Source: Pseudomonas lutea (GTDB taxonomy: Bacteria > Pseudomonadota > Gammaproteobacteria > Pseudomonadales > Pseudomonadaceae). From it: a stretch of DNA of 64,000 bases. The stretch is from positions 1 through 64,000 of the forward strand of contig NZ_JRMB01000005.1 in the NCBI RefSeq assembly GCF_000759445.1, written 5' to 3'. Positions 1 to 64,000 of this stretch are shown here, in pieces. Every line of letters begins with the position of its first letter. Positions within the stretch are counted from its first letter, which is position 1. Both the position numbers and the translations under genes were made by a program. Below the pieces are notes generated by a model. It was not told where the DNA came from. It did no database searches and was given only the letters and a program-made list of their open reading frames with translations.

Positions 1-89
1 GGGGAGCGTGCTTTTGACTTTATAAAAACGGCGCGCAGCGCCCTTCCTTCTGCAGGATCGGGATGCACTCCAGTCCCTGGAGGTGATCC

Positions 90-225
90 GTTCCAATGCG
101 ATGAGGGTTTGCGTGCGATACAGGGGGCCGGCTGGGCGTCAGGTGCAAGGGCAGAAGCGAAGCGTCCCTTGCACCTGACGCCCAGTTGGTCACCATCGCA
201 TAAAGCAAACCCCGCATTGGGACGT
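90..225. repeat. Large inverted repeat (hairpin or cruciform)
   Basis: The core is a perfect 20-bp stem (132-151 with 166-185) around a 14-base loop. Outer arms also pair imperfectly: a CCAATGCG...GGGTTTGC stretch on the left matches CCCAATGCGGGGTTTGC on the right in inverted orientation. No gene is convincing in 1-720. Its role is unknown; a replication-linked structure or a structured transcript is possible. Confidence 0.75.
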
Positions 226-270
226 ATCGCCGGAACTGGCACGCACGGACTGCGCGCTTTTGACCTGGGA

Positions 271-290
271 GATTTTCGCCCGCGAAAATC
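271..290. promoter_or_regulatory. Palindrome GATTTTCGC-CC-GCGAAAATC (site 1)
   Basis: Perfect 9-bp arms around a 2-bp centre. It is a member of the palindrome family that recurs between transfer genes (35748, 37341, 43136, 43182, 49118, 49853, 51029). Candidate operator; the binding protein is unknown. Confidence 0.55.
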
Positions 291-473
291 GACTGCCTTT
301 GGTGCGCGGAGCGCGCAGGCCTGAAAGGCCGGAACGAGAGTGGACCGCCCGAAAGGGTCGAGACTAGACCGAAGGGCGACGGCTCGATGGCGCAGCGCGG
401 GGAACGTCCCCCGAAGGGGGCGAGCATGGCTGGCAGTTAAAGCTTTGAGGATCGTCCCATTGCACCCATCCAT

Positions 474-690
474 GGCTAACAGCATTTACTCCCTCGCCGG
501 GAGGCAGAGGGCAAGGGAGGTGCAGCAACCCCTGCCCTTTACCTCGAAGGGTTTTAAACGCCCTTCAAATCCATCAAGGCACGCTGCGCTCGCTCCCAGC
601 GCCCGTTCGAGGCTCGGCCGGTGAACCGGCCCTGAGCTTCGCTGCGGCCTTGTACAGCGGCCTTGACGCCTCTGCAAACCAGTACGTGAT
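474..690. repeat. Dispersed repeat A, copy 1
   Basis: About 215 bp, clearly related (roughly 80% by eye) to 34721-34930 just upstream of the topoisomerase gene. A short piece also occurs near 50709-50745. It is non-coding; both full copies lie in long intergenic stretches. Confidence 0.8.
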
Positions 691-720
691 TGATGGGCAT
701 AGCCGCCCTGCGCACATTAA

Positions 721-1327
721 GGGGAGACATTCCGGCTATACCCGACGGATGCCTAGCGACAGCCTGTCCTAATTAAGGAGGAGAGATTCCGGCTATGGCT
801 GATGGCCTTTCCTGCACGACCGAAGAGCACAGAGAGCATCGTTCGATCCGTCTCAAAAGGGGAGAGATTCCGGCTATGCCGCTACGCTGGTCAGCGCAAT
901 CATGATCGCGGCGCAGCCCGCAGGGCTGAGCCGTCTGATGCAGCTCAAAGGAGGAGAGATTCCGGCTATACCAATATCCTGGCCAGCGCGATCGGGACGA
1001 CGGCACAGCCGCAAGGCTGCGTCGTTCGATCCGGCTTAAAGGGGGAGAGATTCCGGCTATCCCAGACGCTGGGCAGCGCGACCGTGACTGCGGCGCAGCC
1101 AACAGGGCTGAACCACTCAATCCAGCTTAAAGGGGAGAGATTCCGGCTATGGCATATCTTGGCAGCGCGAGGGACGACGGCACAGCCTGCAAGGCTGTGT
1201 TGTACGATCTGGCTTAAGGGGGAGAGATTCCGGCTATCCCATACGCTGGGCAGCGCGACCGTGACTGCGACGCAGCCGGCAGGGCTAAGCCATTCAATCA
1301 AGCTTAAAGGGGAGAGATTCCGGCTAT
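721..1327. repeat. Long-period iteron array (8 copies)
   Basis: Eight copies of a 19-bp iteron (GGGGAGAGATTCCGGCTAT and close variants) end at 739, 796, 877, 969, 1060, 1150, 1237 and 1327, so the later ones are about 90 bp apart. The same iteron occurs next to the Rep_3 gene (60310-60393 and 61234). The spacers are related, carry a GCAGCC...GGGCTG hairpin, and from iteron 3 onward alternate between two types, giving a unit of about 180 bp. The likely role is Rep binding for copy control or incompatibility, away from the origin core. Confidence 0.85.
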
Positions 1328-1359
1328 GGATCAGCGCACACGTCTTGGGAAGAGAGCTT

Positions 1360-1743
1360 TTATTGCTCTGGGGTTTTGGCTTTTTTGCGCGTCCCAGCCT
1401 GTGATTCAGCGATGAGGGCCAGTACCTGGTTAACCAGCGTAGGTGGCACTGCCACCTCGACCCAGCCGCGTGGCACTTTCTTGCCGGTGGCTACTGCCTG
1501 TGACTCCTGCCATTCCTCATAAGCCTCCCACACCCTGTTGACCGACTTCTCCACGGCCTGTCGGGTGACACCAAACCTAGCGGCAATCTGGGTGTTTGTG
1601 TACTCGCTGGATTGGGTAAGCGATAACCGGGCCGCTTCGATCCGCTCAGGATCGATGCCCTTGAGGAACGGTAGCAGCAGCTCAAAATCCGCTACGGTCA
1701 TTGACCGCCTGACCCGGCCTGGCCGTGGCTTGGTAGTTGACAT
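1360..1743 (-). CDS. KorA/TrfB-like transcriptional repressor
   Basis: A 127-residue protein. Residues about 52-80 (AARFGVTRQAVEKSVNRVWEA) match the helix-turn-helix of the TrfB family, which includes KorA of IncP plasmids, and the segment PRGWVEVAVPP resembles the start of the KorA dimerisation region. KorA proteins coordinate replication, stability and transfer genes by binding palindromic operators. Here it lies between the iteron array and ssb, a typical plasmid-core position. The start is supported by AAGGG upstream of the ATG. Its operator is not known; the palindrome family in the transfer region is a candidate, as an inference only. Confidence 0.75.
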   Translation of the reverse strand: MSTTKPRPGRVRRSMTVADFELLLPFLKGIDPERIEAARLSLTQSSEYTNTQIAARFGVTRQAVEKSVNRVWEAYEEWQESQAVATGKKVPRGWVEVAVPPTLVNQVLALIAESQAGTRKKAKTPEQ

Positions 1744-1884
1744 GCTTTGCCCTTACTTGAGAAGGCGCCGCTGGGCGGCGCCATAGTGCCGACAGATTGA
1801 ATTTTACGGCATCTTCGCAGCCGCCCTGGGAAGTAATGACTTCCCTCTTGAAAGCCCCGGCCCTAAGGCCAAGGCGGAGTCGGG

Positions 1885-2367
1885 TCAAAACGGAATGTCG
1901 TCATCGAAGCGATCAAAATCAGGGGCTGGCTGCGGCACTTGCTGTGGAGCGGGACGCGATTCGCGCTGAGGCTGAGAAGCGGCTTGCGGACGTGCCTGCT
2001 GCTGAGAAGCGCCGTCCTCTTGAGGACGGCCACCGAGCAACTGCATGGTGCCTTGCATGTCGACGATAATCTCAGTTGTGTAACGCTTGATGCCGTCCTT
2101 TTCCCACTCGCGGGTCTGCAGCTTGCCTTCGATGTAAACCTGCGAACCCTTGCGCAGATACTCGCCGGCGATTTCCGCAACCTTGCCGAACATCGAAACA
2201 CGGTGCCACTCGGTCTTTTCGACCTTCTGCCCAGTCTGCTTGTCGGTCCACTGTTCGCTTGTTGCCAGGCTCAGGTTGGTCACGGCATTGCCGTTGGGCA
2301 TGTAGCGGACCTCTGGGTCTTGCCCGCAAGTTCCGACCAGAATTACCTTGTTAACTCCACGTGCCAT
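1885..2367 (-). CDS. ssb: Single-stranded DNA-binding protein
   Basis: A 160-residue SSB. The N-terminal OB fold ([12 protein letters not shown]...[30 protein letters not shown]) is followed by a Gln/Pro-rich linker and the conserved acidic tip DDDIPF that binds partner proteins. Plasmid SSBs protect single-stranded DNA that enters the recipient during conjugation. An AAGGAG ribosome-binding site lies 7 bases before the ATG. It is transcribed towards the korA-like gene; the 140-bp gap makes a shared transcript plausible. Confidence 0.97.
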
Positions 2368-2546
2368 GGTGCTGCTCCTTGTCTGGCATGGTTGCCATAG
2401 ATTGACTAAAATTCTATCTGCGCCTAGGCGTAAACCACAGGGTGGCTTCAGGGATCTTTGGATCGCACCCCGCTTCTGATGAAAGTCAGATGGCCCAGTG
2501 TCAGGTAACAGCGTCCTGCCCCGTCGAATGCATGCAATCGACGGCT

Positions 2547-2573
2547 GAGAATCCCGCCTGGAGCGGGATTCTC
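2547..2573. terminator. Strong hairpin, probable terminator
   Basis: An 11-bp perfect stem (GAGAATCCCGC / GCGGGATTCTC) with a 5-base loop lies downstream of the membrane-protein gene at 2668 and upstream of ssb. There is no long T run, so termination is inferred from the stem only. Confidence 0.55.
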
Positions 2574-2667
2574 CGTTTCTGATCTCGTCTGTGGAGAGTG
2601 ATCACGCCCTCTTTTGCCTTCCGGCTCAAGAGGCCGTGAATTCGTACCCCAAACCAGCTGATTGCGG

Positions 2668-3298
2668 TTATCTGGTGAAAGGCCCGGTAGACGATAGCGC
2701 ATCATTTGCCGAGGAAGAGGGCACATATACTCGATTGCTCTGCTCATGTTCCTCTTGGTGAGCCTTTTGAATGCGGTAAGTCAGTTCGTCTTGAAGGTTT
2801 TCATAGTCGACGTTTTTGCCGTCCTGGTCGCGTAGACCACCGTAGTTGAACACTACCAGATGCTTGCGAAAGCCCCTTCCCTTACGTGCACTTGGCATCT
2901 TGAAAAAGATCTTCAACCGGCTGTCATTGAATTTCGGCAGAGTGTCAGCCTTTTCGGCGATAATGTGAAATACCGTATTGAGCTGCATCTGTCCTATCCC
3001 GCTATACGATTCCACCTCTGTACCTTCAATGGACGTATAGGGAACTAACCCATCAGCATTGAAAAACCAGATGCCCTTATCCTTCAGGATCATCAAGGTT
3101 TGCGAACCAGCCTTCCGATTAAGCCACGCCATAACCCAGAACCATAGCGAACACACGCCTAGTATCGCGGCAATTCCGTTGGAATTAGGACGCAACCCAA
3201 TCAAGGCCATAACCAGAAGCAACATTCCACCCACTAAAGCTCGCACAAATACACGGCGACGCTCAGTGAACGCTATATCATTGACTGTAGAGTTCATG
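2668..3298 (-). CDS. Membrane protein with PH-like domain, unknown function
   Basis: The start was placed at the internal ATG (MNSTVNDIAF), which has AAGGA 6 bases upstream; about 209 residues. Two adjacent hydrophobic helices (about residues 20-60) are followed by a soluble domain (GIWFFNADGLVPYTSIEG...) that resembles bacterial PH-like membrane proteins. It is the last gene of a same-strand set: ATPase (4404-5567), membrane protein (3389-4354), then this one. No named family is recognised with confidence. The set may act as one unit. Confidence 0.6.
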
Positions 3299-3388
3299 AT
3301 TTTCCTTAAGTAATAGGCGCGAAAGCGCATCCCTGATTTGTGTATCAACCTTCATTGCTCTGCCTGCAATGCCCGCAAAAAAACGGCT

Positions 3389-4354
3389 TCATCTGGGGAG
3401 GGCAGATTGCTTAGCTAGCCGCCTGGCACGGCGAATTCTGTTTCTTACTCGCTTGAGGTCCTGTAAGGGCACAATGCCCACACGAACGACCCAATAAACC
3501 CTCCCGTGGGTTTTACGAAGCAGCATCCGTTCGCCTACATCATACAGCTCCAGAAGCTGAGAGATGAACCGATAAAAGCCGGCCTGGCTAAGATACTGGT
3601 CGTTCAGCCGCTCAAGCAGTGCGACGCCTATGTCCTTAACAAATGCCATAATTACCGCCGTGGGGAGCACACAAAGACCAATGGGCAGGACTATGACGAT
3701 TGTTAGATTGCGGATGATTGACCACGCGTTGGCGGGGAGCGTTTCGAGCGCACCGAACAAGGTGTCTGGAGTGATGGTCGTGATGAGAATGGCCGCAAGT
3801 ATTGCGACCAAGCCTGCCATGTAGGTGGCAAAGTTGGATGTGCTCGGAAGCCTGAAAAAGCCAATGGCACGAATCCAGATTGGATCTTGGGCACGCCGTT
3901 TGATTTCCTCCCGCCATTCCCACTCTTCAACCAGATGGCTCGCCAATGCACGAAGACTTTCCTGCTGGCTGAAGATTCTACGGATGAACGCGATTTTCTC
4001 GCGGTCCAGACTGCGATAAGGGGTGCGCATGCTGACGCGACTTGCAACTGGATTCAGATATCGAAACCGACGCTCAGCCCCGACAAGATGAATTTGTACC
4101 GCCCCGAACAACATTGGTATTTCAGCCAGTAGAAGCAAACATTGATCGCGGGAGCTGAGAAGCTCGCCTTGATCGCTGAGTCGCACATACAGATCAAAAA
4201 ATGTAAGGCTTACTACAAGCGTCGCAAGCAACACCGTAAGCCAGAAAACAGACGAAGTCAGCGCATACAAAACTGGTGGACGGAACGTTTTACGGTAGAG
4301 ACGTATTTTGTCGGCTATGCCACGCATGCGGGATCCATTGCTTTGGTACTCCAT
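3389..4354 (-). CDS. Multi-pass membrane protein, unknown function
   Basis: About 321 residues from the ATG at 4354; a GTG at 4363 and an ATG at 4327 are alternatives. Hydrophobic segments occur near residues 30-55, 75-95, 180-200 and 215-240 (FATYMAGLVAILAAILITTI, LTIVIVLPIGLCVLPTAVIMAFV). The C-terminus is strongly basic (RVRNRIRRARRLAKQ), as in a cytoplasmic tail. The gene follows the ATPase gene by about 50 bases on the same strand, which suggests coupling. The family was not recognised. Confidence 0.6.
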   Translation of the reverse strand: MEYQSNGSRMRGIADKIRLYRKTFRPPVLYALTSSVFWLTVLLATLVVSLTFFDLYVRLSDQGELLSSRDQCLLLLAEIPMLFGAVQIHLVGAERRFRYLNPVASRVSMRTPYRSLDREKIAFIRRIFSQQESLRALASHLVEEWEWREEIKRRAQDPIWIRAIGFFRLPSTSNFATYMAGLVAILAAILITTITPDTLFGALETLPANAWSIIRNLTIVIVLPIGLCVLPTAVIMAFVKDIGVALLERLNDQYLSQAGFYRFISQLLELYDVGERMLLRKTHGRVYWVVRVGIVPLQDLKRVRNRIRRARRLAKQSALPR

Positions 4355-4403
4355 TAAGAACACGACGCCGGCATCAGTGAGCTACCGCATCATGGCAAAC
4401 ACT

Positions 4404-5567
4404 TCAGAATTTACTCAGTACCGCCTGACGCTCACGCCAGATTTCCTGGACGAAGGGATCGGTCACACCATATAGCCCGTGGCCACGGCGCATGATCAAG
4501 TTGGCGGCGAGCAATTCGTTTGCCACCGGCTGAATCTCATCGACACGAACCTCGCGACCCACGACCTTAGAATACTCGGCAGCAGCCTCATTTGAGAACA
4601 CGCCTCGAGCGTCACCTTCAACAGACGCAATGCGATCAAAGATGGCTTGTGCCAGAACCCCAAGTTCCTCGACTTTCCTCAACTCGTGATCTGCAGCGGC
4701 TGATCGCAAGGTGGTAGCGATAACCGGTAGCACCACATCCGGGTCAGAACCGGGAACAGGTGAGTTGATCAACTGAACAAAAGCCCGGATAAATTCCTCC
4801 GGCCTGTTACCCAGTGTTCTAAACGCACCCGCCGCAACGTTTAGAGATGGCAGGTGGGTGTAGCCATCGCCCTGCAACCTCTTGAGCCAGAACTCTACGT
4901 AGTCATCACCCAGCACGGGGAATGGGATGTTGGTAGCCCCGGCGAAAGCCTGGTTACGTCGCGCAGTCATTTCTCCAACCATCGCCCGGTGAGAGCCGGT
5001 GCCTATGAAAAGGAAGTGCCCTGGGGTGTTCGGTCGCGGGTTGATCGCATCACGTGCCGACTTCAATGCCAGCATCATCTGTTGCCCATCCTCGGTAGTG
5101 ATGGCGTGCTGCACCTCATCGACGATGAGCACGACATCTGTCTTGGCCTGATCCACCACCTCGGTCAGAGCATCGGCGAGAGTGACACCGCCATCCTTCC
5201 CCAGCGTTTCCAGATTGAAACCAAACTTGAATCCGACTGCTTCAATCTCGGCACCGCGCAAAGCTTTCAGCTTCTTTAAAAATGACGATGTGGGTGTCTG
5301 AAGGTCAGTCAGTGCCTTCCGTACTGCGCCATGAACTAATTGCGCAGGGCTGGTTTGGGTATCACTCCATAGGTCGACATAGATCACCAGCGCTCCGCCT
5401 TCCTCAAGAGCAGGAATCAAGTCGTTTTTCAGAAAGGTAGTTTTGCCTGTTCTGCGGAGACCAGACAGGAACAATCCAGAGCGAAACCCGATTTCAAGCG
5501 CGGTGGGTTTTAGGAGCTGCTTGGTCATCTCAGCAGCCAGTTGGGGGCGAAGAAAGATGTCGACCAT
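4404..5567 (-). CDS. AAA/STAND-type P-loop ATPase
   Basis: About 387 residues from MVDIFLRPQ; this start has TGAGGA upstream, and a longer TTG start at 5612 is possible. Walker A is GLRRTGKTT (about residues 36-44), Walker B is VVLIVDEVQHA, and a sensor-like strand is FLFIGTGSHR. This pattern is typical of archaeal-type/Orc1-Cdc6-like ATPases with a C-terminal winged-helix-like end (VANELLAANLIMRRGHGLYGVTDP). Two membrane-protein genes follow on the same strand. The role is unknown; phage defence or membrane-coupled signalling is possible. Confidence 0.7.
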   Translation of the reverse strand: MVDIFLRPQLAAEMTKQLLKPTALEIGFRSGLFLSGLRRTGKTTFLKNDLIPALEEGGALVIYVDLWSDTQTSPAQLVHGAVRKALTDLQTPTSSFLKKLKALRGAEIEAVGFKFGFNLETLGKDGGVTLADALTEVVDQAKTDVVLIVDEVQHAITTEDGQQMMLALKSARDAINPRPNTPGHFLFIGTGSHRAMVGEMTARRNQAFAGATNIPFPVLGDDYVEFWLKRLQGDGYTHLPSLNVAAGAFRTLGNRPEEFIRAFVQLINSPVPGSDPDVVLPVIATTLRSAAADHELRKVEELGVLAQAIFDRIASVEGDARGVFSNEAAAEYSKVVGREVRVDEIQPVANELLAANLIMRRGHGLYGVTDPFVQEIWRERQAVLSKF

Positions 5568-5582
5568 GGCTGAATTATCCTC

Positions 5583-5603
5583 AATTATTGGCAGGCAATA
5601 ATT
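5583..5603. promoter_or_regulatory. Inverted repeat upstream of ATPase gene
   Basis: AATTATTG-GCAGG-CAATAATT has perfect 8-bp arms and ends 16 bases before the ATPase start at 5567. A likely operator that controls the three-gene set; the binding protein is unknown. Confidence 0.5.
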
Positions 5604-5836
5604 ATTCCCCAAGCATAATTTCTTGTAAAGCAGCCAAGTCGGTCAGTCGCGGAGTGACTGGTTGCCCCCTTGCCATACCAGGATGGAAGGTCAGGTTGGC
5701 ACCGCTGGTGGGGACATCGGCTTGCGATTCAGCCAACCTCCACTGCCGGAGGGGATTCGTTGTAGGCCTTTCAGCGGCTGGGCCGATGATCAGAAATGAT
5801 AAGGGATTACTTGTGGTTATTTGTGAAAGGGTACAA

Positions 5837-5863
5837 ACTACATGTAGTAACGATGTAGCTACA
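5837..5863. promoter_or_regulatory. Toxin-antitoxin operator, two palindromes
   Basis: The perfect palindromes ACTACATGTAGT (5837-5848) and TGTAGCTACA (5854-5863) lie 23 bases before the antitoxin start. This is the usual place where RelB/DinJ-type antitoxins bind to repress their own operon. Confidence 0.65.
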
Positions 5864-5885
5864 CAAGGCATTGGAGGACGATATC

Positions 5886-6215
5886 ATGACAGCATTACTG
5901 AAAAGCACCGACGTGCGTTGCCGCATCGAAGAAGATTTGAAAGAGCAAGCTACTGCAGTGCTGAGCGCTTGCGGCCTGAGCCTGAGCGACGCGATGCGTC
6001 TCTTTCTTCGTCAAGTTGTGGAAACCAGAGGGCTTCCTTTTGAAGTGAAGGCGCCTTCCGAGAAAACGGCTCGAGCCTTGGCTCAAGCTCGTGAGATCCG
6101 CAGTCGGTTCGATTCGATTGACGAATTGTTCGAGGATCTAGATGGCAAAGAAGCCCGCAAAACCGGCAAATCTAAAGCGCGCCCCGTTGCCGAAGAGAAC
6201 GGCGTACACGCCTGA
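5886..6215 (+). CDS. RelB/DinJ-family antitoxin
   Basis: The start was placed at ATG 5886 (GGAGG 8 bases upstream) rather than TTG 5871; 109 residues. The ribbon-helix-helix N-terminus (TDVRCRIEEDLKEQATAVLSACGLSLSDAMRLFL) is typical of RelB/DinJ proteins, and the C-terminus (FDSIDELFEDL) is the toxin-binding type. It is expected to bind the operator palindromes just upstream and to neutralise the YafQ-like toxin encoded next. The 3' end overlaps the toxin gene by 74 bases, which is larger than usual. Confidence 0.88.
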   Translation: MTALLKSTDVRCRIEEDLKEQATAVLSACGLSLSDAMRLFLRQVVETRGLPFEVKAPSEKTARALAQAREIRSRFDSIDELFEDLDGKEARKTGKSKARPVAEENGVHA

Positions 6216-6462
6216 ATTCAAGAAATCATGGCAGCGGCACAATGATGCTGGCCGGCAACCTATGACCGAAGCCAGGGATGTGATGAGAATGCTCTGGGAA
6301 GGTGATACGTTGCCGGCTCAGTACCTAGATCACGAATTGCAAGGCGAATGGGCGGGCAACCGAGAGTGCCATATCCGTGGTGACTTCTTGCTGGTCTACC
6401 AGGTCACGAAAACAGATGTGATTTTTGTTGATATAGGCACTCATGCAGAGCTGTTCAAATGA
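6142..6462 (+). CDS. YafQ-family mRNA interferase toxin
   Basis: A 106-residue RelE-superfamily toxin. The core (YTPEFKKSWQRHNDAG... LDHELQGEWAGNRECHIRGDFLLVYQV...VDIGTHAELF) matches YafQ, in which the conserved His (HELQGEW and GTHAELF) and Asp residues support ribosome-dependent mRNA cleavage. The ATG has GAGG 7 bases upstream and starts inside the antitoxin gene. The N-terminus is basic and Pro/Lys-rich, about 20 residues longer than usual. A terminator follows directly. Confidence 0.88.
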   Translation: MAKKPAKPANLKRAPLPKRTAYTPEFKKSWQRHNDAGRQPMTEARDVMRMLWEGDTLPAQYLDHELQGEWAGNRECHIRGDFLLVYQVTKTDVIFVDIGTHAELFK

Positions 6463-6483
6463 ACCCGCTACGGCGGGTTTTTT
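6462..6483 (+). terminator. Rho-independent terminator of the toxin-antitoxin operon
   Basis: AACCCGC-TACG-GCGGGTT followed by a T run, immediately after the toxin stop codon. Confidence 0.9.
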
Positions 6484-6579
6484 ATGCCTTTGGAACGCCG
6501 ACGCATCCTCGCAGCAGCCGGGGACAGGACGTTGATAAGCTGTCCCGAATGGATGACCAGCCCTGGTGATCGATGGTGG

Positions 6580-6628
6580 ACAGGATGAACATGAGGATGT
6601 TGGTGTCAAGCATGAACTTGAGCATCAT
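6580..6628 (-). pseudogene. vapC (PIN-domain toxin) N-terminal remnant
   Basis: From the ATG at 6628 the frame reads MMLKFMLDTNILMFIL, the hallmark first strand of VapC-type PIN-domain ribonucleases with its first acidic residue. After about 16 residues the similarity stops. No matching VapB antitoxin is seen upstream. It is read as a truncated relic left by a past rearrangement. Confidence 0.45.
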
Positions 6629-7240
6629 AAAGCCTCGCTTCTGATCGGCCGGCTGCTCACCTCCCGCCGTAGTCGGCGGTAACGCTATTGTCTTCGAATC
6701 AGCTGAGATCAAAAGGTATCCCACCAGCGTCGAGTATCAAGGCTGTCTTTCCGACCTCGCACTTTCCTGTAACCGTACCGGCTCAAGCGGCCAGCGATCA
6801 CGGGGAAGGGATTGCGTCTGTGGAAAGTCGAGTCGATGCATCCACTACCCGAAAGAGGTCAGATGTACCCAGCCCCACCGACCACCGCACAGGATGCAGG
6901 CAAGTCGATCGGCAAATGAGCTTGTAGCACGTCAACTTCCCGTGCCGGGGAGCATCTGTACTTTGCGACCTAGCTCCGGGCGACGTAGTTTGTGCAGCCG
7001 CTAGTCAAGGAAGGAATGGGCCAAGAACGAGTAGCTACCCTTACAGCACCACATAAAGGCTGTTAATAGAAAATCTCAAGGACTTTCCCGACCATAGTGT
7101 CCGCCCAGTATCTGCCTGCACAATGCGCTCTGCGTCGAGCTAGTAGCCAGATGCTACTCCGATCTTTCTGGGCGTGGCATTCTATAGCCTTGGCCTAGTC
7201 GCATGAAGCACTAGGAAGGAGCTTTAGGGTAGGAGGGGTT
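6629..7240. other. Intergenic region without recognisable genes
   Basis: About 610 bp with only short, poor reading frames between the vapC relic and the SIR2 gene. It may hold decayed mobile DNA; nothing could be identified. Confidence 0.5.
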
Positions 7241-9643
7241 TTGGAAATCATTCGTCATGATGCGCCTGAAACAATCGAGTTGCTTTCAGATTTTTTCAAG
7301 CGTGGGACTCTTGTACCCGTTTTCGGTGCAGGATTTACCGTAGGGGAGTCGGCTCAGAGCGGAGCTAAAGTTCCTTCAGGCACCCAGCTTTCAGAACTCA
7401 TGCTAGAGCAACTTAAACAGCACGGCATAGGATTGTCAGAAGATGATCTAAAGAAGCTCGAAGGATATAGGTTTCCTGATCTATGTGAGGTATATTTTGA
7501 CCAGAGCATTTTGCCACAGGAAATTACAAAGGCCACCATTCGAGAACGGTTTTACAACGTATCTCTATCTTCCAATAAAGCATCGTTGATAAACGATATC
7601 GACTGGAAGTATATTTATACTTTAAACATAGACAATGCCATTGAACGCCATTCCCAATATTCCCCAATATACCCTTACGATTCGAATCTGAGCAACAGCT
7701 CTAGAAATTTTCGACCAGTCTATAAGTTACATGGGGATGTGTACTACGAAGTAACGCACGATTCAGAGCGCCTTGTATTTCAGAAGGCCTCCTACCTTGA
7801 AAGCATTGAAACCAATAAGCGAATGCTTGAAATACTGGAGGAGGACCTTTTATATAAGAATATTCTATTCATAGGGTGCTCTCTTACTGATGAAGACGAT
7901 ATAGCGTTTTTGGTTTCAGGCCAAAAAAGCCCTAAAGACTCTAAAACAAAGCGCATAATATTTCGCAGTGCGGCTCCTAGCTCCTTAGAATCCAGCGTAC
8001 TGAGAAGGCATGGGATTAACACCGTTATTCTTATTGATGACCGCCAATATGACCAAACATACTCTTTAATACAAAAGGCATACTCCTTATCTGCCGAAGG
8101 TGATGCGGAGCTCGAAAAGTATATTTTTGAAACAACTGTGTTAGATGCCAACGCGCGATCCAACCAAGATTTTTTGATCAAGGGTGTTGCGGAAACTGTC
8201 GGGCAAAGCTCTAAGAGCGCAGCGATCTTGCCTTATTATTATGGTGTGCGATCTAAAGAAAAGCAGATAATTTCCAGCATACACCATGGCGGATCACTTG
8301 TTTTATTAGGTCCGCGAGTGTCAGGAAGAACGTTAACACTTAGATCAATTGCAAATTCATTTAAAGACCGTAAGGTTTTTTTTATAGATTCCGGAACCGA
8401 GTTGGAAACTCACTTCGTAAATCGACTCCTTGGTCTATCCAACTCCCTGATAATTTTTGACTCAAAAACAATCGACACTGAGCTTGCCAAGGTAATTCGA
8501 AATAATGAAACAAAACTCAGGGAAAGAAAAACTTCAGTGCTAATTACTCTCGACTCTGGTGAGGGGTACATAATAGACGCACTGAGCCCTTCGAAGCTGA
8601 GTCAGGTACCGATCATCGAAATTAGCCGAGTCTTTGACCAGTCCGAAACGAAGCTGGCGAACCAAGGTTTAAAGTCGGTTAGGTGCCCAACGTTTAAAGG
8701 TGGGAAAAAGCTGTTAGATAATTTATTTTTTGTCTACGAGACACTTGGGCAAAACACTGTCATCAAGCGCGTGCCTAAAGAAAAGGAGCTACTAAATCTT
8801 CTTTATCTCATGAGTGTCAAACGAAAAGTGAATGGCGACTGGGCGAGATTTATAAGCTCGGATTTAGAGCATCTAGAAAAGATTGTTTCCAGCTGCTCCC
8901 CTTATCTGGAGTTCGAAAAGCTAGATATCACTGAGATTGCAAATCACTCTGGTTATAAAATAATATGCAACTCTGAGGCTTGGCTTCTTGCAGTGATGTC
9001 TGAGCTTTATCGATCACGTGGCGAAGCTTGGTGTGTCGACGCGATTTTCAATCTTGTCCGTGATTTACCAGACGACGAGAAGCGACTATCGATTGATTTG
9101 TCACTTTTTGATAGTCTTAACTTTGCTTTTGGCGGGGATTTAGGAGGTGCGGGTGATTTAATTCTGAAGTTTTACGAACGCTTGGAGGTTTTACGAGGTT
9201 CGGAGCCCGAGTTTTTTGTTCAGAAGGCAAAAGCATATTACAGTATGTATCGTGCGCTAGATGTGGTGGACGAATTAAGTAAGCGTTTGCAAGAGCTTGC
9301 TATCGCAGAAACGTGGGCTAGCTCTGAAAACAACTCTGCTGCAGAGCGAAACATTCGCCATACAAGCGCTTTGATCTCATTGCGCAGAGCTGCCGAGTGT
9401 AAGTTCGAAAATTTGGATTACACTATTGATGCCATTAAACGTACTTGGACAGCAATCAGTGGTGAACAATTTAACTCTGAGTACGTTGCAAAACTAGCTG
9501 ATGGAAGCTTAAAAGGTAGCGAATACCTTAAGGGTCTTCTTAAAGCAGTTTCAGATGGTAGGGTCACGAGTCCAAGACTATTAGAGGTGAAGGATTATAT
9601 TGACTCTATCAAGATGCGTTCTGAATCAGAAGGAAAACAATAA
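7241..9643 (+). CDS. SIR2-domain NTPase protein, candidate anti-phage defence (Avs5-like)
   Basis: 800 residues, starting at TTG with a strong AGGAGG 4 bases upstream. The N-terminal SIR2-like domain shows a glycine-rich loop VPVFGAGFT (about 25-33), YTLNIDNAIERH (about 126), VYKLHGDV with the expected catalytic His (about 160) and FIGCSLTDEDD (about 210). A P-loop GPRVSGRTLT (about 356), with Arg in place of the usual Lys, and a hydrophobic SLIIFD strand follow, then a long helical C-terminus. SIR2-STAND proteins (Avs5 and relatives) deplete NAD after sensing phage proteins. The gene is clearly more AT-rich than the backbone, which points to recent transfer. The ligand and the exact family need a profile search. 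Confidence 0.8.
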   Translation: MEIIRHDAPETIELLSDFFKRGTLVPVFGAGFTVGESAQSGAKVPSGTQLSELMLEQLKQHGIGLSEDDLKKLEGYRFPDLCEVYFDQSILPQEITKATIRERFYNVSLSSNKASLINDIDWKYIYTLNIDNAIERHSQYSPIYPYDSNLSNSSRNFRPVYKLHGDVYYEVTHDSERLVFQKASYLESIETNKRMLEILEEDLLYKNILFIGCSLTDEDDIAFLVSGQKSPKDSKTKRIIFRSAAPSSLESSVLRRHGINTVILIDDRQYDQTYSLIQKAYSLSAEGDAELEKYIFETTVLDANARSNQDFLIKGVAETVGQSSKSAAILPYYYGVRSKEKQIISSIHHGGSLVLLGPRVSGRTLTLRSIANSFKDRKVFFIDSGTELETHFVNRLLGLSNSLIIFDSKTIDTELAKVIRNNETKLRERKTSVLITLDSGEGYIIDALSPSKLSQVPIIEISRVFDQSETKLANQGLKSVRCPTFKGGKKLLDNLFFVYETLGQNTVIKRVPKEKELLNLLYLMSVKRKVNGDWARFISSDLEHLEKIVSSCSPYLEFEKLDITEIANHSGYKIICNSEAWLLAVMSELYRSRGEAWCVDAIFNLVRDLPDDEKRLSIDLSLFDSLNFAFGGDLGGAGDLILKFYERLEVLRGSEPEFFVQKAKAYYSMYRALDVVDELSKRLQELAIAETWASSENNSAAERNIRHTSALISLRRAAECKFENLDYTIDAIKRTWTAISGEQFNSEYVAKLADGSLKGSEYLKGLLKAVSDGRVTSPRLLEVKDYIDSIKMRSESEGKQ

Positions 9644-10164
9644 TTTTATTACACTTGCCAGTTTCTCATATGGACGATATAGCAGCCTGATATTGAATCT
9701 CCACTTTCCAGAGGTATTAAATGGCCTGGTCGTGCAGAAAAGCAGAGGATGGTCGGCAGCGCGACCAGCGCCAGCAGTGCGTGGATGACAGCTCGCATAT
9801 CACGAAACCGTCGGCTGCGGCAGGCATTAGGAGATACAGGCTACCGAGAGGAGCCATCTTAGGCCCGCATTTGTGATAGTTACACCACGTTAATAATTTC
9901 CAATCAGGCCCGGCCTTGCGCGCACACCCGTGTTCCAAAAACCGAGCATTGATGCATACTGAAGCGTTGGTGGCAGATAAACCAGCCATCAGTAGCTGCA
10001 GCATTTCGCGGCCCTGCGAGCTGTAATATCTGATTGCATGCTTTCAGCGAGCTGCACCATCAACTTGGTGTTCACAATCATTCGTCGATCAGAGTAACCG
10101 CCCGAGTATTCATCTGGGCAATATCGTAATGGATAAGATCCAGCTATAACCTCTCCACATTTTC
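9644..10164. other. Intergenic region, possible decayed sequence
   Basis: About 520 bp. Short minus-strand frames (for example one reading IVNTKLMVQLAESMQSDITA near 10010-10080) look like gene fragments, but none can be named. Confidence 0.4.
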
Positions 10165-10368
10165 CTATCTATCCAGCACGTAATCTTTAAAGGTGTGTAT
10201 CAGCCCGCAAACGTTCAAAAGCCCCATAAAGGCTGCTCCAAAAATCGCTAATCCTGAACCAGCGTGGAGCAGGTTGTACATACCTACCCATATCCCACAG
10301 CACGCTACACATGACATTAAGCTCCACAAAAAAAACCGCCTGAGCACCAGAGCAGACCGACGCAGCAT
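10165..10368 (-). CDS. Small membrane protein
   Basis: 67 residues with a basic N-terminus (MLRRSALVLRR) and two hydrophobic helices (FFLWSLMSCVACCGIWVGMY and LAIFGAAFMGLLNVCGLI). The AGGA ribosome-binding site is well placed. It follows the 122-residue gene at 10378 by 9 bases, so the two are probably co-transcribed. Function unknown. Confidence 0.55.
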   Translation of the reverse strand: MLRRSALVLRRFFLWSLMSCVACCGIWVGMYNLLHAGSGLAIFGAAFMGLLNVCGLIHTFKDYVLDR

Positions 10369-10377
10369 CGAGTTTTC

Positions 10378-10746
10378 CTATTCGTCTAAAGAATGCTTGC
10401 GTCGAAGATGCTCACCAAGCTGACCTATGCGTAGCTGTACTGGGGTTTGTTTCCCTTCTCGAATTCCAAAATCGCCAGGCGCAGTGCTGATTTCGATTTC
10501 AGCAGCTTCTTTCAATGCAATCTGAAAGAACGCGAAAGCATGCACCTCGATCTTGTGGCCACCTGGAAATTCAAGTCCCAAGATGCCTACAGTGTCGTCC
10601 TCATCGTGAAGCTCACCTGTAGGTGTCACGCGCACGCCGGTAAAAGCGTGGGTCAAGGGACCAGAGCTATCGACATTGCATTGATATTGCGGCAACTGCC
10701 GGAGTGCATTGATGTAGCGAACGCTGAGTTTTGCAGACAATTCCAT
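10378..10746 (-). CDS. Hypothetical protein (122 aa)
   Basis: A soluble-looking mixed alpha/beta protein (LSVRYINALRQLPQYQC ... HAFTGVRVTPTGELHDEDDTVG) with a good GAGGG site before the ATG. It appears to form a two-gene unit with the small membrane protein downstream. No family was recognised. Confidence 0.55.
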   Translation of the reverse strand: MELSAKLSVRYINALRQLPQYQCNVDSSGPLTHAFTGVRVTPTGELHDEDDTVGILGLEFPGGHKIEVHAFAFFQIALKEAAEIEISTAPGDFGIREGKQTPVQLRIGQLGEHLRRKHSLDE

Positions 10747-10953
10747 TTCATTCCCTCAACTGAAAGACCCGAAACACGTCCTCGATACTGCGAAAGCCAG
10801 CAGTGAGCGGGTTTGATGGTGCGCCGACATGACTCTGACCAAGACAGGAAAGCGGATTACCTTGAATTTCCAAGGCCTAAACGTAAACGGGCCAGCACAT
10901 AAAGGCCAGCCCGTTCGATACATTATTGCGTTCAAGTGGTTGATTGCCTGGGA

Positions 10954-11241
10954 TCAGGCCGCAGAACACTCGGTTACTTCGATTTGAATTTTCAGGTTTG
11001 CACCGGTCAACATGTTGACCAAGGCGTCCAGGGAGAACTTGTCGATTTTCCCCTTCAGCAGGTCATTGAGGCGCGGCTGTGTAACATGCAGCCGAGCGGC
11101 CGCTTCCCTTTGGGACATGTTCCAGCCTTGTACCACACTGGTCAGCGCCATGATCAACTCAGAGCGCACACGCAGATTTTCTGCCTCTTCTGGCGTGTCA
11201 ACCAACGCGTCCCATACACTGGTGTAGCGTTCGTTTGCCAT
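10954..11241 (-). CDS. HigA-like HTH antitoxin
   Basis: 95 residues. The XRE-type helix-turn-helix is MSQREAAARLHVTQPRLNDLLKGKIDKFSLDALVNML (about residues 42-80). Such antitoxins pair with the Gp49/HigB2-like toxins and repress the operon. Here the toxin gene lies upstream (11384-11713), the toxin-first order normal for HigBA, but with a 142-base gap instead of the usual few bases. Confidence 0.82.
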   Translation of the reverse strand: MANERYTSVWDALVDTPEEAENLRVRSELIMALTSVVQGWNMSQREAAARLHVTQPRLNDLLKGKIDKFSLDALVNMLTGANLKIQIEVTECSAA

Positions 11242-11383
11242 AACTGTATTACCCTCGTGACTTCAAAAGTCTGATTACTAACTATTTGTTACGTTTACCC
11301 AGGGCACGAGTCCTAGCGGGTACTGCTTTCGGACGAATACCCCCTATCTTTCGATAAGGGGTGTCGCCGTCGCCCATCGCCGC

Positions 11384-11713
11384 CTAGCCCAGTGACTTGA
11401 ACCGGGCTTTGCCCAGGTCAATGTCACGCTTTTCCGTCTGTTGTGTGGTTTTACGGAAGGCATGCAGCACATAGATTGCCTCCGGCCGGTCCACCACATA
11501 AAACACGCGAAAAGCCCCGTCATCACACGTCACTCGAATTTCCCGGACCCCTTTACCAACATCTGGCATGGGCTTCCAGTCATCCGGATCATCACCTTTT
11601 TGCACCTTGCTAAGCTGGAACCCGGACCGCCGCACTGCGGTACTGGGAAAGTCTCGCAAGTCATCTTTACTGCTGCCAACAAATTCGATCGGCTTTTCGG
11701 TAACGCGTTCCAT
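11384..11713 (-). CDS. HigB2/Gp49-like toxin
   Basis: 109 residues from the ATG at 11713 (AAGGAG 5 bases upstream). The segments STAVRRSGFQLSKVQKGDDPDDWKPMPDVGKGVREIRV and FRVFYVVDRPEAIYVLHAFRKTTQQT are characteristic of the phage-derived Gp49-like RelE-type toxin family. The protein ends early after KARFKSLG. A small hairpin and about 140 bases separate it from the antitoxin gene, so a late frameshift or insertion is possible. Confidence 0.82.
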   Translation of the reverse strand: MERVTEKPIEFVGSSKDDLRDFPSTAVRRSGFQLSKVQKGDDPDDWKPMPDVGKGVREIRVTCDDGAFRVFYVVDRPEAIYVLHAFRKTTQQTEKRDIDLGKARFKSLG

Positions 11714-11716
11714 CAC

Positions 11717-12265
11717 AACTCCTTAGCCTCAGGGGCTTAAATCTATAAGTAGGGTTTCGCATAGCAGTTCCTCTTGGGTAGTCCATACCGTGGCGTGTCG
11801 CGGCCTTAAAATTGGCTCTTTCGCGATCTATCACACCCCGGCTACCGGGTTATGCGCTGCACAATGCAGCGGGATGAATTCTATATCGGTTTTGATATCA
11901 CTGTCAACACAGTGGCTCCCATTTCCACTTCGGCCGATATCAGAATCAACATAAGTCAATGCATTGACGAGCTTGCATCAAGGCTGCTATCACACGGCCC
12001 TTTCACCTGCGCCGGGGGTTCTGCCGACGGACGTCATGCACTGACCCCAAGCAGCTGGAGCAGAGGGATCTGTATTGGCCGTGGATGGATTGGGGGCGAC
12101 GGCCGTGACAAACGGCTTGTGAGTACAGCGAATTTCCTACTGCGCGTCAGGGTCAACAGGGGGCCAGAGAATGACCGGGTATCCGGCTTACTGCAGTCCT
12201 AGGTGAGTCAAAACGGTGTGCTATGGTTTGAAAGCGTTCAAACAATGCGACTCAGAGGAGTACAT
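11717..12265. other. Intergenic region without recognisable genes
   Basis: About 550 bp upstream of the toxin gene and before the small ORF at 12266. One plus-strand frame (11852-12202) is open, but it has no ribosome-binding site or recognisable family and is not called. Confidence 0.4.
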
Positions 12266-12400
12266 ATGTTTACAGATATCAAGCCAGGTCCGAAACCAAA
12301 GCGCGAAGATGGGAAAGACGACGAAAGACGCCGTGTAGATCCGCCCGGTGAGAAAAAACACCCAACCTTGCCGCCACATAAACACAAGCCGGGCGACTGA
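12266..12400 (+). CDS. Small Pro/Lys-rich protein (44 aa)
   Basis: The ATG at 12266 has GAGGAG 6 bases upstream. The product is very hydrophilic and rich in Pro, Lys, Asp and His (KPGPKPKREDGKDDERRRVD...LPPHKHKPGD), probably disordered. It lies 180 bases before the KAP NTPase gene on the same strand. Function unknown; it is called mainly on its initiation site. Confidence 0.4.
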   Translation: MFTDIKPGPKPKREDGKDDERRRVDPPGEKKHPTLPPHKHKPGD

Positions 12401-12578
12401 TAGTTTCAGTGGCAATCGACCTTCTGTAAAAGCTGCCCGCTACCGGCGGCTTGCTCCATGGCTACCTAGCGGCATCATCCCACCGCTTGAAATGAAAGCT
12501 GACGATCAGACTTTGACTGTACTTCCAAAGATGCGCTGGCATAATCAAGCTTAGCCTCACACAGAATGAAAGGTAGCC

Positions 12579-14003
12579 ATGGAACATTTAGAGCAACAAA
12601 CACCCTGGGCTAAAGATTGTATGGACAGGCAACGGGTGGCGAAATTTCTCACACGACACTTGGATCAGTCTCCGCACATAAAAGTGCTCAACATTAATTC
12701 CGAGTGGGGATCGGGAAAGACTTTCTTTGTTACTGAATGGCAAAGGGAAGCTAAAGAAAACCGAGTATGCGTGTATTTTGATGCTTGGAAGCATGATTAT
12801 ACAGGTGATCCATTCGTATCTTTAGTGGCCACTATCAAAGACCAATTAACCGACCAAATCGGACGGTCCGCGAAAACGAAGAAAACTCTCGCTGCTTTTA
12901 CCAAGTCTGCAGCTAAAACGTTGCTTGCTGCGACACCAGTTATTGTGAAAGGGCTAGTGAAGAAGGCTACAGCCATCGATGCAGAAGACTTGGCGATTGC
13001 TACGGAAGGCCTAGAAGACCTGCCCAGCGACGCTGCAGAAAAAGCCATTGAGAAACTGATTGACTCAAAGAAGGAAGCACTTAAAAGTGTCGAAGATTTT
13101 AAGAAAGTTCTGCTTGATCTTCTAGCGGAAGCGGCAAAGAATAAAAATTCCGATCCAATTCCTGCTTATATATTTATCGATGAGCTTGACCGTTGTAGAC
13201 CGACCTTCGCCATTGAGCTTCTCGAAAGAATTAAGCATTTGTTTGATATACCATTATGCAAATTCATAATCGCGAGCGACACCACGCAGTTGGCACACTC
13301 CATCACCGCGATATACGGAAACGGTTTTGAATCGCATAAATACCTCAAACGCTTCTTTGACGCCGAGTTTGAGTTAGACAATACCAATATGGAGAACTGG
13401 GTAAAAACCGTCTTTGCCGGTAATTATCGTGATTCATGGACCGCTATTGCGCTTCCGCTAGCTAGTTCTGATAATGACAGGCACGCCTTTCCAAGCGAAA
13501 AACGAGTAAACCCTGACCAAAACACTATTGCGCACAACAAAACCAATAAGCTTAATGCAAGGCAGGTTGTTATTCTCGCAATGCTCTATACATTCGACCC
13601 GCAGCTTCGGGAGCTCGAAAAGCTTGTGTCTCAAATTCAAGCTTTTGAAGAAAACTGCGCTAAAGATTCTTTTCAATTCTTTTGGGCCGCGTACCTTCTA
13701 TTCCTTAAAGATGCGGACAGGAATTTATACCGCGCATTTCTAAAAGGAGACGAGGCAGCAAAGTCGGTGGAGGGTAAGTTCCCGTCAATGAACCTACATT
13801 TCGGCGACTCCAACTCAAGCATTCATACCATCGCTGGTTGGTATCTTCGGTGCCACCGATCAACCAGACAAGAAGTTAGAAACTTTCTGAGCAGGGAACA
13901 GGGCGCGAGTTTTATATCTGAAATCCTTAACAACTTTTACAATCATTATGCTCAGATCAAGCTTTACCCTGCATTGGTAGATCTAGCTCATCGACTGGAC
14001 TAA
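12579..14003 (+). CDS. KAP-family P-loop NTPase, candidate phage defence
   Basis: 474 residues. Walker A is SEWGSGKTFF (about 41-50), Walker B is AYIFIDELDRCRP (about 195-207), and FDAWKHDY and the RIKHLFDIPLCKFIIASDTTQLAHSI sensor region are typical of KAP NTPases. The family includes F-plasmid PifA, which blocks T7, and QatA. A basic, Ala/Lys-rich insert (about 100-190) lies between Walker A and B, where KAP proteins often carry membrane helices; here it is only mildly hydrophobic. The gene is AT-rich relative to the backbone. The convergent CxxC-x11-CxxC membrane gene may be a partner. Confidence 0.8.
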   Translation: MEHLEQQTPWAKDCMDRQRVAKFLTRHLDQSPHIKVLNINSEWGSGKTFFVTEWQREAKENRVCVYFDAWKHDYTGDPFVSLVATIKDQLTDQIGRSAKTKKTLAAFTKSAAKTLLAATPVIVKGLVKKATAIDAEDLAIATEGLEDLPSDAAEKAIEKLIDSKKEALKSVEDFKKVLLDLLAEAAKNKNSDPIPAYIFIDELDRCRPTFAIELLERIKHLFDIPLCKFIIASDTTQLAHSITAIYGNGFESHKYLKRFFDAEFELDNTNMENWVKTVFAGNYRDSWTAIALPLASSDNDRHAFPSEKRVNPDQNTIAHNKTNKLNARQVVILAMLYTFDPQLRELEKLVSQIQAFEENCAKDSFQFFWAAYLLFLKDADRNLYRAFLKGDEAAKSVEGKFPSMNLHFGDSNSSIHTIAGWYLRCHRSTRQEVRNFLSREQGASFISEILNNFYNHYAQIKLYPALVDLAHRLD

Positions 14004-14149
14004 TGGGATATACGCTCTCCATATCTTAGAGGCTTGGAGATGTCTACGAAGCCAAGGGCGATTAAATTTTTATGCACCCCCATATCATTTTCTCGATTGA
14101 AAATAGTTTAAGAGTAAGCCACGGATGGGCCTACTCTAATAACTCTTTA

Positions 14150-14365
14150 TTACTTACCGCAAGTTGGGCACCCACCAGGCACTGGAGCAAAGTTTATCGT
14201 CGTCGCGTTTTCCATGGACTCAAGACCATAGCTCTTGATAATCTGTCGCTCGATTAATGCTCCGGTAGCTCGTTGTAATTTAACCACAACCTCAATCACT
14301 TTGCGCTTCTCGGAATCGCTAAGTTTCATAAACGCATTAACTATCTTTGATACGTTATCGCTCAT
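14150..14365 (-). CDS. Small protein with C-terminal CPTCGK
   Basis: 71 residues with a GGAG site 8 bases upstream. A charged helix (AFMKLSDSEKRKVIEVVVKLQRATG) is followed by a C-terminal CPTCGK that looks like half of a metal knuckle. It starts 16 bases after the stop of the 14382 gene, so the two form an operon. Function unknown. Confidence 0.55.
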   Translation of the reverse strand: MSDNVSKIVNAFMKLSDSEKRKVIEVVVKLQRATGALIERQIIKSYGLESMENATTINFAPVPGGCPTCGK

Positions 14366-14381
14366 TTTTTATGCTCCACAA

Positions 14382-14930
14382 TTAAAAATTTCCGCAACCA
14401 TCGCATTTTGACGGCTTTGAGCTTATTGGTACTATTTTACATACCGAGCAGGCCTTGCCATAGTACTGCAAAGATCTACGATTAGCGAAGCGCTTTTCTT
14501 TATCTGAAACCCCTTTTGCTATATCTTTTTGCTCTCTTTCTTCATAATCTGTACAGGCCTGCTCATACTTTTTCTTTAGATCAACAGCGCTGGAACCAGA
14601 TATTTTTTTGAACCGATTATACAACTCTGTATTAGCCTTGGTCGAATCGAGAGCATATTCGTACTGCTCGTCCCAGCGAGCTACAAGAGACCATGTAGAT
14701 AAGGTGAGCTGACACAGCCCGACCACACCTGCGCATGCCAGTGCAATGGGTAATATTGCAGAGTTTGTTCCGAACGCCAGTACTGTCCCGCCAATGAGAA
14801 CGGGAGAAATAATTCCTAGGAACGTTATCCAGATTCTTAACCTTTGAAGCCTCTTAGCTCGTGCCTCAAACAGCTGTGCAGTTCCATAGGCATGAAACTC
14901 TTTACTCCAACATTCTTTAGCGTAATCCAT
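14382..14930 (-). CDS. Mobilome CxxC-x11-CxxC protein, SLATT-like two-helix membrane protein
   Basis: 182 residues. Two transmembrane helices (LRIWITFLGIISPVLIGGTVLAF and ILPIALACAGVVGLCQLTLSTW) follow an N-terminal helical stretch, as in SLATT-type pore-forming effectors. The C-terminus has CSVC, eleven residues, then CDGC, which is exactly the signature that names the mobilome CxxC-x11-CxxC family. Such proteins travel on plasmids and islands and are suspected defence effectors. It is convergent with the KAP NTPase gene and co-transcribed with the 71-residue gene. Confidence 0.72.
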   Translation of the reverse strand: MDYAKECWSKEFHAYGTAQLFEARAKRLQRLRIWITFLGIISPVLIGGTVLAFGTNSAILPIALACAGVVGLCQLTLSTWSLVARWDEQYEYALDSTKANTELYNRFKKISGSSAVDLKKKYEQACTDYEEREQKDIAKGVSDKEKRFANRRSLQYYGKACSVCKIVPISSKPSKCDGCGNF

Positions 14931-15660
14931 GAGATTCTCGTCTTGGCTTGAACCATTTAGGTGCAGCTGCTGCTCAGTAGGTTTTAATCTTTGTATCGGT
15001 CAGTAGCATCATCCGTTGAGTTACGCTGACACTCGATGCCCGCCGTCAACCGCATTTTGAGTAGTCGTGATTCTCCCGCTAAGTTCATAGTCTCTACCTC
15101 AATCTTCGGTGCTGTAATGTGCCTTACACTTTGCGCATATCTACTTACCTGCGAAGTGAAAATTAGATGCACCGCTGGACAGCCTGACCTGAAGCTTGCC
15201 GGTACCCCAGCAAGACGTACAAATCTCCCAACCCTCCATTGCAGCTGTATACATCTTCTTCCCTATAGGTTGGCTGACCAGTTGCCTTCTCCTTTATTGG
15301 AATTTCTAGAAGCGCGATCTGGACGTGAGTTGCCGGGGGCCTCATTTTCAGATCACCATTTCAAGCTTCGCGCCACCAAGCGCCAAATTTAGGCACGAAA
15401 CGAGCATTTCAAATCTCCATCCCGACCTTACTAACCAAGTCGCGAAGCTTGTTTGAGGCTTGCCGTCACAGCGCTATGATGTCCATCGTGTACTGCTCTG
15501 CCGGGAGCGACAACTGCACTTTCCTACGTCCTCGGCCCCACCTTTTTCATAGTCGGAGCTTGAGGGTACTGCTGAGCGACGATGCCTGATCTAAGATGGA
15601 TCCAACACACTACTGATGTCTCTATGCCAGAGCAACCTCGATCCATGTCAAATCGTGGCT
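14931..15660. other. Intergenic region without recognisable genes
   Basis: About 730 bp with no convincing coding sequence before the integrase relic. Probably a junction between separately acquired segments. Confidence 0.4.
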
Positions 15661-15740
15661 TGATTGATGTTACGTAAGGATTGCTTTGATCAAGCTTGGT
15701 ATGACCTAGCATGGCCTGCACCGTCTCGACGTATGGGTCA
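15661..15740 (-). pseudogene. Tyrosine-recombinase C-terminal remnant
   Basis: The minus strand reads VETVQAMLGHTKLDQSNPYV, the conserved end of a tyrosine recombinase with the LGH box and a Tyr a short distance on. No other part of the gene is visible nearby. It is a relic of a different integrase than the intact one at 15926. Confidence 0.5.
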
Positions 15741-15799
15741 AGGGATCATTGTTGCTTATCCCTTCCGGCTAATGCATATCAGCCACGCCATATTAATTA

Positions 15800-15830
15800 G
15801 TGATAAAATACGTTATCACCAATTATCACC
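15800..15830. promoter_or_regulatory. Inverted repeat before the recombinase gene
   Basis: GTGATAA-AATACG-TTATCAC has 7-bp arms around 6 bp, the layout of a tyrosine-recombinase core site, followed by another TTATCACC half-site at 15823-15830. It lies about 100 bases upstream of the recombinase start and could be its recombination core or an operator. Confidence 0.45.
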
Positions 15831-15925
15831 GTTTATCCGATCTGCGTACGGCGTTCGCTTAGCGCGTTCTTTTGGTGACTGGAATGACCATCAGTGCTCG
15901 TAGCAGTGCCAACAGAGAGATAGAT

Positions 15926-16888
15926 ATGCAGGAACTGACGAAAACTGCCCAGAACGATCAGCGCAGGCTGACGGCGGTCGAATTTCAGGATTTGGCGCGG
16001 GTACCCGCTGCAGTCGAGTGGTTTGCCAACCTGGACAACCCTCGAACACGACGTGCCTACCAAAATGACCTGGAGGACTTCTGTGGTTTTGTCGGATTGG
16101 CTTCAGCGGATGAGTTTCGCGTGGTGACCCGATCGCACGTTCTGGCCTGGCGTGCCCAGCTCGAGCATCGCGGTTTGGCGGGCGCCACGATCCGACGCAA
16201 ATTGGCAGCTTTGGCCAGCCTCTTTGATCACCTCCTAGAAAGCAACGCGATCGCCGGCGGCAATCCCGTGCATGGGGTAAAACGACCGAAGATAGAAAGC
16301 AACGAAGGCAAGACACCGGCACTGGGCGATCACCAGGCCAAAGCGCTGCTTGAGGCGCCGGATGAAACGACCCTCAAAGGGCTGCGCGACCGGGCGATGT
16401 TAGCTGTTCTTCTCTATCACGGGCTGCGCCGCGAAGAAGCGGCGCTGCTGCAGGTGAGCGATATCCAGGAGCGACGCGGGATCCAGCATCTGAAGGTGCA
16501 TGGCAAGGGCGGCAAGGTGCGATATCTGCCGCTGCACCCGGTCGCAGCCGGCCGCATTCATCAGTACTTGGAAAGCTCAGGGCATCATATGGCCGACAGA
16601 AAGGTGCCGCTGTTCATACCGCTGCGAGGCAAACTGACAGGCGCCGGTATTACGGCCAATGGCATCTACACCGTGGTCGCAGCCTACGCGAAGATGGCTG
16701 GGATTCAGGTCGACGGCCTTGGAGTGCACGGACTCAGAGCCACTGCGGCCACCAACGCCCTGGAGCATGAAGCCGATATCGCGAAGGTCCAGGCCTGGCT
16801 GGGTCACGCCAATATCAGCACGACCAAGATCTATGACCGGAGAGAGAACCGGCCAGAGGACTCACCGACCTACAAGGTGAAGTATTAA
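15926..16888 (+). CDS. Tyrosine site-specific recombinase
   Basis: About 320 residues from MQELTKTAQ; an ATG at 15887 is an alternative. The N-terminal SAM-like domain (TRRAYQNDLEDFCGFVGL) is followed by the catalytic set: Arg in YHGLRREEAALL, Lys in HGKGGKVRYLPL, HxxR as VHGLRATAAT, His in LGHANISTTKIY and the nucleophile Tyr in KIYDRR. All catalytic residues appear present. It could resolve plasmid multimers or move a cassette; the inverted repeat at 15800 is a candidate target. Confidence 0.9.
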   Translation: MQELTKTAQNDQRRLTAVEFQDLARVPAAVEWFANLDNPRTRRAYQNDLEDFCGFVGLASADEFRVVTRSHVLAWRAQLEHRGLAGATIRRKLAALASLFDHLLESNAIAGGNPVHGVKRPKIESNEGKTPALGDHQAKALLEAPDETTLKGLRDRAMLAVLLYHGLRREEAALLQVSDIQERRGIQHLKVHGKGGKVRYLPLHPVAAGRIHQYLESSGHHMADRKVPLFIPLRGKLTGAGITANGIYTVVAAYAKMAGIQVDGLGVHGLRATAATNALEHEADIAKVQAWLGHANISTTKIYDRRENRPEDSPTYKVKY

Positions 16889-16916
16889 CAGATGAAGTTC
16901 GGGGCTGTGCAGCAGC

Positions 16917-17132
16917 TCACCCCCGGGCATTGTCAAGAATGTCGTGCAACGCTACCCAGGGATGATGGTCTTCAAAGTCGTTGGCTGGACAGGTTTCGGC
17001 GTGTAGGAATGGGGCTTCGCAGTCTTCCAGTGCTTGGCTTTCCATGCAGCCAGTGCATACAGCACGTCCGGCAACGATCGACCATCGACCGTTCCATTCT
17101 TCAATACCTCGTTCAGTCTCCACTGTTTCCAT
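16917..17132 (-). CDS. Small Cys/His-rich protein
   Basis: 71 residues: RWSIVAGRAVCTGCMESQALEDCEAPFLHAETC...HHPWVALHDILD. A CxxC pair and two further Cys suggest a small metal-binding fold. The pattern looks like small conserved Pseudomonas proteins, but no function is known. It is convergent with the recombinase gene. Confidence 0.5.
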   Translation of the reverse strand: METVETERGIEEWNGRWSIVAGRAVCTGCMESQALEDCEAPFLHAETCPANDFEDHHPWVALHDILDNARG

Positions 17133-17446
17133 TCCTCAGCGTACATTTGTTAGATGCTGAAGGTAGCGCTGTGCGGGCCGGTTTGATACGCCCAAAACCA
17201 TACCCTTGTTTGAGTTGTAAGCCATGCGCACCAACCAATAAAGCTACGCCTGTTGGTCGGTTTATTAACGGCAGCTTTCGGCCAAATGCGGTCACTCAGC
17301 TATACGGTAATTAGTGGATTTGAGATTGCGCGCAACCGCATAGCCCCATACGGCGCACGCGCAGCTGTGTCGCTACGCGCTAGGCTTATAGGCAATCATG
17401 AGCTGGTATAACTGTTTGGTATACAGGCGACGAAAGTAGGAAAGCT
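17133..17446. other. Intergenic region
   Basis: About 310 bp between divergent genes. Nothing recognisable beyond the AGGA ribosome-binding site just before 17447. Confidence 0.5.
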
Positions 17447-18190
17447 ATGGCTCTCATTGATGACGTTGAAGGCTTGCAATCGATCTACATCAATCGTGCC
17501 ACCGGGAACGGAAACGACGATGATGAGCGGGCTCACCCTCTTTACCGGCAGAGCGTTCTTGATGACCCTCGTGTGGCATCGCTGGTTCCCGCGTGGGTGC
17601 GTCGTTACAGGAACTTGGATCAGTTTTGGGGGTTCATCCAGCCGAAATTCGCAAGCTACGCCGAGCGTAGGAAATTCATCTGGGATGATTTTAGGGCGCT
17701 CGTTGACTTCGCTGAATCGGGTGGGGAGCCCCCTTCAGATATCGTTGTCTCTGAAGCGCTGGACCGCATTGACGCTGAGCACGTTCGGATCGCTTGGACA
17801 AAGGCGCTTGAAAGGCGCTCAACCGATCCCGAGGGAGCTATAACCATGGCCCGTACGCTCCTAGAGTCGGTATGCAAACACATTCTTGACGAAGCCGGAA
17901 CGAGCGACCATGAGACAACTCCTGACCTGAACAAGCTCTACAAGCAAACAGCTACGCTTTTAAATCTGACGAAGGCACAACATGAAGAGGTTGTATTTAA
18001 GCAAATCCTTGGAGGGTGTACAGCAGTTATAGAGGGTTTAGGCGCGCTTCGGAATCGTCTCAGCGATGCTCACGGAAAAGGAAAAGGCGGGGTGAAGGCT
18101 GCTCCAAGGCACGCAGAGCTGGCAGTGAATCTGGCGGGCTCAACTGCACTTTTCCTGCTTGCCACATGGGAGGCAAAGAACGGAGATTGA
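17447..18190 (+). CDS. Abortive-infection Abi_C domain protein
   Basis: 247 residues. The C-terminal half (AITMARTLLESVCKHIL ... LYKQTATLLNLT ... ILGGCTAVIEGLGALRNRLSDAHGKGK ... AELAVNLAGSTALFLL) matches the Abi_C family, which is linked to abortive infection and structurally related to HEPN-type domains; the RNxxxDAH part resembles the HEPN catalytic RxxxxH motif (RNRLSDAH). The N-terminal 110 residues are not recognised. The AGGA site supports the start. Single-gene phage defence is plausible. Confidence 0.78.
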   Translation: MALIDDVEGLQSIYINRATGNGNDDDERAHPLYRQSVLDDPRVASLVPAWVRRYRNLDQFWGFIQPKFASYAERRKFIWDDFRALVDFAESGGEPPSDIVVSEALDRIDAEHVRIAWTKALERRSTDPEGAITMARTLLESVCKHILDEAGTSDHETTPDLNKLYKQTATLLNLTKAQHEEVVFKQILGGCTAVIEGLGALRNRLSDAHGKGKGGVKAAPRHAELAVNLAGSTALFLLATWEAKNGD

Positions 18191-18433
18191 GTTTGGTATC
18201 GCTCAATAGAGGGCGGATCAAATTCGGTAAATATGAGTGGTCAAATCAACCTAGTACCAACAACTCAAAAACGTCAGCTCTTGGCGGGTAAATGCCTGCC
18301 CTCATTAGGCAGCAATCGGCCAGAAGCAGTCACTGGACAGCTCTGCCGTCAGTCGCTGGCCTCGGCCGTCGCTGACATTCAGGCCTCTCACAAACTCTTC
18401 ACACGCAGCCAAAAGTTAGGAGCCAGCACACCT

Positions 18434-18748
18434 ATGGCCTACGAACTTCATATTTTCAAACCAATGGAAATAGCTCTTGAAGAATGGCAATCACTTTGCG
18501 CAAGTGATCCATCGATGAAGCTAGAAAACGAGTTGGCTCGCAGAAATCCCGTCACCGGTGAAACGATTGTTTCCAGCGGCAAAAACTCGGCAATTTGGAC
18601 GAATCCACTAACACAGCAACAGTATCTCTTTGATTATCGCAAGGGGGTAATTTCCTTCGTCTACAGCGATGCGGCAATCATTAAGGCCAAGGAAATTGCG
18701 AAAGCACTCGCAGCCATCGTTGAAGGCGATGAAGGTGAGGCATATTGA
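18434..18748 (+). CDS. Hypothetical protein (104 aa)
   Basis: The start was set at MAYELHIFKPMEIALEEWQSL (ATG 18434), because upstream in-frame sequence looks non-coding. A small globular protein with a central GKNSAIWTNPLTQQQYLFDYRKGVISFVYSD sheet region and a C-terminal helix. It resembles small immunity-like or hypothetical proteins of Pseudomonas, but no family can be named. Confidence 0.55.
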   Translation: MAYELHIFKPMEIALEEWQSLCASDPSMKLENELARRNPVTGETIVSSGKNSAIWTNPLTQQQYLFDYRKGVISFVYSDAAIIKAKEIAKALAAIVEGDEGEAY

Positions 18749-18870
18749 CAATGCCCTGTGACGGATGCTTTCTCGCTTCCTCTCAGCGGTTTTGACCTGC
18801 TAGCTGCCGACAGGCCGCTATGGGTCGATAGCTGTCGTTCGCAATGAACAAGAATCTGCGGCCATAAAAA

Positions 18871-18901
18871 GGCCCCCGGACTGTCGGAAAGTCAGGAGGC
18901 C
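18871..18901 (+). terminator. Hairpin after the 104-aa gene
   Basis: GGCC...GGACT pairs with AGTC...GGCC imperfectly, and a short A/T stretch follows. Possible terminator in the 490-bp gap (18749-19235), which otherwise holds nothing recognisable. Confidence 0.35.
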
Positions 18902-19235
18902 TATTTAACGGATATCCCGTTATACGCAGCCAGTAGGCGGCACAGGGTTCTATCCGAGCGGGTGCTTTAGGCGGAAAGCTACCCAGACAAGACTGCTGCC
19001 GATCGCCTCAAGGCACCACTTGCGCCCTGGCAACGATCCAATCCACGGCACGCCTTGCTCTCGACTGCGTATGCCCAGTTTGAAGCCAGACCTCATGGAG
19101 GGCGGCGTTCCCCTGTGTAAGTTTCCAAGACGGGCCGCACCAGCTATCGGCTGGAGGTCGCGTCCTTATGCTAATACCTCAAGTAAAAACGCCCGTCGTC
19201 GATGTCCTTAGCACAATCATCAATCGGACTCGGAC

Positions 19236-20861
19236 ATGACCTTCCGCTCACTGAACATCGCTAGCCGCAGTTTATTGTGTTTCGGCCTTTTGGCCGCCTT
19301 GGTCGCCGGTGTCGGTATTTTCGGCGTTCTGCAGATGTCGCAGATCCGCAACCAGAGTTTGGTGATCGAGAACAACAGCGTTCCGAGTATCGTCGAAGCA
19401 GACAACCTTGCCCTCCAGCTGGCCCGCACCCGAATTGAAGTACTGCGACTTTTGGCCATCCCTGATTCAGCAACTGTCTCAAGCACACGCACCAAAATCG
19501 ACGGCATAAATGGCGACGTGGCTGCAGCATTCGGCCGCTACGACAGGCTTGTCACCTCGGATCATGAACGTCAGGCCTTCGAGAGCCTTCGCCAGGTCCA
19601 CCAGGAATACCTGAAGAGCATTGGTCAGCTCGCCGAACTCGTTGCCGCTGGAAAGGTGGATGAAGCGCGCGCTCTGGTGCAGTCAGGCATGGCACAGCTG
19701 GGTGCGAAGATGAATGAAAGTACCGAGGCCCTGCGCAAGATCAACCAGGAGGACATCAAAGCAGCCGCCGAAACCGGCAATGCGACGTATACCCAATCCA
19801 GGTCCATCACTTGGGTAGCTATAGGACTTGCTCTGGGCCTGACTCTGCTGCTTGCCTGGCGTCTAACCGTAAGCTTGACCAGACCGATAGCTGACGCTGT
19901 AAGCGCCGCCAAGACCATCGCCAGTGGTGACTTAACACAGACGCTGGACACACGTGGTAAAGACGAAGCGGCTCAGCTCCTGCAGGCGATGCAGGAGATG
20001 CAAACTAATTTGCGGGACACCTTGGGCCACTTGGGCCATTCCGCGACTCAACTCGCTTCGGCTGCGGAGGAAATGACGGCGGTCATGCATGAGAGCGCTA
20101 TCGGCCTGCAGCAGCAGAACAGCGAAATCGAGATGGCAGCCACAGCAGTGACGGAAATGAGCCAAGCGGTCGACGAGGTAGCCGGCAACGCTACGGCCAC
20201 CTCGACCGATTCGCGACAAGCCGCCGATACGGCGCGCCAAGGACAGCAACAGCTCGGTAATACGCTCAGCGCGATCGAGACCCTGACAAATAACGTCATG
20301 GGCGCAAGCGAGCGCGCGGGTGAGCTGGCTGAGCAGACTCGCAACATCAGTCAGGTTCTAGACGTCATCCGTTCGGTCGCCGAGCAGACCAACCTTTTGG
20401 CTCTCAACGCTGCAATCGAGGCCGCTCGCGCAGGCGACGCCGGTCGTGGCTTCGCAGTGGTTGCCGATGAGGTCCGAGCGCTCGCCCATCGCACCGGCGA
20501 GAGCACCCGGGAAATTGAAAGCATGATCGGAAGCATTCAGCTGGGCACCGGCCAGACTGTAGATGCTTTGCTGACGAGTGCCGACCAAGCCCGGCAGACC
20601 CGCGAACAGGCCCAGTTGGCCAGCACTGCCCTCTCCGCCATTTCCCAGTCGGTGTCGGGCATTGACGAGCGGAATCTGGTGATCGCCAGCGCTGCCGAGG
20701 AGCAGGCTCAAGTGGCCCGCGAGGTCGACCGCAACTTGGTGCGAATACGTGATCTCTCGGTGCAAACAGCGGCCGGGGCTGAACAAACACGGGCAGCGAG
20801 CCAGCAGTTGTCAGAACTGGCAGTCGGACTCAACGAGCAGATCCGTCGATTCCGGGTGTAG
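19236..20861 (+). CDS. Methyl-accepting chemotaxis protein
   Basis: 541 residues. TM1 is about residues 10-32, then a four-helix-bundle-type periplasmic sensor (DNLALQLARTRIEVLRLL...), TM2 about 188-207 (WVAIGLALGLTLLLAW), HAMP (LTRPIADAVSAAKTIASGDLTQTL) and the signalling tip VAEQTNLLALNAAIEAARAGDAGRGFAVVADEVRALAHR. It senses an unknown small ligand and signals to host CheA/CheW. It is the first of three sensory genes on the same strand, followed by a LOV kinase and an EAL protein. Confidence 0.95.
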   Translation: MTFRSLNIASRSLLCFGLLAALVAGVGIFGVLQMSQIRNQSLVIENNSVPSIVEADNLALQLARTRIEVLRLLAIPDSATVSSTRTKIDGINGDVAAAFGRYDRLVTSDHERQAFESLRQVHQEYLKSIGQLAELVAAGKVDEARALVQSGMAQLGAKMNESTEALRKINQEDIKAAAETGNATYTQSRSITWVAIGLALGLTLLLAWRLTVSLTRPIADAVSAAKTIASGDLTQTLDTRGKDEAAQLLQAMQEMQTNLRDTLGHLGHSATQLASAAEEMTAVMHESAIGLQQQNSEIEMAATAVTEMSQAVDEVAGNATATSTDSRQAADTARQGQQQLGNTLSAIETLTNNVMGASERAGELAEQTRNISQVLDVIRSVAEQTNLLALNAAIEAARAGDAGRGFAVVADEVRALAHRTGESTREIESMIGSIQLGTGQTVDALLTSADQARQTREQAQLASTALSAISQSVSGIDERNLVIASAAEEQAQVAREVDRNLVRIRDLSVQTAAGAEQTRAASQQLSELAVGLNEQIRRFRV

Positions 20862-21277
20862 CCCACATCACACGAGCCTAGTTCGAGGCCACCCCTGCCG
20901 ATTGAGCGCCAAGCGGCAGGACACTTCGTTCAATCATAAGTCCCGTTTCGGTAGCGCAAGTCAGGGATCCAACGGCATGCCGTCTGGGCCGACTTTCGGC
21001 AGCCAGCTGTTTGCCGCCTCATTCACGGCCGTCACTAGCTCCTGGAATTGCTCTGAAAGAACGTGGGGAATGAATGGGTTCGTCATCCGGTCTCTCGCCG
21101 AGCCACGAATCGACGCCTGTAAACTCGGTAACACCCTTACTCAGCTACATCGTCGAAGCCTGCCAATTCAGCCAAGGGGTTTGAGGAATCTTAATCATTC
21201 GGATCTGTCTGACCACCATCGTACGGCCTGTCCGCAGTCCTGGCTGTCTCTGTATTCCTCCTTGACCCGGAGCTTCG
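20862..21277. other. Intergenic region before the LOV kinase gene
   Basis: About 415 bp with no convincing gene. It presumably carries the promoter of the LOV kinase gene; no clear operator was seen. Confidence 0.45.
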
Positions 21278-22873
21278 ATGGTCCACCGCACGCAGTCTGT
21301 CAGCAATACCTCAACCGGCGACATCAGCGGTTCGGATCACAACGTGTTTTTTGCGGCGGTAGAAACTACCCGCATGCCGATGATCGTTACGGATCCCAAA
21401 CGGCCTGATAACCCAATCATCTTTGCCAACAACGCTTTCATCGAAATGACCGGCTACGACCGGTCAGAAATCGTCGGTCATAACTGTCGATTTCTTCAGG
21501 GCATTGAGACCGATCGAGAGATTGTGGCCAAGGTTCGTAAAGCGATCGACGAGGAAACTGAGATTGCGGTCGAGATCGTCAATTATAAAAAAGACGGATC
21601 GTCGTTCTGGAACGCGCTGTTCATTTCGCCGGTGTACAACGAAGCTGGAGAGCTCATCTATTTTTTCGCGTCCCAGTTGGACGTGAGCCGTCGGCGTGAC
21701 GCCGAGGATGGTTTGCGTCAAGCGCAAAAAATGGAGGCTCTTGGGCAGCTCACAGGCGGGATAGCTCACGATTTCAATAATTTGCTGCAGGTGATGATCG
21801 GGTACCTGGACATGATCCAGCGAACCGCTGGCAAGCCTCAGTACGACCAGCAGCGGGTACTGCGCAGTGCGACGAATGCGCGCGACGCAGCGGAGCGAGC
21901 GAAGACTTTAACTCAACAGCTGCTTGCCTTTTCACGCAAGCAGAAGCTGCAGGGTCGTGTCATCAATCTCAACAACATTGTCAGCTCCTCACAAGACATG
22001 GCCTCTACGGTGCTCCTCGATACCGAGCTGAGACTAGTGCTGCAACCTGATCTATGGAATTGCCGGGTAGATCCAACGCAGACAGAGGTTGCGCTGCTGA
22101 ACATCTTCATTAATGCCCGGGACGCCATGGAAGCACGATCAGATCGGTTGCTTACGGTCGAGACCAAGAACGTCACCATCCAGGATCTCGCGTCGACTTC
22201 CTATGACGGGCTGATGCCGGGCCGCTATGTCAGTGTTGCTCTCACCGATAATGGTACTGGCATGCCTGCTGCCATTGTTAACCGAGTCATGGACCCCTTC
22301 TTCACCACGAAAGAGGAAGGTAAGGGATCTGGGCTAGGCCTTTCGATGGTCTACGGCTTCATGAAACAGTCCGGAGGAACGGCCCGCATCTATTCCGAAG
22401 AGGGCATCGGGACCACCATCCGAATGTATTTCCCAGCCGACGATAGCCAGTTGCATGCCTCACATACTCCCGAGCATGTTCCTGAGCAGGCGGGTCATGA
22501 GCGAATTTTGGTGGTTGAAGACCGACCTGACGTGGCAGAGCTGGCCAGGATGGTGCTGGAGGAATACGGCTACTCCTGCGCATTGGCCTACAGCGGCAGG
22601 GAGGCGTTGCAGATGCTTGATGGGGAGAGCTTCGATCTGCTCTTTACTGACTTGATCATGCCTGGCGGCATGAACGGCGTAATGCTCGCTCGAGAGGCTA
22701 AGCGTCGGCATCCCAACCTCAAGGTACTCCTCACAACCGGGTATTCAGAGAACTCACTTGAGCGCACGGATGCGGGCGGAAACGATTTGGATGTGATCTC
22801 TAAGCCCTATATTCCGACCGACCTGGCCAAGAAGATTCGTCAGGTCCTAATTGGACCCAACGGCGTGAGTTAA
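21278..22873 (+). CDS. LOV-domain hybrid histidine kinase (blue-light sensor)
   Basis: 531 residues. The N-terminal LOV domain carries GHNCRFLQG, the flavin-binding motif whose Cys forms the light-induced adduct. HisKA follows ([18 protein letters not shown], phospho-acceptor His), then HATPase ([30 protein letters not shown]) and a C-terminal receiver domain ([16 protein letters not shown]...[14 protein letters not shown], phospho-acceptor Asp). Domain order and length match LOV-HK of P. syringae, which adjusts motility and virulence to light. GGAG lies 5 bases before the ATG. Finding it on a plasmid is unusual. Confidence 0.95.
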
Positions 22874-22961
22874 GTCGCGTCATAGACGGCGCCCGTCGGG
22901 CGCTTCTCCCAATGAATAACAGCGTGCACAGGCATGCTGCTTGAAGTCTCAAGGAGCGAGC

Positions 22962-24527
22962 ATGAGCAGGTTCAAAGTCGTTGCAACCGCGGTCTCCTGC
23001 GGCGTGCTAGGCGCTGTCGTCGCTATCTCGCTGACGTCGTACGCCTCCTGGTCCAGGGCGATATCGGACGAGCAGATGCTTCTGCAGATATTTTCAGAAC
23101 GAGCAATGAGAAATGTAGAGATTTCGCTAGACCAAGGACGGTCGGCTATTTCGTCATTAGATAATTGGACGGGCGTTCGCTGCTCGTCAGACCACATAGC
23201 GTTCATGCAGCGTGTGACGATAAATACCCGAGCCATCGAGGAGGTCCGCTACCGCGACGGGGTGACTCAATGCAGCTCCTGGGGGGATAGTTTCAGCAGC
23301 GGTGAGGACCCTGAAGTCGATGGCGCGTTAGGCGGTGGCTTTGAGCTTGCATTGCGTGCCGAGTCGCATATAAAAGGAGTCGATCCGATTACGTTGTTGA
23401 GACGTGGGTCCTACGGCGTGATCATTAATACCGGTCGTTTGTCAGACGTAATACTAAACCAGCAGTTGAAACTAGCTATTTTTTATCAAGGCAGGATGGT
23501 TAGCGGTTTACGGATTGAAGACGCTGCGCCTTGGAGTGACGTCATCTCACAGGGCAGGCAGCACGATGAAAGCAATCTCTACGCAGTGACTCAGAGGAAT
23601 GAGTGGACCGCCGTAGTTGCTGAACCGATGACATCGCTCGGTACAAGCTTCAACAGGGAGTTATTACGAGCGTTGCCTACGAGCTTGATCATTGGTCTGT
23701 TGATCGGGGCGCTCGTGATGACTTTCATGCTCAGAAGGCGTTCCCCTTTTGCTGAGCTACAGACTGCCATTCGCAAGCGTGAATTCGTAGTTCATTATCA
23801 GCCCATAGTGGCCCTGGACTCCGGCGATTGTGTTGGAGCCGAAGCCCTTGTCAGATGGATCAGACCAGACGGAAGCATGGTTGCCCCTGACAAGTTCATC
23901 CCGCTAGCTGAGGACACTGGCCTCATCTTGCCGATCACTGACCAAGTCATCCAAGGGGTGGTGGACGACCTAGAGTCAGTACTTGCCAATAATCCTAGCC
24001 TGCACATCGCTATCAATCTCTGTGCAGACGACATCAAGACCGGCCGCTTCATCGGTGTGATCGAGTCTGCGCTACACGGCGGCTTGATCAAAAACGAGCA
24101 GATCTGGCTGGAAGCGACTGAGCGAGGATTTATCGACATCACCTCTGCAACAGGGTCCCTCAAAAAGGCCCAAATGTTAGGTTTCAACATCGCGATAGAT
24201 GATTTTGGAACAGGCTACTCGAGCTTGCAGCACCTTCAAAGCTTGCCAGTTAACGTCCTGAAAATTGACAAGGCCTTTGTGGACACCATCGGTATAACCT
24301 CAGCGTCTAGTTCAGTTATTACACACATCATTGCCATGGCGAAGACGTTAAACCTGGAGATCGTAGCTGAAGGGGTAGAAACGGAAGCTCAGGCGGCCTA
24401 TCTGAAGGCTCAGGGCGTTGAATACGCACAGGGTTGGTTTTACTCAAAAGCCCTTCCGGCTGGAGAATTTGCCCTCTTCATGCAACAAAAATCTGCCCCC
24501 TTTCGGCCCGACTGTGGAGGAGCCTAA
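22962..24527 (+). CDS. CSS-motif EAL cyclic-di-GMP phosphodiesterase
   Basis: About 521 residues from MSRFKVVATA (AAGGAG before the ATG). A TM helix, a periplasmic CSS domain (CSS in VRCSSDH and TQCSSWG, so redox-sensitive disulfides are likely), a second TM (about 235-252) and a complete EAL domain: EALVRW, NLCADDI, EATERG, IDDFGTGYSSL, LKIDKAFV and AEGVET. The catalytic residues look intact, so it should hydrolyse c-di-GMP and favour motility. It follows the LOV kinase by about 90 bases. Confidence 0.93.
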   Translation: MSRFKVVATAVSCGVLGAVVAISLTSYASWSRAISDEQMLLQIFSERAMRNVEISLDQGRSAISSLDNWTGVRCSSDHIAFMQRVTINTRAIEEVRYRDGVTQCSSWGDSFSSGEDPEVDGALGGGFELALRAESHIKGVDPITLLRRGSYGVIINTGRLSDVILNQQLKLAIFYQGRMVSGLRIEDAAPWSDVISQGRQHDESNLYAVTQRNEWTAVVAEPMTSLGTSFNRELLRALPTSLIIGLLIGALVMTFMLRRRSPFAELQTAIRKREFVVHYQPIVALDSGDCVGAEALVRWIRPDGSMVAPDKFIPLAEDTGLILPITDQVIQGVVDDLESVLANNPSLHIAINLCADDIKTGRFIGVIESALHGGLIKNEQIWLEATERGFIDITSATGSLKKAQMLGFNIAIDDFGTGYSSLQHLQSLPVNVLKIDKAFVDTIGITSASSSVITHIIAMAKTLNLEIVAEGVETEAQAAYLKAQGVEYAQGWFYSKALPAGEFALFMQQKSAPFRPDCGGA

Positions 24528-24905
24528 AGGAGTCGTCCAAGCCTCTGCTGCGATCTCCTTGCCGTTTACTAGCAGTCCAGCAAAGTTACCCGCCAGATAA
24601 AGCACGCTTAACGTAAATCCCGTTATTCGTAATGCGCGGCAGTCTTCAAGGGGCTGACCATTCTTATCCGTTTTAGGCCGATCATTTACAGCAGGACCTG
24701 ACCCGGCGCATGGCCATCTTCTCGGGCAATGGTTACTTGCCACGACGCGCCTCCGTTCAGCTCACAACGGATTCAGGTGTGACTTTTCGCCAGGTGACTG
24801 GTAGTGACAGCACGCTAACTCTATTTTCAGTGGTTTTTAGGAACACGAATTGCACACCTGTAACCCGCGCTACAATGCCCAACTTTTAATGCACGAGCGG
24901 CTGCG
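24528..24905. other. Intergenic region
   Basis: About 380 bp. A minus-strand frame (24444-24743) is open and hydrophobic in the middle, but it overlaps the EAL gene end and lacks support. Nothing else seen. Confidence 0.4.
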
Positions 24906-25391
24906 ATGAGCTGGACTGATATAGACGACAACGGACGTGTCTACAGCATGTCGCACCTGCAGCCGTTCACGCATGTTGTACGCATCGATGGAGTCGACAT
25001 CACTATCCATTTTAGCTTCGGGTTTCACTGTTTTACTGACGAAAAAGGGGATGGCAAGCTGATTCTCAACCGGGGCGAGCGTCGAAACTTTTCACCGTCG
25101 CGCTGGGAAGCGAGCAAGGAGCTGGTGCCATGGGTCTTGAAGCGAATGCTCGATGCCCACGTGACGATGCACATCGATCAAAAAAAGCAGCGTCGATACT
25201 TCGCCATGGATCTCTACGAGTACGCTTTGATTTTCAATATCACCAAGCCTGGCAACACCGAAAATACGCTGAAAGTCACGATGATCACAGCCTACCCCGT
25301 AGACCAATGGGGCCGTTCCAGCTTACCGAAAGGGCCGAAGCAGAATCTCTCATGGGTGCTTGGGCAACGCGCCAAGGGCATTACGGTATAG
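24906..25391 (+). CDS. Hypothetical protein (161 aa)
   Basis: 161 residues, or 147 if the ATG at 24948 is used. The sequence (ITIHFSFGFHCFTDEKGDG...RRYFAMDLYEYALIFNITKP...TMITAYPVDQWG) has the composition of a folded cytosolic protein, but no family was recognised. A hairpin follows. It lies alone between the sensory cassette and the parAB region. Confidence 0.55.
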   Translation: MSWTDIDDNGRVYSMSHLQPFTHVVRIDGVDITIHFSFGFHCFTDEKGDGKLILNRGERRNFSPSRWEASKELVPWVLKRMLDAHVTMHIDQKKQRRYFAMDLYEYALIFNITKPGNTENTLKVTMITAYPVDQWGRSSLPKGPKQNLSWVLGQRAKGITV

Positions 25392-25406
25392 CTCAAAAAG
25401 CAGAAA

Positions 25407-25430
25407 GCCCCGGCGCTTGCGCGTCGGGGC
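25407..25430. terminator. GC-rich hairpin after the 161-aa gene
   Basis: GCCCCGGCG pairs with CGTCGGGGC (one mismatch) 16 bases after the stop codon. A terminator is likely despite the weak T tail. Confidence 0.55.
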
Positions 25431-25994
25431 CCCTGTGAATCTCGTTAAAGGTCTACCTTTTCGCGCACTACACGCTTATCCAGCCAAGGCTCGGAGAGGC
25501 ATTTCAGCCTCCGGATCAGCGCCCCTTTTTCAAGGTTCCAGTATGCGCTGACATAGTTATTATCCTGCTGGATGACGCACGTGTCAACGTCCCTACCTCA
25601 GCAGCTACATGCTCAGGGCAAGCGAATTCTGTACCGACCAAAGACTGTGCACCCTCTGAACCCAGCACCGCGCCGCCGACATGCGCCGGCGGATTCTTGA
25701 TGTGCCCCGTTATCGGCTACTCGTCGAAGAACTGGACGGGCTCTACAAGAGCACCATCTGGCTTGGCGCGCAAACGTCGAGGGCGATCTGGTGGCCCTGC
25801 TTATGATGTTGCTATTGCTTGCTGTCGAGCGGCAACGACTACCATGACCGGCCTACTGGTACGGCAGTTCCTACGGATAGCTCCCGGCGAGCATCCCTAC
25901 CTTTGAACGAAGACAGCCCAGAGAAAGCACGAATACCTGAACGGTACCAAAGAGATCCTTATAAGATACCTATATAATTGACTTAAGACACCAA
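25431..25994. other. Intergenic region, possible gene relic
   Basis: About 560 bp. A plus-strand stretch near 25680-25760 reads MRRRILDVPRYRLLVEELDG and looks like a coding relic, but it cannot be assigned. Confidence 0.35.
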
Positions 25995-26038
25995 AAGGAT
26001 ATCCTTATGATGTCTAACGAAGAGCAAAGGATATCCGT
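25995..26038. promoter_or_regulatory. parA operator/centromere-like palindromes
   Basis: AAGGATATCCTT (25995-26006) and AAGGATATCCGT (26027-26038, touching the parA ATG). The same palindrome recurs after parA and after the RHH gene. Likely bound by the small partition protein. Confidence 0.65.
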
Positions 26039-26695
26039 ATGTCGATTTTCGTGATTGGGAACAGTAAGGGAGGGGTGGGTAAGTCCACGCTCACGGTTCA
26101 AATTGGCATAGGCCGCGCTCTGCAAGGCAAGGACGTGCTTGTCGTCAACAGTGACCGCCAATCATCATCCTCTAAAGCGATTGACCGTCGGGATGCTGCA
26201 AATCTCACTCCGAGCGTCACCCTGGTCGCTTACCCCGAAGGTGAACAGTTAAGAACTCAAGTCCTACGGCAACTCGACAAATACGATGACATCATCATTG
26301 ATGCGGGCGGGCGGGACAGTTCAGCATTTCGACATGCCATGATGATTGCTGACGTGATGCTAGTGCCTATAGCGCCCGGCAATTTCGAACTGGATGCGTT
26401 GGAAGATGAACTGGTCCCGTTGATCCGTGAAATCCAGTCCTCCCGAGCGGACAACCCATTGCCAATCTATGCCTTCCTCAACATGGCAGAACCCAAAAAA
26501 TTCTCCAGCGATAACATTGGTACACGTAAATCGATTGAGGCCTTCCCTGAACTGCAGCTCATTGACCTAACCATTACGCGCAGGAAGTCGATAGCTGCGG
26601 CGTCGACGCTTGGTATGTCAGTTTCAGAAATGAGACCTAGGGATGTGAAAGCATGCAAGGAGATCGAGGCGCTGCTTCAAGCACTATTTGACTAG
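26039..26695 (+). CDS. parA: ParA-family partition ATPase
   Basis: 218 residues with a deviant Walker A GNSKGGVGKSTLT (about 7-19), Walker A' (LVVNSDRQ) and Walker B (DDIIIDAGGRDS). It has no N-terminal HTH extension, which fits type Ib partition (ParF-like), in which a small RHH protein binds the centromere. Such a gene follows at 26777. It belongs with the second replicon (RepA at 28223). Confidence 0.93.
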   Translation: MSIFVIGNSKGGVGKSTLTVQIGIGRALQGKDVLVVNSDRQSSSSKAIDRRDAANLTPSVTLVAYPEGEQLRTQVLRQLDKYDDIIIDAGGRDSSAFRHAMMIADVMLVPIAPGNFELDALEDELVPLIREIQSSRADNPLPIYAFLNMAEPKKFSSDNIGTRKSIEAFPELQLIDLTITRRKSIAAASTLGMSVSEMRPRDVKACKEIEALLQALFD

Positions 26696-26699
26696 TTAA

Positions 26700-26750
26700 A
26701 TACCCTAAAGGTATTAATTAGATACCGATTTGATATCCTAAGGATATCCA
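26700..26750. repeat. parAB intergenic palindromes
   Basis: TATCCTAAGGATATCC and ACCCTAAAGGTA repeats lie between parA and the RHH gene, related to the sites before parA and after the RHH gene. Possible centromere or operator. Confidence 0.5.
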
Positions 26751-26776
26751 AAGACCACCCTATAACGGTGACCACC

Positions 26777-27028
26777 ATGGCAATTATCCAACGCGCGCCG
26801 AAGCAAGCTACGGCAGATCAAGCTGCAACCCAAGCGGCTGCCAAAGCTGCAGCTACCGCTCCAGACAGCAAATCAAAAACAAACATGCGAGGTAAGCGTG
26901 AAATGTTCACCGTGGGCTTCGAGCCTGACTTGTTAGCGGAATTCGATGCAGCGCGCAGCAAGCTAGGCCTATCAAGACCAGCTCTAATCAAAATAGCCGT
27001 GCGGAGATTACTGGATGCGGGGGTATGA
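26777..27028 (+). CDS. Small RHH partition protein (ParG/ParB-like)
   Basis: About 83 residues (an in-frame GTG at 26768 is possible). The N-terminus is flexible and Ala/Gln/Lys-rich, as in ParG; the C-terminal ribbon-helix-helix is EMFTVGFEPDLLAEFDAARSKLGLSRPALIKIAVRRLL. It should bind the GGATATCC palindromes around the operon and stimulate ParA through its tail. Confidence 0.82.
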   Translation: MAIIQRAPKQATADQAATQAAAKAAATAPDSKSKTNMRGKREMFTVGFEPDLLAEFDAARSKLGLSRPALIKIAVRRLLDAGV

Positions 27029-27069
27029 GCTTGACGTTAAAAGCCAGCAAAAGAATGTCCGAAGGACAT

Positions 27070-27119
27070 TCTTAATTTATCCTAAAGATACTATAAGGAT
27101 CCCATAAGGATATCCTTAT
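27070..27119. promoter_or_regulatory. Putative centromere palindromes after parAB
   Basis: ATAAGGATATCCTTAT (27104-27119) is a perfect 16-bp palindrome. It follows degenerate copies (TATCCTAAAGATA, TATAAGGATCCCATA) that end just before the convergent hypothetical gene. Confidence 0.6.
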
Positions 27120-27125
27120 GATACT

Positions 27126-27512
27126 TCACAGCTGAGCGACGGGAACCCGCCGGAAATGGGCACACAGATCGTAGGTAAATACCCTTGGCTGTCGCGAGCC
27201 CATGAGCAGGACCTCGGCCTTGCTGTAGCGATACGCTGGGACGGAACAACGGTCTGCCGCTTGGACAGCAGCCCTGGTCATTAGCCGCAATCGTGGAGAG
27301 AGGCGCAAGTCGATCAGCGCACCATTTGCATACCTGGCTTCATAGGGGTTGAGATGGGCTCTAATATCACTCAGCCGCTTGCCTAACATACGGCTGCAGC
27401 AGATCTCCTGCTTGGGTGGTTCGGCGTCGACCAGCTCCAGGCACGATACGCCGCCCAATTCACGCGCTGAATTCACGATAAAGCAGCGTCGGATAGGCTG
27501 CGCCAAGTCCAT
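27126..27512 (-). CDS. Hypothetical protein, perhaps frameshifted at its start
   Basis: 128 residues (MDLAQPIRRCFIVNSARELGGVSCLELVDAEPPKQEI...). Directly upstream, in another frame, the minus strand reads SYIPSKVLMHTGVPLGVGKR MNAHLEAMG, which looks like real coding sequence. The gene may therefore begin near 27625 with one frameshift near 27520. It lies next to parAB in the second replicon. No family recognised. Confidence 0.45.
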   Translation of the reverse strand: MDLAQPIRRCFIVNSARELGGVSCLELVDAEPPKQEICCSRMLGKRLSDIRAHLNPYEARYANGALIDLRLSPRLRLMTRAAVQAADRCSVPAYRYSKAEVLLMGSRQPRVFTYDLCAHFRRVPVAQL

Positions 27513-27700
27513 TGGCTTCTGATGCCCATGGCCTCCAGGTGAGCGTTCATGCGCTTGCCAACTCCCAGCGGAACACCCGTGTGCATCAGCACCTTGCTAG
27601 GAATGTAGCTTTTCCGGGTTCGCGAATGAACGCGATTTCAAATGCATGCTTTCACTGAAAGCACTTAGCGTTATTCGGGTTTCGCATTTCTCATAAAAGC

Positions 27701-27835
27701 CAGCGCGCACACGCGCCCGGTTGAGCACTCGGCAGGCTTGCCGGCCGTGGGCGATTTATCCGGGTCTTAGCGCCCGTAGGGTGGCGCATGCCAGGACAGG
27801 GCGGCTTCATCGCCCTGGGCCGCTTAGACTGGCTT
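27701..27835. repeat. Dispersed repeat B, copy 1
   Basis: About 135 bp (CAGCGCGCACACGCGCCCGG ... GATTTATCCGGGTCTTAGCG ... CCGCTTAGAC) that recurs with differences at 59746-59880. This copy lies downstream of the IncFII-like repA; the other lies upstream of the Rep_3 origin. It contains several short hairpins. Confidence 0.8.
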
Positions 27836-28222
27836 TGATTGAGTCTTCGGGTTGCGTTACCGCGCCGTGCCGTAGGCACGAAGTGCGCGGTGCATTGACG
27901 CTGTTTGAGGTGTTTCACCTCGTAAAGCTCTTTTATTTACCGAAGGGGTTACTGAAGGGGGTTTAAAATTCCGCTTAATTCAAGCCATCCACAGGCAAGA
28001 ACAGAATTTCATGCCGGCGCGAAGGTTTCGCAGGGGCAAGCGCGCGCTCACACCGCTCTGCGCAGAGCTTTTCCCTTCTCTTAATATGAGTCCGGCGGCA
28101 GGCCTGAACCGACGCGAATCGTAGACGAGCGCGAGCCTCCGCATGAGCGGATACAAAAAAAGGATGCGTATGCCGACAGCCTCGCTCGTGATCACGAGCG
28201 ACAGCAGATCGACGACGGTAGG
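27836..28222. other. Region downstream of repA, candidate second origin
   Basis: About 390 bp without genes. In IncFII-type replicons the origin lies just downstream of repA, so this segment or repeat B is the expected place. Only a weak DnaA-box-like CCATCCACA (near 27993) was seen. Confidence 0.35.
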
Positions 28223-29089
28223 TCAGCTGCCGACGGTCTTGCGGGTCAGCAGCGCGCTGATCGCCTTCAATGCGTTATGTCCAGTCATGCGCTCAGGTAA
28301 AACATCCTGCGTGGGCTCACTTGTCGTCGCCGGCGGCGGCTGTGGCAAGGCGAATTGGCCATGGGCCGGTCCGCGCAATTCGCGGGCCTCCTTGGCCTGC
28401 CAGCGCTTGCGAGAGATTTCACGGCGCTGCAGCGCCAGGGAGTGACGTTCTATGTCGGCCATACGACGCTGACCAATCTCACGCAGCTGCACAGCGCGGC
28501 GCTTCTTGGCCGCGTTCTGCACACGCTCGTAGACGTAGCGCAGGCCAAGATCGGCCCAGAATTGCTTGGTAAAGCGGATCAATACGCGGGTGCGCACCAG
28601 ATGAAGACCATACTCGTCCTTTTCATCCAGACGAATACGCTCGATGCGCCGGTAGACGTAGCCGGCAATTTCAAGGGTTTTGAACAGCCGGCAGAGCGCC
28701 GGTGCGGAAATGGTACCGGCGTCCTCGGCAATGTTGCGTTGGGTGTTGAGTACGTAGCGGCCGTTTTCAGGATCGATGTAGCCCAGCACGCTATTTGCCA
28801 GGTCTAGACGTACCAACAGCTGTTCGGCCACGCGCTCGATCGCCTGAAACACTTCAACACGGGTACGTCGATCACCATGCACCGAGTCCAGGCCACGCAG
28901 GTACCGGCCACGGTAGGCAACGATGTTGGCCAGGCGCTCATAGGCCGAACGAATCAGCGGATTGCGCAGCTGCTTTTCGCTGAGGTGACGCACAGTGGCA
29001 TAGCGTGCCGGCATCTGCCGCGCCGATCGGCGCAAAGCGGAATGAGGGTCAGCAGGATTGAGTTTGGCTACAGTGAGATTGCGCTTCAT
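28223..29089 (-). CDS. Replication initiator, IncFII RepA-like
   Basis: 288 residues. The basic N-terminus, a central winged-helix-like region (LCRLFKTLEIAGYVYRRIERIRLDE) and a long Arg/Lys-rich helix (YVYERVQNAAKKRRAVQLREIGQRRMADIERHSLALQRREISRKRW) resemble IncFII/IncL-type RepA proteins. It lies on the strand opposite to parA, about 1.2 kb away. With the Rep_3 protein it would give the plasmid two initiators. Assignment is by pattern only. Confidence 0.6.
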   Translation of the reverse strand: MKRNLTVAKLNPADPHSALRRSARQMPARYATVRHLSEKQLRNPLIRSAYERLANIVAYRGRYLRGLDSVHGDRRTRVEVFQAIERVAEQLLVRLDLANSVLGYIDPENGRYVLNTQRNIAEDAGTISAPALCRLFKTLEIAGYVYRRIERIRLDEKDEYGLHLVRTRVLIRFTKQFWADLGLRYVYERVQNAAKKRRAVQLREIGQRRMADIERHSLALQRREISRKRWQAKEARELRGPAHGQFALPQPPPATTSEPTQDVLPERMTGHNALKAISALLTRKTVGS

Positions 29090-29360
29090 GCCACACCACC
29101 AGAACGCTGAAGTTCAGGCAGTGGAAGAAACGTCGGGAGGAGGGGGAAAGTGATATTCGAGGGGACGACCGTACGATTTGGATCCATCAGGTCGATCTTT
29201 GTTTGGATCATTTCAGATAAGCGCCGTTCAGCGGCGAGCTAGTGATTATTAGCTTTCTGCAACTTGCACGAAGCCGCAGTGCGCGCCATAATCGGCTCAC
29301 CAAATGTGTGGAGAACAGGTTTCTACCGTCGAAAGTTGAAAGACCTGTTCTGGATTGTCC

Positions 29361-29389
29361 AAAAAGCCCGGTTACCAGCCGGGCTTTTT
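29361..29389. terminator. Bidirectional Rho-independent terminator
   Basis: AAAAAGCCCGG-TTACCAG-CCGGGCTTTTT lies between the small RepB-like gene and repA, so the minus-strand genes are probably separate transcription units. Confidence 0.85.
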
Positions 29390-29405
29390 GGTTTCTGCAA
29401 TTCTG

Positions 29406-29648
29406 CTATGCCACTTTAAGTGTCGCCTCGTTAAAACCCACACGTCCAAGGTCTGCAACCACCGCCTCAAGGCTTTTGTAGATCTTGTAGCGATCGGTGC
29501 GCGCAACGGCCATGTACTCCTGTGATCCATCATCTACATCAACCAGGAGAATCCAACCACCAGGTTCCATCGGCGCTGGGGCAATGAAAGCGTTCTTCAA
29601 AGCACCTGTCCGGTACAGCTTGCGCATTCCGGATAGATCCACGGCCAT
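29406..29648 (-). CDS. Small RepB-like plasmid protein
   Basis: 80 residues from MAVDLSGMRKLYRTGALK, a start with GAGGG 5 bases upstream; a longer ATG at 29714 lacks such a site. The segment WILLVDVDDGSQEYMAVARTDRYKIYKSLEAVVADLGRVGF resembles a small protein that is often labelled RepB on Pseudomonas plasmids. A real role in replication is unproven. Confidence 0.55.
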   Translation of the reverse strand: MAVDLSGMRKLYRTGALKNAFIAPAPMEPGGWILLVDVDDGSQEYMAVARTDRYKIYKSLEAVVADLGRVGFNEATLKVA

Positions 29649-29904
29649 CACACCCTCGACCTGCGAAAAATTCCCTGCAAAGATATTCTGGACTGCATGA
29701 AAAAGCAAATTCATACAGAAAGGTCGACTCTTCGAGACAGCGAAACCGTCGGCACGCCGCAGGAAACCAGATTTTCATGAGCCTGGAACTCGCTCACTTA
29801 GAAGAAGGGATTGGTTGCTGGTGCGGTGGCATACATGACCGCGACGTCATCGCCGCAAGAATTCTAGCGCTCAGACATCAGCGTCCAATTGCGGGAAGCC
29901 GTCA

Positions 29905-30138
29905 TTAGAGGGGGGAGCCCGTTTTGTGCTTTGCAATGGAGCCGCGCAGTCGAGTGGCGTTGTTCTCAGTACCTAGCAGGTACATCGTTTCAGTCATCGA
30001 GTTGTAGTCATCCAGCGAAAGCATCACCACAGGGTTGCCACGCTGACGAGTGATAACGACGGGCTCATGATCCTGACATACATCGTCCATGACTTGCTTC
30101 AAGCCGGCACGAGCTTGGGTGAATGATAAAATTTGCAT
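29905..30138 (-). CDS. Phd/YefM-family antitoxin, orphan
   Basis: 77 residues: LSFTQARAGLKQVMDDVCQDHEPVVITRQRGNPVVMLSLDDYNSMTETMYLLGTENNATRLRGSI is typical of YefM. Family members pair with a YoeB toxin encoded a few bases downstream. Here the C-terminus ends early (AKHKTGSPL) and no toxin gene is seen in the 190 bases that follow. It may be an antidote remnant, or act on toxins of other replicons. Confidence 0.85.
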   Translation of the reverse strand: MQILSFTQARAGLKQVMDDVCQDHEPVVITRQRGNPVVMLSLDDYNSMTETMYLLGTENNATRLRGSIAKHKTGSPL

Positions 30139-30391
30139 CTAGCAGGATCCTTCTAGTAAGCGCACCGGTCGAAACCTTCTCTAGGCTCGCCCCCGGGTTA
30201 GTGAACAACGAAGCAACGTGTTGCTCTCAGAGGAGTGCTGCCATTTCAATTCCGGATGGCGCTGCCGCCCGGCACTTCTTGAGACGATACGACACACATC
30301 AGTGTAGCGGGCCGGCTAGATCGCCGCACAGCTTGGACATCGCCCAGGCGATGTGCTCTAGTCGCCTCCCCCCAATTTCGAAGGAACGAGA

Positions 30392-31120
30392 ATGCTTCAA
30401 AGACTTTTGAGCTGGCTTAGCCCCAAAGAAGTATCAAGCACGGAGGAATCAGCGAACTGGGTAGATTTTCACCTGCCGGCTACAGCTAGCGATATTCCGC
30501 ATTACAGAACCGCATTCGATCAGGCGATGCGTTTCACTGACAAATGTGGCTTTCCAGTCAACGATTTTGAGTGGAGAGATGATGCGCTCCTGGACAGCGA
30601 AGGGGCCTTTCTTGACCCGATATTGAGAGCTGCAGGGGTCAAAGATGTCTCCAAATCAGCAGGTCAGTGCCTCAAGTGGTGCCATTACCTGGCCCCGTAC
30701 GTTGAGCAACATCTGGGTAGCAGTGTTCATGTCACGATCGGCCAGATCTGGTACGAAGGCAAAGCATCATTCAGCCCAAGCTGGGATGACCTACGTCGCT
30801 GGGCTTCCGAGGGAATCGAACTCGGTGATTTCAAAAATCGCTCAGGGGTGAATCTCCATGCCTGGTTGACGTTAGAGACCGGCGAAATCATCGAGCCAAC
30901 GCTGCTCAGTTCCTTCGCTGCCTTCCTCGGAGAGGGTTGGACTAAATATGCAGGTGCGATGGCGTGGGGCTATGATCCTGACGTTTTGAACCACCGCTAC
31001 TTTCCGATGGCGATTGGGATGGCGTACGCCGAGAACCTGGCGTCGCGCTCTATTGTGCCGTTGCTAGCCGCATCGCCTGCAGAACTTACATCGACCGCGT
31101 TTATGGTTGTACGGGAATAA
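30392..31120 (+). CDS. Hypothetical protein (242 aa)
   Basis: A good GGA site lies before the ATG. The soluble sequence (WVDFHLPATASDIPHYRTAFDQAM...SSVHVTIGQIWYEGKASFSPSWDDLRRW...GVNLHAWLTLETGEIIEPTLLSSFAAFLG) contains Cys, His and Glu positions that recall small papain-like or transglutaminase-like domains, but this is weak. No family is named. It stands alone between the orphan antitoxin and the Fic block. Confidence 0.55.
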   Translation: MLQRLLSWLSPKEVSSTEESANWVDFHLPATASDIPHYRTAFDQAMRFTDKCGFPVNDFEWRDDALLDSEGAFLDPILRAAGVKDVSKSAGQCLKWCHYLAPYVEQHLGSSVHVTIGQIWYEGKASFSPSWDDLRRWASEGIELGDFKNRSGVNLHAWLTLETGEIIEPTLLSSFAAFLGEGWTKYAGAMAWGYDPDVLNHRYFPMAIGMAYAENLASRSIVPLLAASPAELTSTAFMVVRE

Positions 31121-31260
31121 ACCGCCTCGGGGGGCCTTCGGTCGTCTCGGCAATTCTCCGTAACGAGTCTAGGCATTGGCTTTGGTAGAGCGTTGAAGTC
31201 GCCCCCTCGGCTGAACCTGGGCGACTTCACTGGAACGGCGCTCGGCCGCCTGAAGGAAGG

Positions 31261-31962
31261 TTACATGTCCATATCGAAGTCATCTTTTCCAGGCGGCACC
31301 GGTGGCTTGGAGGTCAGCGGGTCGGATGACTGAGTAAATCCAGCTTGGTCACGCTCCCTCTCTACACCAAGATCGACCAGATTAGCCTCGATCAAACGGC
31401 CCATACGTTCGGAGCTTCCGTGGTAGGCCTCAATGGATGCGTTGACCATTTCGCTCTTGCTAACGCCTGCCCAGTTGATCCGGTAGCCATTTTCTCTGGC
31501 CAATTGCCCAATAAACTCGCGTTGTGTACGCCCGTTACCTTCGCGAAAGGGGTGTAGAACGTTGATCTCACCGAGATAGTCGCCCAACCGTTCGCTGAGC
31601 TTGTCCGGTGACAGGCCGCGCAGATGGTTCTCTTTGGCCAACTGGCTGAAAAGCTTCTGACCGGCGCCTTCGAGGTAACCCACATTCGCAAAACGGGTAT
31701 TTCCCTTGGAGATATCGACCTGCCTGAGTTCGCCTGCCCACTCGTACACATCACCGAACAGGTGCCGATGAGTGTCTTTGAGATGCTTGAGATCGAAAGA
31801 TCCAGCGATTGGTTTGGATTCCAGCTCGGCAGCGCGGATCGCAGCAAACGATGATTCCACGGTATCGAGTTGATCCTGGTCCTTTATCTCCAGGCAATTG
31901 CGCAGAACATCGCTACCTGGATAGGTGTAAGGGTCGTTACCGCTTTGCGAGTACTTCGCCAT
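31261..31962 (-). CDS. Fic-family AMP-transferase toxin (VbhT-like), 1
   Basis: About 233 residues from ATG 31962 (AAGGA 6 bases upstream). It carries the full Fic motif HPFREGNGRTQREF (about 142-155) and the upstream KHLKDTHRHLFGDVYEWAGELR part. Class I Fic toxins AMPylate targets such as gyrase unless held by a small antitoxin. The antitoxin gene precedes it with a 26-base overlap. The C-terminal tail (PLTSKPPVPPGKDDFDMDM) is Pro-rich and ends in an acidic DFDMDM, like the ends of the second Fic protein and the relaxase. Confidence 0.93.
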   Translation of the reverse strand: MAKYSQSGNDPYTYPGSDVLRNCLEIKDQDQLDTVESSFAAIRAAELESKPIAGSFDLKHLKDTHRHLFGDVYEWAGELRQVDISKGNTRFANVGYLEGAGQKLFSQLAKENHLRGLSPDKLSERLGDYLGEINVLHPFREGNGRTQREFIGQLARENGYRINWAGVSKSEMVNASIEAYHGSSERMGRLIEANLVDLGVERERDQAGFTQSSDPLTSKPPVPPGKDDFDMDM

Positions 31963-32137
31963 TAGCAATCCTTGCTTTGAAGTTGTTCAACACCGCATTA
32001 ATGTCACATTCGCCGCGTGCAAAACGCTGAAGATCGAGAACGACCTTCGTATCGGGTTCAAGGCCTTCCAGCCGTTGATTTGCGAGAGCGTTAGCAACTG
32101 CGGCCTGACGGGCCTTCAGGTTGATGTTGGCCGACAT
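31937..32137 (-). CDS. VbhA-like Fic antitoxin, 1
   Basis: 66 residues from MSANINLK (GGAGG upstream of the ATG). The inhibitory helix VANALANQRLEGLEPD closely follows VbhA, but the residue that is normally Ser/Thr in the [S/T]xxxE[G/N] motif is Asn here (NQRLEG). The Glu that blocks ATP in the Fic pocket is kept. It overlaps the Fic toxin gene. Confidence 0.85.
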   Translation of the reverse strand: MSANINLKARQAAVANALANQRLEGLEPDTKVVLDLQRFARGECDINAVLNNFKARIANGEVLAKR

Positions 32138-32271
32138 GGAGTCCCTCCGATGGATCACTAGACGATGAGCGCCCGTGCGATAGACGCTCATATCACTGCT
32201 CAGAATTGTATCAGAAACCCGCTGAACCAAGCCGAAGAGCTAGGCCACGGCGTATCCGGGCAGATTCAGAG

Positions 32272-33132
32272 TTAAAAATCCATATCAGGCTCACTACGAG
32301 CCTGAAGGACGTTTTCTTTGCTTTCGGGCTGGACGGAATCACCAACCACATTTACCTGGTACCCAGTCGCGTTCTGTCCAGCCAACTGTCCCTCGGATGA
32401 CGGCTCAGCAGGAGCGGCCACTGTCGCCCGCTGGACTTGCCGATCTTCCAGAGAAGGCACCTTTACAGCGTCACGGAGCAGGTCGGGCAGGTCACGATTA
32501 CCGTCGAACTGGTCCATGGTAAAAACGACCGAACGCTTTGTGTCTTCATGAATGACATGCGGCAAAGCAAGCCTGTTAACGCTTATGTCACGAGCGATGT
32601 AGAGAATGTCGCGGCCAGCTGGTGTCTGGTTGAAACGCTCCCACTCGATGCTGTACCCGGACTCCTCGGCAAGCTGCCTCGTGAACTCGCGAAGTGTCCG
32701 GCTATTGCCATCCGGGAAAGGATGGATGTAATCGAGCGCGGTGTAGAGTCGACCGATCGACGAGGTGAACTCCTGCGGTGACAGCTTTGAAAGAGCGTCC
32801 GGATCTGCGCGTTTCAGCACCTCCTCAAGACGGTTTCGAGCTTCATTATCCATGGCGGAGTAGGCAACACTAGGGCGGACCTCAACCGTTTCCAGACGAC
32901 GCGTTTTAATCCAGTCGTTGCCAGGTGGGACCTGAGGCCGATATTCACCAGGCGTCACCTGATCAAAGCCAAGCCCAGGCAGATCCTGAAATATTCGTCG
33001 GTTTATCTCTCGAAGGTGAGCAGCATCAAAGCTGCCTTTGACAGGATCGAGGCGCAGCTCAAGCAGTCGCCTCGAAGTGTGCGTTGCTTCCAACGCCTGG
33101 CGCTGGTCATCGGTGGGAAATTTGTCGGTCAT
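32272..33132 (-). CDS. Fic-family toxin, 2 (variant GNSR motif)
   Basis: 286 residues. The Fic core is present (FDAAHLREINRRIFQDL, PGEYRPQ, LYTALDYIHPFPDGNSRTLREF), but the second Gly of the GNGR box is replaced by Ser (GNSR). The catalytic His and final Arg remain, so activity may be kept or altered. A long C-terminal tail ends in EPDMDF. The start overlaps the antitoxin stop as ATGA, so the two are translationally coupled. It lies directly upstream of the first Fic pair, with which it forms a tandem. Confidence 0.9.
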   Translation of the reverse strand: MTDKFPTDDQRQALEATHTSRRLLELRLDPVKGSFDAAHLREINRRIFQDLPGLGFDQVTPGEYRPQVPPGNDWIKTRRLETVEVRPSVAYSAMDNEARNRLEEVLKRADPDALSKLSPQEFTSSIGRLYTALDYIHPFPDGNSRTLREFTRQLAEESGYSIEWERFNQTPAGRDILYIARDISVNRLALPHVIHEDTKRSVVFTMDQFDGNRDLPDLLRDAVKVPSLEDRQVQRATVAAPAEPSSEGQLAGQNATGYQVNVVGDSVQPESKENVLQARSEPDMDF

Positions 33133-33332
33133 CCGCGCGTCTGCTCAGCACGCGGCCGTACGAACTCGGCAAGATCGATTTCACCATTAATGAAACGCTC
33201 TGCATGGGCCTCATCCTCAGCGCTGAGGACAAAACCCTCCAGACCAACCGAAGCTCGAGCATAAGCGTGGGCCTCCATGCGACGCTGACGCTCTTCGTCG
33301 CTGATGGGCGATTTTTTTGATTCATCAGCCAT
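33129..33332 (-). CDS. VbhA-like Fic antitoxin, 2
   Basis: 67 residues from the ATG at 33332 (AAGGAG 8 bases upstream; the GTG at 33341 has no spacing for this site). The motif ARASVGLEGFVLS contains the canonical inhibitory SxxxEG. Coupled to the second Fic gene through an ATGA overlap. Confidence 0.83.
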   Translation of the reverse strand: MADESKKSPISDEERQRRMEAHAYARASVGLEGFVLSAEDEAHAERFINGEIDLAEFVRPRAEQTRG

Positions 33333-33403
33333 TCCTGTCACTCCTTACGGTGTCTAAAAATATTAACCCACAACGATGTGCGATCTTTCCGGGGGCAGCC
33401 ACT

Positions 33404-33802
33404 CTAGGCACCCGCCGAGAACGAAATCTGTGCTCCTGCGTGACGAAGAAAGATCGAAACCATTAACAACGCCTCCGTCATATCGGGAACCTCGAAACAG
33501 GTGGCTTCCAGGTCGTTGAAACTGTAATTCGTGCGGTGCACGCCGGTTGAAATGGTCACGGACATGTCGCCTCCAGACTGCCCGACCAAATCGATCGACA
33601 GGCACTCTGTCTCGTTCAAGCGGTAAGCCCATACGGAAGCCTTGATCGGTCCGTCCAGCTTCAAGCGAGCCAGCTCGGACATCTTCGAGGCCCAGACCTC
33701 CACTTCAGGCAACACCTTGGACCGGGCCGGGCCAATATCGCTGACAATTCTTTCTACCGTCACCGCCGTTTTCCTTTCGTCGTCGTTTTGTTGCCGACTC
33801 AT
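33404..33802 (-). CDS. Hypothetical protein (132 aa)
   Basis: A soluble protein (AVTVERIVSDIGPARSKVLPEVEVWASKMSELARLKLDG...MTEALLMVSIFLRHAGAQISF). It overlaps the stop of the upstream secreted-protein gene by 4 bases, so the two are co-translated. No family recognised. Confidence 0.6.
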   Translation of the reverse strand: MSRQQNDDERKTAVTVERIVSDIGPARSKVLPEVEVWASKMSELARLKLDGPIKASVWAYRLNETECLSIDLVGQSGGDMSVTISTGVHRTNYSFNDLEATCFEVPDMTEALLMVSIFLRHAGAQISFSAGA

Positions 33803-34575
33803 TTTTTGTTGAGTATCTGCGACAGGTACTGGTTGGCCGCTATCTGTGCAGCGTACTGAGCCTGTTGAGCCGCTAGCTGTGCAACGTACTGAGCCTGTTG
33901 AGCCTGCAACGCCTTGGTCTGGTTCTGCTCCAGCTTCTGGAACGTGATACTGAAATCATCAAGCTTTTTGTTTATTTTTTTCAGCTGAATGTTGGATATG
34001 TTCGTTGCGCAGGGCGGCGGAGGGTCAGGTGTGCCCGTTACACTCGGCTGCAGAGGATCAGACGTATTCGTCCCACTCGATGGTGTGTTCGTCAGGCTCA
34101 GCGGCTCGGACGGGTCGCCATACCATTGATCCAGCGAACTGAGGCGCTGTATTGCCAAGCGGTACCGGCACTCGACCGCTTCGGCGCCGCGTGCGCTTCC
34201 CGCAAAGCTCTGCTCGTACAGCCCGTCGCATTCTGCTTTGACGTACTGTTGCCATTGCACCTGAGAGGTCTGCAGCATGGCGGGAACCTTGTCTGAGTCT
34301 AGCGGGCCCATGCTCTTTAGCCCGTCCTGGGCGTAACTCAGCTTCACTTGGTATTTGCGGTTAACAGCGTCAGTGGCCGCTTGCTCCTTGGTCTTCAGGC
34401 ACTGCTCACTATCGAATCTGGTACCTGAAGTTTTCAAGCAGATATGGCTTTGCGCCTCGAGCTTTTCGGCAAACTGGCGCACGGCCTCCTGCAAAGACTG
34501 CTCACGGCCGACATCGGCATAAGCCATTCCCATTACTGCAAGCATCGCGCCTGCTACAGCAGCTTTGATCGTCAA
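33799..34575 (-). CDS. Secreted LprI-like (DUF1311) protein
   Basis: 258 residues with a signal peptide (MTIKAAVAGAMLAVMGMAYA). Residues about 55-150 (EQCLKTKEQAATDAVNRKYQVKL...VQWQQYVKAECDGLYEQSFAGSARGAEAVECRYRLAIQRLSSL) match the LprI/DUF1311 fold with paired Cys; some members inhibit lysozymes. A Pro/Ser/Thr linker and a Gln-rich coiled coil with QQAQYxAQxAA repeats follow. Being periplasmic, it might protect a conjugation lytic enzyme, but this is a guess. Confidence 0.65.
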   Translation of the reverse strand: MTIKAAVAGAMLAVMGMAYADVGREQSLQEAVRQFAEKLEAQSHICLKTSGTRFDSEQCLKTKEQAATDAVNRKYQVKLSYAQDGLKSMGPLDSDKVPAMLQTSQVQWQQYVKAECDGLYEQSFAGSARGAEAVECRYRLAIQRLSSLDQWYGDPSEPLSLTNTPSSGTNTSDPLQPSVTGTPDPPPPCATNISNIQLKKINKKLDDFSITFQKLEQNQTKALQAQQAQYVAQLAAQQAQYAAQIAANQYLSQILNKK

Positions 34576-34720
34576 GGCATTTTCCTTAATTTAGAGACGA
34601 TTAACTTCCGCAGATCTGGCATCTTCCTGTCGCAAAAAATCACGATCTTCGGGTCCGCTATTGTACCTCATCGGGCCGAAAATCGACCGCCGGAAAGCAC
34701 GTGCGCTGCGCGCCCGAAAA

Positions 34721-34930
34721 TGGCAAACAGCATTGAATCCCTCGCCGGGCGGCAGAGGGCAGGGGAGGTGGAGCAACCCCTGCCCTTTGCCTCGGAGGGT
34801 TCTGGACGGCCTCCAGAGCCATCAAGGGACGCTTCGCTCGCTCCCTGCGCCCGTTCGATGCTCGGACCGGTAAACCGGCCCTGCGCTTCGCTGCGGCCTT
34901 GTATAGCGCCCTTGACGCCTCTGCAGACCT
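34721..34930. repeat. Dispersed repeat A, copy 2
   Basis: Related to 474-690. It fills much of the 570-bp gap (34576-35142) before the topoisomerase gene. No gene is seen in the rest of the gap. Confidence 0.8.
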
Positions 34931-35142
34931 GAACGCTCCACATCTCACCATTTTTCCGTAGCGATCAAATATGCCCAAGTGACGGCTCAATACATTGCAT
35001 AAATGAGAGGCTGGAAAATAGTTGAGCGCAGATACATAAAACTTCTGTAGTTATTTAATACGGAGATATCCAATGATTACTGTAATCGGTTTTGCGACTT
35101 GATATAGTTTGACCTATTTGCATGTAGTACAGGGATTGCAAC

Positions 35143-37182
35143 ATGAAACTCATGATCATTGAATCGTCAGGCAAGCTGGACAAGCTACGTGACGTCTTCG
35201 CGAAAATCAGACCTGGCGAAAACTGGAAGGTGATGCCAAGCCTTGGCCACATTCGGGATCTGCCAGCCAGCGGCAACAACGAGGGCGAACTGACCACAGG
35301 GGTTCGCAATGATCTGACCCCCGTCTACGAGCTAACCGACAAAGGCGCAAAGATCGTCAGTTCACTCAAAGAGGCCGTAGCCAAGGCCAGCGAGGTCTAC
35401 CTAGCGACGGACCCTGACCGTGAAGGCGAGAGCATCGCGTGGCATATCCAGCAGGCCGTTGGCATTCGCAATCCTGTGCGAGTGAAATTCCCCGAGATTA
35501 CGGCGAGCGCCGTGGACAATGCGCTCAAGTCACCGTTGCGAATTGACATGAAACTTGTGGCTGCCCAAGAGGCACGGCGAGTGGCCGATCGCGTCATTGG
35601 TTACCTGGTGAGTTCCGAATTACGCCGTCAAACGGGTGAAGCGCTCTCCGCTGGCCGAGTGCAGTCGGTAGCACTGTACCTGGTTGTCCTTCGCGAGCGA
35701 GAGATAAGGGCCTTTAGGTCGACACTGCATTACGGTGCGCAACTGAATTTCGCGGGCGCGAAAATGACAGATGCCTGGTGCGTTGAGTGGATGACTGCCG
35801 AAGGCTTCACCACCGATGAGCAGCCATACTTCATGGACAGGGCTTTCGCCAGGCTGGTTGCCGATGTACCGGTAGTCCAGGTCACTGGTTTTGAGGACAG
35901 CACCCGTACCAAAAACCCGCCCGCGCCTTTCGAAACCGTGACTCTGCAACAGGCGGCGAGCAACTCTCTGGGCTGGGACTCGGCGCACACCATGAAGGTT
36001 GCGCAGGCACTGTTCGACAATGGCCACATCACCTACCACCGTACTGACAACCCGAACATTTCCGAAGAATCGATGCCTGCCATCAAGGCGGTCGCCGCAT
36101 CGCTGGGATTGGCCACCGTGGCTAAACGGCGTGTGTTCGCTACCTCTGAAGGCGCACAGGAAGGCCACCCGGCAACAACCCCGACGCATTGGGATGTCGT
36201 TGAGGCTGGCACCACGCCCGATGAACAAGTGCTTTATCGAATGATCCGTATTCGGGCCATTGCCTCTCAGCTGATGCCAGCTGAATACGCGGTCCGAACC
36301 GTACTCATGAAGGCAGTTGACCCGGTGCAGGGCAAGCAAGTGCTGTTTCGAGGCAAAGGCGAAACCCTGATCAGCGAGGGATGGCTGAAACTGCTCCAGG
36401 GCGATGCAACATCCGATGACGACGAACAGGATTCAGCGAATCCTATCCCGGTGTTGCAGCTTGGGCAGATCGTCAGTGTCGAAAGCGGCGAAGTGCTGGA
36501 AAAGAAAACGCGCTCTCCGAAACGCTATACCGAAGCCAGTCTGGTCGGGGCGCTCAAAGCCAACGGAATCGGCCGACCGGCAACCTATGCAGCGATCATG
36601 GGTAACATCAAGAGCCGCCAATACGTCAGAGAGGTTAAGCGGTTCTTTCATGCCGAGCCATTGGGCGAGCAAGTCATCGACCGAATGGAAGGAAAATTCA
36701 CGTTCCTGCAGGTCAATTACACGCGCGAACTCGAAAAAGACCTCGACCTGATCGCCACGGGACAGACGCAATACAAGCCAGTCCTGCAGAGCCTGGTCAG
36801 CACGCTGCAATCGGAGCTTGGCCAGCAGGCTGAGAGCATTGCAACTTACCGAAAGCCAGTCATCACGCACCCATGCCCGGACTGCAAAACCAATGATTTG
36901 CGGTTGATCAAAGGGGCTAATGGCCCTTTCTGGGCATGCAAGGGATACCCAGCGTGCAATGGCACTTTTCCGGACGCGGGAGGCAAGCCTGGCCAGCGCA
37001 AGGTTGCCGTTGTTTCGGAACACAAATGCGTGAAGTGCGACAGACCGCTTCGACACAATGTGAAAAAGGGCAAGACGGGCTACAACTTCTGGGGATGCTC
37101 TGGATTCAGGGAAGGGTGCAAGGCCACATATCCAAACCTGAAGGGGGACAAACCGGATTTCGACAACGTAAAAGGAGGTTAG
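35143..37182 (+). CDS. Type IA DNA topoisomerase
   Basis: 679 residues. Toprim motif ATDPDREGESIAWH (about 87-100), conserved SAGRVQSVAL, catalytic Tyr in GHITYHRTDNPNIS (about 294) and two C-terminal four-Cys zinc ribbons (HPCPDCKTND...WACKGYPAC and HKCVKCDRPL...WGCSGFREGC). It relaxes negatively supercoiled DNA. Topoisomerases of this type often accompany conjugation genes (TraE/TopB), helping decatenation or strand transfer. It lies just upstream of the secretion operon. A copy of the recurring palindrome lies inside the gene (35748). Confidence 0.95.
   Translation: MKLMIIESSGKLDKLRDVFAKIRPGENWKVMPSLGHIRDLPASGNNEGELTTGVRNDLTPVYELTDKGAKIVSSLKEAVAKASEVYLATDPDREGESIAWHIQQAVGIRNPVRVKFPEITASAVDNALKSPLRIDMKLVAAQEARRVADRVIGYLVSSELRRQTGEALSAGRVQSVALYLVVLREREIRAFRSTLHYGAQLNFAGAKMTDAWCVEWMTAEGFTTDEQPYFMDRAFARLVADVPVVQVTGFEDSTRTKNPPAPFETVTLQQAASNSLGWDSAHTMKVAQALFDNGHITYHRTDNPNISEESMPAIKAVAASLGLATVAKRRVFATSEGAQEGHPATTPTHWDVVEAGTTPDEQVLYRMIRIRAIASQLMPAEYAVRTVLMKAVDPVQGKQVLFRGKGETLISEGWLKLLQGDATSDDDEQDSANPIPVLQLGQIVSVESGEVLEKKTRSPKRYTEASLVGALKANGIGRPATYAAIMGNIKSRQYVREVKRFFHAEPLGEQVIDRMEGKFTFLQVNYTRELEKDLDLIATGQTQYKPVLQSLVSTLQSELGQQAESIATYRKPVITHPCPDCKTNDLRLIKGANGPFWACKGYPACNGTFPDAGGKPGQRKVAVVSEHKCVKCDRPLRHNVKKGKTGYNFWGCSGFREGCKATYPNLKGDKPDFDNVKGG
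35748..35763. promoter_or_regulatory. Palindrome TTTCGCG-GG-CGCGAAA (site 2)
   Basis: A perfect 16-bp copy inside the topoisomerase coding sequence; may be coincidental or a real site. Confidence 0.4.
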
Positions 37183-37340
37183 TTGGCCACTATTTTGCCA
37201 TTTGTCAGAAATGCGGAAGCGTTTCACCATATTATGAATGGCGTGTTTGCAATGCATCACATTTTGATACACTGGCCGTATGCCGCCATCGGGGAAAAGC
37301 CCGGTGTAGGGATTGGCCACACCAGGGACAGGTAGCGAGA

Positions 37341-37384
37341 TTTTCGCCCGCGAAAAAAAAGGCCAGATCATCGAATCTGGCCTT
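37341..37384 (-). terminator. Palindrome site 3 and terminator of the HTH gene
   Basis: TTTTCGC-CC-GCGAAAA (37341-37356) is followed by the hairpin AAGGCCAGAT-CATCGA-ATCTGGCCTT (37359-37384). Read on the minus strand, the hairpin runs into an eight-base T run, a clear terminator for the HTH regulator. Confidence 0.75.
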
Positions 37385-37394
37385 CTCAATCTCC

Positions 37395-37649
37395 TCAGGA
37401 TTTCCTTCTTGTGTCCTTTCCCCTGGCTTCGTGCCTGTTCGGGTTTGTGATCAATCCCCGTGATATGGCTTTCAGCACATAAAGTTCGAAGATGGCGTAT
37501 GGAATTCTCGACTTGCTGTATTCCCAATTCTGGTATGTACGTGTGGTCACATACAGGAACTCAGCGGCCTCAAGCTGCGTATGACCGACTTCTTGTCGCA
37601 AAGCCAGCAGTTCCTCTGCTGTCGCTAGTTTCTTATCGCTGTGCGTCAT
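37395..37649 (-). CDS. XRE-type HTH regulator, divergent from the virB operon
   Basis: 84 residues from MTHSDKKLAT; an upstream in-frame start at 37706 is less likely. The helix-turn-helix LRQEVGHTQLEAAEFLYVTTRTYQNWEYSKSRIPYAIFEL resembles short plasmid and phage regulators. It is divergent from virB1 with a 108-bp gap, so it probably controls the transfer operon and itself. A terminator lies after it. Confidence 0.75.
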   Translation of the reverse strand: MTHSDKKLATAEELLALRQEVGHTQLEAAEFLYVTTRTYQNWEYSKSRIPYAIFELYVLKAISRGLITNPNRHEARGKDTRRKS

Positions 37650-37689
37650 ACATATATCTTTTTCTAGGTTAAAAATGCGTCGAAAGTTG

Positions 37690-37729
37690 GTCTTTTGTAA
37701 TACCATTTTTTCGTCAAAAGTCTTATAAT
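37690..37729 (+). promoter_or_regulatory. Candidate virB promoter/operator
   Basis: A perfect TATAAT (37724-37729) lies 29 bases before virB1. An inverted repeat GTCTTTTG...CAAAAGTC (37690-37722) covers the -35 region and is a likely site for the divergent HTH regulator. Confidence 0.5.
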
Positions 37730-37757
37730 AGACCTCGACAACATCCTTGGTGTAGAC

Positions 37758-38432
37758 ATGTTACTACCAGCAGCAATTCTCGCCCTTTCGCAACAATGCT
37801 CTCCCCAAGTAGCCCCGACGACAATGGCTACTCTGGTTCAGGCAGAGTCTAGCGGAAATCCCTATGCCATAGGAGTCGTGGGCGCGCAGCTGGTCAGTCA
37901 GCCGGCCACCAAGGAAGAAGCGCTTTCGGCTGCAAAGTCCCTGCTAGAGCAGGGCGCTAACATCAGCGTCGGCCTCGGGCAGGTCAATATGAAGAATTTT
38001 TCCGGCCTGGGTCTGACCCTTGACCAGGCTTTTGAGCCCTGTTCCAACCTGACGGCGAGCGGCAAGGTATTGAGCGACTGCTACGCGCGGGCGAGCGAAC
38101 TGATGGGGGCCGGGCAGGAGGCGTTGAAAGCAGCGTTCTCCTGTTATTACTCAAACAACTTCAGTCGTGGTTATGAAACGGAAGGAAAGGCCGGATCAAG
38201 CTATGTCATGAAAATCGCACTCAATAACGAGAAACTCGCAAGTGTTCCCGCTATTGGGTTTAAACCCCAAGACGTTCGAGAGGTAGAACCCCAACCAAAA
38301 AACAGCGATGGAAAACCAGCAGCACCAGTTAAAGCGCTGGAAGACGGCAACAAAATTCCACAACAACCCAACTCCACAGATGACTCAATGTCGTGGGATG
38401 TGCTGGGTGACTTCCACACTCAATCGAAATGA
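37758..38432 (+). CDS. virB1: VirB1-like lytic transglycosylase
   Basis: 224 residues. An N-terminal signal-like helix, then the lysozyme-like domain: TMATLVQAESSGNPYAIGVVG with the catalytic Glu, SVGLGQVNMKNF, and AFSCYYSNNF. It opens the peptidoglycan for the secretion channel. A Pro/Asn-rich tail of about 60 residues follows. First gene of the virB operon. Confidence 0.95.
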   Translation: MLLPAAILALSQQCSPQVAPTTMATLVQAESSGNPYAIGVVGAQLVSQPATKEEALSAAKSLLEQGANISVGLGQVNMKNFSGLGLTLDQAFEPCSNLTASGKVLSDCYARASELMGAGQEALKAAFSCYYSNNFSRGYETEGKAGSSYVMKIALNNEKLASVPAIGFKPQDVREVEPQPKNSDGKPAAPVKALEDGNKIPQQPNSTDDSMSWDVLGDFHTQSK

Positions 38433-38442
38433 GACACCACCA

Positions 38443-38760
38443 ATGAAACAAAACATTTTGACTTCAAGCCCGCTGAAAACCTGCACCCGGTTCGTCATGA
38501 CGTTCTTGGGCCTGTTTTTCGTAAACTTCGCGTTTGCTGCCGGCGGCCTTGATGAGGCGACTACGCAAGCCAACACCATCAAGACCTGGGCGTACGGCTT
38601 CCTTGGGGTCTGCGTATTCATCTACCTGATCTACCTGGTCGTCATGGCGCTGCTGGATCGCAAGCAATGGGCTGACGTGCTGGTAGGTGTGGGCTACGTG
38701 GCCATTGCCGGTGCCATCATCGTTGTCGGTGAGTGGGCCTGGTCGGTCTGGGGTAGCTGA
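38443..38760 (+). CDS. virB2: VirB2 major pilin
   Basis: 105 residues: a long signal sequence ending at NFAFA, then two hydrophobic helices (IKTWAYGFLGVCVFIYLIYLVVMALL and ADVLVGVGYVAIAGAIIVVGEWAW). This is the prepilin layout of VirB2/TraC proteins. It lies between virB1 and virB3. Confidence 0.88.
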   Translation: MKQNILTSSPLKTCTRFVMTFLGLFFVNFAFAAGGLDEATTQANTIKTWAYGFLGVCVFIYLIYLVVMALLDRKQWADVLVGVGYVAIAGAIIVVGEWAWSVWGS

Positions 38761-38761
38761 T

Positions 38762-39133
38762 ATGGCAGAGGCCAAGGAGGAACCGACGTTTGCAGCCTAC
38801 AAAGGGCTCGGCTACGTCTCGATGTTCTACGGGGTTCCCCTTGGCCCGGTACTTGTCTTGTCAGCCATCGGCGTATTCGGTGGCTTCCTGTTCTGTCAGC
38901 TGCTGGGGGCCTGGGGCTTGATCTGCCCCGCCATCTGCGGCCTCGCACTGCTGGTACTCAAGGTGATGTGCGAAGCAGATAACAAGGCAATGGAGCGGGC
39001 CAAGTGGAGCTTCAAATCGTGGTGGATTCGCCTTCGTCTGACTTCGAAGATCATCACCGTTTCACCCAACAAAGTAGGGTCCAAGCATGAGCGTTTTCGC
39101 AGACAGCTTAAAAAAATTCATAGATCCGGCTGA
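38762..39133 (+). CDS. virB3: VirB3 inner-membrane channel protein
   Basis: 123 residues. Starts one base after the virB2 stop. The sequence YKGLGYVSMFYGVPLGPVLVLSAIGVFGGFL and a second helix fit VirB3, which works with VirB4 at the channel base. The last 47 bases overlap virB4. Confidence 0.88.
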   Translation: MAEAKEEPTFAAYKGLGYVSMFYGVPLGPVLVLSAIGVFGGFLFCQLLGAWGLICPAICGLALLVLKVMCEADNKAMERAKWSFKSWWIRLRLTSKIITVSPNKVGSKHERFRRQLKKIHRSG

Positions 39134-41474
39134 GCTAATGCCAGCCTACGGCCGTCATGTTGACAGCCGTGTCGTCACCATGGGCGAGGAACGGCTGCTC
39201 GGCGTGATCACTCTGCAGGGGTGCCCATTTGAAACCACGACCGATAGCGAGCTGATTCGTGGCTTCAACCAGTTCAACCGCATCCTGGCTGAGATTGCCA
39301 AGGTGAACGCACCCAACCTTGCCGAATGGCTTCACGTTCGCAAGGAGCGGGTCCGTCTCGATTTTGATTACAAATTCAAGAATACCTTCGTAGCGCAGTT
39401 TGCCGAAAAGTACCTGCAGCGCTTCCAGGGCGATGATTTTTTCAAGACCACGTACTCCATCAGCTTCGTGCTGAAATACGATTTCGACATCGAGCAGGGC
39501 ATCGAGAGGATGAACATGCTGCTCGATTTTGCGCTCAAGTCGCTGCGCCATTACGACCCCGTAGCACTGGGCATCGAGCAAAATTCCCATGGTGTCACGC
39601 ACTCGCAAATTGGTGGATTCCTCAACCAGCTGCTGAACCGCTCCGATGAAATCGTGCCGCTGAGCGGTGACGCTATCAGCGATACCATCCAGACAGCTGG
39701 CCTGCATTTCGGGTTTGACCTTTGCGAGATTCGCCCAAGCACGGGCGGACAGATTTATGCGACCTACTACGACCTGGACTTTCCCGACGAAAGCAAACGG
39801 GCGATGTGGAACTCGCTGCTCAAAGAACCCTTCGAGTTCTGCCTTACCCAGTCGTTTTTCAACTTCACGGCGAGCAAGTCGCTGGGCCTGAGCAACAAGA
39901 AGATCAACCAGGTCTCATCGGGCACGAATTTCCCTGAACACTACGTCCAGGACATTCAGGAAGCCCGCAGCTACATCGCCTCGGGCGAAATAACCCTTGG
40001 CGAACACCACGGTGCGCTGGTGGTGTATGGCCGTACGGCACGTGAGGCGACCGACAATGGCAGCACAATGGCGACTAACCTGCTGGCTTCCAGCGGTGCT
40101 CGCTTCGTGCGTGCAACTAGCTCGGGGATCTTCACCTATTACTCGATGATGCCTGGCACAAAAGACAAGCCTCTGGCCGAGCCAAAGACTACTCGTAACG
40201 TTGCGTGTGGCTTTTCGCTGTACAACTACCCGACCGGGAAACAGCGCGGCAATCCAATTGGCGACGGCTCAGCCGTCATGCCGCTGCCGACCGTTTCCGG
40301 TTCCGTATTCTGGTTCAACACGCATGTCAGCAATCCAACGCAGGACGTGCGGGGTCAGAAATATCCGGGGCACATGCTTTGCCTAGGCGCGACCGGTGCG
40401 GGTAAGACGACCTTTGAAGGGACCCTTGTCGGGTTTCTGGATCGCTTCAACCCCAAGATTTTTGCCATCGACTTCAACCGCTCGATGCAGATGTTCCTTG
40501 AGACCTACGGCACGACCTATTTTGACATTCAGGAAGGTGTCTACACCGGCCTGAACCCGTTCCAGTTAACGGACTCGCCGTCACTGCGTTCATACCTGTA
40601 CGGGCTTGTCGGTGCCTGTGGCCGTGACAACAGTGGCCATCTGACCGCCAGTGACGAAGCCAAGATCAAGAATGCCGTTGACACGATCATGGGCATGGAA
40701 CAGCTGGACCGCCGTTTCAGCTATCTGTCGTCACTGATCCCGCCAGAAGGGGGGGACGGCCTGGGCGATCGCCTGGCCAAATGGCAGCAGTCTTGCAATG
40801 GCTCGCTGGCCTGGGCACTGGACAGCCCGGTCAACCAGTTCGACCCGGCAAACATGCGCCGGATCGGGTTCAACACCACCGACATTCTCAAGCCCGGCCA
40901 CCCGGCCACCGAGCCTGTGCTATCCGTGCTGTTCCACATGAAAGACATGATGCAGAAGGCCGGTGAACTGTTCCTGACGCTGGTTGAAGAGTTTTGGGTG
41001 CCTGCCAACTACCCGACAACCCAAGCACAGATCATGGGCACGCTCAAAGCAGGCCGGATCAAGGGCGAATTCATGTTTCTGGTGTCGCAGTCGCCCGAGG
41101 ACGCCATCAACTGCGCGATCTTCGCACCGATCATTCAGCAGACTCCGACCAAGGTGTTTTTGCCAAACCCGGACGCCACCTTTGAGAGCTACGAGAAGTG
41201 CGGCCTGAACCGCAAAGAGTTCGACGAACTTCACAAACTCGACAAGGCGTCGCGCACATTCCTGATCAAACAGGAACATCAGTCCACGTTCGTACTGCTC
41301 GACCTGGAAGGCTTCGATGACTTCCTGCCGATTATCTCAGGTACGTGGGAAAGCATCGATCTGGCGCACAAGATCAAGGCCGAAGTTGGCTCTGATCCAG
41401 CCGCTTGGGTGCCTATTTTTCAACAGCGTTATCGCGAAATGAAAAGTGCTGAAAAACAAGGAGAAATGAAATGA
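39087..41474 (+). CDS. virB4: VirB4 transport ATPase
   Basis: 795 residues, normal length. Walker A is CLGATGAGKTTFEG (about 432-445), Walker B-like FLTLVEEFW, plus the N-terminal VirB4 domain. It powers pilus assembly and substrate transfer at the inner membrane. Its start lies within virB3, and its stop overlaps virB5 by four bases. Confidence 0.96.
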   Translation: MSVFADSLKKFIDPAELMPAYGRHVDSRVVTMGEERLLGVITLQGCPFETTTDSELIRGFNQFNRILAEIAKVNAPNLAEWLHVRKERVRLDFDYKFKNTFVAQFAEKYLQRFQGDDFFKTTYSISFVLKYDFDIEQGIERMNMLLDFALKSLRHYDPVALGIEQNSHGVTHSQIGGFLNQLLNRSDEIVPLSGDAISDTIQTAGLHFGFDLCEIRPSTGGQIYATYYDLDFPDESKRAMWNSLLKEPFEFCLTQSFFNFTASKSLGLSNKKINQVSSGTNFPEHYVQDIQEARSYIASGEITLGEHHGALVVYGRTAREATDNGSTMATNLLASSGARFVRATSSGIFTYYSMMPGTKDKPLAEPKTTRNVACGFSLYNYPTGKQRGNPIGDGSAVMPLPTVSGSVFWFNTHVSNPTQDVRGQKYPGHMLCLGATGAGKTTFEGTLVGFLDRFNPKIFAIDFNRSMQMFLETYGTTYFDIQEGVYTGLNPFQLTDSPSLRSYLYGLVGACGRDNSGHLTASDEAKIKNAVDTIMGMEQLDRRFSYLSSLIPPEGGDGLGDRLAKWQQSCNGSLAWALDSPVNQFDPANMRRIGFNTTDILKPGHPATEPVLSVLFHMKDMMQKAGELFLTLVEEFWVPANYPTTQAQIMGTLKAGRIKGEFMFLVSQSPEDAINCAIFAPIIQQTPTKVFLPNPDATFESYEKCGLNRKEFDELHKLDKASRTFLIKQEHQSTFVLLDLEGFDDFLPIISGTWESIDLAHKIKAEVGSDPAAWVPIFQQRYREMKSAEKQGEMK

Positions 41475-42154
41475 CTCGCTTGAATACTCGCTCACTCTCG
41501 TTTGCAATTTCCGTGGCCTTGGGCACGATCTCGGCAAACGCTTTGGCCTCCGGCATTCCTACCGTTGACGTAGCAAGCATTGCGCAGATGGCGCTGGATG
41601 CCAAAGCGCAGGCCGATCAAGCTGCAGCAGCGCTCTCTGAGGCTCAAAACGCTATCTCCCAGGCCAAGTCCCAGTTCAATGAACTGAAGGGGCTGACAAC
41701 CGGAAATTCCGGCTACGGGAGCATGTACAACAGCTCCAAGATGACCAGCTACCTTCCGACCACCACCACTGCCGGCAGCTGGTCAACGATCTACAGCAAC
41801 ATGGACAGTTCAAAACTGGCCAGCTTGCGCAGCCAGTACGGTCTTACGTCTGATGACGCCCTGCAGCAGGAGGTCTACGACAAGAAGCTGACCAACATGG
41901 CCACTGCTGAAGCCCAATATGACGCGAATAACCTGCGTCTGCAGAATATTCAGAATCTGCAGGCAGCAGCTGATCAGGCCACTACGCCTCAGCAAAAAGA
42001 AGACATTTCCAACCGGATCAAAACCGAGCAAGCAACTATTGCCAACGAGGCAAACCGGCAGGCAACGGCCAAAGATCTGATGGACAAGCAGGATGATCTG
42101 CTGGCTCAAAAGCAAAACGATGAATTCGACAAATTCATGAAGAGTGGGGAATAA
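41471..42154 (+). CDS. virB5: VirB5 minor pilin
   Basis: 227 residues with a signal peptide ending near ANALA, then a helical, Gln/Ala-rich periplasmic domain (MALDAKAQADQAAAALSEAQNAISQAKSQ) as in VirB5/TraC tip adhesins. GGAG lies upstream; ATGA overlap with virB4. Confidence 0.9.
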   Translation: MTRLNTRSLSFAISVALGTISANALASGIPTVDVASIAQMALDAKAQADQAAAALSEAQNAISQAKSQFNELKGLTTGNSGYGSMYNSSKMTSYLPTTTTAGSWSTIYSNMDSSKLASLRSQYGLTSDDALQQEVYDKKLTNMATAEAQYDANNLRLQNIQNLQAAADQATTPQQKEDISNRIKTEQATIANEANRQATAKDLMDKQDDLLAQKQNDEFDKFMKSGE

Positions 42155-42156
42155 CC

Positions 42157-43134
42157 ATGGCAGGGCAATTCACTATAGGCTCCGATATATTCGCGTCGAT
42201 TGACACCGGACTTTCCTCGGTGTTTTCGTCGGGTTTACCTGCGCTCGCCAGTTTGGTGGCGCCTGTAGTGGGTGCCTTTGTGTCCCTGTATGCTGTAATT
42301 ATTGCACTCAACTGGATCTGGTCAGGCAACACGCAGGAACTACCCATTGGTGATTTGCTGAAGCGGATGTTCTACATGGCGCTGTTCACAGCGTTCGCGT
42401 TCAACATCTCGCTTTACAATACCGCCGTGGTGGCTCCAGTCCAAAGTATTGGTGCGGAAATCGCCCAAGCATTCGCTCGGACCAATACTCAAGTGCCTAA
42501 CATCATTGATCAGATGGGAAACCAGATCATCGACACCGTAACAATGATCTGGACAAAAACACCCAAAATGACCTTGCTCAAATGGAACTTGGTGCCGATG
42601 ATGCGTGCCCTCGGGACTATCCTAATTGTGGCAATTGGCGGTTCTATATTCATGGCTATCTCGTTCCTGTATTTGCTGATTGCCAAGATTATGGTTGCCT
42701 TTGTATTGTTAGTTGGGCCAATTTTTATTTCATTCGCATTCTTCCCGTTAACTCGGGACTACTTCATGAAATGGGCATCACAGCTGCTGAACTATATTTT
42801 TCTTTATGCCTTTTTCGGCATAGGCTTTACGCTCTTAACAAACCTCCTGCAGCAATATGTTTCGGGCAACGACTTCAGTAAGATTCTAGTTACGGATGTA
42901 ACACAGATTAAATTACTATTCTGCTACATCCTTTTCTCCGGCGTAATGATGGCTATTCCCTCTCTTGCCTCTCAACTGACTGGCGGTGTTGGCATAAGTG
43001 GCCTGGGCGCAGCGGGTCCGATGATGAGCATGATGACGCGGGGTGTCAGTCAACTCGCCAAAGGCTTGGGGAAAGGAGCAGGTGGCAGCGGTAATCGGAT
43101 CGCGGGTGCTGGGTCCAATCGCAAGTTAGGATGA
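42157..43134 (+). CDS. virB6: VirB6 polytopic membrane protein
   Basis: 325 residues with five or more hydrophobic segments (LASLVAPVVGAFVSLYAVIIAL, AFVLLVGPIFISFAFFPL and others) and the conserved VirB6 region FPLTRDYFMKWASQLLNYIFLYAFFGIG. It forms part of the inner-membrane channel. Gly/Ser-rich C-terminus. Confidence 0.94.
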   Translation: MAGQFTIGSDIFASIDTGLSSVFSSGLPALASLVAPVVGAFVSLYAVIIALNWIWSGNTQELPIGDLLKRMFYMALFTAFAFNISLYNTAVVAPVQSIGAEIAQAFARTNTQVPNIIDQMGNQIIDTVTMIWTKTPKMTLLKWNLVPMMRALGTILIVAIGGSIFMAISFLYLLIAKIMVAFVLLVGPIFISFAFFPLTRDYFMKWASQLLNYIFLYAFFGIGFTLLTNLLQQYVSGNDFSKILVTDVTQIKLLFCYILFSGVMMAIPSLASQLTGGVGISGLGAAGPMMSMMTRGVSQLAKGLGKGAGGSGNRIAGAGSNRKLG

Positions 43135-43135
43135 T

Positions 43136-43151
43136 TTTCGCGGGCGCGAAA
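43136..43151. promoter_or_regulatory. Palindrome TTTCGCG-GG-CGCGAAA (site 4)
   Basis: Begins one base after the virB6 stop. Sites 4 and 5 are 46 bp apart centre to centre and flank the virB6-virB7 gap. Confidence 0.55.
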
Positions 43152-43181
43152 TTCCGTTTTCAGGTTTAACCAATATAAAGA

Positions 43182-43197
43182 TTTCGCGGGCGCGAAA
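43182..43197. promoter_or_regulatory. Palindrome TTTCGCG-GG-CGCGAAA (site 5)
   Basis: Ends 14 bases before the virB7 start and abuts its GGAG ribosome-binding site, so binding or folding here could limit virB7-virB8 expression. Confidence 0.58.
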
Positions 43198-43211
43198 AAA
43201 TGGAGTTACAC

Positions 43212-43358
43212 ATGTACAAGGTTTTGATCTTGGTGTTATCGGCTTTTCTCGTTTCGGCATGTTCTTCCAAACCACCAATGCCCCCAGAACCAGAGGGGCC
43301 ATTGATCAAGGTGAACATCAACCAGCCACATGAGACTTTCGGCGAGGTGAAGAAATGA
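43212..43358 (+). CDS. virB7: VirB7-like lipoprotein
   Basis: 48 residues: MYKVLILVLSAFLVSAC with lipobox LVSAC, then a short Pro-rich mature part. The size and position between virB6 and virB8 fit VirB7, which stabilises VirB9 in the outer membrane core. GGAG lies 6 bases upstream, and ATGA overlap couples it to virB8. Confidence 0.85.
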   Translation: MYKVLILVLSAFLVSACSSKPPMPPEPEGPLIKVNINQPHETFGEVKK

Positions 43359-44143
43359 GAAAAAACACGGATGTCAGCCCGGAATTGCAAAAGCATTTCG
43401 AGGAGACCAAGAGCCTGGAACAGCGCCGCGACAGCGGAGACGCTGCGGAAAAAGGTGCCTTGGGAAAAGAAGCCAAGCGCCTGATCGAGGAAGCGAAGAA
43501 ATTCGAGCGCTCACGCGAAGCGTCGAACAAGAAGATGACCAAAGCTGCAGTGATTGTGGCGGGTATCTCCGTTGTATTGAACCTGCTTCTGGGCATTGCC
43601 ATTGTTGTCATGATGCCCTTGAAAACAGTCGAACCCTATGTTCTCCGAATTCACGACGGAGGTTCGGTCACTGCCGAGGCGCCGCTGGGTGAGGCGAAGA
43701 CGACGTTTGGCGAGGAAGCTGACAAGTTCTTTATCTCGCAATATGTAATTGCTCGTGAGTCGTATGACTGGAACCTGGCTCAGCGCAATTACGACACGGT
43801 AAAGTCATATAGCATTCTGGGTGGTTCGGTTTTCAACGAGTACGACAACTTCGTCAAGTCGCCTAAATCGCCGCTCGCCATTCTGACCAATAAGGCCCGT
43901 GTAGAAGCGCCTATTACGTCCATTACCCTGGACCAGAAAACGTCGACGGCAACCGTTCGCTTCGCAAAAACCGTTATTGCGGCAGATGGCAAGCCAAGCT
44001 TGATGATTCCGCAAACCTACTGGATTGCCACACTCAGCTACAGCTACCCCAATCCGAAACTCAAGCCCGAGGAGCGTCGCCTGAACCCGCTCGGTATGAA
44101 GATTCCGGCCTATCAACTGGTGCAAGAGCAAATCGGGAACTGA
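43355..44143 (+). CDS. virB8: VirB8 inner-membrane protein
   Basis: 262 residues. A charged cytoplasmic N-terminus, one TM helix (AAVIVAGISVVLNLLLGIAIVVMMPL) and the periplasmic VirB8 domain (FISQYVIARESYDWNLAQRNYDTVKSYS...RLNPLGMKIPAYQ). Nucleates the channel and links VirB6/9/10. Confidence 0.95.
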   Translation: MRKNTDVSPELQKHFEETKSLEQRRDSGDAAEKGALGKEAKRLIEEAKKFERSREASNKKMTKAAVIVAGISVVLNLLLGIAIVVMMPLKTVEPYVLRIHDGGSVTAEAPLGEAKTTFGEEADKFFISQYVIARESYDWNLAQRNYDTVKSYSILGGSVFNEYDNFVKSPKSPLAILTNKARVEAPITSITLDQKTSTATVRFAKTVIAADGKPSLMIPQTYWIATLSYSYPNPKLKPEERRLNPLGMKIPAYQLVQEQIGN

Positions 44144-44145
44144 CA

Positions 44146-44943
44146 ATGAAATACAATCTTGCACTTAACACGTTTGTAGTCGTCGCAACTCTGATGGGTT
44201 GCAACCTGGCCAGCGCTGCAACTGCACCCACACCATCGACTTTTGACCAGCGCATCCAGAATGTAATGTACAACCCGGACGACGTGGTTGTTATCCGCAC
44301 CCGACCTGGTAACACCACACTGGTCAAGCTGGAACCAGGTGAGGTTGTCGTGGGCATTCCGGGCGGTGGCTTGTCGATTGGCGACTCTGACGCATGGACT
44401 ATCGGCATCCGGGAAAACAGCATCTTCCTCAAACCCAAAGCGCCGTTTCCAGACACGAACATCAACCTTGTGACGAACAAGCGTACCTATGCTATCCAGC
44501 TGGTGGAAACGAATGATATCAAGCGTGCCTCCTGGCAGGTACGTTATCAATACCCCGCCGTTCCAGTTCCTATCAAAGCACCTGTGGTGGATCGTGGCCC
44601 GTGTTCGGACGGCCCAATCAACCGCAACTACTTCAAGTATGGCGATCAGTCATTGTCTCCTACCGAGGTTTGGGACGATGGCCGATTCACCTGCATGCGG
44701 TTTCCGACCAGCAAAGCATTGCCCAATGTTTATCGCTACAACCCTAAATCAGAACTCAAGGAAGCCATTACCAACTTCCACATGAAAGACGATGTACTGG
44801 TTGTGCATGAGGTGACGGACGAATTCCGCCTTCGTATTGGTGACCAGGTTCTGGGGCTCAAAACAGACTCGCTGCGCGATGCTCCGTACAACTGGAAGAA
44901 AACGACTACCGGCGAGACAAGGGTGAACCGCAATGGCCAATAA
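44146..44943 (+). CDS. virB9: VirB9 outer-membrane core protein
   Basis: 265 residues with a signal peptide (to ASA), the periplasmic VirB9 N-domain (RIQNVMYNPDDVVVIRTRPGNTTLVKLEPGE) and the C-terminal beta domain (KYGDQSLSPTEVWDDGRFTCMRFP). Overlaps virB10 by 11 bases. Confidence 0.95.
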   Translation: MKYNLALNTFVVVATLMGCNLASAATAPTPSTFDQRIQNVMYNPDDVVVIRTRPGNTTLVKLEPGEVVVGIPGGGLSIGDSDAWTIGIRENSIFLKPKAPFPDTNINLVTNKRTYAIQLVETNDIKRASWQVRYQYPAVPVPIKAPVVDRGPCSDGPINRNYFKYGDQSLSPTEVWDDGRFTCMRFPTSKALPNVYRYNPKSELKEAITNFHMKDDVLVVHEVTDEFRLRIGDQVLGLKTDSLRDAPYNWKKTTTGETRVNRNGQ

Positions 44944-46330
44944 TCCATACCAAGACCTTGATGCAGAGGAAGGCCGTCCGATTGATCCGCCTGTAGCCCC
45001 TCAACCGCTGGCAGGTGATCGCGGAGAACCTACGACCAAATCCCCAAAGCGCAAGAGTAAAGGGGTGGTCATCGCGGTCGTCGCGATCATTGTTGCTGCC
45101 CTGTTGTGCCTAGGCTTCGTAGGGTTGTTCGCTTATCGCTCGGTTCAGGCCAGCAAAGCTGCGAGGGCCGCGAACGTGGCAGAAGATCCGGCACTGGCGC
45201 AGAAAACCAGCGATGGCCCGGATCTGGGCCGCTATCAGGAAAAGCTTGCCGCGGATCTCGCTGCGCAGCAGAAAGCTGCCGAAGATCAACGCCTTGCCCT
45301 AGAAAAACAGGCAGAACTGGCTCGCCTGAACGCTGGCCGTCAAAGCGGCCAGCAGCCTGCTCCAGGGCAGCCAAGCCTTGGACGCTATGAGGGTGCGCAG
45401 CGTGGTCAAGCACCTCAGCAAGCCAATGGTGGGGGCACAGCCAAACGCGAACCGACGCCAGCTGAGGTCGCGGCCGCTCGCCGATTGAACGGCTCAGTCC
45501 TATGGGCAGATAACAATGCAGCCAGTGGCCGCGGTGGCTCGGGTTCCAATACCCGTGCTGCAGGCGGAAATGCGAGCGCAAGCTCACTCGATGGTCAAGA
45601 GGCCGACAGCTCGTACCTGTCCGGGTCCGACAGTGGCGGCTCTTTAACTGGTGCAAGCCTGGGCGGCGGCGCAGCGGGGGGGACTGGTGGCTCTGCAGGA
45701 GGCAAAGCTTCGATTGGCGGCATGCTGCAGACCGAACGGTATCCGAACGGCACCGTACAGCAGCGCGGAAGCGTGAAATACCTGCTGGCCCGTGGCACAA
45801 CCATTCCTTGCACCATGCGCGAGCGCGTTGTCACCAACTATCCGGGTGGCGTCATGTGCATCATCAACCGCGACGTCTACAGCGCCGATGGTTCGGTATT
45901 GCTGATGGGCAAGGGCAGCACCGTGAACGGCGAGCGCAAGGTGGCGATGTCTGCAGGTGTGGCCAAGGTGTTTGTTGCGTGGGGTGACGTTGAGACAACT
46001 GATCATGCACACGTTCAGTTTGACTCGCTCGCCGCTGACGCTCTGGGTGGTGCCGGTCTTGACGCATGGATTGACCGCCATCTGATGGAACGCTTCGGCG
46101 GTGCCATATTGCTGAGCTTTGCTGACGATGTATTCAAAGCACTGAGCAATTCGACAAGCAGCAGCGAAGTCTCGTTTGACAGCAGCACAGACAATGGCAG
46201 TGACATGGCCAGCATTGCTCTTGAGAACAGCATCAACATACCGAATACCGGCTATGTGAAACAGGCGGCGGAAACCAACATCCTGGTTGCCCGCGATGTG
46301 GACTTCACCAGAGTGTACGGAGTGCAGTAA
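44933..46330 (+). CDS. virB10: VirB10 channel scaffold
   Basis: 465 residues. A cytoplasmic N-terminus, TM helix (VVIAVVAIIVAALLCLGFVGLFAY), a long Gln/Gly/Ser/Ala-rich linker, and the C-terminal TrbI/VirB10 domain (RGTTIPCTMRERVVTNYPGGVMCIINRDVYSADGSVLLMGKGS). It spans both membranes and senses ATP energy from VirB11/VirD4. Confidence 0.96.
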   Translation: MANNPYQDLDAEEGRPIDPPVAPQPLAGDRGEPTTKSPKRKSKGVVIAVVAIIVAALLCLGFVGLFAYRSVQASKAARAANVAEDPALAQKTSDGPDLGRYQEKLAADLAAQQKAAEDQRLALEKQAELARLNAGRQSGQQPAPGQPSLGRYEGAQRGQAPQQANGGGTAKREPTPAEVAAARRLNGSVLWADNNAASGRGGSGSNTRAAGGNASASSLDGQEADSSYLSGSDSGGSLTGASLGGGAAGGTGGSAGGKASIGGMLQTERYPNGTVQQRGSVKYLLARGTTIPCTMRERVVTNYPGGVMCIINRDVYSADGSVLLMGKGSTVNGERKVAMSAGVAKVFVAWGDVETTDHAHVQFDSLAADALGGAGLDAWIDRHLMERFGGAILLSFADDVFKALSNSTSSSEVSFDSSTDNGSDMASIALENSINIPNTGYVKQAAETNILVARDVDFTRVYGVQ

Positions 46331-47382
46331 TGACGACTGTCAGCCCTTTCATCCAGCCTGGCGCCATCGCGGCGCCGGTCTTTGACAACTCGAAACCGGT
46401 ACGCTCGTTGCTCAAGCAGACGGGCATTCAGGACAAACTGGATATTCCGGGCGTTACCGAGGTGGCCATCAATCGCCCTGGGGAAATCTGGTACGAAAAG
46501 AACAGCATGTGGCATGGTGAAAAAGCCCCGCATCTGGATCTGCAACTGTGTTCCCAGCTGGCAACAGCAATGGCGGTAGGGGTCGCCAACGACTCCGGCC
46601 AGTTGCAGAAGAACCCGATCTGTCCAGTTGCGCTGCCTGACGGCGAACGGGGGCAGATCGTCATGCCCCCGGCCACGGAAAAGGGCTGCATTTCATTCAC
46701 CATTCGTAAACCATCCTCCGCTCGTTTCTCGCTGCAGGACTATCACGATACTGGCCGCCTCAGCGGCTATCGTGTGATCGAGAAGAAAGGCGACATTGAA
46801 GAATGGCAGAAAGAAATGATCATGTGCGTCAAGCGCGGCGACATGATGAAGTTCTTTCAGATGGCCGTACGTCACAAGCTGAATCTGCTGTTCGGCGGTG
46901 CGACCGGTTCGGGCAAGACGACTTTTTCCAAGGCCATCGTCGACCTGTATCCGCTCGCCAAGCGTTACATCACCATCGAGGACATTCACGAACTGCAGAT
47001 GCCCAATCATCCGAACCGGGTTCACCTGTTCTTCGGGCCTCACATGAGCGCTCGATACCTGGTGCAATCCTGCATGCGGATGAAGGCCGACCACATCTTC
47101 ATGTCCGAGCTCAAAGGCGACGAAACCTGGTCGTATTTTTCGGTCCTCAATACCGGCCACAAGGGCAGTCTCACGACTGCCCACTTCAACGACTGCAACA
47201 GCGCTGCTGCCCGCTTGACGGAAATGGTCAAGCAGTCAGACGTGGGTCTGACACTCGATTATCAGTTCATCTACCGCACGGTGAAAACATCGATCGACTG
47301 CGTTTGCCACTGGGAAGGCTCCTACCTCAAGGAAGTGCTATTCGAGCCAGAAGAGCAACTTCGCCTGTTGAACGGGGAATAG
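46330..47382 (+). CDS. virB11: VirB11 secretion ATPase
   Basis: 350 residues of the hexameric GspE/VirB11 type. Walker A GGATGSGKTTF (about 187-197), Asp box and Walker B (YITIEDIHELQ, HIFMSELKGDETW) and the His box (GHKGSLTTAHFND). Start and virB10 stop share bases, so translation is coupled. Confidence 0.97.
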   Translation: MTTVSPFIQPGAIAAPVFDNSKPVRSLLKQTGIQDKLDIPGVTEVAINRPGEIWYEKNSMWHGEKAPHLDLQLCSQLATAMAVGVANDSGQLQKNPICPVALPDGERGQIVMPPATEKGCISFTIRKPSSARFSLQDYHDTGRLSGYRVIEKKGDIEEWQKEMIMCVKRGDMMKFFQMAVRHKLNLLFGGATGSGKTTFSKAIVDLYPLAKRYITIEDIHELQMPNHPNRVHLFFGPHMSARYLVQSCMRMKADHIFMSELKGDETWSYFSVLNTGHKGSLTTAHFNDCNSAAARLTEMVKQSDVGLTLDYQFIYRTVKTSIDCVCHWEGSYLKEVLFEPEEQLRLLNGE

Positions 47383-47385
47383 GTC

Positions 47386-49116
47386 ATGGGAAGGAAAATC
47401 ACCGCGGCGATCATCATGCTGATTCTGGCCATCGCCGCCGTCGTCGGAGGTCAATACGCCGGTGGGGCTTTCCTGCTGCAGCGGCTGGATCTGGACCCGG
47501 CAACTGTGAGCGTCTTCACGCTTCACGACTACTACAGCGCCTACGGGCATGTCGGTGGGGTAGTCGAGAAAATGATCAAGATTTCACTGGCATTGTCTGC
47601 CGTGCCGGTCGTTCTGATCATTGTTGTTTGCCTGGCTATCGTATTCAGCGGCAAGCGCGAGATCGACAAGCTGCACGGCGATGCGCGCTTTGCGACAGAT
47701 GCCGAGATTGCCAAGGCAAACATGTTCTACAAGCCGGACTACACACCGAAATGGCCTGCAGTGATCCTGGGCAAGAAGGGCAAGCGCTTCATCGCAGACT
47801 ACTCGCAAGAATACACAACCCTTTCCGCGCCTCCAGGCGCCGGCAAGGGTGTCAGCTTCGTTATTCCGAACCTGCTGACCTATCCGCACAGCGTCATCAA
47901 CTTTGACCCGAAGACCGAGAACTTCGCGATCACAGCCGGCTATCGTAAGGACGTAATGGGTCAGGAGGTGTACCTGTTTTCCCCTGACAACGCGAACTTT
48001 CAATCGCACTGCTGGAACCCGCTGGATTACATCAGCGAAGATCCGCGCAAGACGCTGGCCGACATCAAGTCCCTGACCACCATCCTGATCGATGCACCGG
48101 ACGGACCGAACCAGGGGTTCTACCTGACTGCCCGGGATGCGCTGGATGGCATTCTCATGTACATGATGGAAAGCCCCGAAGTGGAGCGGACCATGTATCA
48201 AGCGGACGCTCTCAACACTGTTGCCATTGGCTTCGACAAATGGGCAATGAGCACGATCGCCTGGCGCGACAATGAGGGCCGCAAGCTCTCCGAACAGACC
48301 GTTCGAATGCTGATGGGCTATGCGAACGCGAACGACAAGATGAAAGAGACGGTACGCGGCATTATTTCCACGGCCCTGAGCGTCTTTACCGATGCGATGG
48401 CACGTGCCGCAACCTCCAAATCCGACTTCGATTTTCGTGATCTGCGCAAGAAACCAATGACCATCTTCGTCGGCATCCAACCGGATAACGTCGAAAAGTA
48501 CGCAAAGATGCTCAACATCTTTTTCTCGCAAGCCCTGGCGGTCAACACCGGTACCCTGCCGGATGAGGGACCGAAGGATGCAGACGGCAATCCGGTATTG
48601 AAATACCAGTGTCTGCCGCTGCTCGATGAGTTCGTGGCTCTCGGGCGCATTGGCGTTATTGAAAAATCCTCGGGATACACCCGTGCCTACAACATGCGCT
48701 ATGCGGTGATCTTCCAGAACAAGGCGCAGATCTATTCGGATCGCGTCTATGGCAAGGCCGGCGGCCAAGCATTGCTCGGCACCATGCACAATGAAATTGT
48801 GTTTGCTCCCGACAATATGGAAGACGCAAAAGAATATTCCGAGCGACTGGGCTACAGGACGCTCAAACACAAGGAGCGCAGCCGAGGCATGTCCAAACAG
48901 GGAAGCAGTACAAACGACTCGATACAGCGTCACCAACGCGCCCTGATGCTGCCTCAGGAGATTGTGAACATGCCTTATACCGAGCAACTGATTTTCAAGA
49001 AGGGCGGTCGGATTCTGCCCATCAGCTGCAACAAGATTGTCTGGTATGAGGATGAGTTCTTTAAATCCCGTGCCAATTTGCCGAAACCCGAAGTGCCGGC
49101 AATGGTCTTTGCCTGA
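47386..49116 (+). CDS. virD4: VirD4/TraG coupling protein
   Basis: 576 residues. N-terminal TM helices, Walker A APPGAGKGVSFV (about 149), the VirD4 region NFDPKTENFAITAGYRK, Walker B CLPLLDEFVALGRI. It delivers the relaxase-DNA complex and protein substrates to the VirB channel; C-terminal substrate signals are read by this protein and its all-alpha domain. Three bases after virB11. It would have to recognise the proposed acidic tails of relaxase and Fic proteins. Confidence 0.96.
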   Translation: MGRKITAAIIMLILAIAAVVGGQYAGGAFLLQRLDLDPATVSVFTLHDYYSAYGHVGGVVEKMIKISLALSAVPVVLIIVVCLAIVFSGKREIDKLHGDARFATDAEIAKANMFYKPDYTPKWPAVILGKKGKRFIADYSQEYTTLSAPPGAGKGVSFVIPNLLTYPHSVINFDPKTENFAITAGYRKDVMGQEVYLFSPDNANFQSHCWNPLDYISEDPRKTLADIKSLTTILIDAPDGPNQGFYLTARDALDGILMYMMESPEVERTMYQADALNTVAIGFDKWAMSTIAWRDNEGRKLSEQTVRMLMGYANANDKMKETVRGIISTALSVFTDAMARAATSKSDFDFRDLRKKPMTIFVGIQPDNVEKYAKMLNIFFSQALAVNTGTLPDEGPKDADGNPVLKYQCLPLLDEFVALGRIGVIEKSSGYTRAYNMRYAVIFQNKAQIYSDRVYGKAGGQALLGTMHNEIVFAPDNMEDAKEYSERLGYRTLKHKERSRGMSKQGSSTNDSIQRHQRALMLPQEIVNMPYTEQLIFKKGGRILPISCNKIVWYEDEFFKSRANLPKPEVPAMVFA

Positions 49117-49117
49117 C

Positions 49118-49135
49118 TTTTCGCGCCCGCGAAAA
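49118..49135. promoter_or_regulatory. Palindrome TTTTCGCG-CC-CGCGAAAA (site 6)
   Basis: The longest perfect member of the family, one base after the virD4 stop and 67 bases before the next gene. Confidence 0.6.
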
Positions 49136-49201
49136 TCGCGTCACCTGCGCAGTGGTGGGCCGCCTGGGGCAGCCAGGCACTAATTCGTTAAGGAGTGACT
49201 C

Positions 49202-49513
49202 ATGAAAGCATTATTCGCAACTGCCGCTGTTTGCATAGTACTGACTGGCTGTGCTTCCAGCTCTGACATGGACCGGGCGAACATCCAGATCAAATCTATG
49301 GAAGAGCAGATGACCGCGCAGGACATGCGCGTCCAGCGCCTTGAGCAAAGCCGGGAAGCCAGAGTGCAACAGGATCTGGCGCAATACTGCTTCCTTGGTA
49401 CCCAGATGTTCAGCGAAGGCGCCTATTACGCTGGCAAAACCTGCACCCGCAAAGCAGGCACAATGGTTTATCAGGGCGGCAAGCCCGTTGTCTACCCACT
49501 CGCCTGGCAGTGA
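49202..49513 (+). CDS. Small lipoprotein after virD4
   Basis: 103 residues with lipobox LTGCA, a coiled-coil stretch (ANIQIKSMEEQMTAQDMRVQRLEQSRE) and a C-terminal region with two Cys. AAGGAG precedes the ATG. Position suggests a transfer-associated envelope protein (entry exclusion or similar), unproven. Confidence 0.7.
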   Translation: MKALFATAAVCIVLTGCASSSDMDRANIQIKSMEEQMTAQDMRVQRLEQSREARVQQDLAQYCFLGTQMFSEGAYYAGKTCTRKAGTMVYQGGKPVVYPLAWQ

Positions 49514-49526
49514 GGAGAACCGGATT

Positions 49527-49847
49527 ATGGCTGTAGCACGCCGTATTGCCTTCCGCGAGTCTGCAATGTTCGACTCCTCGATCTATGCGGCAATGGTGGC
49601 TGACCAGATCGAGTCGTTCGATCACGACGCCCTATTTGGAGTGATCGAAACCTTCGACGCAAAAGGAAGTGACTACCCGTTTTTGAGGGAGGCACTGCGC
49701 TCAGCACAGTTCTCGTTCGCGGTGTATCAGCAGCGGGAAGGGGAGGGCGATCACGTTCATTGGAAGTATTCCTTGGAAGGTGAAAAGGAAAACTACAGCA
49801 GCAGTGCGCCCGGTCCGATTCAATTCGTACGTGACTTGACTCGATAG
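49527..49847 (+). CDS. Hypothetical protein (106 aa)
   Basis: A GAGGAG site lies before ATG 49527, 13 bases after the lipoprotein stop. Soluble, with FDHDALFGVIETFDAKGSDYPFLREALRSAQFSFAVYQQREGEG. No family recognised; last gene of the transfer operon before a terminator. Confidence 0.6.
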   Translation: MAVARRIAFRESAMFDSSIYAAMVADQIESFDHDALFGVIETFDAKGSDYPFLREALRSAQFSFAVYQQREGEGDHVHWKYSLEGEKENYSSSAPGPIQFVRDLTR

Positions 49848-49852
49848 CAGTA

Positions 49853-49901
49853 TTTCCCGCCCGCGAAATGGAAAAAACCGGCTTCTAATGCCGGTTTTTT
49901 T
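49853..49901. terminator. Palindrome site 7 and bidirectional terminator
   Basis: TTTCCCG-CC-CGCGAAA (49853-49868, one mismatch) is followed by AAAAAACCGGC-TTCTAAT-GCCGGTTTTTT (49872-49901), which ends both the transfer operon and the convergent OmpA gene. Confidence 0.88.
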
Positions 49902-49950
49902 CCGCCCATTGAACAGGAGGCGGGCTGTTTGGCTTAGCCAGGATCAAGGC

Positions 49951-50616
49951 TTAGCGTTGGGCACTTTGAGCGCCAGGGCGGGGAACCAGCTTGATTTCAA
50001 CACGCCGGTTCTGAGCACGGCCTTCCGCCGTATCATTGGTAGCGATAGGCAGGCTTGAACCAGCACCTACTGTACGCACCCGCGAAGCACTCACACCGTT
50101 GGCCTGCAAGTATTGAGCAACGCTGTCCGCTCGGCGAGAGCTCAGAAGCTTGTTAGCTTCGTAGCTGCCAACCGAATCGGTATTGCCTGTGATCACAAGA
50201 TCACTTTGAGGAAACTGACCAAAGTTGGAGGACAGCTGGTTCAGGGTGTTGTAGAAGGACGGCTGTATCTCTGCTTTGCCAGTAGCGAACGTAATGGAAC
50301 CCGGCATCACCAGTTTCAGTTCGTCGCCATTACGCTCGATCTGTACACCCGATCCTTTCATCTTGTCGCGCAACTCGGCTTCCTGCTTGTCGACGTAGTA
50401 GCCATAGCCTGCGGCTGCTGATCCGGCTACAGCCGCACCGATCAGCGCGCCCTTGCCCTTGTTCTTACCGCCCAGCAAAGCGCCTGCCGCTGCTCCCAGT
50501 AACGCACCGGTTCCCCCATAGACCGCAGTTTTCTTGTTGCTGCCGTCTTCGTTCTGAATGGCGGCGCAACCTGTAAGGGTGGAAAAAATCAAGGCAGTTG
50601 CCAACAGCTTTTTCAT
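49951..50616 (-). CDS. OmpA-family lipoprotein
   Basis: 221 residues: lipobox LTGCA, glycine-zipper segment (GALLGAAAGALLGGKNKGKGALIGAAVAG) and a C-terminal OmpA peptidoglycan-binding domain (VITGNTDSVGSYEANKLLSSRRADSVAQYLQANGV...GRAQNRRVEI). It is outer-membrane or cell-wall anchored. Its place beside the transfer genes recalls plasmid OmpA-like proteins of unclear role. Confidence 0.9.
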   Translation of the reverse strand: MKKLLATALIFSTLTGCAAIQNEDGSNKKTAVYGGTGALLGAAAGALLGGKNKGKGALIGAAVAGSAAAGYGYYVDKQEAELRDKMKGSGVQIERNGDELKLVMPGSITFATGKAEIQPSFYNTLNQLSSNFGQFPQSDLVITGNTDSVGSYEANKLLSSRRADSVAQYLQANGVSASRVRTVGAGSSLPIATNDTAEGRAQNRRVEIKLVPRPGAQSAQR

Positions 50617-50738
50617 AAATCAATTCCATTTTTTTGTGATAATCAGCGCCTAACCCAGCGCAGCGGGTGCAGCTTATCGTATAAGTAACAGCATTGGGCC
50701 CCGCTGTCTCGGAGGGTTCTGAAGCGGCCTACACTCCA

Positions 50739-51011
50739 TCAACGCTTGGCCAACGCTTTCAGTTCTTCTTCGTTCAATTGGTCGCGGTGCAGATAGCAAC
50801 CTGGCACAGGTGGCGGCTCGTGAAGCATGCGGCTTTCCATCCCTCCGAAATTCGGCGCAATCAAACCGATAATTTCCGATCTACCCCCTTCTTCCTTAGG
50901 CGGCTTGAGTGCCCAAACGGCAACCTGATAAACGATCGGGGGCTGTCCAGGGTTTGGGGCAGCATGGCGAAAGAACCAGTCTTGTGCAGGGGTTAGCGAA
51001 AGATAGCTCAT
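50739..51011 (-). CDS. Hypothetical protein (90 aa)
   Basis: Soluble, Pro-rich (MSYLSLTPAQDWFFRHAAPNPGQPPIVYQVAVWALKPP). AAGGAG precedes the ATG and palindrome site 8 sits just upstream. No family recognised. Confidence 0.6.
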   Translation of the reverse strand: MSYLSLTPAQDWFFRHAAPNPGQPPIVYQVAVWALKPPKEEGGRSEIIGLIAPNFGGMESRMLHEPPPVPGCYLHRDQLNEEELKALAKR

Positions 51012-51028
51012 GGTTACTCCTTCCTTGA

Positions 51029-51044
51029 TTTCGCGCCCGCGAAA
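51029..51044. promoter_or_regulatory. Palindrome TTTCGCG-CC-CGCGAAA (site 8)
   Basis: A perfect copy ending 18 bases before the 90-residue gene start at 51011, in operator position. Confidence 0.6.
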
Positions 51045-51092
51045 CAGCAGGCAATAAAAGTCGCCGTAGCGCCTTTTTATGGGGGAAGCGGA

Positions 51093-51416
51093 TCAGTTAG
51101 CTTTAGCGAAGATCTGCGGCTTCATGCGCAGATAGCTGGTGAGATTGCCGTCGCTGCCCAGCTCCAATGCCCTTTTCTTCTCCTTCGACACAAGAAGCTT
51201 GTCGGACTCAGGATAAACAAAAATTTCCACGTTCATATAGCCGTGATCATCTTTGTCAATGTGGGACATAACGCGATAGCCGTCGTCAACCTTGGTAACA
51301 GTTAGGGTTTCGGGTAACTTATCGGAAAGTTTCCAGACCCCAACAAAATCTTTGCCCTTGTCACTACAACCCACCAGCGCCGCACAAGCCATCAGTGCGA
51401 AAATCAGCTTTCTCAA
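51093..51416 (-). CDS. Small lipoprotein, tandem copy 2
   Basis: 107 residues: MRKLIFALMACAALVGC lipobox, then DFVGVWKLSDKLPETLTVTKVDDGYRVMSH, a lipocalin-like small beta protein. About half identical to the neighbour at 51609, and part of a tandem duplication. A hairpin with A/T arms lies after it (51056-51078). Confidence 0.78.
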   Translation of the reverse strand: MRKLIFALMACAALVGCSDKGKDFVGVWKLSDKLPETLTVTKVDDGYRVMSHIDKDDHGYMNVEIFVYPESDKLLVSKEKKRALELGSDGNLTSYLRMKPQIFAKAN

Positions 51417-51510
51417 TTAATATCTCCTTCGATCCAATCCTTTATGATACTTTTTTCCGCTCTTTTAAAACCCAGTTATCGCCGCAGACAGGTAGCAGAA
51501 TTTTTTCAGT
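51417..51510 (-). pseudogene. mvaT 3'-end remnant in duplication
   Basis: This stretch matches, with decay, the sequence 51926-52030 that encodes the C-terminal end of the MvaT-like protein. It shows that the duplicated unit included the mvaT end, the lipoprotein gene and its terminator. Confidence 0.7.
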
Positions 51511-51576
51511 TTTTAAATTAATCTAGTCCTGATCTCCTTCCTAAATTTTCACTCTAGCGAAAACGCAGGCAAAAAA

Positions 51577-51597
51577 AAGGCGCCGTAGCGCCTTTTC
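51577..51597. terminator. Terminator of the lipoprotein copy 1
   Basis: AAAAGGCGC-CGTA-GCGCCTTTT just after the stop at 51609; a related hairpin follows copy 2. Confidence 0.75.
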
Positions 51598-51608
51598 GGG
51601 TAACCGGC

Positions 51609-51929
51609 TTATTTTACCTTGGTGAAGGTATCTGTCCCGTTGCGCAGATAGCTTGTGACCTTACCGCCTGATAATTCCAAAGCTTTTTCTTTCTCGGAAG
51701 TGACAAGCAGGGTATTAGACTCAGCTACAAGAGCAGCCTCAACATCCATATAGCCTTCCTTGTCATCCTCAATGTGGGATTGAGCACGGTAACCGTCACC
51801 AGCTTTGGTGATAGTCAGGGTTTCGGGAAGCTTGCCTGAATTTTTCCAAACACCGACGAAATCACCGCCTTCATTCTTGCAACCGGCCAGCGCCGCACAA
51901 GCCATCAGTGCGAATATCAACTTTCTCAT
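51609..51929 (-). CDS. Small lipoprotein, tandem copy 1
   Basis: 106 residues, lipobox LAGC, DFVGVWKNSGKLPETLTITKAGDGYRAQSH. Paralogue of the 51093 gene. The start overlaps the mvaT stop by four bases, so it is co-translated with the silencer gene, an odd pairing. Confidence 0.8.
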   Translation of the reverse strand: MRKLIFALMACAALAGCKNEGGDFVGVWKNSGKLPETLTITKAGDGYRAQSHIEDDKEGYMDVEAALVAESNTLLVTSEKEKALELSGGKVTSYLRNGTDTFTKVK

Positions 51930-52297
51930 TGCTTTTTTCCTTCAATCCAGTCCTTGATGTTCTCGTTAGGGTACTGCTTTTTCCACTCTTTTAAAACCCT
52001 GTTATTGCCACCGGCAGTTACCAGAATTTCGTTAGTGTGTGGATTGCGGTACTTCTGAACCTTCCTCGGTCCCCGGCTTCCTTGTGACCTTCCTTCCTGC
52101 GAAGGCTTGGCTTGCGGATCAAATATTGCTATCACGCTCCGCAAGTCCTTGCCGTAGGTGTTTAGAAGGTTATCCAGCTGGTCCACGAACTCTCGGTCAC
52201 GCACGTACTCGGACGTTTCTTCCAAGGCAGCCAGCTGGGATTGCAGTGATGCAATCTGCGCTGAAATCGCCCTGTGCTGGATAACTGATCGCGTCAT
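51926..52297 (-). CDS. MvaT-family H-NS-like nucleoid protein
   Basis: 123 residues. An N-terminal coiled-coil oligomerisation region (ISAQIASLQSQLAALEETSEYVRDREFVDQLDNLLNTYGKDL) and the C-terminal AT-hook-like DNA-binding domain (KYRNPHTNEILVTAGGNNRVLKEWKKQYPNENIKDWI) mark it as MvaT/MvaU. Plasmid MvaT homologues silence AT-rich acquired genes and reduce the cost of the plasmid. Several accessory genes here are AT-rich. Follows the relaxase gene on the same strand. Confidence 0.93.
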   Translation of the reverse strand: MTRSVIQHRAISAQIASLQSQLAALEETSEYVRDREFVDQLDNLLNTYGKDLRSVIAIFDPQAKPSQEGRSQGSRGPRKVQKYRNPHTNEILVTAGGNNRVLKEWKKQYPNENIKDWIEGKKQ

Positions 52298-52306
52298 AGT
52301 GGCCTC

Positions 52307-55300
52307 TTACATATCAAAATCAGGTTCGGCTCTTTCCATGCCGCTTGGTGCCTGTGTCATTTGCTCAGACGCCACCACTCTCGAAGCCTCGACGGTTACT
52401 GCGAAGCCCTCAGGCGCGTACTCGGCAATATAGGCGCTGTACTGCTCGTTTTCCATCGCTCGTCCCATGGCCAGCGCAACGTTCTGCTGCTCAGGCTTAC
52501 CTTCCAGACGTTCAAAGGCCACCAGGTCTTTGCGAGCCAATTCACGCAAGGCTTCGTCGTTGCCAAACGCTTCATGCGTAGCGATATCCTCATGGCCTCG
52601 CTCCACATCGGCCAGCGTACCGCTGCGCACGATCTGATCGTATACATCCGGAGCAGCGTCAGCAGCGTACATCTCACGAACCTGACGAAGCTCTGAGGCT
52701 CTAGCCGCCACTTCGGGCGACAGCTGCTGCACTGGGCTGGCGGGAGCACTATTTCGTCCAAGATCCAGCGTAGCGGGTTGGCCGTTATGCGTGAAGTTGA
52801 GCGGCTCGGGCGCTGAAGCTGCTGGCTGCTCGATGACGGCTGCAGCTGGCTCAGCCGGGACCGGTTGACCTTGATAACGGCTGAGGTCGAGTTCGGCTGG
52901 CCGGCCGTTATGGGTGAAGCTCAACGGCTCGGGCGCTGAAGCTGCTGGCTGCTCGATGACGGCTGTAGCTGGCTCAGCGGGATCCGGTTGACCTTGATAA
53001 CGGCTGAGGTCGAGTTCGGCTGGCTGGCCGTTATGGGTGAAGTTCAACGGCTCGGGCGCTGAAGCTGCTGGTTGCTCGATGACGGTTACAGCTGGCTCAC
53101 CGGGAGCCGGTTGACCTGAATAACGGCTGAGGTCGAGTTCGGCTGGCTGGCCGTTATGAGTGAAGTTCAGCGGCTCGATACCTGCAGCTGGTTGCTCTAC
53201 AGCTGGAGCGGGCTGAACGGCATCCATGCGGGTCTGGAGCTGAGTCGGTGCATAGTTCTGGACATAGGTACGATAGGCTTCGTGCGTGGCAGCGAGGCGG
53301 CTCATATCAGAGACCAGCGCTGCCTCATGGTAGGCCTTGTCCGCGCCGTAGAACTCTTCCTGCCCACCTTGTGCGCTGGCCATGTATTGCGACGCCTCGA
53401 TGCCCACGGCAGCGACATTCCGGCTGTACTCGTCACTGCGCGGCTCAAGGTCGAAGTCTGCATGAAGGCGTGCTGCGGTACTGGCCGCATCGGTCCAGTC
53501 TGCAAACTGTGTTGGCTCCCTGTTAACAGCCGGTTGTTCCAGCTGCGCTTTTTCCTCAAGCGCTGTGACGAAGTCCGGGCGAATGAAACGAGTCACAGGT
53601 TCCTGTTCCACCTGGGCCTGCACTGGCATCGATTCAACCTGGGGCTCAGGCACTTGTCCAGCCACTGGCTGCTGAGTGGAGATGCCCCCGTCACGCTGAA
53701 CCATGAAGCGGGCAGCATCAACCGTAAGGCCAAACTCTGCAGGTCCGTGTTCATTCAGGTAATCGCTGTACACACCGTTGCCTTTGGTTTCGGCCATAGC
53801 CAGTGCCAACGGTACCTGCTCAGGCTTGCCTTGCAGGTAGGCGTAGGCATCAAGGTCCTCGCGTGCAATTTCTCGGATGCGATCGCTATCCAGGAACCCT
53901 GCCGCGATCTCCTCATGACGCGCCGTTGCATCGGAAACCATGTCCTGGTGCATGGCCACATCGGCCATCGAATAAGGTATGCCCTGATTGACCGCGTCCA
54001 GCTCGGCTACCCTGGACTCCAGCAGCGCCTTATCAACCGCCTGGTCAACAGGCAGGCTGCTATCCAGCTCGAGTGTAGGGACGGTGATGACATTGCCTGC
54101 GAGCGGTTCCAGACCCAGTTCCAGACGCTTGGCAGCCAAGGCCTGGTTGAGGCGCTCATCTGTGAAGGTAATGTCCATGTCACGCTCAGCAGCAACCTCT
54201 ATGAGTTGCTGCTTGAATTCCTTGCTACCGCTGATTTCGAGCGGATTACCGAAGCGCTCGGTAGCGTACATCAGCCCTACGCCTACCTCGTCTGGCTCAG
54301 TGGTTCGATTGAGTTCAACGCGGTCAGGATGGTTGACGAAAATCTGCTTGCCATGCTCTCTGTGGTTGAACGCCACTGTTCCATCAGCTTGGGGCCTTGC
54401 GCGCAAATCCGACAGCTTGATGCGTAGCTCGCGAGCTTCGCGTTCCTGGGCGTGAAGCTTTGCAACCAGTCGGGCACGCTTCATCGCCTCTGCGCCGTCA
54501 GGCAGCTGGTGAGGTGTGAAAGGACGCTGGCCACCGATTGTGTTCACGCCTTCTTCCATGGGTGCTACATGTTTCCGTTTCAGCTGATCAAGGATCTTCA
54601 TGCCTAGGGCCTCGCTCTTCGTTGCGAAATCATAAAAAAGAGTTGAATACGGGTACTTAACCCTGTTCTTTAAGCTGTTCTGCTCATCAATCCGTTGCTG
54701 TAGCGCTTCAACCTTTTGCAACTTCTCCAGTATAACAACTGAGCGAAAGTAATGCTTGTCAGCGCGACTTAAAGTCTGGTCCTGGGTGATATTTTTTCGA
54801 CGTGAAAAATATTCAGAGTTGATAGCTTTAAGGCCAAGCGAAAAACTGACTTTAATCTCGTTTTTCAGATCGTCATAAGTGCGAATATTCTGCGGATAGA
54901 TTTCTTGGCGAAAACGACGCCACTCCTCCAACAATATGACTTTGGAAAGGGGCTTCTCGGTAATGCCCGACTGCTGTTTTTCGTACAGCTCCAAGAGCAG
55001 GTTCGACGCTTCACCCCATTCAAGACCAACATGCCTGGTGAGGAAGTCAGAAACGTTGTAATTGTATTTGCCTGCCCTGATGCGAACGCTGCCGTCTTTG
55101 GCCTTGCTGACCGGGTGCAGAGCCGGGTCAACGCCGAATTTGAGCTGGGCATAGGCAAGGAGATGCTGTGCATCGAGATGGGTGCGGATCTCCTTGAACC
55201 GATCAAGGTCATTGGCTTGCAGCTGCCTGTCTGCCTCAGCGTGCAGGAGGGAGGTGAGCACGCAGGACTGGGGATCACTGATCAGGTCTGGGACTACCCT

Positions 55301-56590
55301 TCCCGCGCGGCTTTCTCGGCTGCCTCCGCCTCCAGCATATAGAGCACCTCGCAATCGAATATCTTGGTCGGCCTCCACGTCGTGTACGTCATCTGCTTCA
55401 TCACCAAGCAAAAACAGTCCAACTGATCCGCTCCCCTTTGCTGCGAAGTGATCCACATTGCCTTCGGACAACTCGTGCAAATGACCTGCCTGGGCCGGTC
55501 CTTCTCGTCCAAATTCAAAATGACCTGAGCCGTAATCTCCCGTTCCGAGACCGGGTATTTCGTTTGAGTACTCATGGCTTTCTGGTTGTCGTTGGGGTCT
55601 GTATTTTTCGCCATAGCTGCGCTCCCTCTCATCGAGATAGGTTCTTCGATCAGGCAAGGACAAGTCTCTGTAGTGAGACTTTACCTTGGCCGAGGCGTTA
55701 CTGATGTATTTGACTTCCCGACTTTGAATGGTTTGCCAGGTTTCAAGTCGGGTCTTTACTTGAGCATCACTGACAGGATCGAGCACCAGGGCGCGATTTT
55801 CCAGATAGGCCTGGTTGAAAATGTTGGCTTTAAGATTGGTGAATTTTTTATCATCACCCACACGAACTGCAAGGTACTCGTTTTCCTTACCTGCGTTGCG
55901 CACCTTGACTTCGCCGTACTCGGAAACCAGATCCTTGAATACCTCAAATGAGCGAATGTCACGGGAAATAATCGCAGAATGGATAGCCCGCTTTACCTTC
56001 CCGTTCTTTGTGACAAACTCGGTCGCCTTATAACGATCCAGTGCGGCGGCATAATGATCAGCACCTATTCGCGGGCTGAGCCTGGGCGATGAAAGTCCGT
56101 TATCACGATTAAGCTTTTCCTGAATGGCATCAAGGTACTTAACGCTCACTTCATGCATTCCGACTGGATTCAGGAATTTGCCTGTCAGTACATTCTTCTT
56201 GGGGATGACAATATGAACGTGCGGGTAACGAGGCTCCATCGCCTGCGTTTTATGATTGTACGACTGTTTTACCTTTGGCCAGTGAATCTCAGCGTAAATG
56301 TTGTATTCGTCATCGCCATATGCCGCCATGAGCAGTTGACGGTATTCACCGAAAACCTTTTTTATGTCGTCTTCTTGAACATCAGGCTCGTTGAATGACA
56401 TGGATATGTGAAGGTAGCGATCCTGATTCTGATCAGGAATAGAATCAATAACCGCCTGGGTGACCATTAGATCACCCTCAACGGGAACACGCCGATCAAG
56501 TTCGTCGCGCGACAAATGGCGGTCTACCTTGCGACCCTCTTCAAGGTATTCCTTTATGCCTTTGTTTCCGCCTCCGTAGCGAATGATCAA
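52307..56590 (-). CDS. Large relaxase with LPD7 domain and repeat tail
   Basis: 1427 residues. The N-terminal relaxase domain has candidate catalytic Tyr5/Tyr15 (MIIRYGGGNKGIKEYLEEG), RYLHISMSF, and the metal-binding set EIHWP plus RYPHVHIVIPKKN (His103, His124, His126), fitting MOBP-type relaxases. About 735-830 (GTVAFNHREHGKQIFVN...ISGSKEFKQQLIEVAAERDM) looks like LPD7. Four 41-residue repeats (EPLNFTHNGQPAELDLSRY) precede the end, and two related modules (ARxDLxAxxxLxGKPEQ) flank them. The C-terminus is EPDFDM. It nicks oriT and pilots the strand through the channel. Confidence 0.9.
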   Translation of the reverse strand: MIIRYGGGNKGIKEYLEEGRKVDRHLSRDELDRRVPVEGDLMVTQAVIDSIPDQNQDRYLHISMSFNEPDVQEDDIKKVFGEYRQLLMAAYGDDEYNIYAEIHWPKVKQSYNHKTQAMEPRYPHVHIVIPKKNVLTGKFLNPVGMHEVSVKYLDAIQEKLNRDNGLSSPRLSPRIGADHYAAALDRYKATEFVTKNGKVKRAIHSAIISRDIRSFEVFKDLVSEYGEVKVRNAGKENEYLAVRVGDDKKFTNLKANIFNQAYLENRALVLDPVSDAQVKTRLETWQTIQSREVKYISNASAKVKSHYRDLSLPDRRTYLDERERSYGEKYRPQRQPESHEYSNEIPGLGTGDYGSGHFEFGREGPAQAGHLHELSEGNVDHFAAKGSGSVGLFLLGDEADDVHDVEADQDIRLRGALYAGGGGSRESRAGRVVPDLISDPQSCVLTSLLHAEADRQLQANDLDRFKEIRTHLDAQHLLAYAQLKFGVDPALHPVSKAKDGSVRIRAGKYNYNVSDFLTRHVGLEWGEASNLLLELYEKQQSGITEKPLSKVILLEEWRRFRQEIYPQNIRTYDDLKNEIKVSFSLGLKAINSEYFSRRKNITQDQTLSRADKHYFRSVVILEKLQKVEALQQRIDEQNSLKNRVKYPYSTLFYDFATKSEALGMKILDQLKRKHVAPMEEGVNTIGGQRPFTPHQLPDGAEAMKRARLVAKLHAQEREARELRIKLSDLRARPQADGTVAFNHREHGKQIFVNHPDRVELNRTTEPDEVGVGLMYATERFGNPLEISGSKEFKQQLIEVAAERDMDITFTDERLNQALAAKRLELGLEPLAGNVITVPTLELDSSLPVDQAVDKALLESRVAELDAVNQGIPYSMADVAMHQDMVSDATARHEEIAAGFLDSDRIREIAREDLDAYAYLQGKPEQVPLALAMAETKGNGVYSDYLNEHGPAEFGLTVDAARFMVQRDGGISTQQPVAGQVPEPQVESMPVQAQVEQEPVTRFIRPDFVTALEEKAQLEQPAVNREPTQFADWTDAASTAARLHADFDLEPRSDEYSRNVAAVGIEASQYMASAQGGQEEFYGADKAYHEAALVSDMSRLAATHEAYRTYVQNYAPTQLQTRMDAVQPAPAVEQPAAGIEPLNFTHNGQPAELDLSRYSGQPAPGEPAVTVIEQPAASAPEPLNFTHNGQPAELDLSRYQGQPDPAEPATAVIEQPAASAPEPLSFTHNGRPAELDLSRYQGQPVPAEPAAAVIEQPAASAPEPLNFTHNGQPATLDLGRNSAPASPVQQLSPEVAARASELRQVREMYAADAAPDVYDQIVRSGTLADVERGHEDIATHEAFGNDEALRELARKDLVAFERLEGKPEQQNVALAMGRAMENEQYSAYIAEYAPEGFAVTVEASRVVASEQMTQAPSGMERAEPDFDM
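52755..53200. repeat. Four 123-bp tandem repeats inside the relaxase gene
   Basis: Units start about every 123 bp (near 52784, 52907, 53030 and 53153) and encode copies of EPLNFTHNGQPAELDLSRY plus a Pro/Ala linker. High identity makes copy-number change by recombination or assembly collapse possible. Confidence 0.85.
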
Positions 56591-56594
56591 ACCG

Positions 56595-57023
56595 CTACTC
56601 CTTTCGGCCCAGCTTCGAGAGCAGCATGAGACGAATGCTATTGAGTGTGTTCAAACCGGTAGCATATTGCTGATGCGTGACTTTACCCACTTTTTCCGCG
56701 CCATTAAGCAGGCGCGCAAGTTGGTTGATGTTGTTCGAAATCTTGTTAACCAGATGCAGATACTTGTTATAATCTTCTGTGTGTATTTTCTTTTCGGTCA
56801 ATATCACTTTGGACCTGTTATCGGTAAATAACTGACGAAAAAACGCCGACCGGCCCACGCCGCTTTTTTCAACCGCCTCGCGGTAGGGTTCATAAGCCGA
56901 TTCGGACAATCTGAAAGAGATGACAATTGATTTCTCTTTGGACGCTGCGGCGGTTGATGGTTGCTTCGCCCTGGAACTGCTCTGCGCCTCGGGCACTGCT
57001 GGACTCTGCTTGTCGCGTTTCAT
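56595..57023 (-). CDS. MobC-like relaxosome accessory protein
   Basis: 142 residues. A basic disordered N-terminus is followed by an RHH-type domain (IVISFRLSESAYEPYREAVEKSGVGRSAFFRQLF) and the MobC segment NKISNNINQLARLLNGAEKVGKVTHQQYATGLNTLNSIR. It binds oriT and helps the relaxase. Its stop is four bases before the relaxase start. Confidence 0.88.
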   Translation of the reverse strand: MKRDKQSPAVPEAQSSSRAKQPSTAAASKEKSIVISFRLSESAYEPYREAVEKSGVGRSAFFRQLFTDNRSKVILTEKKIHTEDYNKYLHLVNKISNNINQLARLLNGAEKVGKVTHQQYATGLNTLNSIRLMLLSKLGRKE

Positions 57024-57109
57024 CCTGAAGACTCGTAGAGGCTGCTTAGATTAACCTAATGGACTTGTAGAGGCCGATTAGGGGTTTCAAAGGGGCATCC
57101 CCTTTGGTA

Positions 57110-57165
57110 CGCGGATTATACACCCTGGTCGGAGACCATGTGTATACATCCTTAGCGTGCCTGTG
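57110..57165. other. Candidate oriT with inverted repeat and nic-like site
   Basis: An imperfect inverted repeat of about 17-bp arms (GGATTATACAC...TGGTC with GACCA...GTGTATACATCC, 57113-57151, loop GGA) overlaps ATCCTTAGCG, which resembles the ATCCTG nic region of MOBP relaxases. A second hairpin (CAAAGGGG-CAT-CCCCTTTG) is near 57088-57106. It lies between the divergent mobC and stbA genes, the expected place. Confidence 0.6.
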
Positions 57166-57204
57166 ATGTAGATCAGATTCGCAGGCCGCTCGGCATGCAA
57201 GTCC

Positions 57205-57319
57205 TAGTCAGCTATTTGTCAGGACTTAGTCATCTAATTGTCAGGAATACGGCCGGAAAAATACTGGTTGTCAGGTATCTGTCAGCTATTTGTCAGGGAT
57301 TAGCCATGTCTTTGTCAGG
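57205..57319. promoter_or_regulatory. Phased TTGTCAGG direct repeats (stbDR-like)
   Basis: TTGTCAGG-like units start at 57205, 57216, 57227 and 57238, then 57268, 57279, 57290, a degenerate 57301, and 57312. All within a set are exactly 11 bp apart. R388 has two sets of 9-bp repeats with 11-bp spacing bound by StbA beside oriT, so this is very likely the StbA binding region and operator. Confidence 0.8.
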
Positions 57320-57333
57320 CTTAAGCTTGACGG

Positions 57334-57798
57334 ATGGATGGTGCACGAATATTCTTCGTTACAGCTAAAATTGAGGACACCAAATTGGTATTGCAGAGGA
57401 TCACTGAGCATGCACAGCAGATCTCGGGCTTTGAAGCGCTGCCAGTGACAGCGCAAGTATCGATGCTCTATGATCTGATTGCAGAAGCACAAAACCATAG
57501 CGTACCTTTGAAAATGATATGTGAAGCGATGAATGACGCTGGTTCTACATGCAGTGTTCGCTATCTAAGAGAAGCTTTATTTACCGTTAGAAAACGACAC
57601 AAAGACCACGTAGGCGAACCTCGTCCAGTACAGAAAACTGCTGAGAGCAAAGCCACGGCACACACGCCGTCGAAGCCTGTAGAAACGGATAATGAAGGGA
57701 GTTTGGGTCTGACGCCCAAACAACAGAGGGAAGCAAAGGCCAGGTCATACATGGTCAATGACAACCCTCTATTGAATCAGTTGAAGGCCAAGGAATAA
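57334..57798 (+). CDS. stbA: StbA-like plasmid stability DNA-binding protein
   Basis: 154 residues. An N-terminal helical domain (LPVTAQVSMLYDLIAEAQNHSVPLKMICEAMNDAGSTCSVRYLREALFTVRKR) resembles the StbA DNA-binding fold, followed by a disordered tail and a conserved-looking end (LTPKQQREAKARSYMVNDNPLLNQL). The phased repeats end 14 bases upstream. In R388 StbA keeps the plasmid distributed in the cell and restrains conjugation. No clear ribosome-binding site before this ATG, so the start is uncertain. Confidence 0.72.
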   Translation: MDGARIFFVTAKIEDTKLVLQRITEHAQQISGFEALPVTAQVSMLYDLIAEAQNHSVPLKMICEAMNDAGSTCSVRYLREALFTVRKRHKDHVGEPRPVQKTAESKATAHTPSKPVETDNEGSLGLTPKQQREAKARSYMVNDNPLLNQLKAKE

Positions 57799-57803
57799 CG
57801 TCG

Positions 57804-58505
57804 ATGCTAACAGTTGTAATGAACAATTCGGGTAATAGTGGAAAATCAACTGTATCTGATAACGTACTGGAACCGCGAATGGACAATGCGAAAGTTATTC
57901 GCATTGAATCCATCAATTCGCATGACGGCAACGCCGATGAAAACATGACCGGCAAACAATACGGCGATATTGTCAATGGCATCGTCATTTACGATAACGC
58001 AATCATTGACGTTGGATCTTCCAACGTTGAAGTATGGCAACGTCTCATGCGCCAGTACAAAGGGTCGCATGAAATCTGGGATTACTATGTTATCCCGGTC
58101 GTGCCCAGCAACAAACAAATGGTAGATACCATCGCGACAATCGAGTCGTTGAGCGAAATGGGTGTACCTGCTGAAAAAATCAGACTCATTTTTAACAAGG
58201 TTGAGAGTGAAGACGTCGACCTGGAAAAAGCGTTCATCCCTATTTTTGCCTATTACAATGCCGAGAAAACTTTCACACTGAACAAAAACGCGGTTGTCTA
58301 TGACCATGAGTTTTTCGGCCGTGCCCGTGACGAGGGCATGAGTATTCGAGACATTCTGCAAGATGAAACCAACTTCAATGAAATGATCAAGAACGCCGAG
58401 ACTCCAGCCGACAAAGTTAATTGGTCGCGCAAGCGTGCGCTAAAATACCTCGCTGTGGATATGAACGAAAAGCTTGATGTCGCCTTTAAAGCACTCTTTG
58501 AGTAA
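57804..58505 (+). CDS. stbB: StbB-like ATPase
   Basis: 233 residues. A deviant Walker motif NNSGNSGKST at the N-terminus and NAIIDVGSSN in the Walker B area match StbB of R388, a ParA-like ATPase needed for conjugation in balance with StbA. AAGGA precedes the ATG. Five bases after stbA. Confidence 0.85.
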   Translation: MLTVVMNNSGNSGKSTVSDNVLEPRMDNAKVIRIESINSHDGNADENMTGKQYGDIVNGIVIYDNAIIDVGSSNVEVWQRLMRQYKGSHEIWDYYVIPVVPSNKQMVDTIATIESLSEMGVPAEKIRLIFNKVESEDVDLEKAFIPIFAYYNAEKTFTLNKNAVVYDHEFFGRARDEGMSIRDILQDETNFNEMIKNAETPADKVNWSRKRALKYLAVDMNEKLDVAFKALFE

Positions 58506-59065
58506 TGACGATGAGCACAAGTGTTGATTTACTGAAGGACGCCATCATTGCCGAAGTCGCCTCGGATGTATTGAAGATCAGGGATGATCTCCAGCTTATC
58601 GGGCCATTGGTCACACAGTTGAAAGATTCCTTTCCTGGCCATTTCGACGCATTACAAGCAGGCCTTGTTGAAACACTCGATCAAATCAATGAGGGCATCA
58701 AGGAGGCAGGAGGCGAGCGAATAGATTTTGTTCGTGGTCAGCTCCACGTTTTCATTGAACAGGCTATTGACAAGGCCTTTCAATCAAATTCGGAAAAAGT
58801 CGAGAAACTGACGCAGGCTTTTGCCGAGCAAAACAACGCTGCCGCGATGAACCTGCGCAATCAGTTTGATGAAGTGTCGAATGGTATGAAGGCTATTCGG
58901 GTCGAAATGGCTCGTATGAAATTCCCCACCTGGGCGAAGGTGGCCATTCCCCTGGCTTTTGTTTTTGCGATAGGCTGTACGGCGGTAGCGACTTACCAGT
59001 TTGCCTCATACAAGGAAGCTGTCTACATGAAAGCGTTTGTTGAGTATTCAAAGGCGAAAAAATAG
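58505..59065 (+). CDS. stbC: StbC-like membrane protein
   Basis: 186 residues: helical coiled-coil-rich body (QLIGPLVTQLKDSFPGHFDALQAGLVETLDQINEGIKEAGG...VEKLTQAFAEQNNAAAMNLRNQ) and one C-terminal TM helix (WAKVAIPLAFVFAIGCTAVATYQFA). Start overlaps the stbB stop. Position and layout fit StbC; its function is unknown. Confidence 0.75.
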   Translation: MTMSTSVDLLKDAIIAEVASDVLKIRDDLQLIGPLVTQLKDSFPGHFDALQAGLVETLDQINEGIKEAGGERIDFVRGQLHVFIEQAIDKAFQSNSEKVEKLTQAFAEQNNAAAMNLRNQFDEVSNGMKAIRVEMARMKFPTWAKVAIPLAFVFAIGCTAVATYQFASYKEAVYMKAFVEYSKAKK

Positions 59066-59074
59066 GGACTAATC

Positions 59075-59374
59075 ATGAAAGCTATTCTTACAGCATCTGT
59101 GTTGGCCATGAGCTTGATTTCACTGAATGCCAGTGCTGCTGACCCGTGCAAGGCAGTGCTCTGCCTTGCTGGTGAAGTCATGGGCCAGGGCGGTGGTTCT
59201 GAATGCAGTGACACCATTCAGGAATATTTTGGTATTCAGGTCTGGAAGAAGGGAAAATTCAAACCCTCTGATACGGCGAAACAGCGCGCAGGTTTCCTGA
59301 ATGGCTGCCCTGCCGATGATGGTGGCTTCAAGAAAAAGATTGGCGACAAGTTTGGTAAAGTGCTGAGCCTTTGA
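59075..59374 (+). CDS. TrbM/KikA-like periplasmic conjugation protein
   Basis: 99 residues with a signal peptide ending ASA, then DPCKAVLCLAGEVMGQGGGSECSDTIQEYFGIQVWKKGKF...RAGFLNGCPAD, with four Cys, the TrbM/KikA signature. It is needed for or modulates conjugation in IncP/IncN plasmids. A terminator follows 12 bases after the stop. Confidence 0.85.
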   Translation: MKAILTASVLAMSLISLNASAADPCKAVLCLAGEVMGQGGGSECSDTIQEYFGIQVWKKGKFKPSDTAKQRAGFLNGCPADDGGFKKKIGDKFGKVLSL

Positions 59375-59386
59375 GGCAAGCTCTCC

Positions 59387-59411
59387 AAAAACCCGCTCTG
59401 CGGGTTTTTTT
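59387..59411 (+). terminator. Terminator of the stb operon
   Basis: AAAAACCCGC-TCT-GCGGGTTTTTTT. Confidence 0.92.
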
Positions 59412-59454
59412 CTCCCTCTCCCTCTCCCTCTCCCTCTCCCTCTCCCTCTCCCTC
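59412..59454. repeat. Hexanucleotide repeat (CTCCCT)x7
   Basis: Seven perfect CTCCCT units plus one base, directly after the terminator. Non-coding; prone to slippage. Confidence 0.97.
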
Positions 59455-59745
59455 GATAAGGTCGTTCTTGGGCCGCCTCATTTCCGATTTCTATCGCCGA
59501 TTCAGGGTTCTGTAGAACCCAGCTGGACCAGCCGTGTGAACCAGCAACATCTCGCGTTGAAAAAAGGCCTCGTAAAACGCCCTGTGAGCGGTTTCACCAC
59601 CAACGCCACGGATTGGATCCCTTAGACCTGTAAAAGCGCGCAGGCGCGCTCTGAGCTCGCTGAATTGGTCCTTACATCGCAGGAAGCCCCCCCCGTTTCT
59701 GACAGCTCGCTTTTAGGTCGCTATTCAACAAAGTTCTACTGCAGT
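59455..59745. other. Intergenic region
   Basis: About 290 bp without a convincing gene between the hexanucleotide repeat and repeat B. Confidence 0.5.
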
Positions 59746-59880
59746 CCAGCGCGCACACGCGCCCGGTTGAGCGGGCAGCCGGTTTACCGGCTGGGCGCGA
59801 TTTATCCGGGTCTTAGCGCCCCGGAGGGGTCGAGGCTGTGCCGAGAGTGCGGGCGGGACGCCCGGGCCGCTTAGACGGAC
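59746..59880. repeat. Dispersed repeat B, copy 2
   Basis: Matches 27701-27835 with differences. It lies about 430 bp before the Rep_3 iterons and contains the hairpin GCCGG...CCGGC. Confidence 0.8.
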
Positions 59881-60309
59881 TGTTTCACAGATCTCGAGGT
59901 ACGTGCCCCCGGCAGGGTGTGCTTTTATGCAATTTGTTCTTTGGCTTTGCTTTGATCGATGTCCGTGCAGTCACTGATTTGTTTGGCATGTTTGTTAATT
60001 GCAGGCAACGCTCAAAGTTAAGAGGCCGAAGGCTAGCTGCTTTCGATGGGCAGGACGCCCATCCCAGGCCGCCGTAGGCGGGGCGTAGCCAGGATGGCGG
60101 AGGGCAGGCGGCGTTGGAAAGGCAAATTTGGTGCTAGGCCCGCTTGTTGCCGGGAGTCACACGCTCTGTTTTCGTTTTTAAAAGATTTTTATTTTCTTAC
60201 CTGTTTTAAACCTGTTTTAGAGCCAATTTCGGTACTTTGGATAAGAAGGCTAACCTATTGTTTTTACTGGGCTTTCCTGTGCTTGTTTTTGGGGATGAAT
60301 TTGCTTGAT
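59881..60309. other. GC-to-AT transition region before the origin
   Basis: About 430 bp. GC-rich up to 60120, then an AT-rich stretch (60170-60300) that could be the unwinding element of the origin. No gene. Confidence 0.4.
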
Positions 60310-60393
60310 GGGGAGAGATTCCGGCTATTGGGGGAGAGATTCCGGCTAAAGAGGGAGAAATTCCGGCTATGCGAAGGGGGAGAGATTCCGGCT
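60310..60393. other. Rep_3 origin iterons (4 copies)
   Basis: Four iterons of the GGGGAGAGATTCCGGCTAT type at 60310-60328, 60330-60348, 60352-60370 and 60377-60393, about 22 bp apart (two helix turns). This is the core initiator-binding site of the origin. Confidence 0.9.
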
Positions 60394-60415
60394 GTAATAC
60401 CCTGCTTTTTCTATG

Positions 60416-60458
60416 TTACCCACAGCATATAAACAGCTTAATAACATGTTTATGCACA
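60416..60458. other. DnaA boxes at the origin
   Basis: TTATGCACA (60450-60458) fits the TTATNCACA consensus exactly; TTACCCACA (60416-60424) has one mismatch. They lie between the iterons and the rep gene. Confidence 0.75.
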
Positions 60459-60533
60459 GGTAAAAAAGTGGAGCGCCATTGACACTCTCTCCCCCGCAGC
60501 CATAATCGAACTCCATGCAGGGAGGTAGTCGCG

Positions 60534-61232
60534 GTGGCGGGTCTGGAGAAATTCAAGGTATCTCAATCAAATAGCCTCATTGAGGCTTCGTATACGCTGA
60601 CCCTCAACGAAAAGCGTCTGATCCTGTGCGCTGCATCCATGATCGATTCGCGAAACGAGCATCCCGAAGGGCCAGCAGGCTTTCTGGTTGTCCGCGCGGA
60701 GGAATTTTCGAACCTGTTTGGTATAGAAACCCGTCACGCCTACGGCATTCTTGCTGAGGCAGTCGACAAGCTCTGGACCCGTGAAATCAAATCCGTCGAT
60801 TCAGGGGATATGCGGTGGATCTATCACCGCAAATATCTTGAAGGTCAGGGCTGCGTGCAGATAGGGTTCTCTCCCACGGTCTTGCCTCAGATGACCATGC
60901 TGAACCGAGAATTCACGTCCTACCAACTCAAGCACATAGGCAATCTTGGCAGCTTCTACTCCATTCGCATGTACGAGCTGGCAGCCCAGATGGTCAACTT
61001 GCGCCATGGCCGGCGCTACATTGATTTACAACGGTTACGACAGATCCTGGACCTGGGCGAAAAATACGCGAACAACAAGGATTTGCGTAAATGGGTCCTG
61101 GACCCTGCAATCAACGATATTAACGCCCATACAAACCTGCGCATGAAGCTGCTGCCCATACGGGAAGGCCGCAAGATTGCAGGGTTTGATTGCGTGGTGG
61201 TGCGGGACGACCAGATGTCTCTGGTCATTTAA
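60534..61232 (+). CDS. Rep_3-family replication initiator
   Basis: 232 residues, GTG start with GGGAGG upstream. Two winged-helix domains typical of Rep_3 initiators: LIEASYTLTLNEKRLILCAASMID at the N-terminus and LGSFYSIRMYELAAQMVNLRHGRRYIDLQRLRQILDLGEKY in the second. It binds the iterons to open the origin and handcuffs origins to limit copy number. One iteron lies just after the stop codon and a second array lies about 2.3 kb on through the circle. Confidence 0.95.
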   Translation: MAGLEKFKVSQSNSLIEASYTLTLNEKRLILCAASMIDSRNEHPEGPAGFLVVRAEEFSNLFGIETRHAYGILAEAVDKLWTREIKSVDSGDMRWIYHRKYLEGQGCVQIGFSPTVLPQMTMLNREFTSYQLKHIGNLGSFYSIRMYELAAQMVNLRHGRRYIDLQRLRQILDLGEKYANNKDLRKWVLDPAINDINAHTNLRMKLLPIREGRKIAGFDCVVVRDDQMSLVI

Positions 61233-61233
61233 G

Positions 61234-61252
61234 GTGGAGAGATTCCGGCTAT
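61234..61252. other. Single iteron after rep
   Basis: GGTGGAGAGATTCCGGCTAT, one base after the rep stop and 32 bases before the next gene; it could regulate that gene through Rep. Confidence 0.8.
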
Positions 61253-61283
61253 AGCCCCCACGCGATGGTGGGTGTTCTTACTC

Positions 61284-61766
61284 ATGTCTCGAGAGGGCAG
61301 CAACGTGCCGGCACGCTCAAAGATTGAGCCTTTTGATTCACTTCTAGGCACCATGCCTGATCCGCACCTGGCCAAGCGCATTGGCGTCACTACTGAGGCT
61401 GTGCGTCAACGCCGCCTTAAACTGGACATCGGCCCATACGTTGAGCCAGGCATGCCTTCGTTGGAGCGCTTTGCTGCGTTGGTCGGTGCGCTATCGGATA
61501 GGTACGTGGGCCAGCTGCTGGGCGTTAGCACTTCAGTAGTCAGAGCGCGCAGGACCTTATTGGGTATTCCACCTGCAGAGCCGCGCAAGGCCCTAGCGGG
61601 CTATGTTGGCGTGCTGGGCCTCCTTACGGATGAGGCAGTAGGCAAGCTTGCAGGAGTATCAAAACAGTGCGTAACGGCCCGAAGAAACGCCCTTGGCATC
61701 CAATCGCAGCGTGATCGCCGAAAACACATGGTGTTGGACGGGAAAATGATTGCGCGTGATTCATGA
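61284..61766 (+). CDS. Triple helix-turn-helix repeat protein
   Basis: About 160 residues from MSREGSN (an ATG 12 bases upstream is possible). Three related units of about 45 residues: LAKRIGVTTEAVRQRRLKLDIGP, VGQLLGVSTSVVRARRTLLGIPP and VGKLAGVSKQCVTARRNALGIQS, each an HTH with a RR-x2-L-x-I end. A protein with three DNA-binding units beside rep could bind repeated DNA such as the iteron or spacer arrays. No named function. Confidence 0.7.
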   Translation: MSREGSNVPARSKIEPFDSLLGTMPDPHLAKRIGVTTEAVRQRRLKLDIGPYVEPGMPSLERFAALVGALSDRYVGQLLGVSTSVVRARRTLLGIPPAEPRKALAGYVGVLGLLTDEAVGKLAGVSKQCVTARRNALGIQSQRDRRKHMVLDGKMIARDS

Positions 61767-61854
61767 TTAGGATCGCGCATCGGACTGGACTGGGCTGCAG
61801 ATCCGGCTGGCTCAGCGGGTCGTCCTGCTGACCCTTCTGCATTTGCGGTTCGGA

Positions 61855-62157
61855 TTACTCGGGTTTTGGCGGACGACCAGCCGGAAGGGGCCCCAGCTCC
61901 ACCTCTGCGCCGTGCGCGCGCATGCATTCCACTATCCGGCCTAGCTCCTCATCCGAAAGCGTGAGCAACGCAGCCATGTAGAAGTGCATGTGCAGGCTCA
62001 ATTCACGGGCCGCTACTCCGCCTGTGTACTTGCGCCATTGAGCGCCCTGGGCGAGTCCTGCAAGGTCTGCCATCTGCGCACTGGTGAAATTGAGCTCATC
62101 CTTCAGGTGCGCCAGATCACCCGTCGAAGGCGGGTCGTAATGTTGAATTCGTTTCAT
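61855..62157 (-). CDS. XRE-like plasmid protein (100 aa)
   Basis: YDPPSTGDLAHLKDELNFTSAQMADLAGLAQGAQWRKYTGG is an HTH-type segment seen in small plasmid and phage proteins; a C-terminal helical part follows. Its start overlaps the stop of the 55-residue gene (TCATGA), so they form an operon. Confidence 0.65.
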   Translation of the reverse strand: MKRIQHYDPPSTGDLAHLKDELNFTSAQMADLAGLAQGAQWRKYTGGVAARELSLHMHFYMAALLTLSDEELGRIVECMRAHGAEVELGPLPAGRPPKPE

Positions 62158-62321
62158 GACAGCAGTTTGAAGGCAAGCCAGAATACGCCGAGCGCGAATG
62201 CTGCGCCCAGACTGGCAGACACCAGCATGTTCCGGGTTTCGTGGCGAGGGCCGTTGCGGACCTCATTGCGCAGCTGTGCAAGATCTTCTTTGATCTGCTT
62301 AATGACTTGATCGTGGCTCAT
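62154..62321 (-). CDS. Small membrane protein (55 aa)
   Basis: MSHDQVIKQIKEDLAQLRNE is an amphipathic helix, followed by one TM helix (MLVSASLGAAFALGVFWLAF). Coupled by ATGA overlap to the XRE-like gene. Function unknown. Confidence 0.6.
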   Translation of the reverse strand: MSHDQVIKQIKEDLAQLRNEVRNGPRHETRNMLVSASLGAAFALGVFWLAFKLLS

Positions 62322-62412
62322 GATCTTCCTGTTCGGGGATGCAGGGTCATGCCGTTGCAGACCCTGTGCTAACTGTCTCGCAAACCCCTATGAATCTCAA
62401 GAGCCGACGGAC

Positions 62413-62434
62413 AATGGCCCCGATTTCTCGGGGC
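62413..62434. terminator. Hairpin between two small genes
   Basis: GGCCCCGA-TTTC-TCGGGGCC, immediately after the stop of the 63-residue gene; probable terminator. Confidence 0.6.
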
Positions 62435-62440
62435 CTTTGC

Positions 62441-62632
62441 TTAGAACTTCAGGATGAAAGAAGCAACTGTGACGATCACGGTAACGATCCCGCCTGCCGC
62501 CACAAACGGGTAAAAAAACGTTTCCCGCTTTACCTTGTTGGTCTCTGCGATCAGCTTTCGCGTTTCGGCGGCCAGCTTCTGGATCTCGGCTTCCAGTTTC
62601 TCAAACTCCAGTTCTTCGCGCTCGGTCTTCAT
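62441..62632 (-). CDS. Small coiled-coil membrane protein (63 aa)
   Basis: A charged coiled coil (EREELEFEKLEAEIQKLAAETRKLIAETNKVKRE) and one TM helix (FFYPFVAAGGIVTVIVTVASFIL). Function unknown; of a type common on Pseudomonas mobile DNA. Confidence 0.6.
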   Translation of the reverse strand: MKTEREELEFEKLEAEIQKLAAETRKLIAETNKVKRETFFYPFVAAGGIVTVIVTVASFILKF

Positions 62633-62796
62633 GGCTCATCCTTTCGGGGTTCGGGCTGCACCCACCGTGCCTCCCATGGAAAGTATTATACGAAGAATCC
62701 GTATATTATGCAACCCTTTTAGGTTGCCTATATGTGATTAATTTCAGCGCTCGACACCTTGCCTTTGACTTTGATGTGATCTGGGCCAAGCGTTTA
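62633..62796. other. Intergenic region before the circular join
   Basis: About 165 bp; likely promoter of the 63-residue gene. Continuous through the circle with bases 1-720. Confidence 0.5.
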
Positions 62797-64000
62797 GGGG
62801 AGCGTGCTTTTGACTTTATAAAAACGGCGCGCAGCGCCCTTCCTTCTGCAGGATCGGGATGCACTCCAGTCCCTGGAGGTGATCCGTTCCAATGCGATGA
62901 GGGTTTGCGTGCGATACAGGGGGCCGGCTGGGCGTCAGGTGCAAGGGCAGAAGCGAAGCGTCCCTTGCACCTGACGCCCAGTTGGTCACCATCGCATAAA
63001 GCAAACCCCGCATTGGGACGTATCGCCGGAACTGGCACGCACGGACTGCGCGCTTTTGACCTGGGAGATTTTCGCCCGCGAAAATCGACTGCCTTTGGTG
63101 CGCGGAGCGCGCAGGCCTGAAAGGCCGGAACGAGAGTGGACCGCCCGAAAGGGTCGAGACTAGACCGAAGGGCGACGGCTCGATGCGCAGCGCGGGGAAC
63201 GTCCCCCGAAGGGGGCGAGCATGGCTGGCAGTTAAAGCTTTGAGGATCGTCCCATTGCACCCATCCATGGCTAACAGCATTTACTCCCTCGCCGGGAGGC
63301 AGAGGGCAAGGGAGGTGCAGCAACCCCTGCCCTTTACCTCGAAGGGTTTTAAACGCCCTTCAAATCCATCAAGGCACGCTGCGCTCGCTCCCAGCGCCCG
63401 TTCGAGGCTCGGGCCGGTGAACCGGCCCTGAGCTTCGCTGCGGCCTTGTACAGCGGCCTTGACGCCTCTGCAAACCAGTACGTGATTGATGGGCATAGCC
63501 GCCCTGCGCACATTAAGGGGGAGACATTCCGGCTATACCCGACGGATGCCTAGCGACAGCCTGTCCTAATTAAGGAGGAGAGATTCCGGCTATGGCTGAT
63601 GGCCTTTCCTGCACGACCGAAGAGCACAGAGAGCATCGTTCGATCCGTCTCAAAAGGGGAGAGATTCCGGCTATGCCGCTACGCTGGTCAGCGCAATCAT
63701 GATCGCGGCGCAGCCCGCAGGGCTGAGCCGTCTGATGCAGCTCAAAGGAGGAGAGATTCCGGCTATACCAATATCCTGGCCAGCGCGATCGGGACGACGG
63801 CACAGCCGCAAGGCTGCGTCGTTCGATCCGGCTTAAAGGGGGAGAGATTCCGGCTATCCCAGACGCTGGGCAGCGCGACCGTGACTGCGGCGCAGCCAAC
63901 AGGGCTGAACCACTCAATCCAGCTTAAAGGGGAGAGATTCCGGCTATGGCATATCTTGGCAGCGCGAGGGACGACGGCACAGCCTGCAAGGCTGTGTTGT
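62797..64000. repeat. Terminal redundancy, copy 2
   Basis: Repeats 1-1203 with three single-base G-run differences. It contains second copies of the large inverted repeat, palindrome site 1 (63067-63086), repeat A and six of the eight long-period iterons; these are not extra elements of the plasmid. Confidence 0.93.

Follow-up and report, generated by a model that had tools for sequence, protein, structure and literature searches.

Two Fic toxins and the relaxase of a Pseudomonas lutea plasmid end in similar short acidic tails, which raises the question of whether the toxins carry the address that takes the relaxase into conjugation. In the stretch of DNA analysed (64,000 nt, the window), the C-terminal eight residues are KDDFDMDM in Fic1, RSEPDMDF in Fic2 and RAEPDFDM in the relaxase, which close the C-termini PPVPPGKDDFDMDM, VLQARSEPDMDF and GMERAEPDFDM, respectively.

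31261..31287, minus strand: Fic1 tag KDDFDMDM with stop, from translation (second among 94 ORFs in tail similarity to the relaxase)
32272..32298, minus strand: Fic2 tag RSEPDMDF with stop (first among the 94)
52307..52333, minus strand: relaxase tag RAEPDFDM with stop, from translation

These ranks come from BLOSUM62 comparison of the last eight residues with those of the relaxase, over the 94 other non-overlapping plasmid ORFs of at least 60 aa; the next nearest tail after the Fic proteins is that of the plasmid SSB (1885-2367, minus strand). Translation confirmed the coordinates and sequences of the three tails in the preliminary description, and its statement that this ending is confined to the three proteins is correct for the ORFs scored; the span it gave covers both Fic genes but leaves the relaxase tail about 20 kb outside. 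The net charge of the last six residues is −3 in the relaxase and −3 on average in the two Fic proteins, and the last eight contain three to four acidic residues, mostly Asp. Beyond the tail, neither toxin showed homology to the relaxase (lowest E 0.98 with Fic2, 0.19 with Fic1).

The motif GAYWTKGAYWTKTRR occurs five times in the 5.64-Mb genome, and three of the five occurrences are the C-termini of Fic1, Fic2 and the relaxase. The narrower pattern CCNGAYWTKGAYWTKTRR (P-D-x-D-x-stop, also allowing TGG) was matched 17 times across 293 genomes of the order, twice in this plasmid, at the ends of Fic2 and the relaxase; only two of the other 15 terminate ORFs of at least 40 aa (46 and 55 aa). No ORF of at least 60 aa in the 292 other genomes of the order ends in P-D-x-D-x-stop with x hydrophobic. 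As the motif was chosen after the tails had been seen, these counts speak to rarity only, and tests in other plasmids carry the weight. A match to the tail motif on C4 ends a 54-aa ORF and was taken as spurious. The topoisomerase end KPDFDNVKGG was not counted as tagged, since KPD lies near the ends of its homologues on several other plasmids.

Each toxin gene has a VbhA gene immediately upstream.

31261..31968, minus strand: Fic1, 235 aa, with a VbhT-type Fic domain (HPFREGNGRTQR; Pfam Fic E 1.1e-14)
31937..32230, minus strand: VbhA-type antitoxin of Fic1, ORF of 97 aa overlapping the Fic1 start (Pfam VbhA E 2.1e-11)
32272..33132, minus strand: Fic2, 286 aa, with a PromA-type Fic domain (HPFPDGNSRTLR; Pfam Fic E 8.4e-10)
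33129..33341, minus strand: VbhA-type antitoxin of Fic2, 70 aa, overlapping the Fic2 start (Pfam VbhA E 8.8e-11)

Both toxins contain the Fic/AMPylation motif HxFx(D/E)GNGRxxR, with Ser replacing the second Gly in Fic2. The VbhA domain of the first antitoxin occupies residues 41-87 of the 97-aa ORF, so translation probably begins at an internal start. The comparison with VbhT made in the preliminary description is borne out for the catalytic part of Fic1, where residues 5-208 align with VbhT (3zc7, E 3.1e-66) and the predicted fold has 3zc7 as its best Foldseek match (E 2.2e-22), but not for the BID domain, which is absent: the alignment stops at residue 208 and the protein at 235. The flexible tail described earlier also appears in the AlphaFold model, in which confidence (mean pLDDT 92) drops to 58-69 over the Pro-containing residues 211-235. 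Fic2 residues 7-224 share at most 71% identity with plasmid Fic proteins, and the best of these matches end at residues 222-225, short of the tail. No plasmid matched the Fic region in a megablast search.

The relaxase and transfer genes lie at higher coordinates than the toxins.

37758..47382, plus strand: VirB-type channel genes, lytic transglycosylase to VirB11 (gene order and likeness to the P. hydrolytica plasmid)
47386..49116, plus strand: VirD4-type coupling protein, 576 aa, the presumed tag reader (ORF placed after virB11, as on the P. hydrolytica plasmid)
52307..56590, minus strand: LPD7-type (NikB-like) MOBP relaxase, 1427 aa (sequence similarity; Pfam LPD7 E 1.7e-13)
53711..54022, minus strand: helical module copy 1, relaxase residues 857-960 (E 7e-12 to the P. 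hydrolytica zeta toxin)
52355..52663, minus strand: helical module copy 2, residues 1310-1412, directly before the tag (within a match to the same zeta toxin, E 6e-12)
56595..57023, minus strand: MobC-like relaxosome protein upstream of the relaxase (by position; MobC is annotated beside homologous relaxases)

The relaxase resembles proteins annotated as LPD7 or as nikB relaxase with MobC, and its residues 1-963 share 64% identity with a same-genus homologue. Its likeness to relaxases of the NikB/TraI type that have a MobC-type partner places it in the MOBP class; the PF03432 relaxase model gave no match at E 0.01, no solved structure matched by sequence at E ≤1, and megablast of the relaxase-MobC region against plasmids found nothing. 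The two module copies are 37% identical. An AlphaFold model of this C-terminal module with its two repeats is helical and of low confidence (pLDDT 65), without a fold match in the PDB at E ≤0.001, and the relaxase end appears in it as coil after the helices. As in Fic1, the tag would sit at the extreme C-terminus, in a flexible stretch.

In the two closest relatives found, a different toxin, zeta, bears the tail of its own plasmid's relaxase. Zeta ends in TRDQGMEL and the relaxase in EADKGMEL in P. hydrolytica; the corresponding ends in a second genome of the genus (G907) are SGDRDMEL and AADRDMEL. Within a plasmid, the domain preceding the tail shows zeta-relaxase identities of about 33% and 38% (columns that take in a few tail-adjacent residues), against 5/6 and 6/6 matches in the last six residues; between the two plasmids, orthologues reach about 52% and 58% in this domain and 4/6 in the tail. 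On this sequence comparison, the pre-tail domain follows the gene and the tail follows the plasmid. At the DNA level, similarity within each zeta/relaxase pair is confined to the last codons and includes synonymous differences, with flanking identity of 8/36 and 11/36 upstream and 8/30 and 7/30 downstream. A longer common C-terminal region is found in the P. hydrolytica pair (E 4e-17) and between Fic and LPD7 proteins of Moraxella (46% over 76 residues, E 1e-18).

Conservation in homologues, the check that the preliminary description had set for its idea, is seen for the tail as a class but not letter for letter: an acidic, Met-containing relaxase tail ends 10 of the 14 same-genus relaxase ORFs read, and also those of P. 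hydrolytica and pA506. Fourteen of the 15 same-genus contigs, which gave no Fic or zeta hit (five of these were covered in part, and two of the 14 also lack a relaxase hit there), and the match on G975:C85 were left out of the counts. The Fic ORFs of two IncP-type contigs (L029 and L030) lack the tail, and the acidic zeta tail of pRA2 is unlike that of its own relaxase.

To extend the comparison, we ranked toxins by tail similarity to their own relaxase across plasmids, using the last eight residues (one of three lengths tried, 6, 8 and 10, with similar outcome). In 21 toxins from 19 MOBP-type plasmids (a class assigned partly from annotation and similarity, MOB-suite labelling 6/19 non-mobilizable), 9/21 ranked first and 11/21 fell in the top 5%, with a calibrated P of 5e-5, the lowest value that 20,000 draws of random proteins from the same plasmids can give. 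When the window, P. hydrolytica and G907 were set aside, the top 5% still held 7/17 toxins (P 5e-5, again the minimum). Keeping one toxin per family in ten other plasmid families, with PromA represented by its weakest member and Pasteurella by its weaker toxin, left 3/10 in the top 5% (P 1.5e-4). The known pair VbhT/TraA of pBGR3 ranked 1st of 30.

The other ten MOBP toxins lay outside the top 5%, as near misses (Xcamp 5/62, pRA2 3/48, Moraxella 2/33, Sulfobacillus 4/72) or further off (pUSA011 14/63, pMBUI6 15/69, pP33-1 29/64, Pasteurella Fic 20/40, Aminobacter 37/66, pMPC6 48/58), and 5/5 toxins of MOBF plasmids missed, so the rule is not universal. The earlier suggestion of a shared VirD4 signal gains from tails that stay matched while changing and from above-chance matching in MOBP plasmids, but does not extend to these failures. 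Scoring was end-anchored and gapless, so that a shift of one residue counts as a miss. Aminobacter and pXap48 joined after the first versions of the test, both as misses; the MobF of pXap48 is short compared with its relatives. The pMBUI6 entry is its annotated zeta ORF; two ORFs of 366 and 226 aa there, which both end in STDKELER and score highest, were excluded from the count. Also excluded were Burkholderia savannae (L119, relaxase beyond the stretch examined), Paracoccus (L125, its stretch lacking an annotated relaxase and its Fic protein lacking a tail), P. bubulae (L015) and pA506 (L135), whose examined stretches carry no Fic or zeta annotation, and 80 Fic loci, most without a relaxase hit in the stretch. 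Among these 80, the tails match in a Bartonella locus (L036) and do not match in L041, which has a MobF relaxase.

PromA coupling proteins have strongly acidic C-terminal stretches, from which the idea of charge complementarity between tail and coupling protein arose. This idea was rejected, as tail charge and the charge of the coupling-protein C-terminus did not correlate over 15 plasmids (Spearman p 0.48-0.995; pMBUI6 represented by its 366-aa ORF in place of zeta).

We read the tail as a plasmid-specific address for the coupling protein, with Fic1 and Fic2 delivered during mating, silenced in the donor by VbhA and arresting the recipient, and give this reading a probability of about 0.68. 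A tail common to several presumed substrates of one system recurs in the window, its relatives and the plasmid set; VirD4 reading, transfer, target and benefit are inferences. The last six to eight residues of the relaxase would be recognised by the plasmid's VirD4, assisted in some plasmids by a helical module directly before the tail, and toxins of toxin-antitoxin modules would have acquired this address. During mating, Fic1 and Fic2 would reach the recipient by way of the VirB channel, with the VbhA antitoxins keeping them silent in the donor. FicT toxins AMPylate DNA gyrase and topoisomerase IV, and the Fic domains probably do so in the recipient, where replication would stall until antitoxin is made from the incoming plasmid. 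The two toxins are most likely VbhT-like effectors in which a short acidic tail replaces the BID domain. A broader proposal, which we hold tentatively at somewhat less than an even chance, is that MOBP plasmids hold private C-terminal addresses, with relaxase, LPD7/KfrB/TraC-like, Fic and zeta proteins converging on one tail that drifts jointly between plasmids.

The tail might instead be a docking tag within the donor, placing or controlling the toxins at the relaxosome, the coupling protein or another plasmid protein without export. Sequence alone does not separate docking from export, for which co-variation is identical. We nevertheless consider docking unlikely, because the nearest tail to a toxin is that of a relaxase, another Fic protein, or an LPD7/KfrB or TraC-position protein for 13/18 MOBP toxins (two of the 13 being ties, in an earlier and smaller toxin set), mostly kinds for which transfer is known or has been proposed (relaxase, LPD7 polyvalent, TraC-position). 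The available text of PMC5512222 proposes transfer of polyvalent proteins with LPD domains, and that of PMC11288057 mentions transfer of Sog primase and VbhT. Furthermore, VbhT/TraA, the one tested system of such layout, is exported according to the accessible part of PMC5675462.

A second alternative, that the acidic, hydrophobic-ended tail mimics the C-terminal tail of SSB and docks the relaxase and Fic proteins on SSB-binding proteins, draws on the place of the plasmid's own SSB directly after the Fic proteins and relaxase in tail similarity. It is quite improbable, as the nearest relatives share their tails (GMEL, RDMEL) in the same manner although these do not resemble SSB tails. Passive copying of the relaxase 3′ end into toxin genes by recombination, without function, is very improbable: the C-terminal domain duplicated in relaxase and zeta indicates that segments move between such genes, but the tails match despite 33-38% domain identity and dissimilar flanking DNA, and the window Fic proteins have the tail without the relaxase domain. 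Coincidence of short acidic ends is barely credible even though the motif was selected after the fact and the last codons of Fic2 overlap a 9-bp terminator-like hairpin (32285-32305) that holds its Ser-Glu-Pro-Asp codons and is followed by T's, since three proteins of one plasmid carry the tail, the motif ends no ORF of at least 60 aa in the 292 other genomes, relatives show the same pattern in other letters and the toxin/relaxase test across plasmids speaks against it.

If tails are delivery addresses, matching to the plasmid's own relaxase offers a sequence-only means of nominating delivered toxins, and toxin-antitoxin genes on many environmental plasmids would be injected cargo besides addiction modules, altering the view of how plasmids establish themselves, how recipients are arrested and how plasmids compete with one another. 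Should private addresses hold more widely, conjugation by such plasmids would be routine toxin delivery, and tail matching to the relaxase could reveal what an uncharacterised conjugation machine transports. An acidic VirD4-type signal would also join a field describing mainly basic or hydrophobic ones. In the available text of PMC5675462 and PMC11288057, T4SS signals are mostly positively charged or hydrophobic; the window tails are acidic and do not carry the net positive charge expected of a short C-terminal T4SS signal.

Acidic C-terminal signals recruited by a T4SS coupling complex are described for the Legionella E-block and DotM (PMC5802825, as far as accessible), where the signal is Glu-rich and belongs to Dot/Icm (T4BSS), whereas the window tails have 6-8 residues, mostly Asp where acidic, beside VirB/VirD4-type genes. 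Non-relaxase proteins are co-translocated by the F plasmid (pED208; PMC11288057, PMC8406263), with no toxins bearing the relaxase tail in the available text of PMC11288057. LPD polyvalent proteins share the idea of recipient entry, some have zeta-toxin-like domains, and the window relaxase has LPD7; PMC5512222 is a domain classification, in whose accessible text 'secretion signal', 'C-terminal tail', 'Fic' and 'LPD7' do not occur. The BID-like FicT of a Methylobacterium extorquens plasmid and PezT of Chelativorans are likewise toxin-antitoxin toxins predicted to be delivered by conjugation through a C-terminal signal (PMC5675462, available text), recognised by BID-like sequence whereas the window toxins were recognised by tail matching. 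No report of short relaxase tails common to toxin-antitoxin toxins was found in the accessible literature, which mostly left aside subscription journals and preprints.

Closest is VbhT/TraA of Bartonella pVbh/pBGR3, which in the available text of PMC5675462 combines a VbhT-type Fic toxin, VbhA, a conjugative plasmid and a C-terminus common with the relaxase, and in which VbhT is exported to recipients. VbhT and TraA share a whole C-terminal secretion signal; the window proteins share only an acidic tail of 6-8 residues, and the window has two Fic toxins of different subfamilies with a NikB-like relaxase in place of TraA. The precedent of a single toxin accompanying a conjugative plasmid comes from VbhT, and further short-signal cases were expected by the authors of that work (Harms 2017, as far as accessible). 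Such signals are hard to predict according to the available part of PMC5675462, a difficulty that the tail-matching test addresses. Delivery of VbhT is already known; the acidic tail and the matching-tail rule are new.

The window is contig C5 of a five-contig genome. The ends of this contig overlap by 4.58 kb (99.87% identity), which makes a circular plasmid of ~62.8 kb its most likely form. From ~62,797 to 64000 (1.2 kb) the window duplicates the plasmid start, and the SSB is found twice on the contig for this reason. The features relevant to the toxin tails are:

31261-31968, minus strand: Fic1, Fic domain, with an overlapping VbhA antitoxin gene upstream
32272-33132, minus strand: Fic2, Fic domain, with an overlapping VbhA antitoxin gene upstream
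52307-56590, minus strand: relaxase, an LPD7 protein of 1427 aa, similar to the NikB type, with a MobC-like neighbour
VirB genes and VirD4: assigned by position and likeness, ordered like the annotated genes of the P. hydrolytica plasmid

The acidic C-terminal tail that the preliminary description attributed to both Fic toxins and the relaxase, and took as a hint of VirD4-mediated delivery of the toxins to recipients, is confirmed, with ends KDDFDMDM (Fic1), RSEPDMDF (Fic2) and RAEPDFDM (relaxase). Among 94 tails on the plasmid, those of Fic2 and Fic1 are the two nearest to the relaxase tail, followed by that of SSB. A loose tail motif has five matches in the genome, three of which are these C-termini. 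Across the 292 further genomes of the order that were scanned, P-D-x-D-x-stop (15 matches) ends no ORF of at least 60 aa; two matches end ORFs of 46 and 55 aa. Residues 5-208 of Fic1 are VbhT-type (best solved relative VbhT 3zc7, E 3e-66), and its AlphaFold model (pLDDT 92) has VbhT as top Foldseek match and a disordered tail. Fic2 is of a subfamily that PromA plasmids carry, and its best matches there end at residues 222-225, short of the tail. Counting against a signal, a 9-bp terminator-like hairpin (32285-32305, minus strand) overlaps the codons of the Fic2 tail.

A search of 398 same-genus genomes with the relaxase gave matches in 14, its own included, from which we read 14 relaxase ORFs in 13 contigs of 11 other genomes; two genomes matching the repeat region only, and one further match (G975:C85), are outside this count. 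The expectation that the tail is conserved in homologues held in part: 10/14 ORFs have an acidic, Met-containing end (DRDMEL, EAGMGMD, EAGMGSD, DDGMSVD, EDGMSMD, EDGMNMD), but four do not (two basic ends, two unrelated). NikB of pA506 ends GPDMD, and on mobilizable pRA2 the zeta toxin ends GPDMEM versus QMDIDR for its own relaxase. The relaxase carries repeats of the type EPLxFTHNGQPAxLDLxRY at residues ~1140-1275, a motif also present in a P. bubulae hypothetical protein, and its C-terminal query also matched a KfrB-domain protein of P. fragi. Near the relaxase gene, two similar tandem ORFs for small lipoprotein-like products (51093-51416 and 51609-51929, minus strand) follow an MvaT-like ORF (51926-52297).

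If the tail is a signal for the coupling protein of its own plasmid, the tail should differ between plasmids while toxin and relaxase still match. The nearest named plasmid is that of P. hydrolytica, whose relaxase is 56% identical across 75% of the query. This plasmid has no Fic gene in its annotation and instead has a zeta toxin near the relaxase; this toxin lies between the relaxase and MvaT genes, a slot that is empty in the window. Its zeta ends TRDQGMEL and its relaxase EADKGMEL. In the same-genus genome G907 (relaxase 64% identical to that of the window over residues 1-963), the corresponding ends are SGDRDMEL and AADRDMEL. On both plasmids zeta and relaxase also have a C-terminal domain in common, seen in P. 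hydrolytica at E 4e-17 and in G907 by alignment, of which the relaxase of the window contains two copies. Within a plasmid, zeta and relaxase are ~33% and 38% identical in the domain but agree at five and at all six of the last six positions, whereas orthologues between the two plasmids are ~52% and 58% identical in the domain and 4/6 in the tail. In this comparison of two plasmids, the domain goes with the gene and the tail with the plasmid. DNA likeness in these pairs does not extend beyond the last codons; the flanks are unlike and the tail has synonymous changes (GAA/GAG and AGA/CGA in G907, CTT/CTC in P. hydrolytica), which for the two plasmids compared favors selection on the peptide over copying of a long tract.

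To rank tails more generally, we used fetched plasmids that carry a readable relaxase together with a Fic or zeta toxin. The last 8 residues of each ORF were scored, end-anchored and with BLOSUM62, for likeness to the relaxase tail, and random proteins from each plasmid served as stand-in relaxases (20,000 draws). On plasmids with MOBP-type relaxases (21 toxins, 19 plasmids), 9 toxins ranked first and 11 fell in the top 5%; P was 5e-5, the lowest value that the draws allow, with or without the window. Ten toxins missed, four of them at ranks 2 to 5. Without the window, P. hydrolytica and G907, 7 of 17 toxins were in the top 5% (P = 5e-5, again the lowest possible value), as were 3/10 when ten other families were represented by one toxin each, PromA by its weakest member and Pasteurella by its weaker toxin (P = 1.5e-4). 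The known VbhT plasmid ranked 1 of 30. When toxin-relaxase pairs were shuffled among 11 plasmid groups, Bartonella excluded, P was 7e-4 (8 residues). In the reverse ranking of MOBP toxins, the nearest tail in 13/18 cases, two ties included, was that of the relaxase, of the second Fic on the plasmid, of a protein with LPD7 or KfrB, or of one at the TraC position; in Moraxella the part common to the Fic toxin and an LPD7 protein is 76 residues long. None of five toxins on five MOBF-type plasmids reached the top 5% (P 0.76). Overall, 12/27 toxins did so. Translocation signal domains of MOBF relaxases are internal. That MOBF relaxases employ translocation signal domains has been described (PMC3912908), and, read after the fact, this may be the cause of the MOBF failure.

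Counting against a signal role of the tail are the ten MOBP misses and two relatives (L029, L030) in which the Fic ORF stops after 200 aa, the tail being borne by a KfrB ORF of its own. Among 80 Fic loci, many Fic ORFs likewise stop near residue 200 and are tail-less, which fits a plasmid role of the tail and simple lineage as well. Other Fic ORFs at these loci are extended, frequently to -ER, -SR or -GR ends. A Rickettsia endosymbiont Fic (L064, 4305-5228) ends SFVPDLDM, near the tails of the window, and the adjoining 514-aa ORF ends NDLER.

Fused and split genes were also seen. On IncP-type pAKD4 (L019, 33979-34950), the annotated kfrB is part of one continuous ORF with Pfam matches to both Fic and KfrB, where L029 and L030 have two ORFs. 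On pMBUI6 (L013, 42113-43321 and 10258-11358), zeta has STDKELE followed by unrelated residues, and a separate 366-aa ORF with no Pfam match ends STDKELER. On a Pasteurella plasmid (L130, 18844-20115 and 33301-34197), a protein annotated as KfrC-family starts with a Fic domain, and the zeta toxin has almost the same tail as a zincin-domain protein in the TraC position (TKTKKLKR/SKTTKIKR).

As judged from these sequences, it is most likely that VirD4 reads the tail and that the Fic toxins would go with or beside the relaxase. FicT toxins target gyrase and topoisomerase IV, which the transferred Fic toxins would probably hit, and the plasmid would presumably gain from the transfer. FicT toxins are described as disrupting DNA topology (PMC5675462). 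The coupling protein showed no simple electrostatic partner for the tail. In the portions of the sources available to us, T4SS signals are mostly described as basic or hydrophobic (PMC5675462, PMC11288057); a precedent for acidic ones is the E-block of Legionella, which is Glu-rich and is bound by DotM (PMC5802825).

Conjugative delivery of a Fic toxin with a C-terminus in common with the relaxase is known for Bartonella VbhT, whose authors predicted that more such cases, with short signals, would exist (PMC5675462). The matching-tail rule did not turn up in searches of open-access full-text literature. New here are a BID-less relative of VbhT with an acidic tail of 6-8 residues and the wider matching-tail rule. 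The VbhT plasmid and the window both have a Fic toxin whose C-terminus is common to the relaxase; where VbhT has its BID, however, Fic1 has a 27-residue extension ending in the acidic tail.
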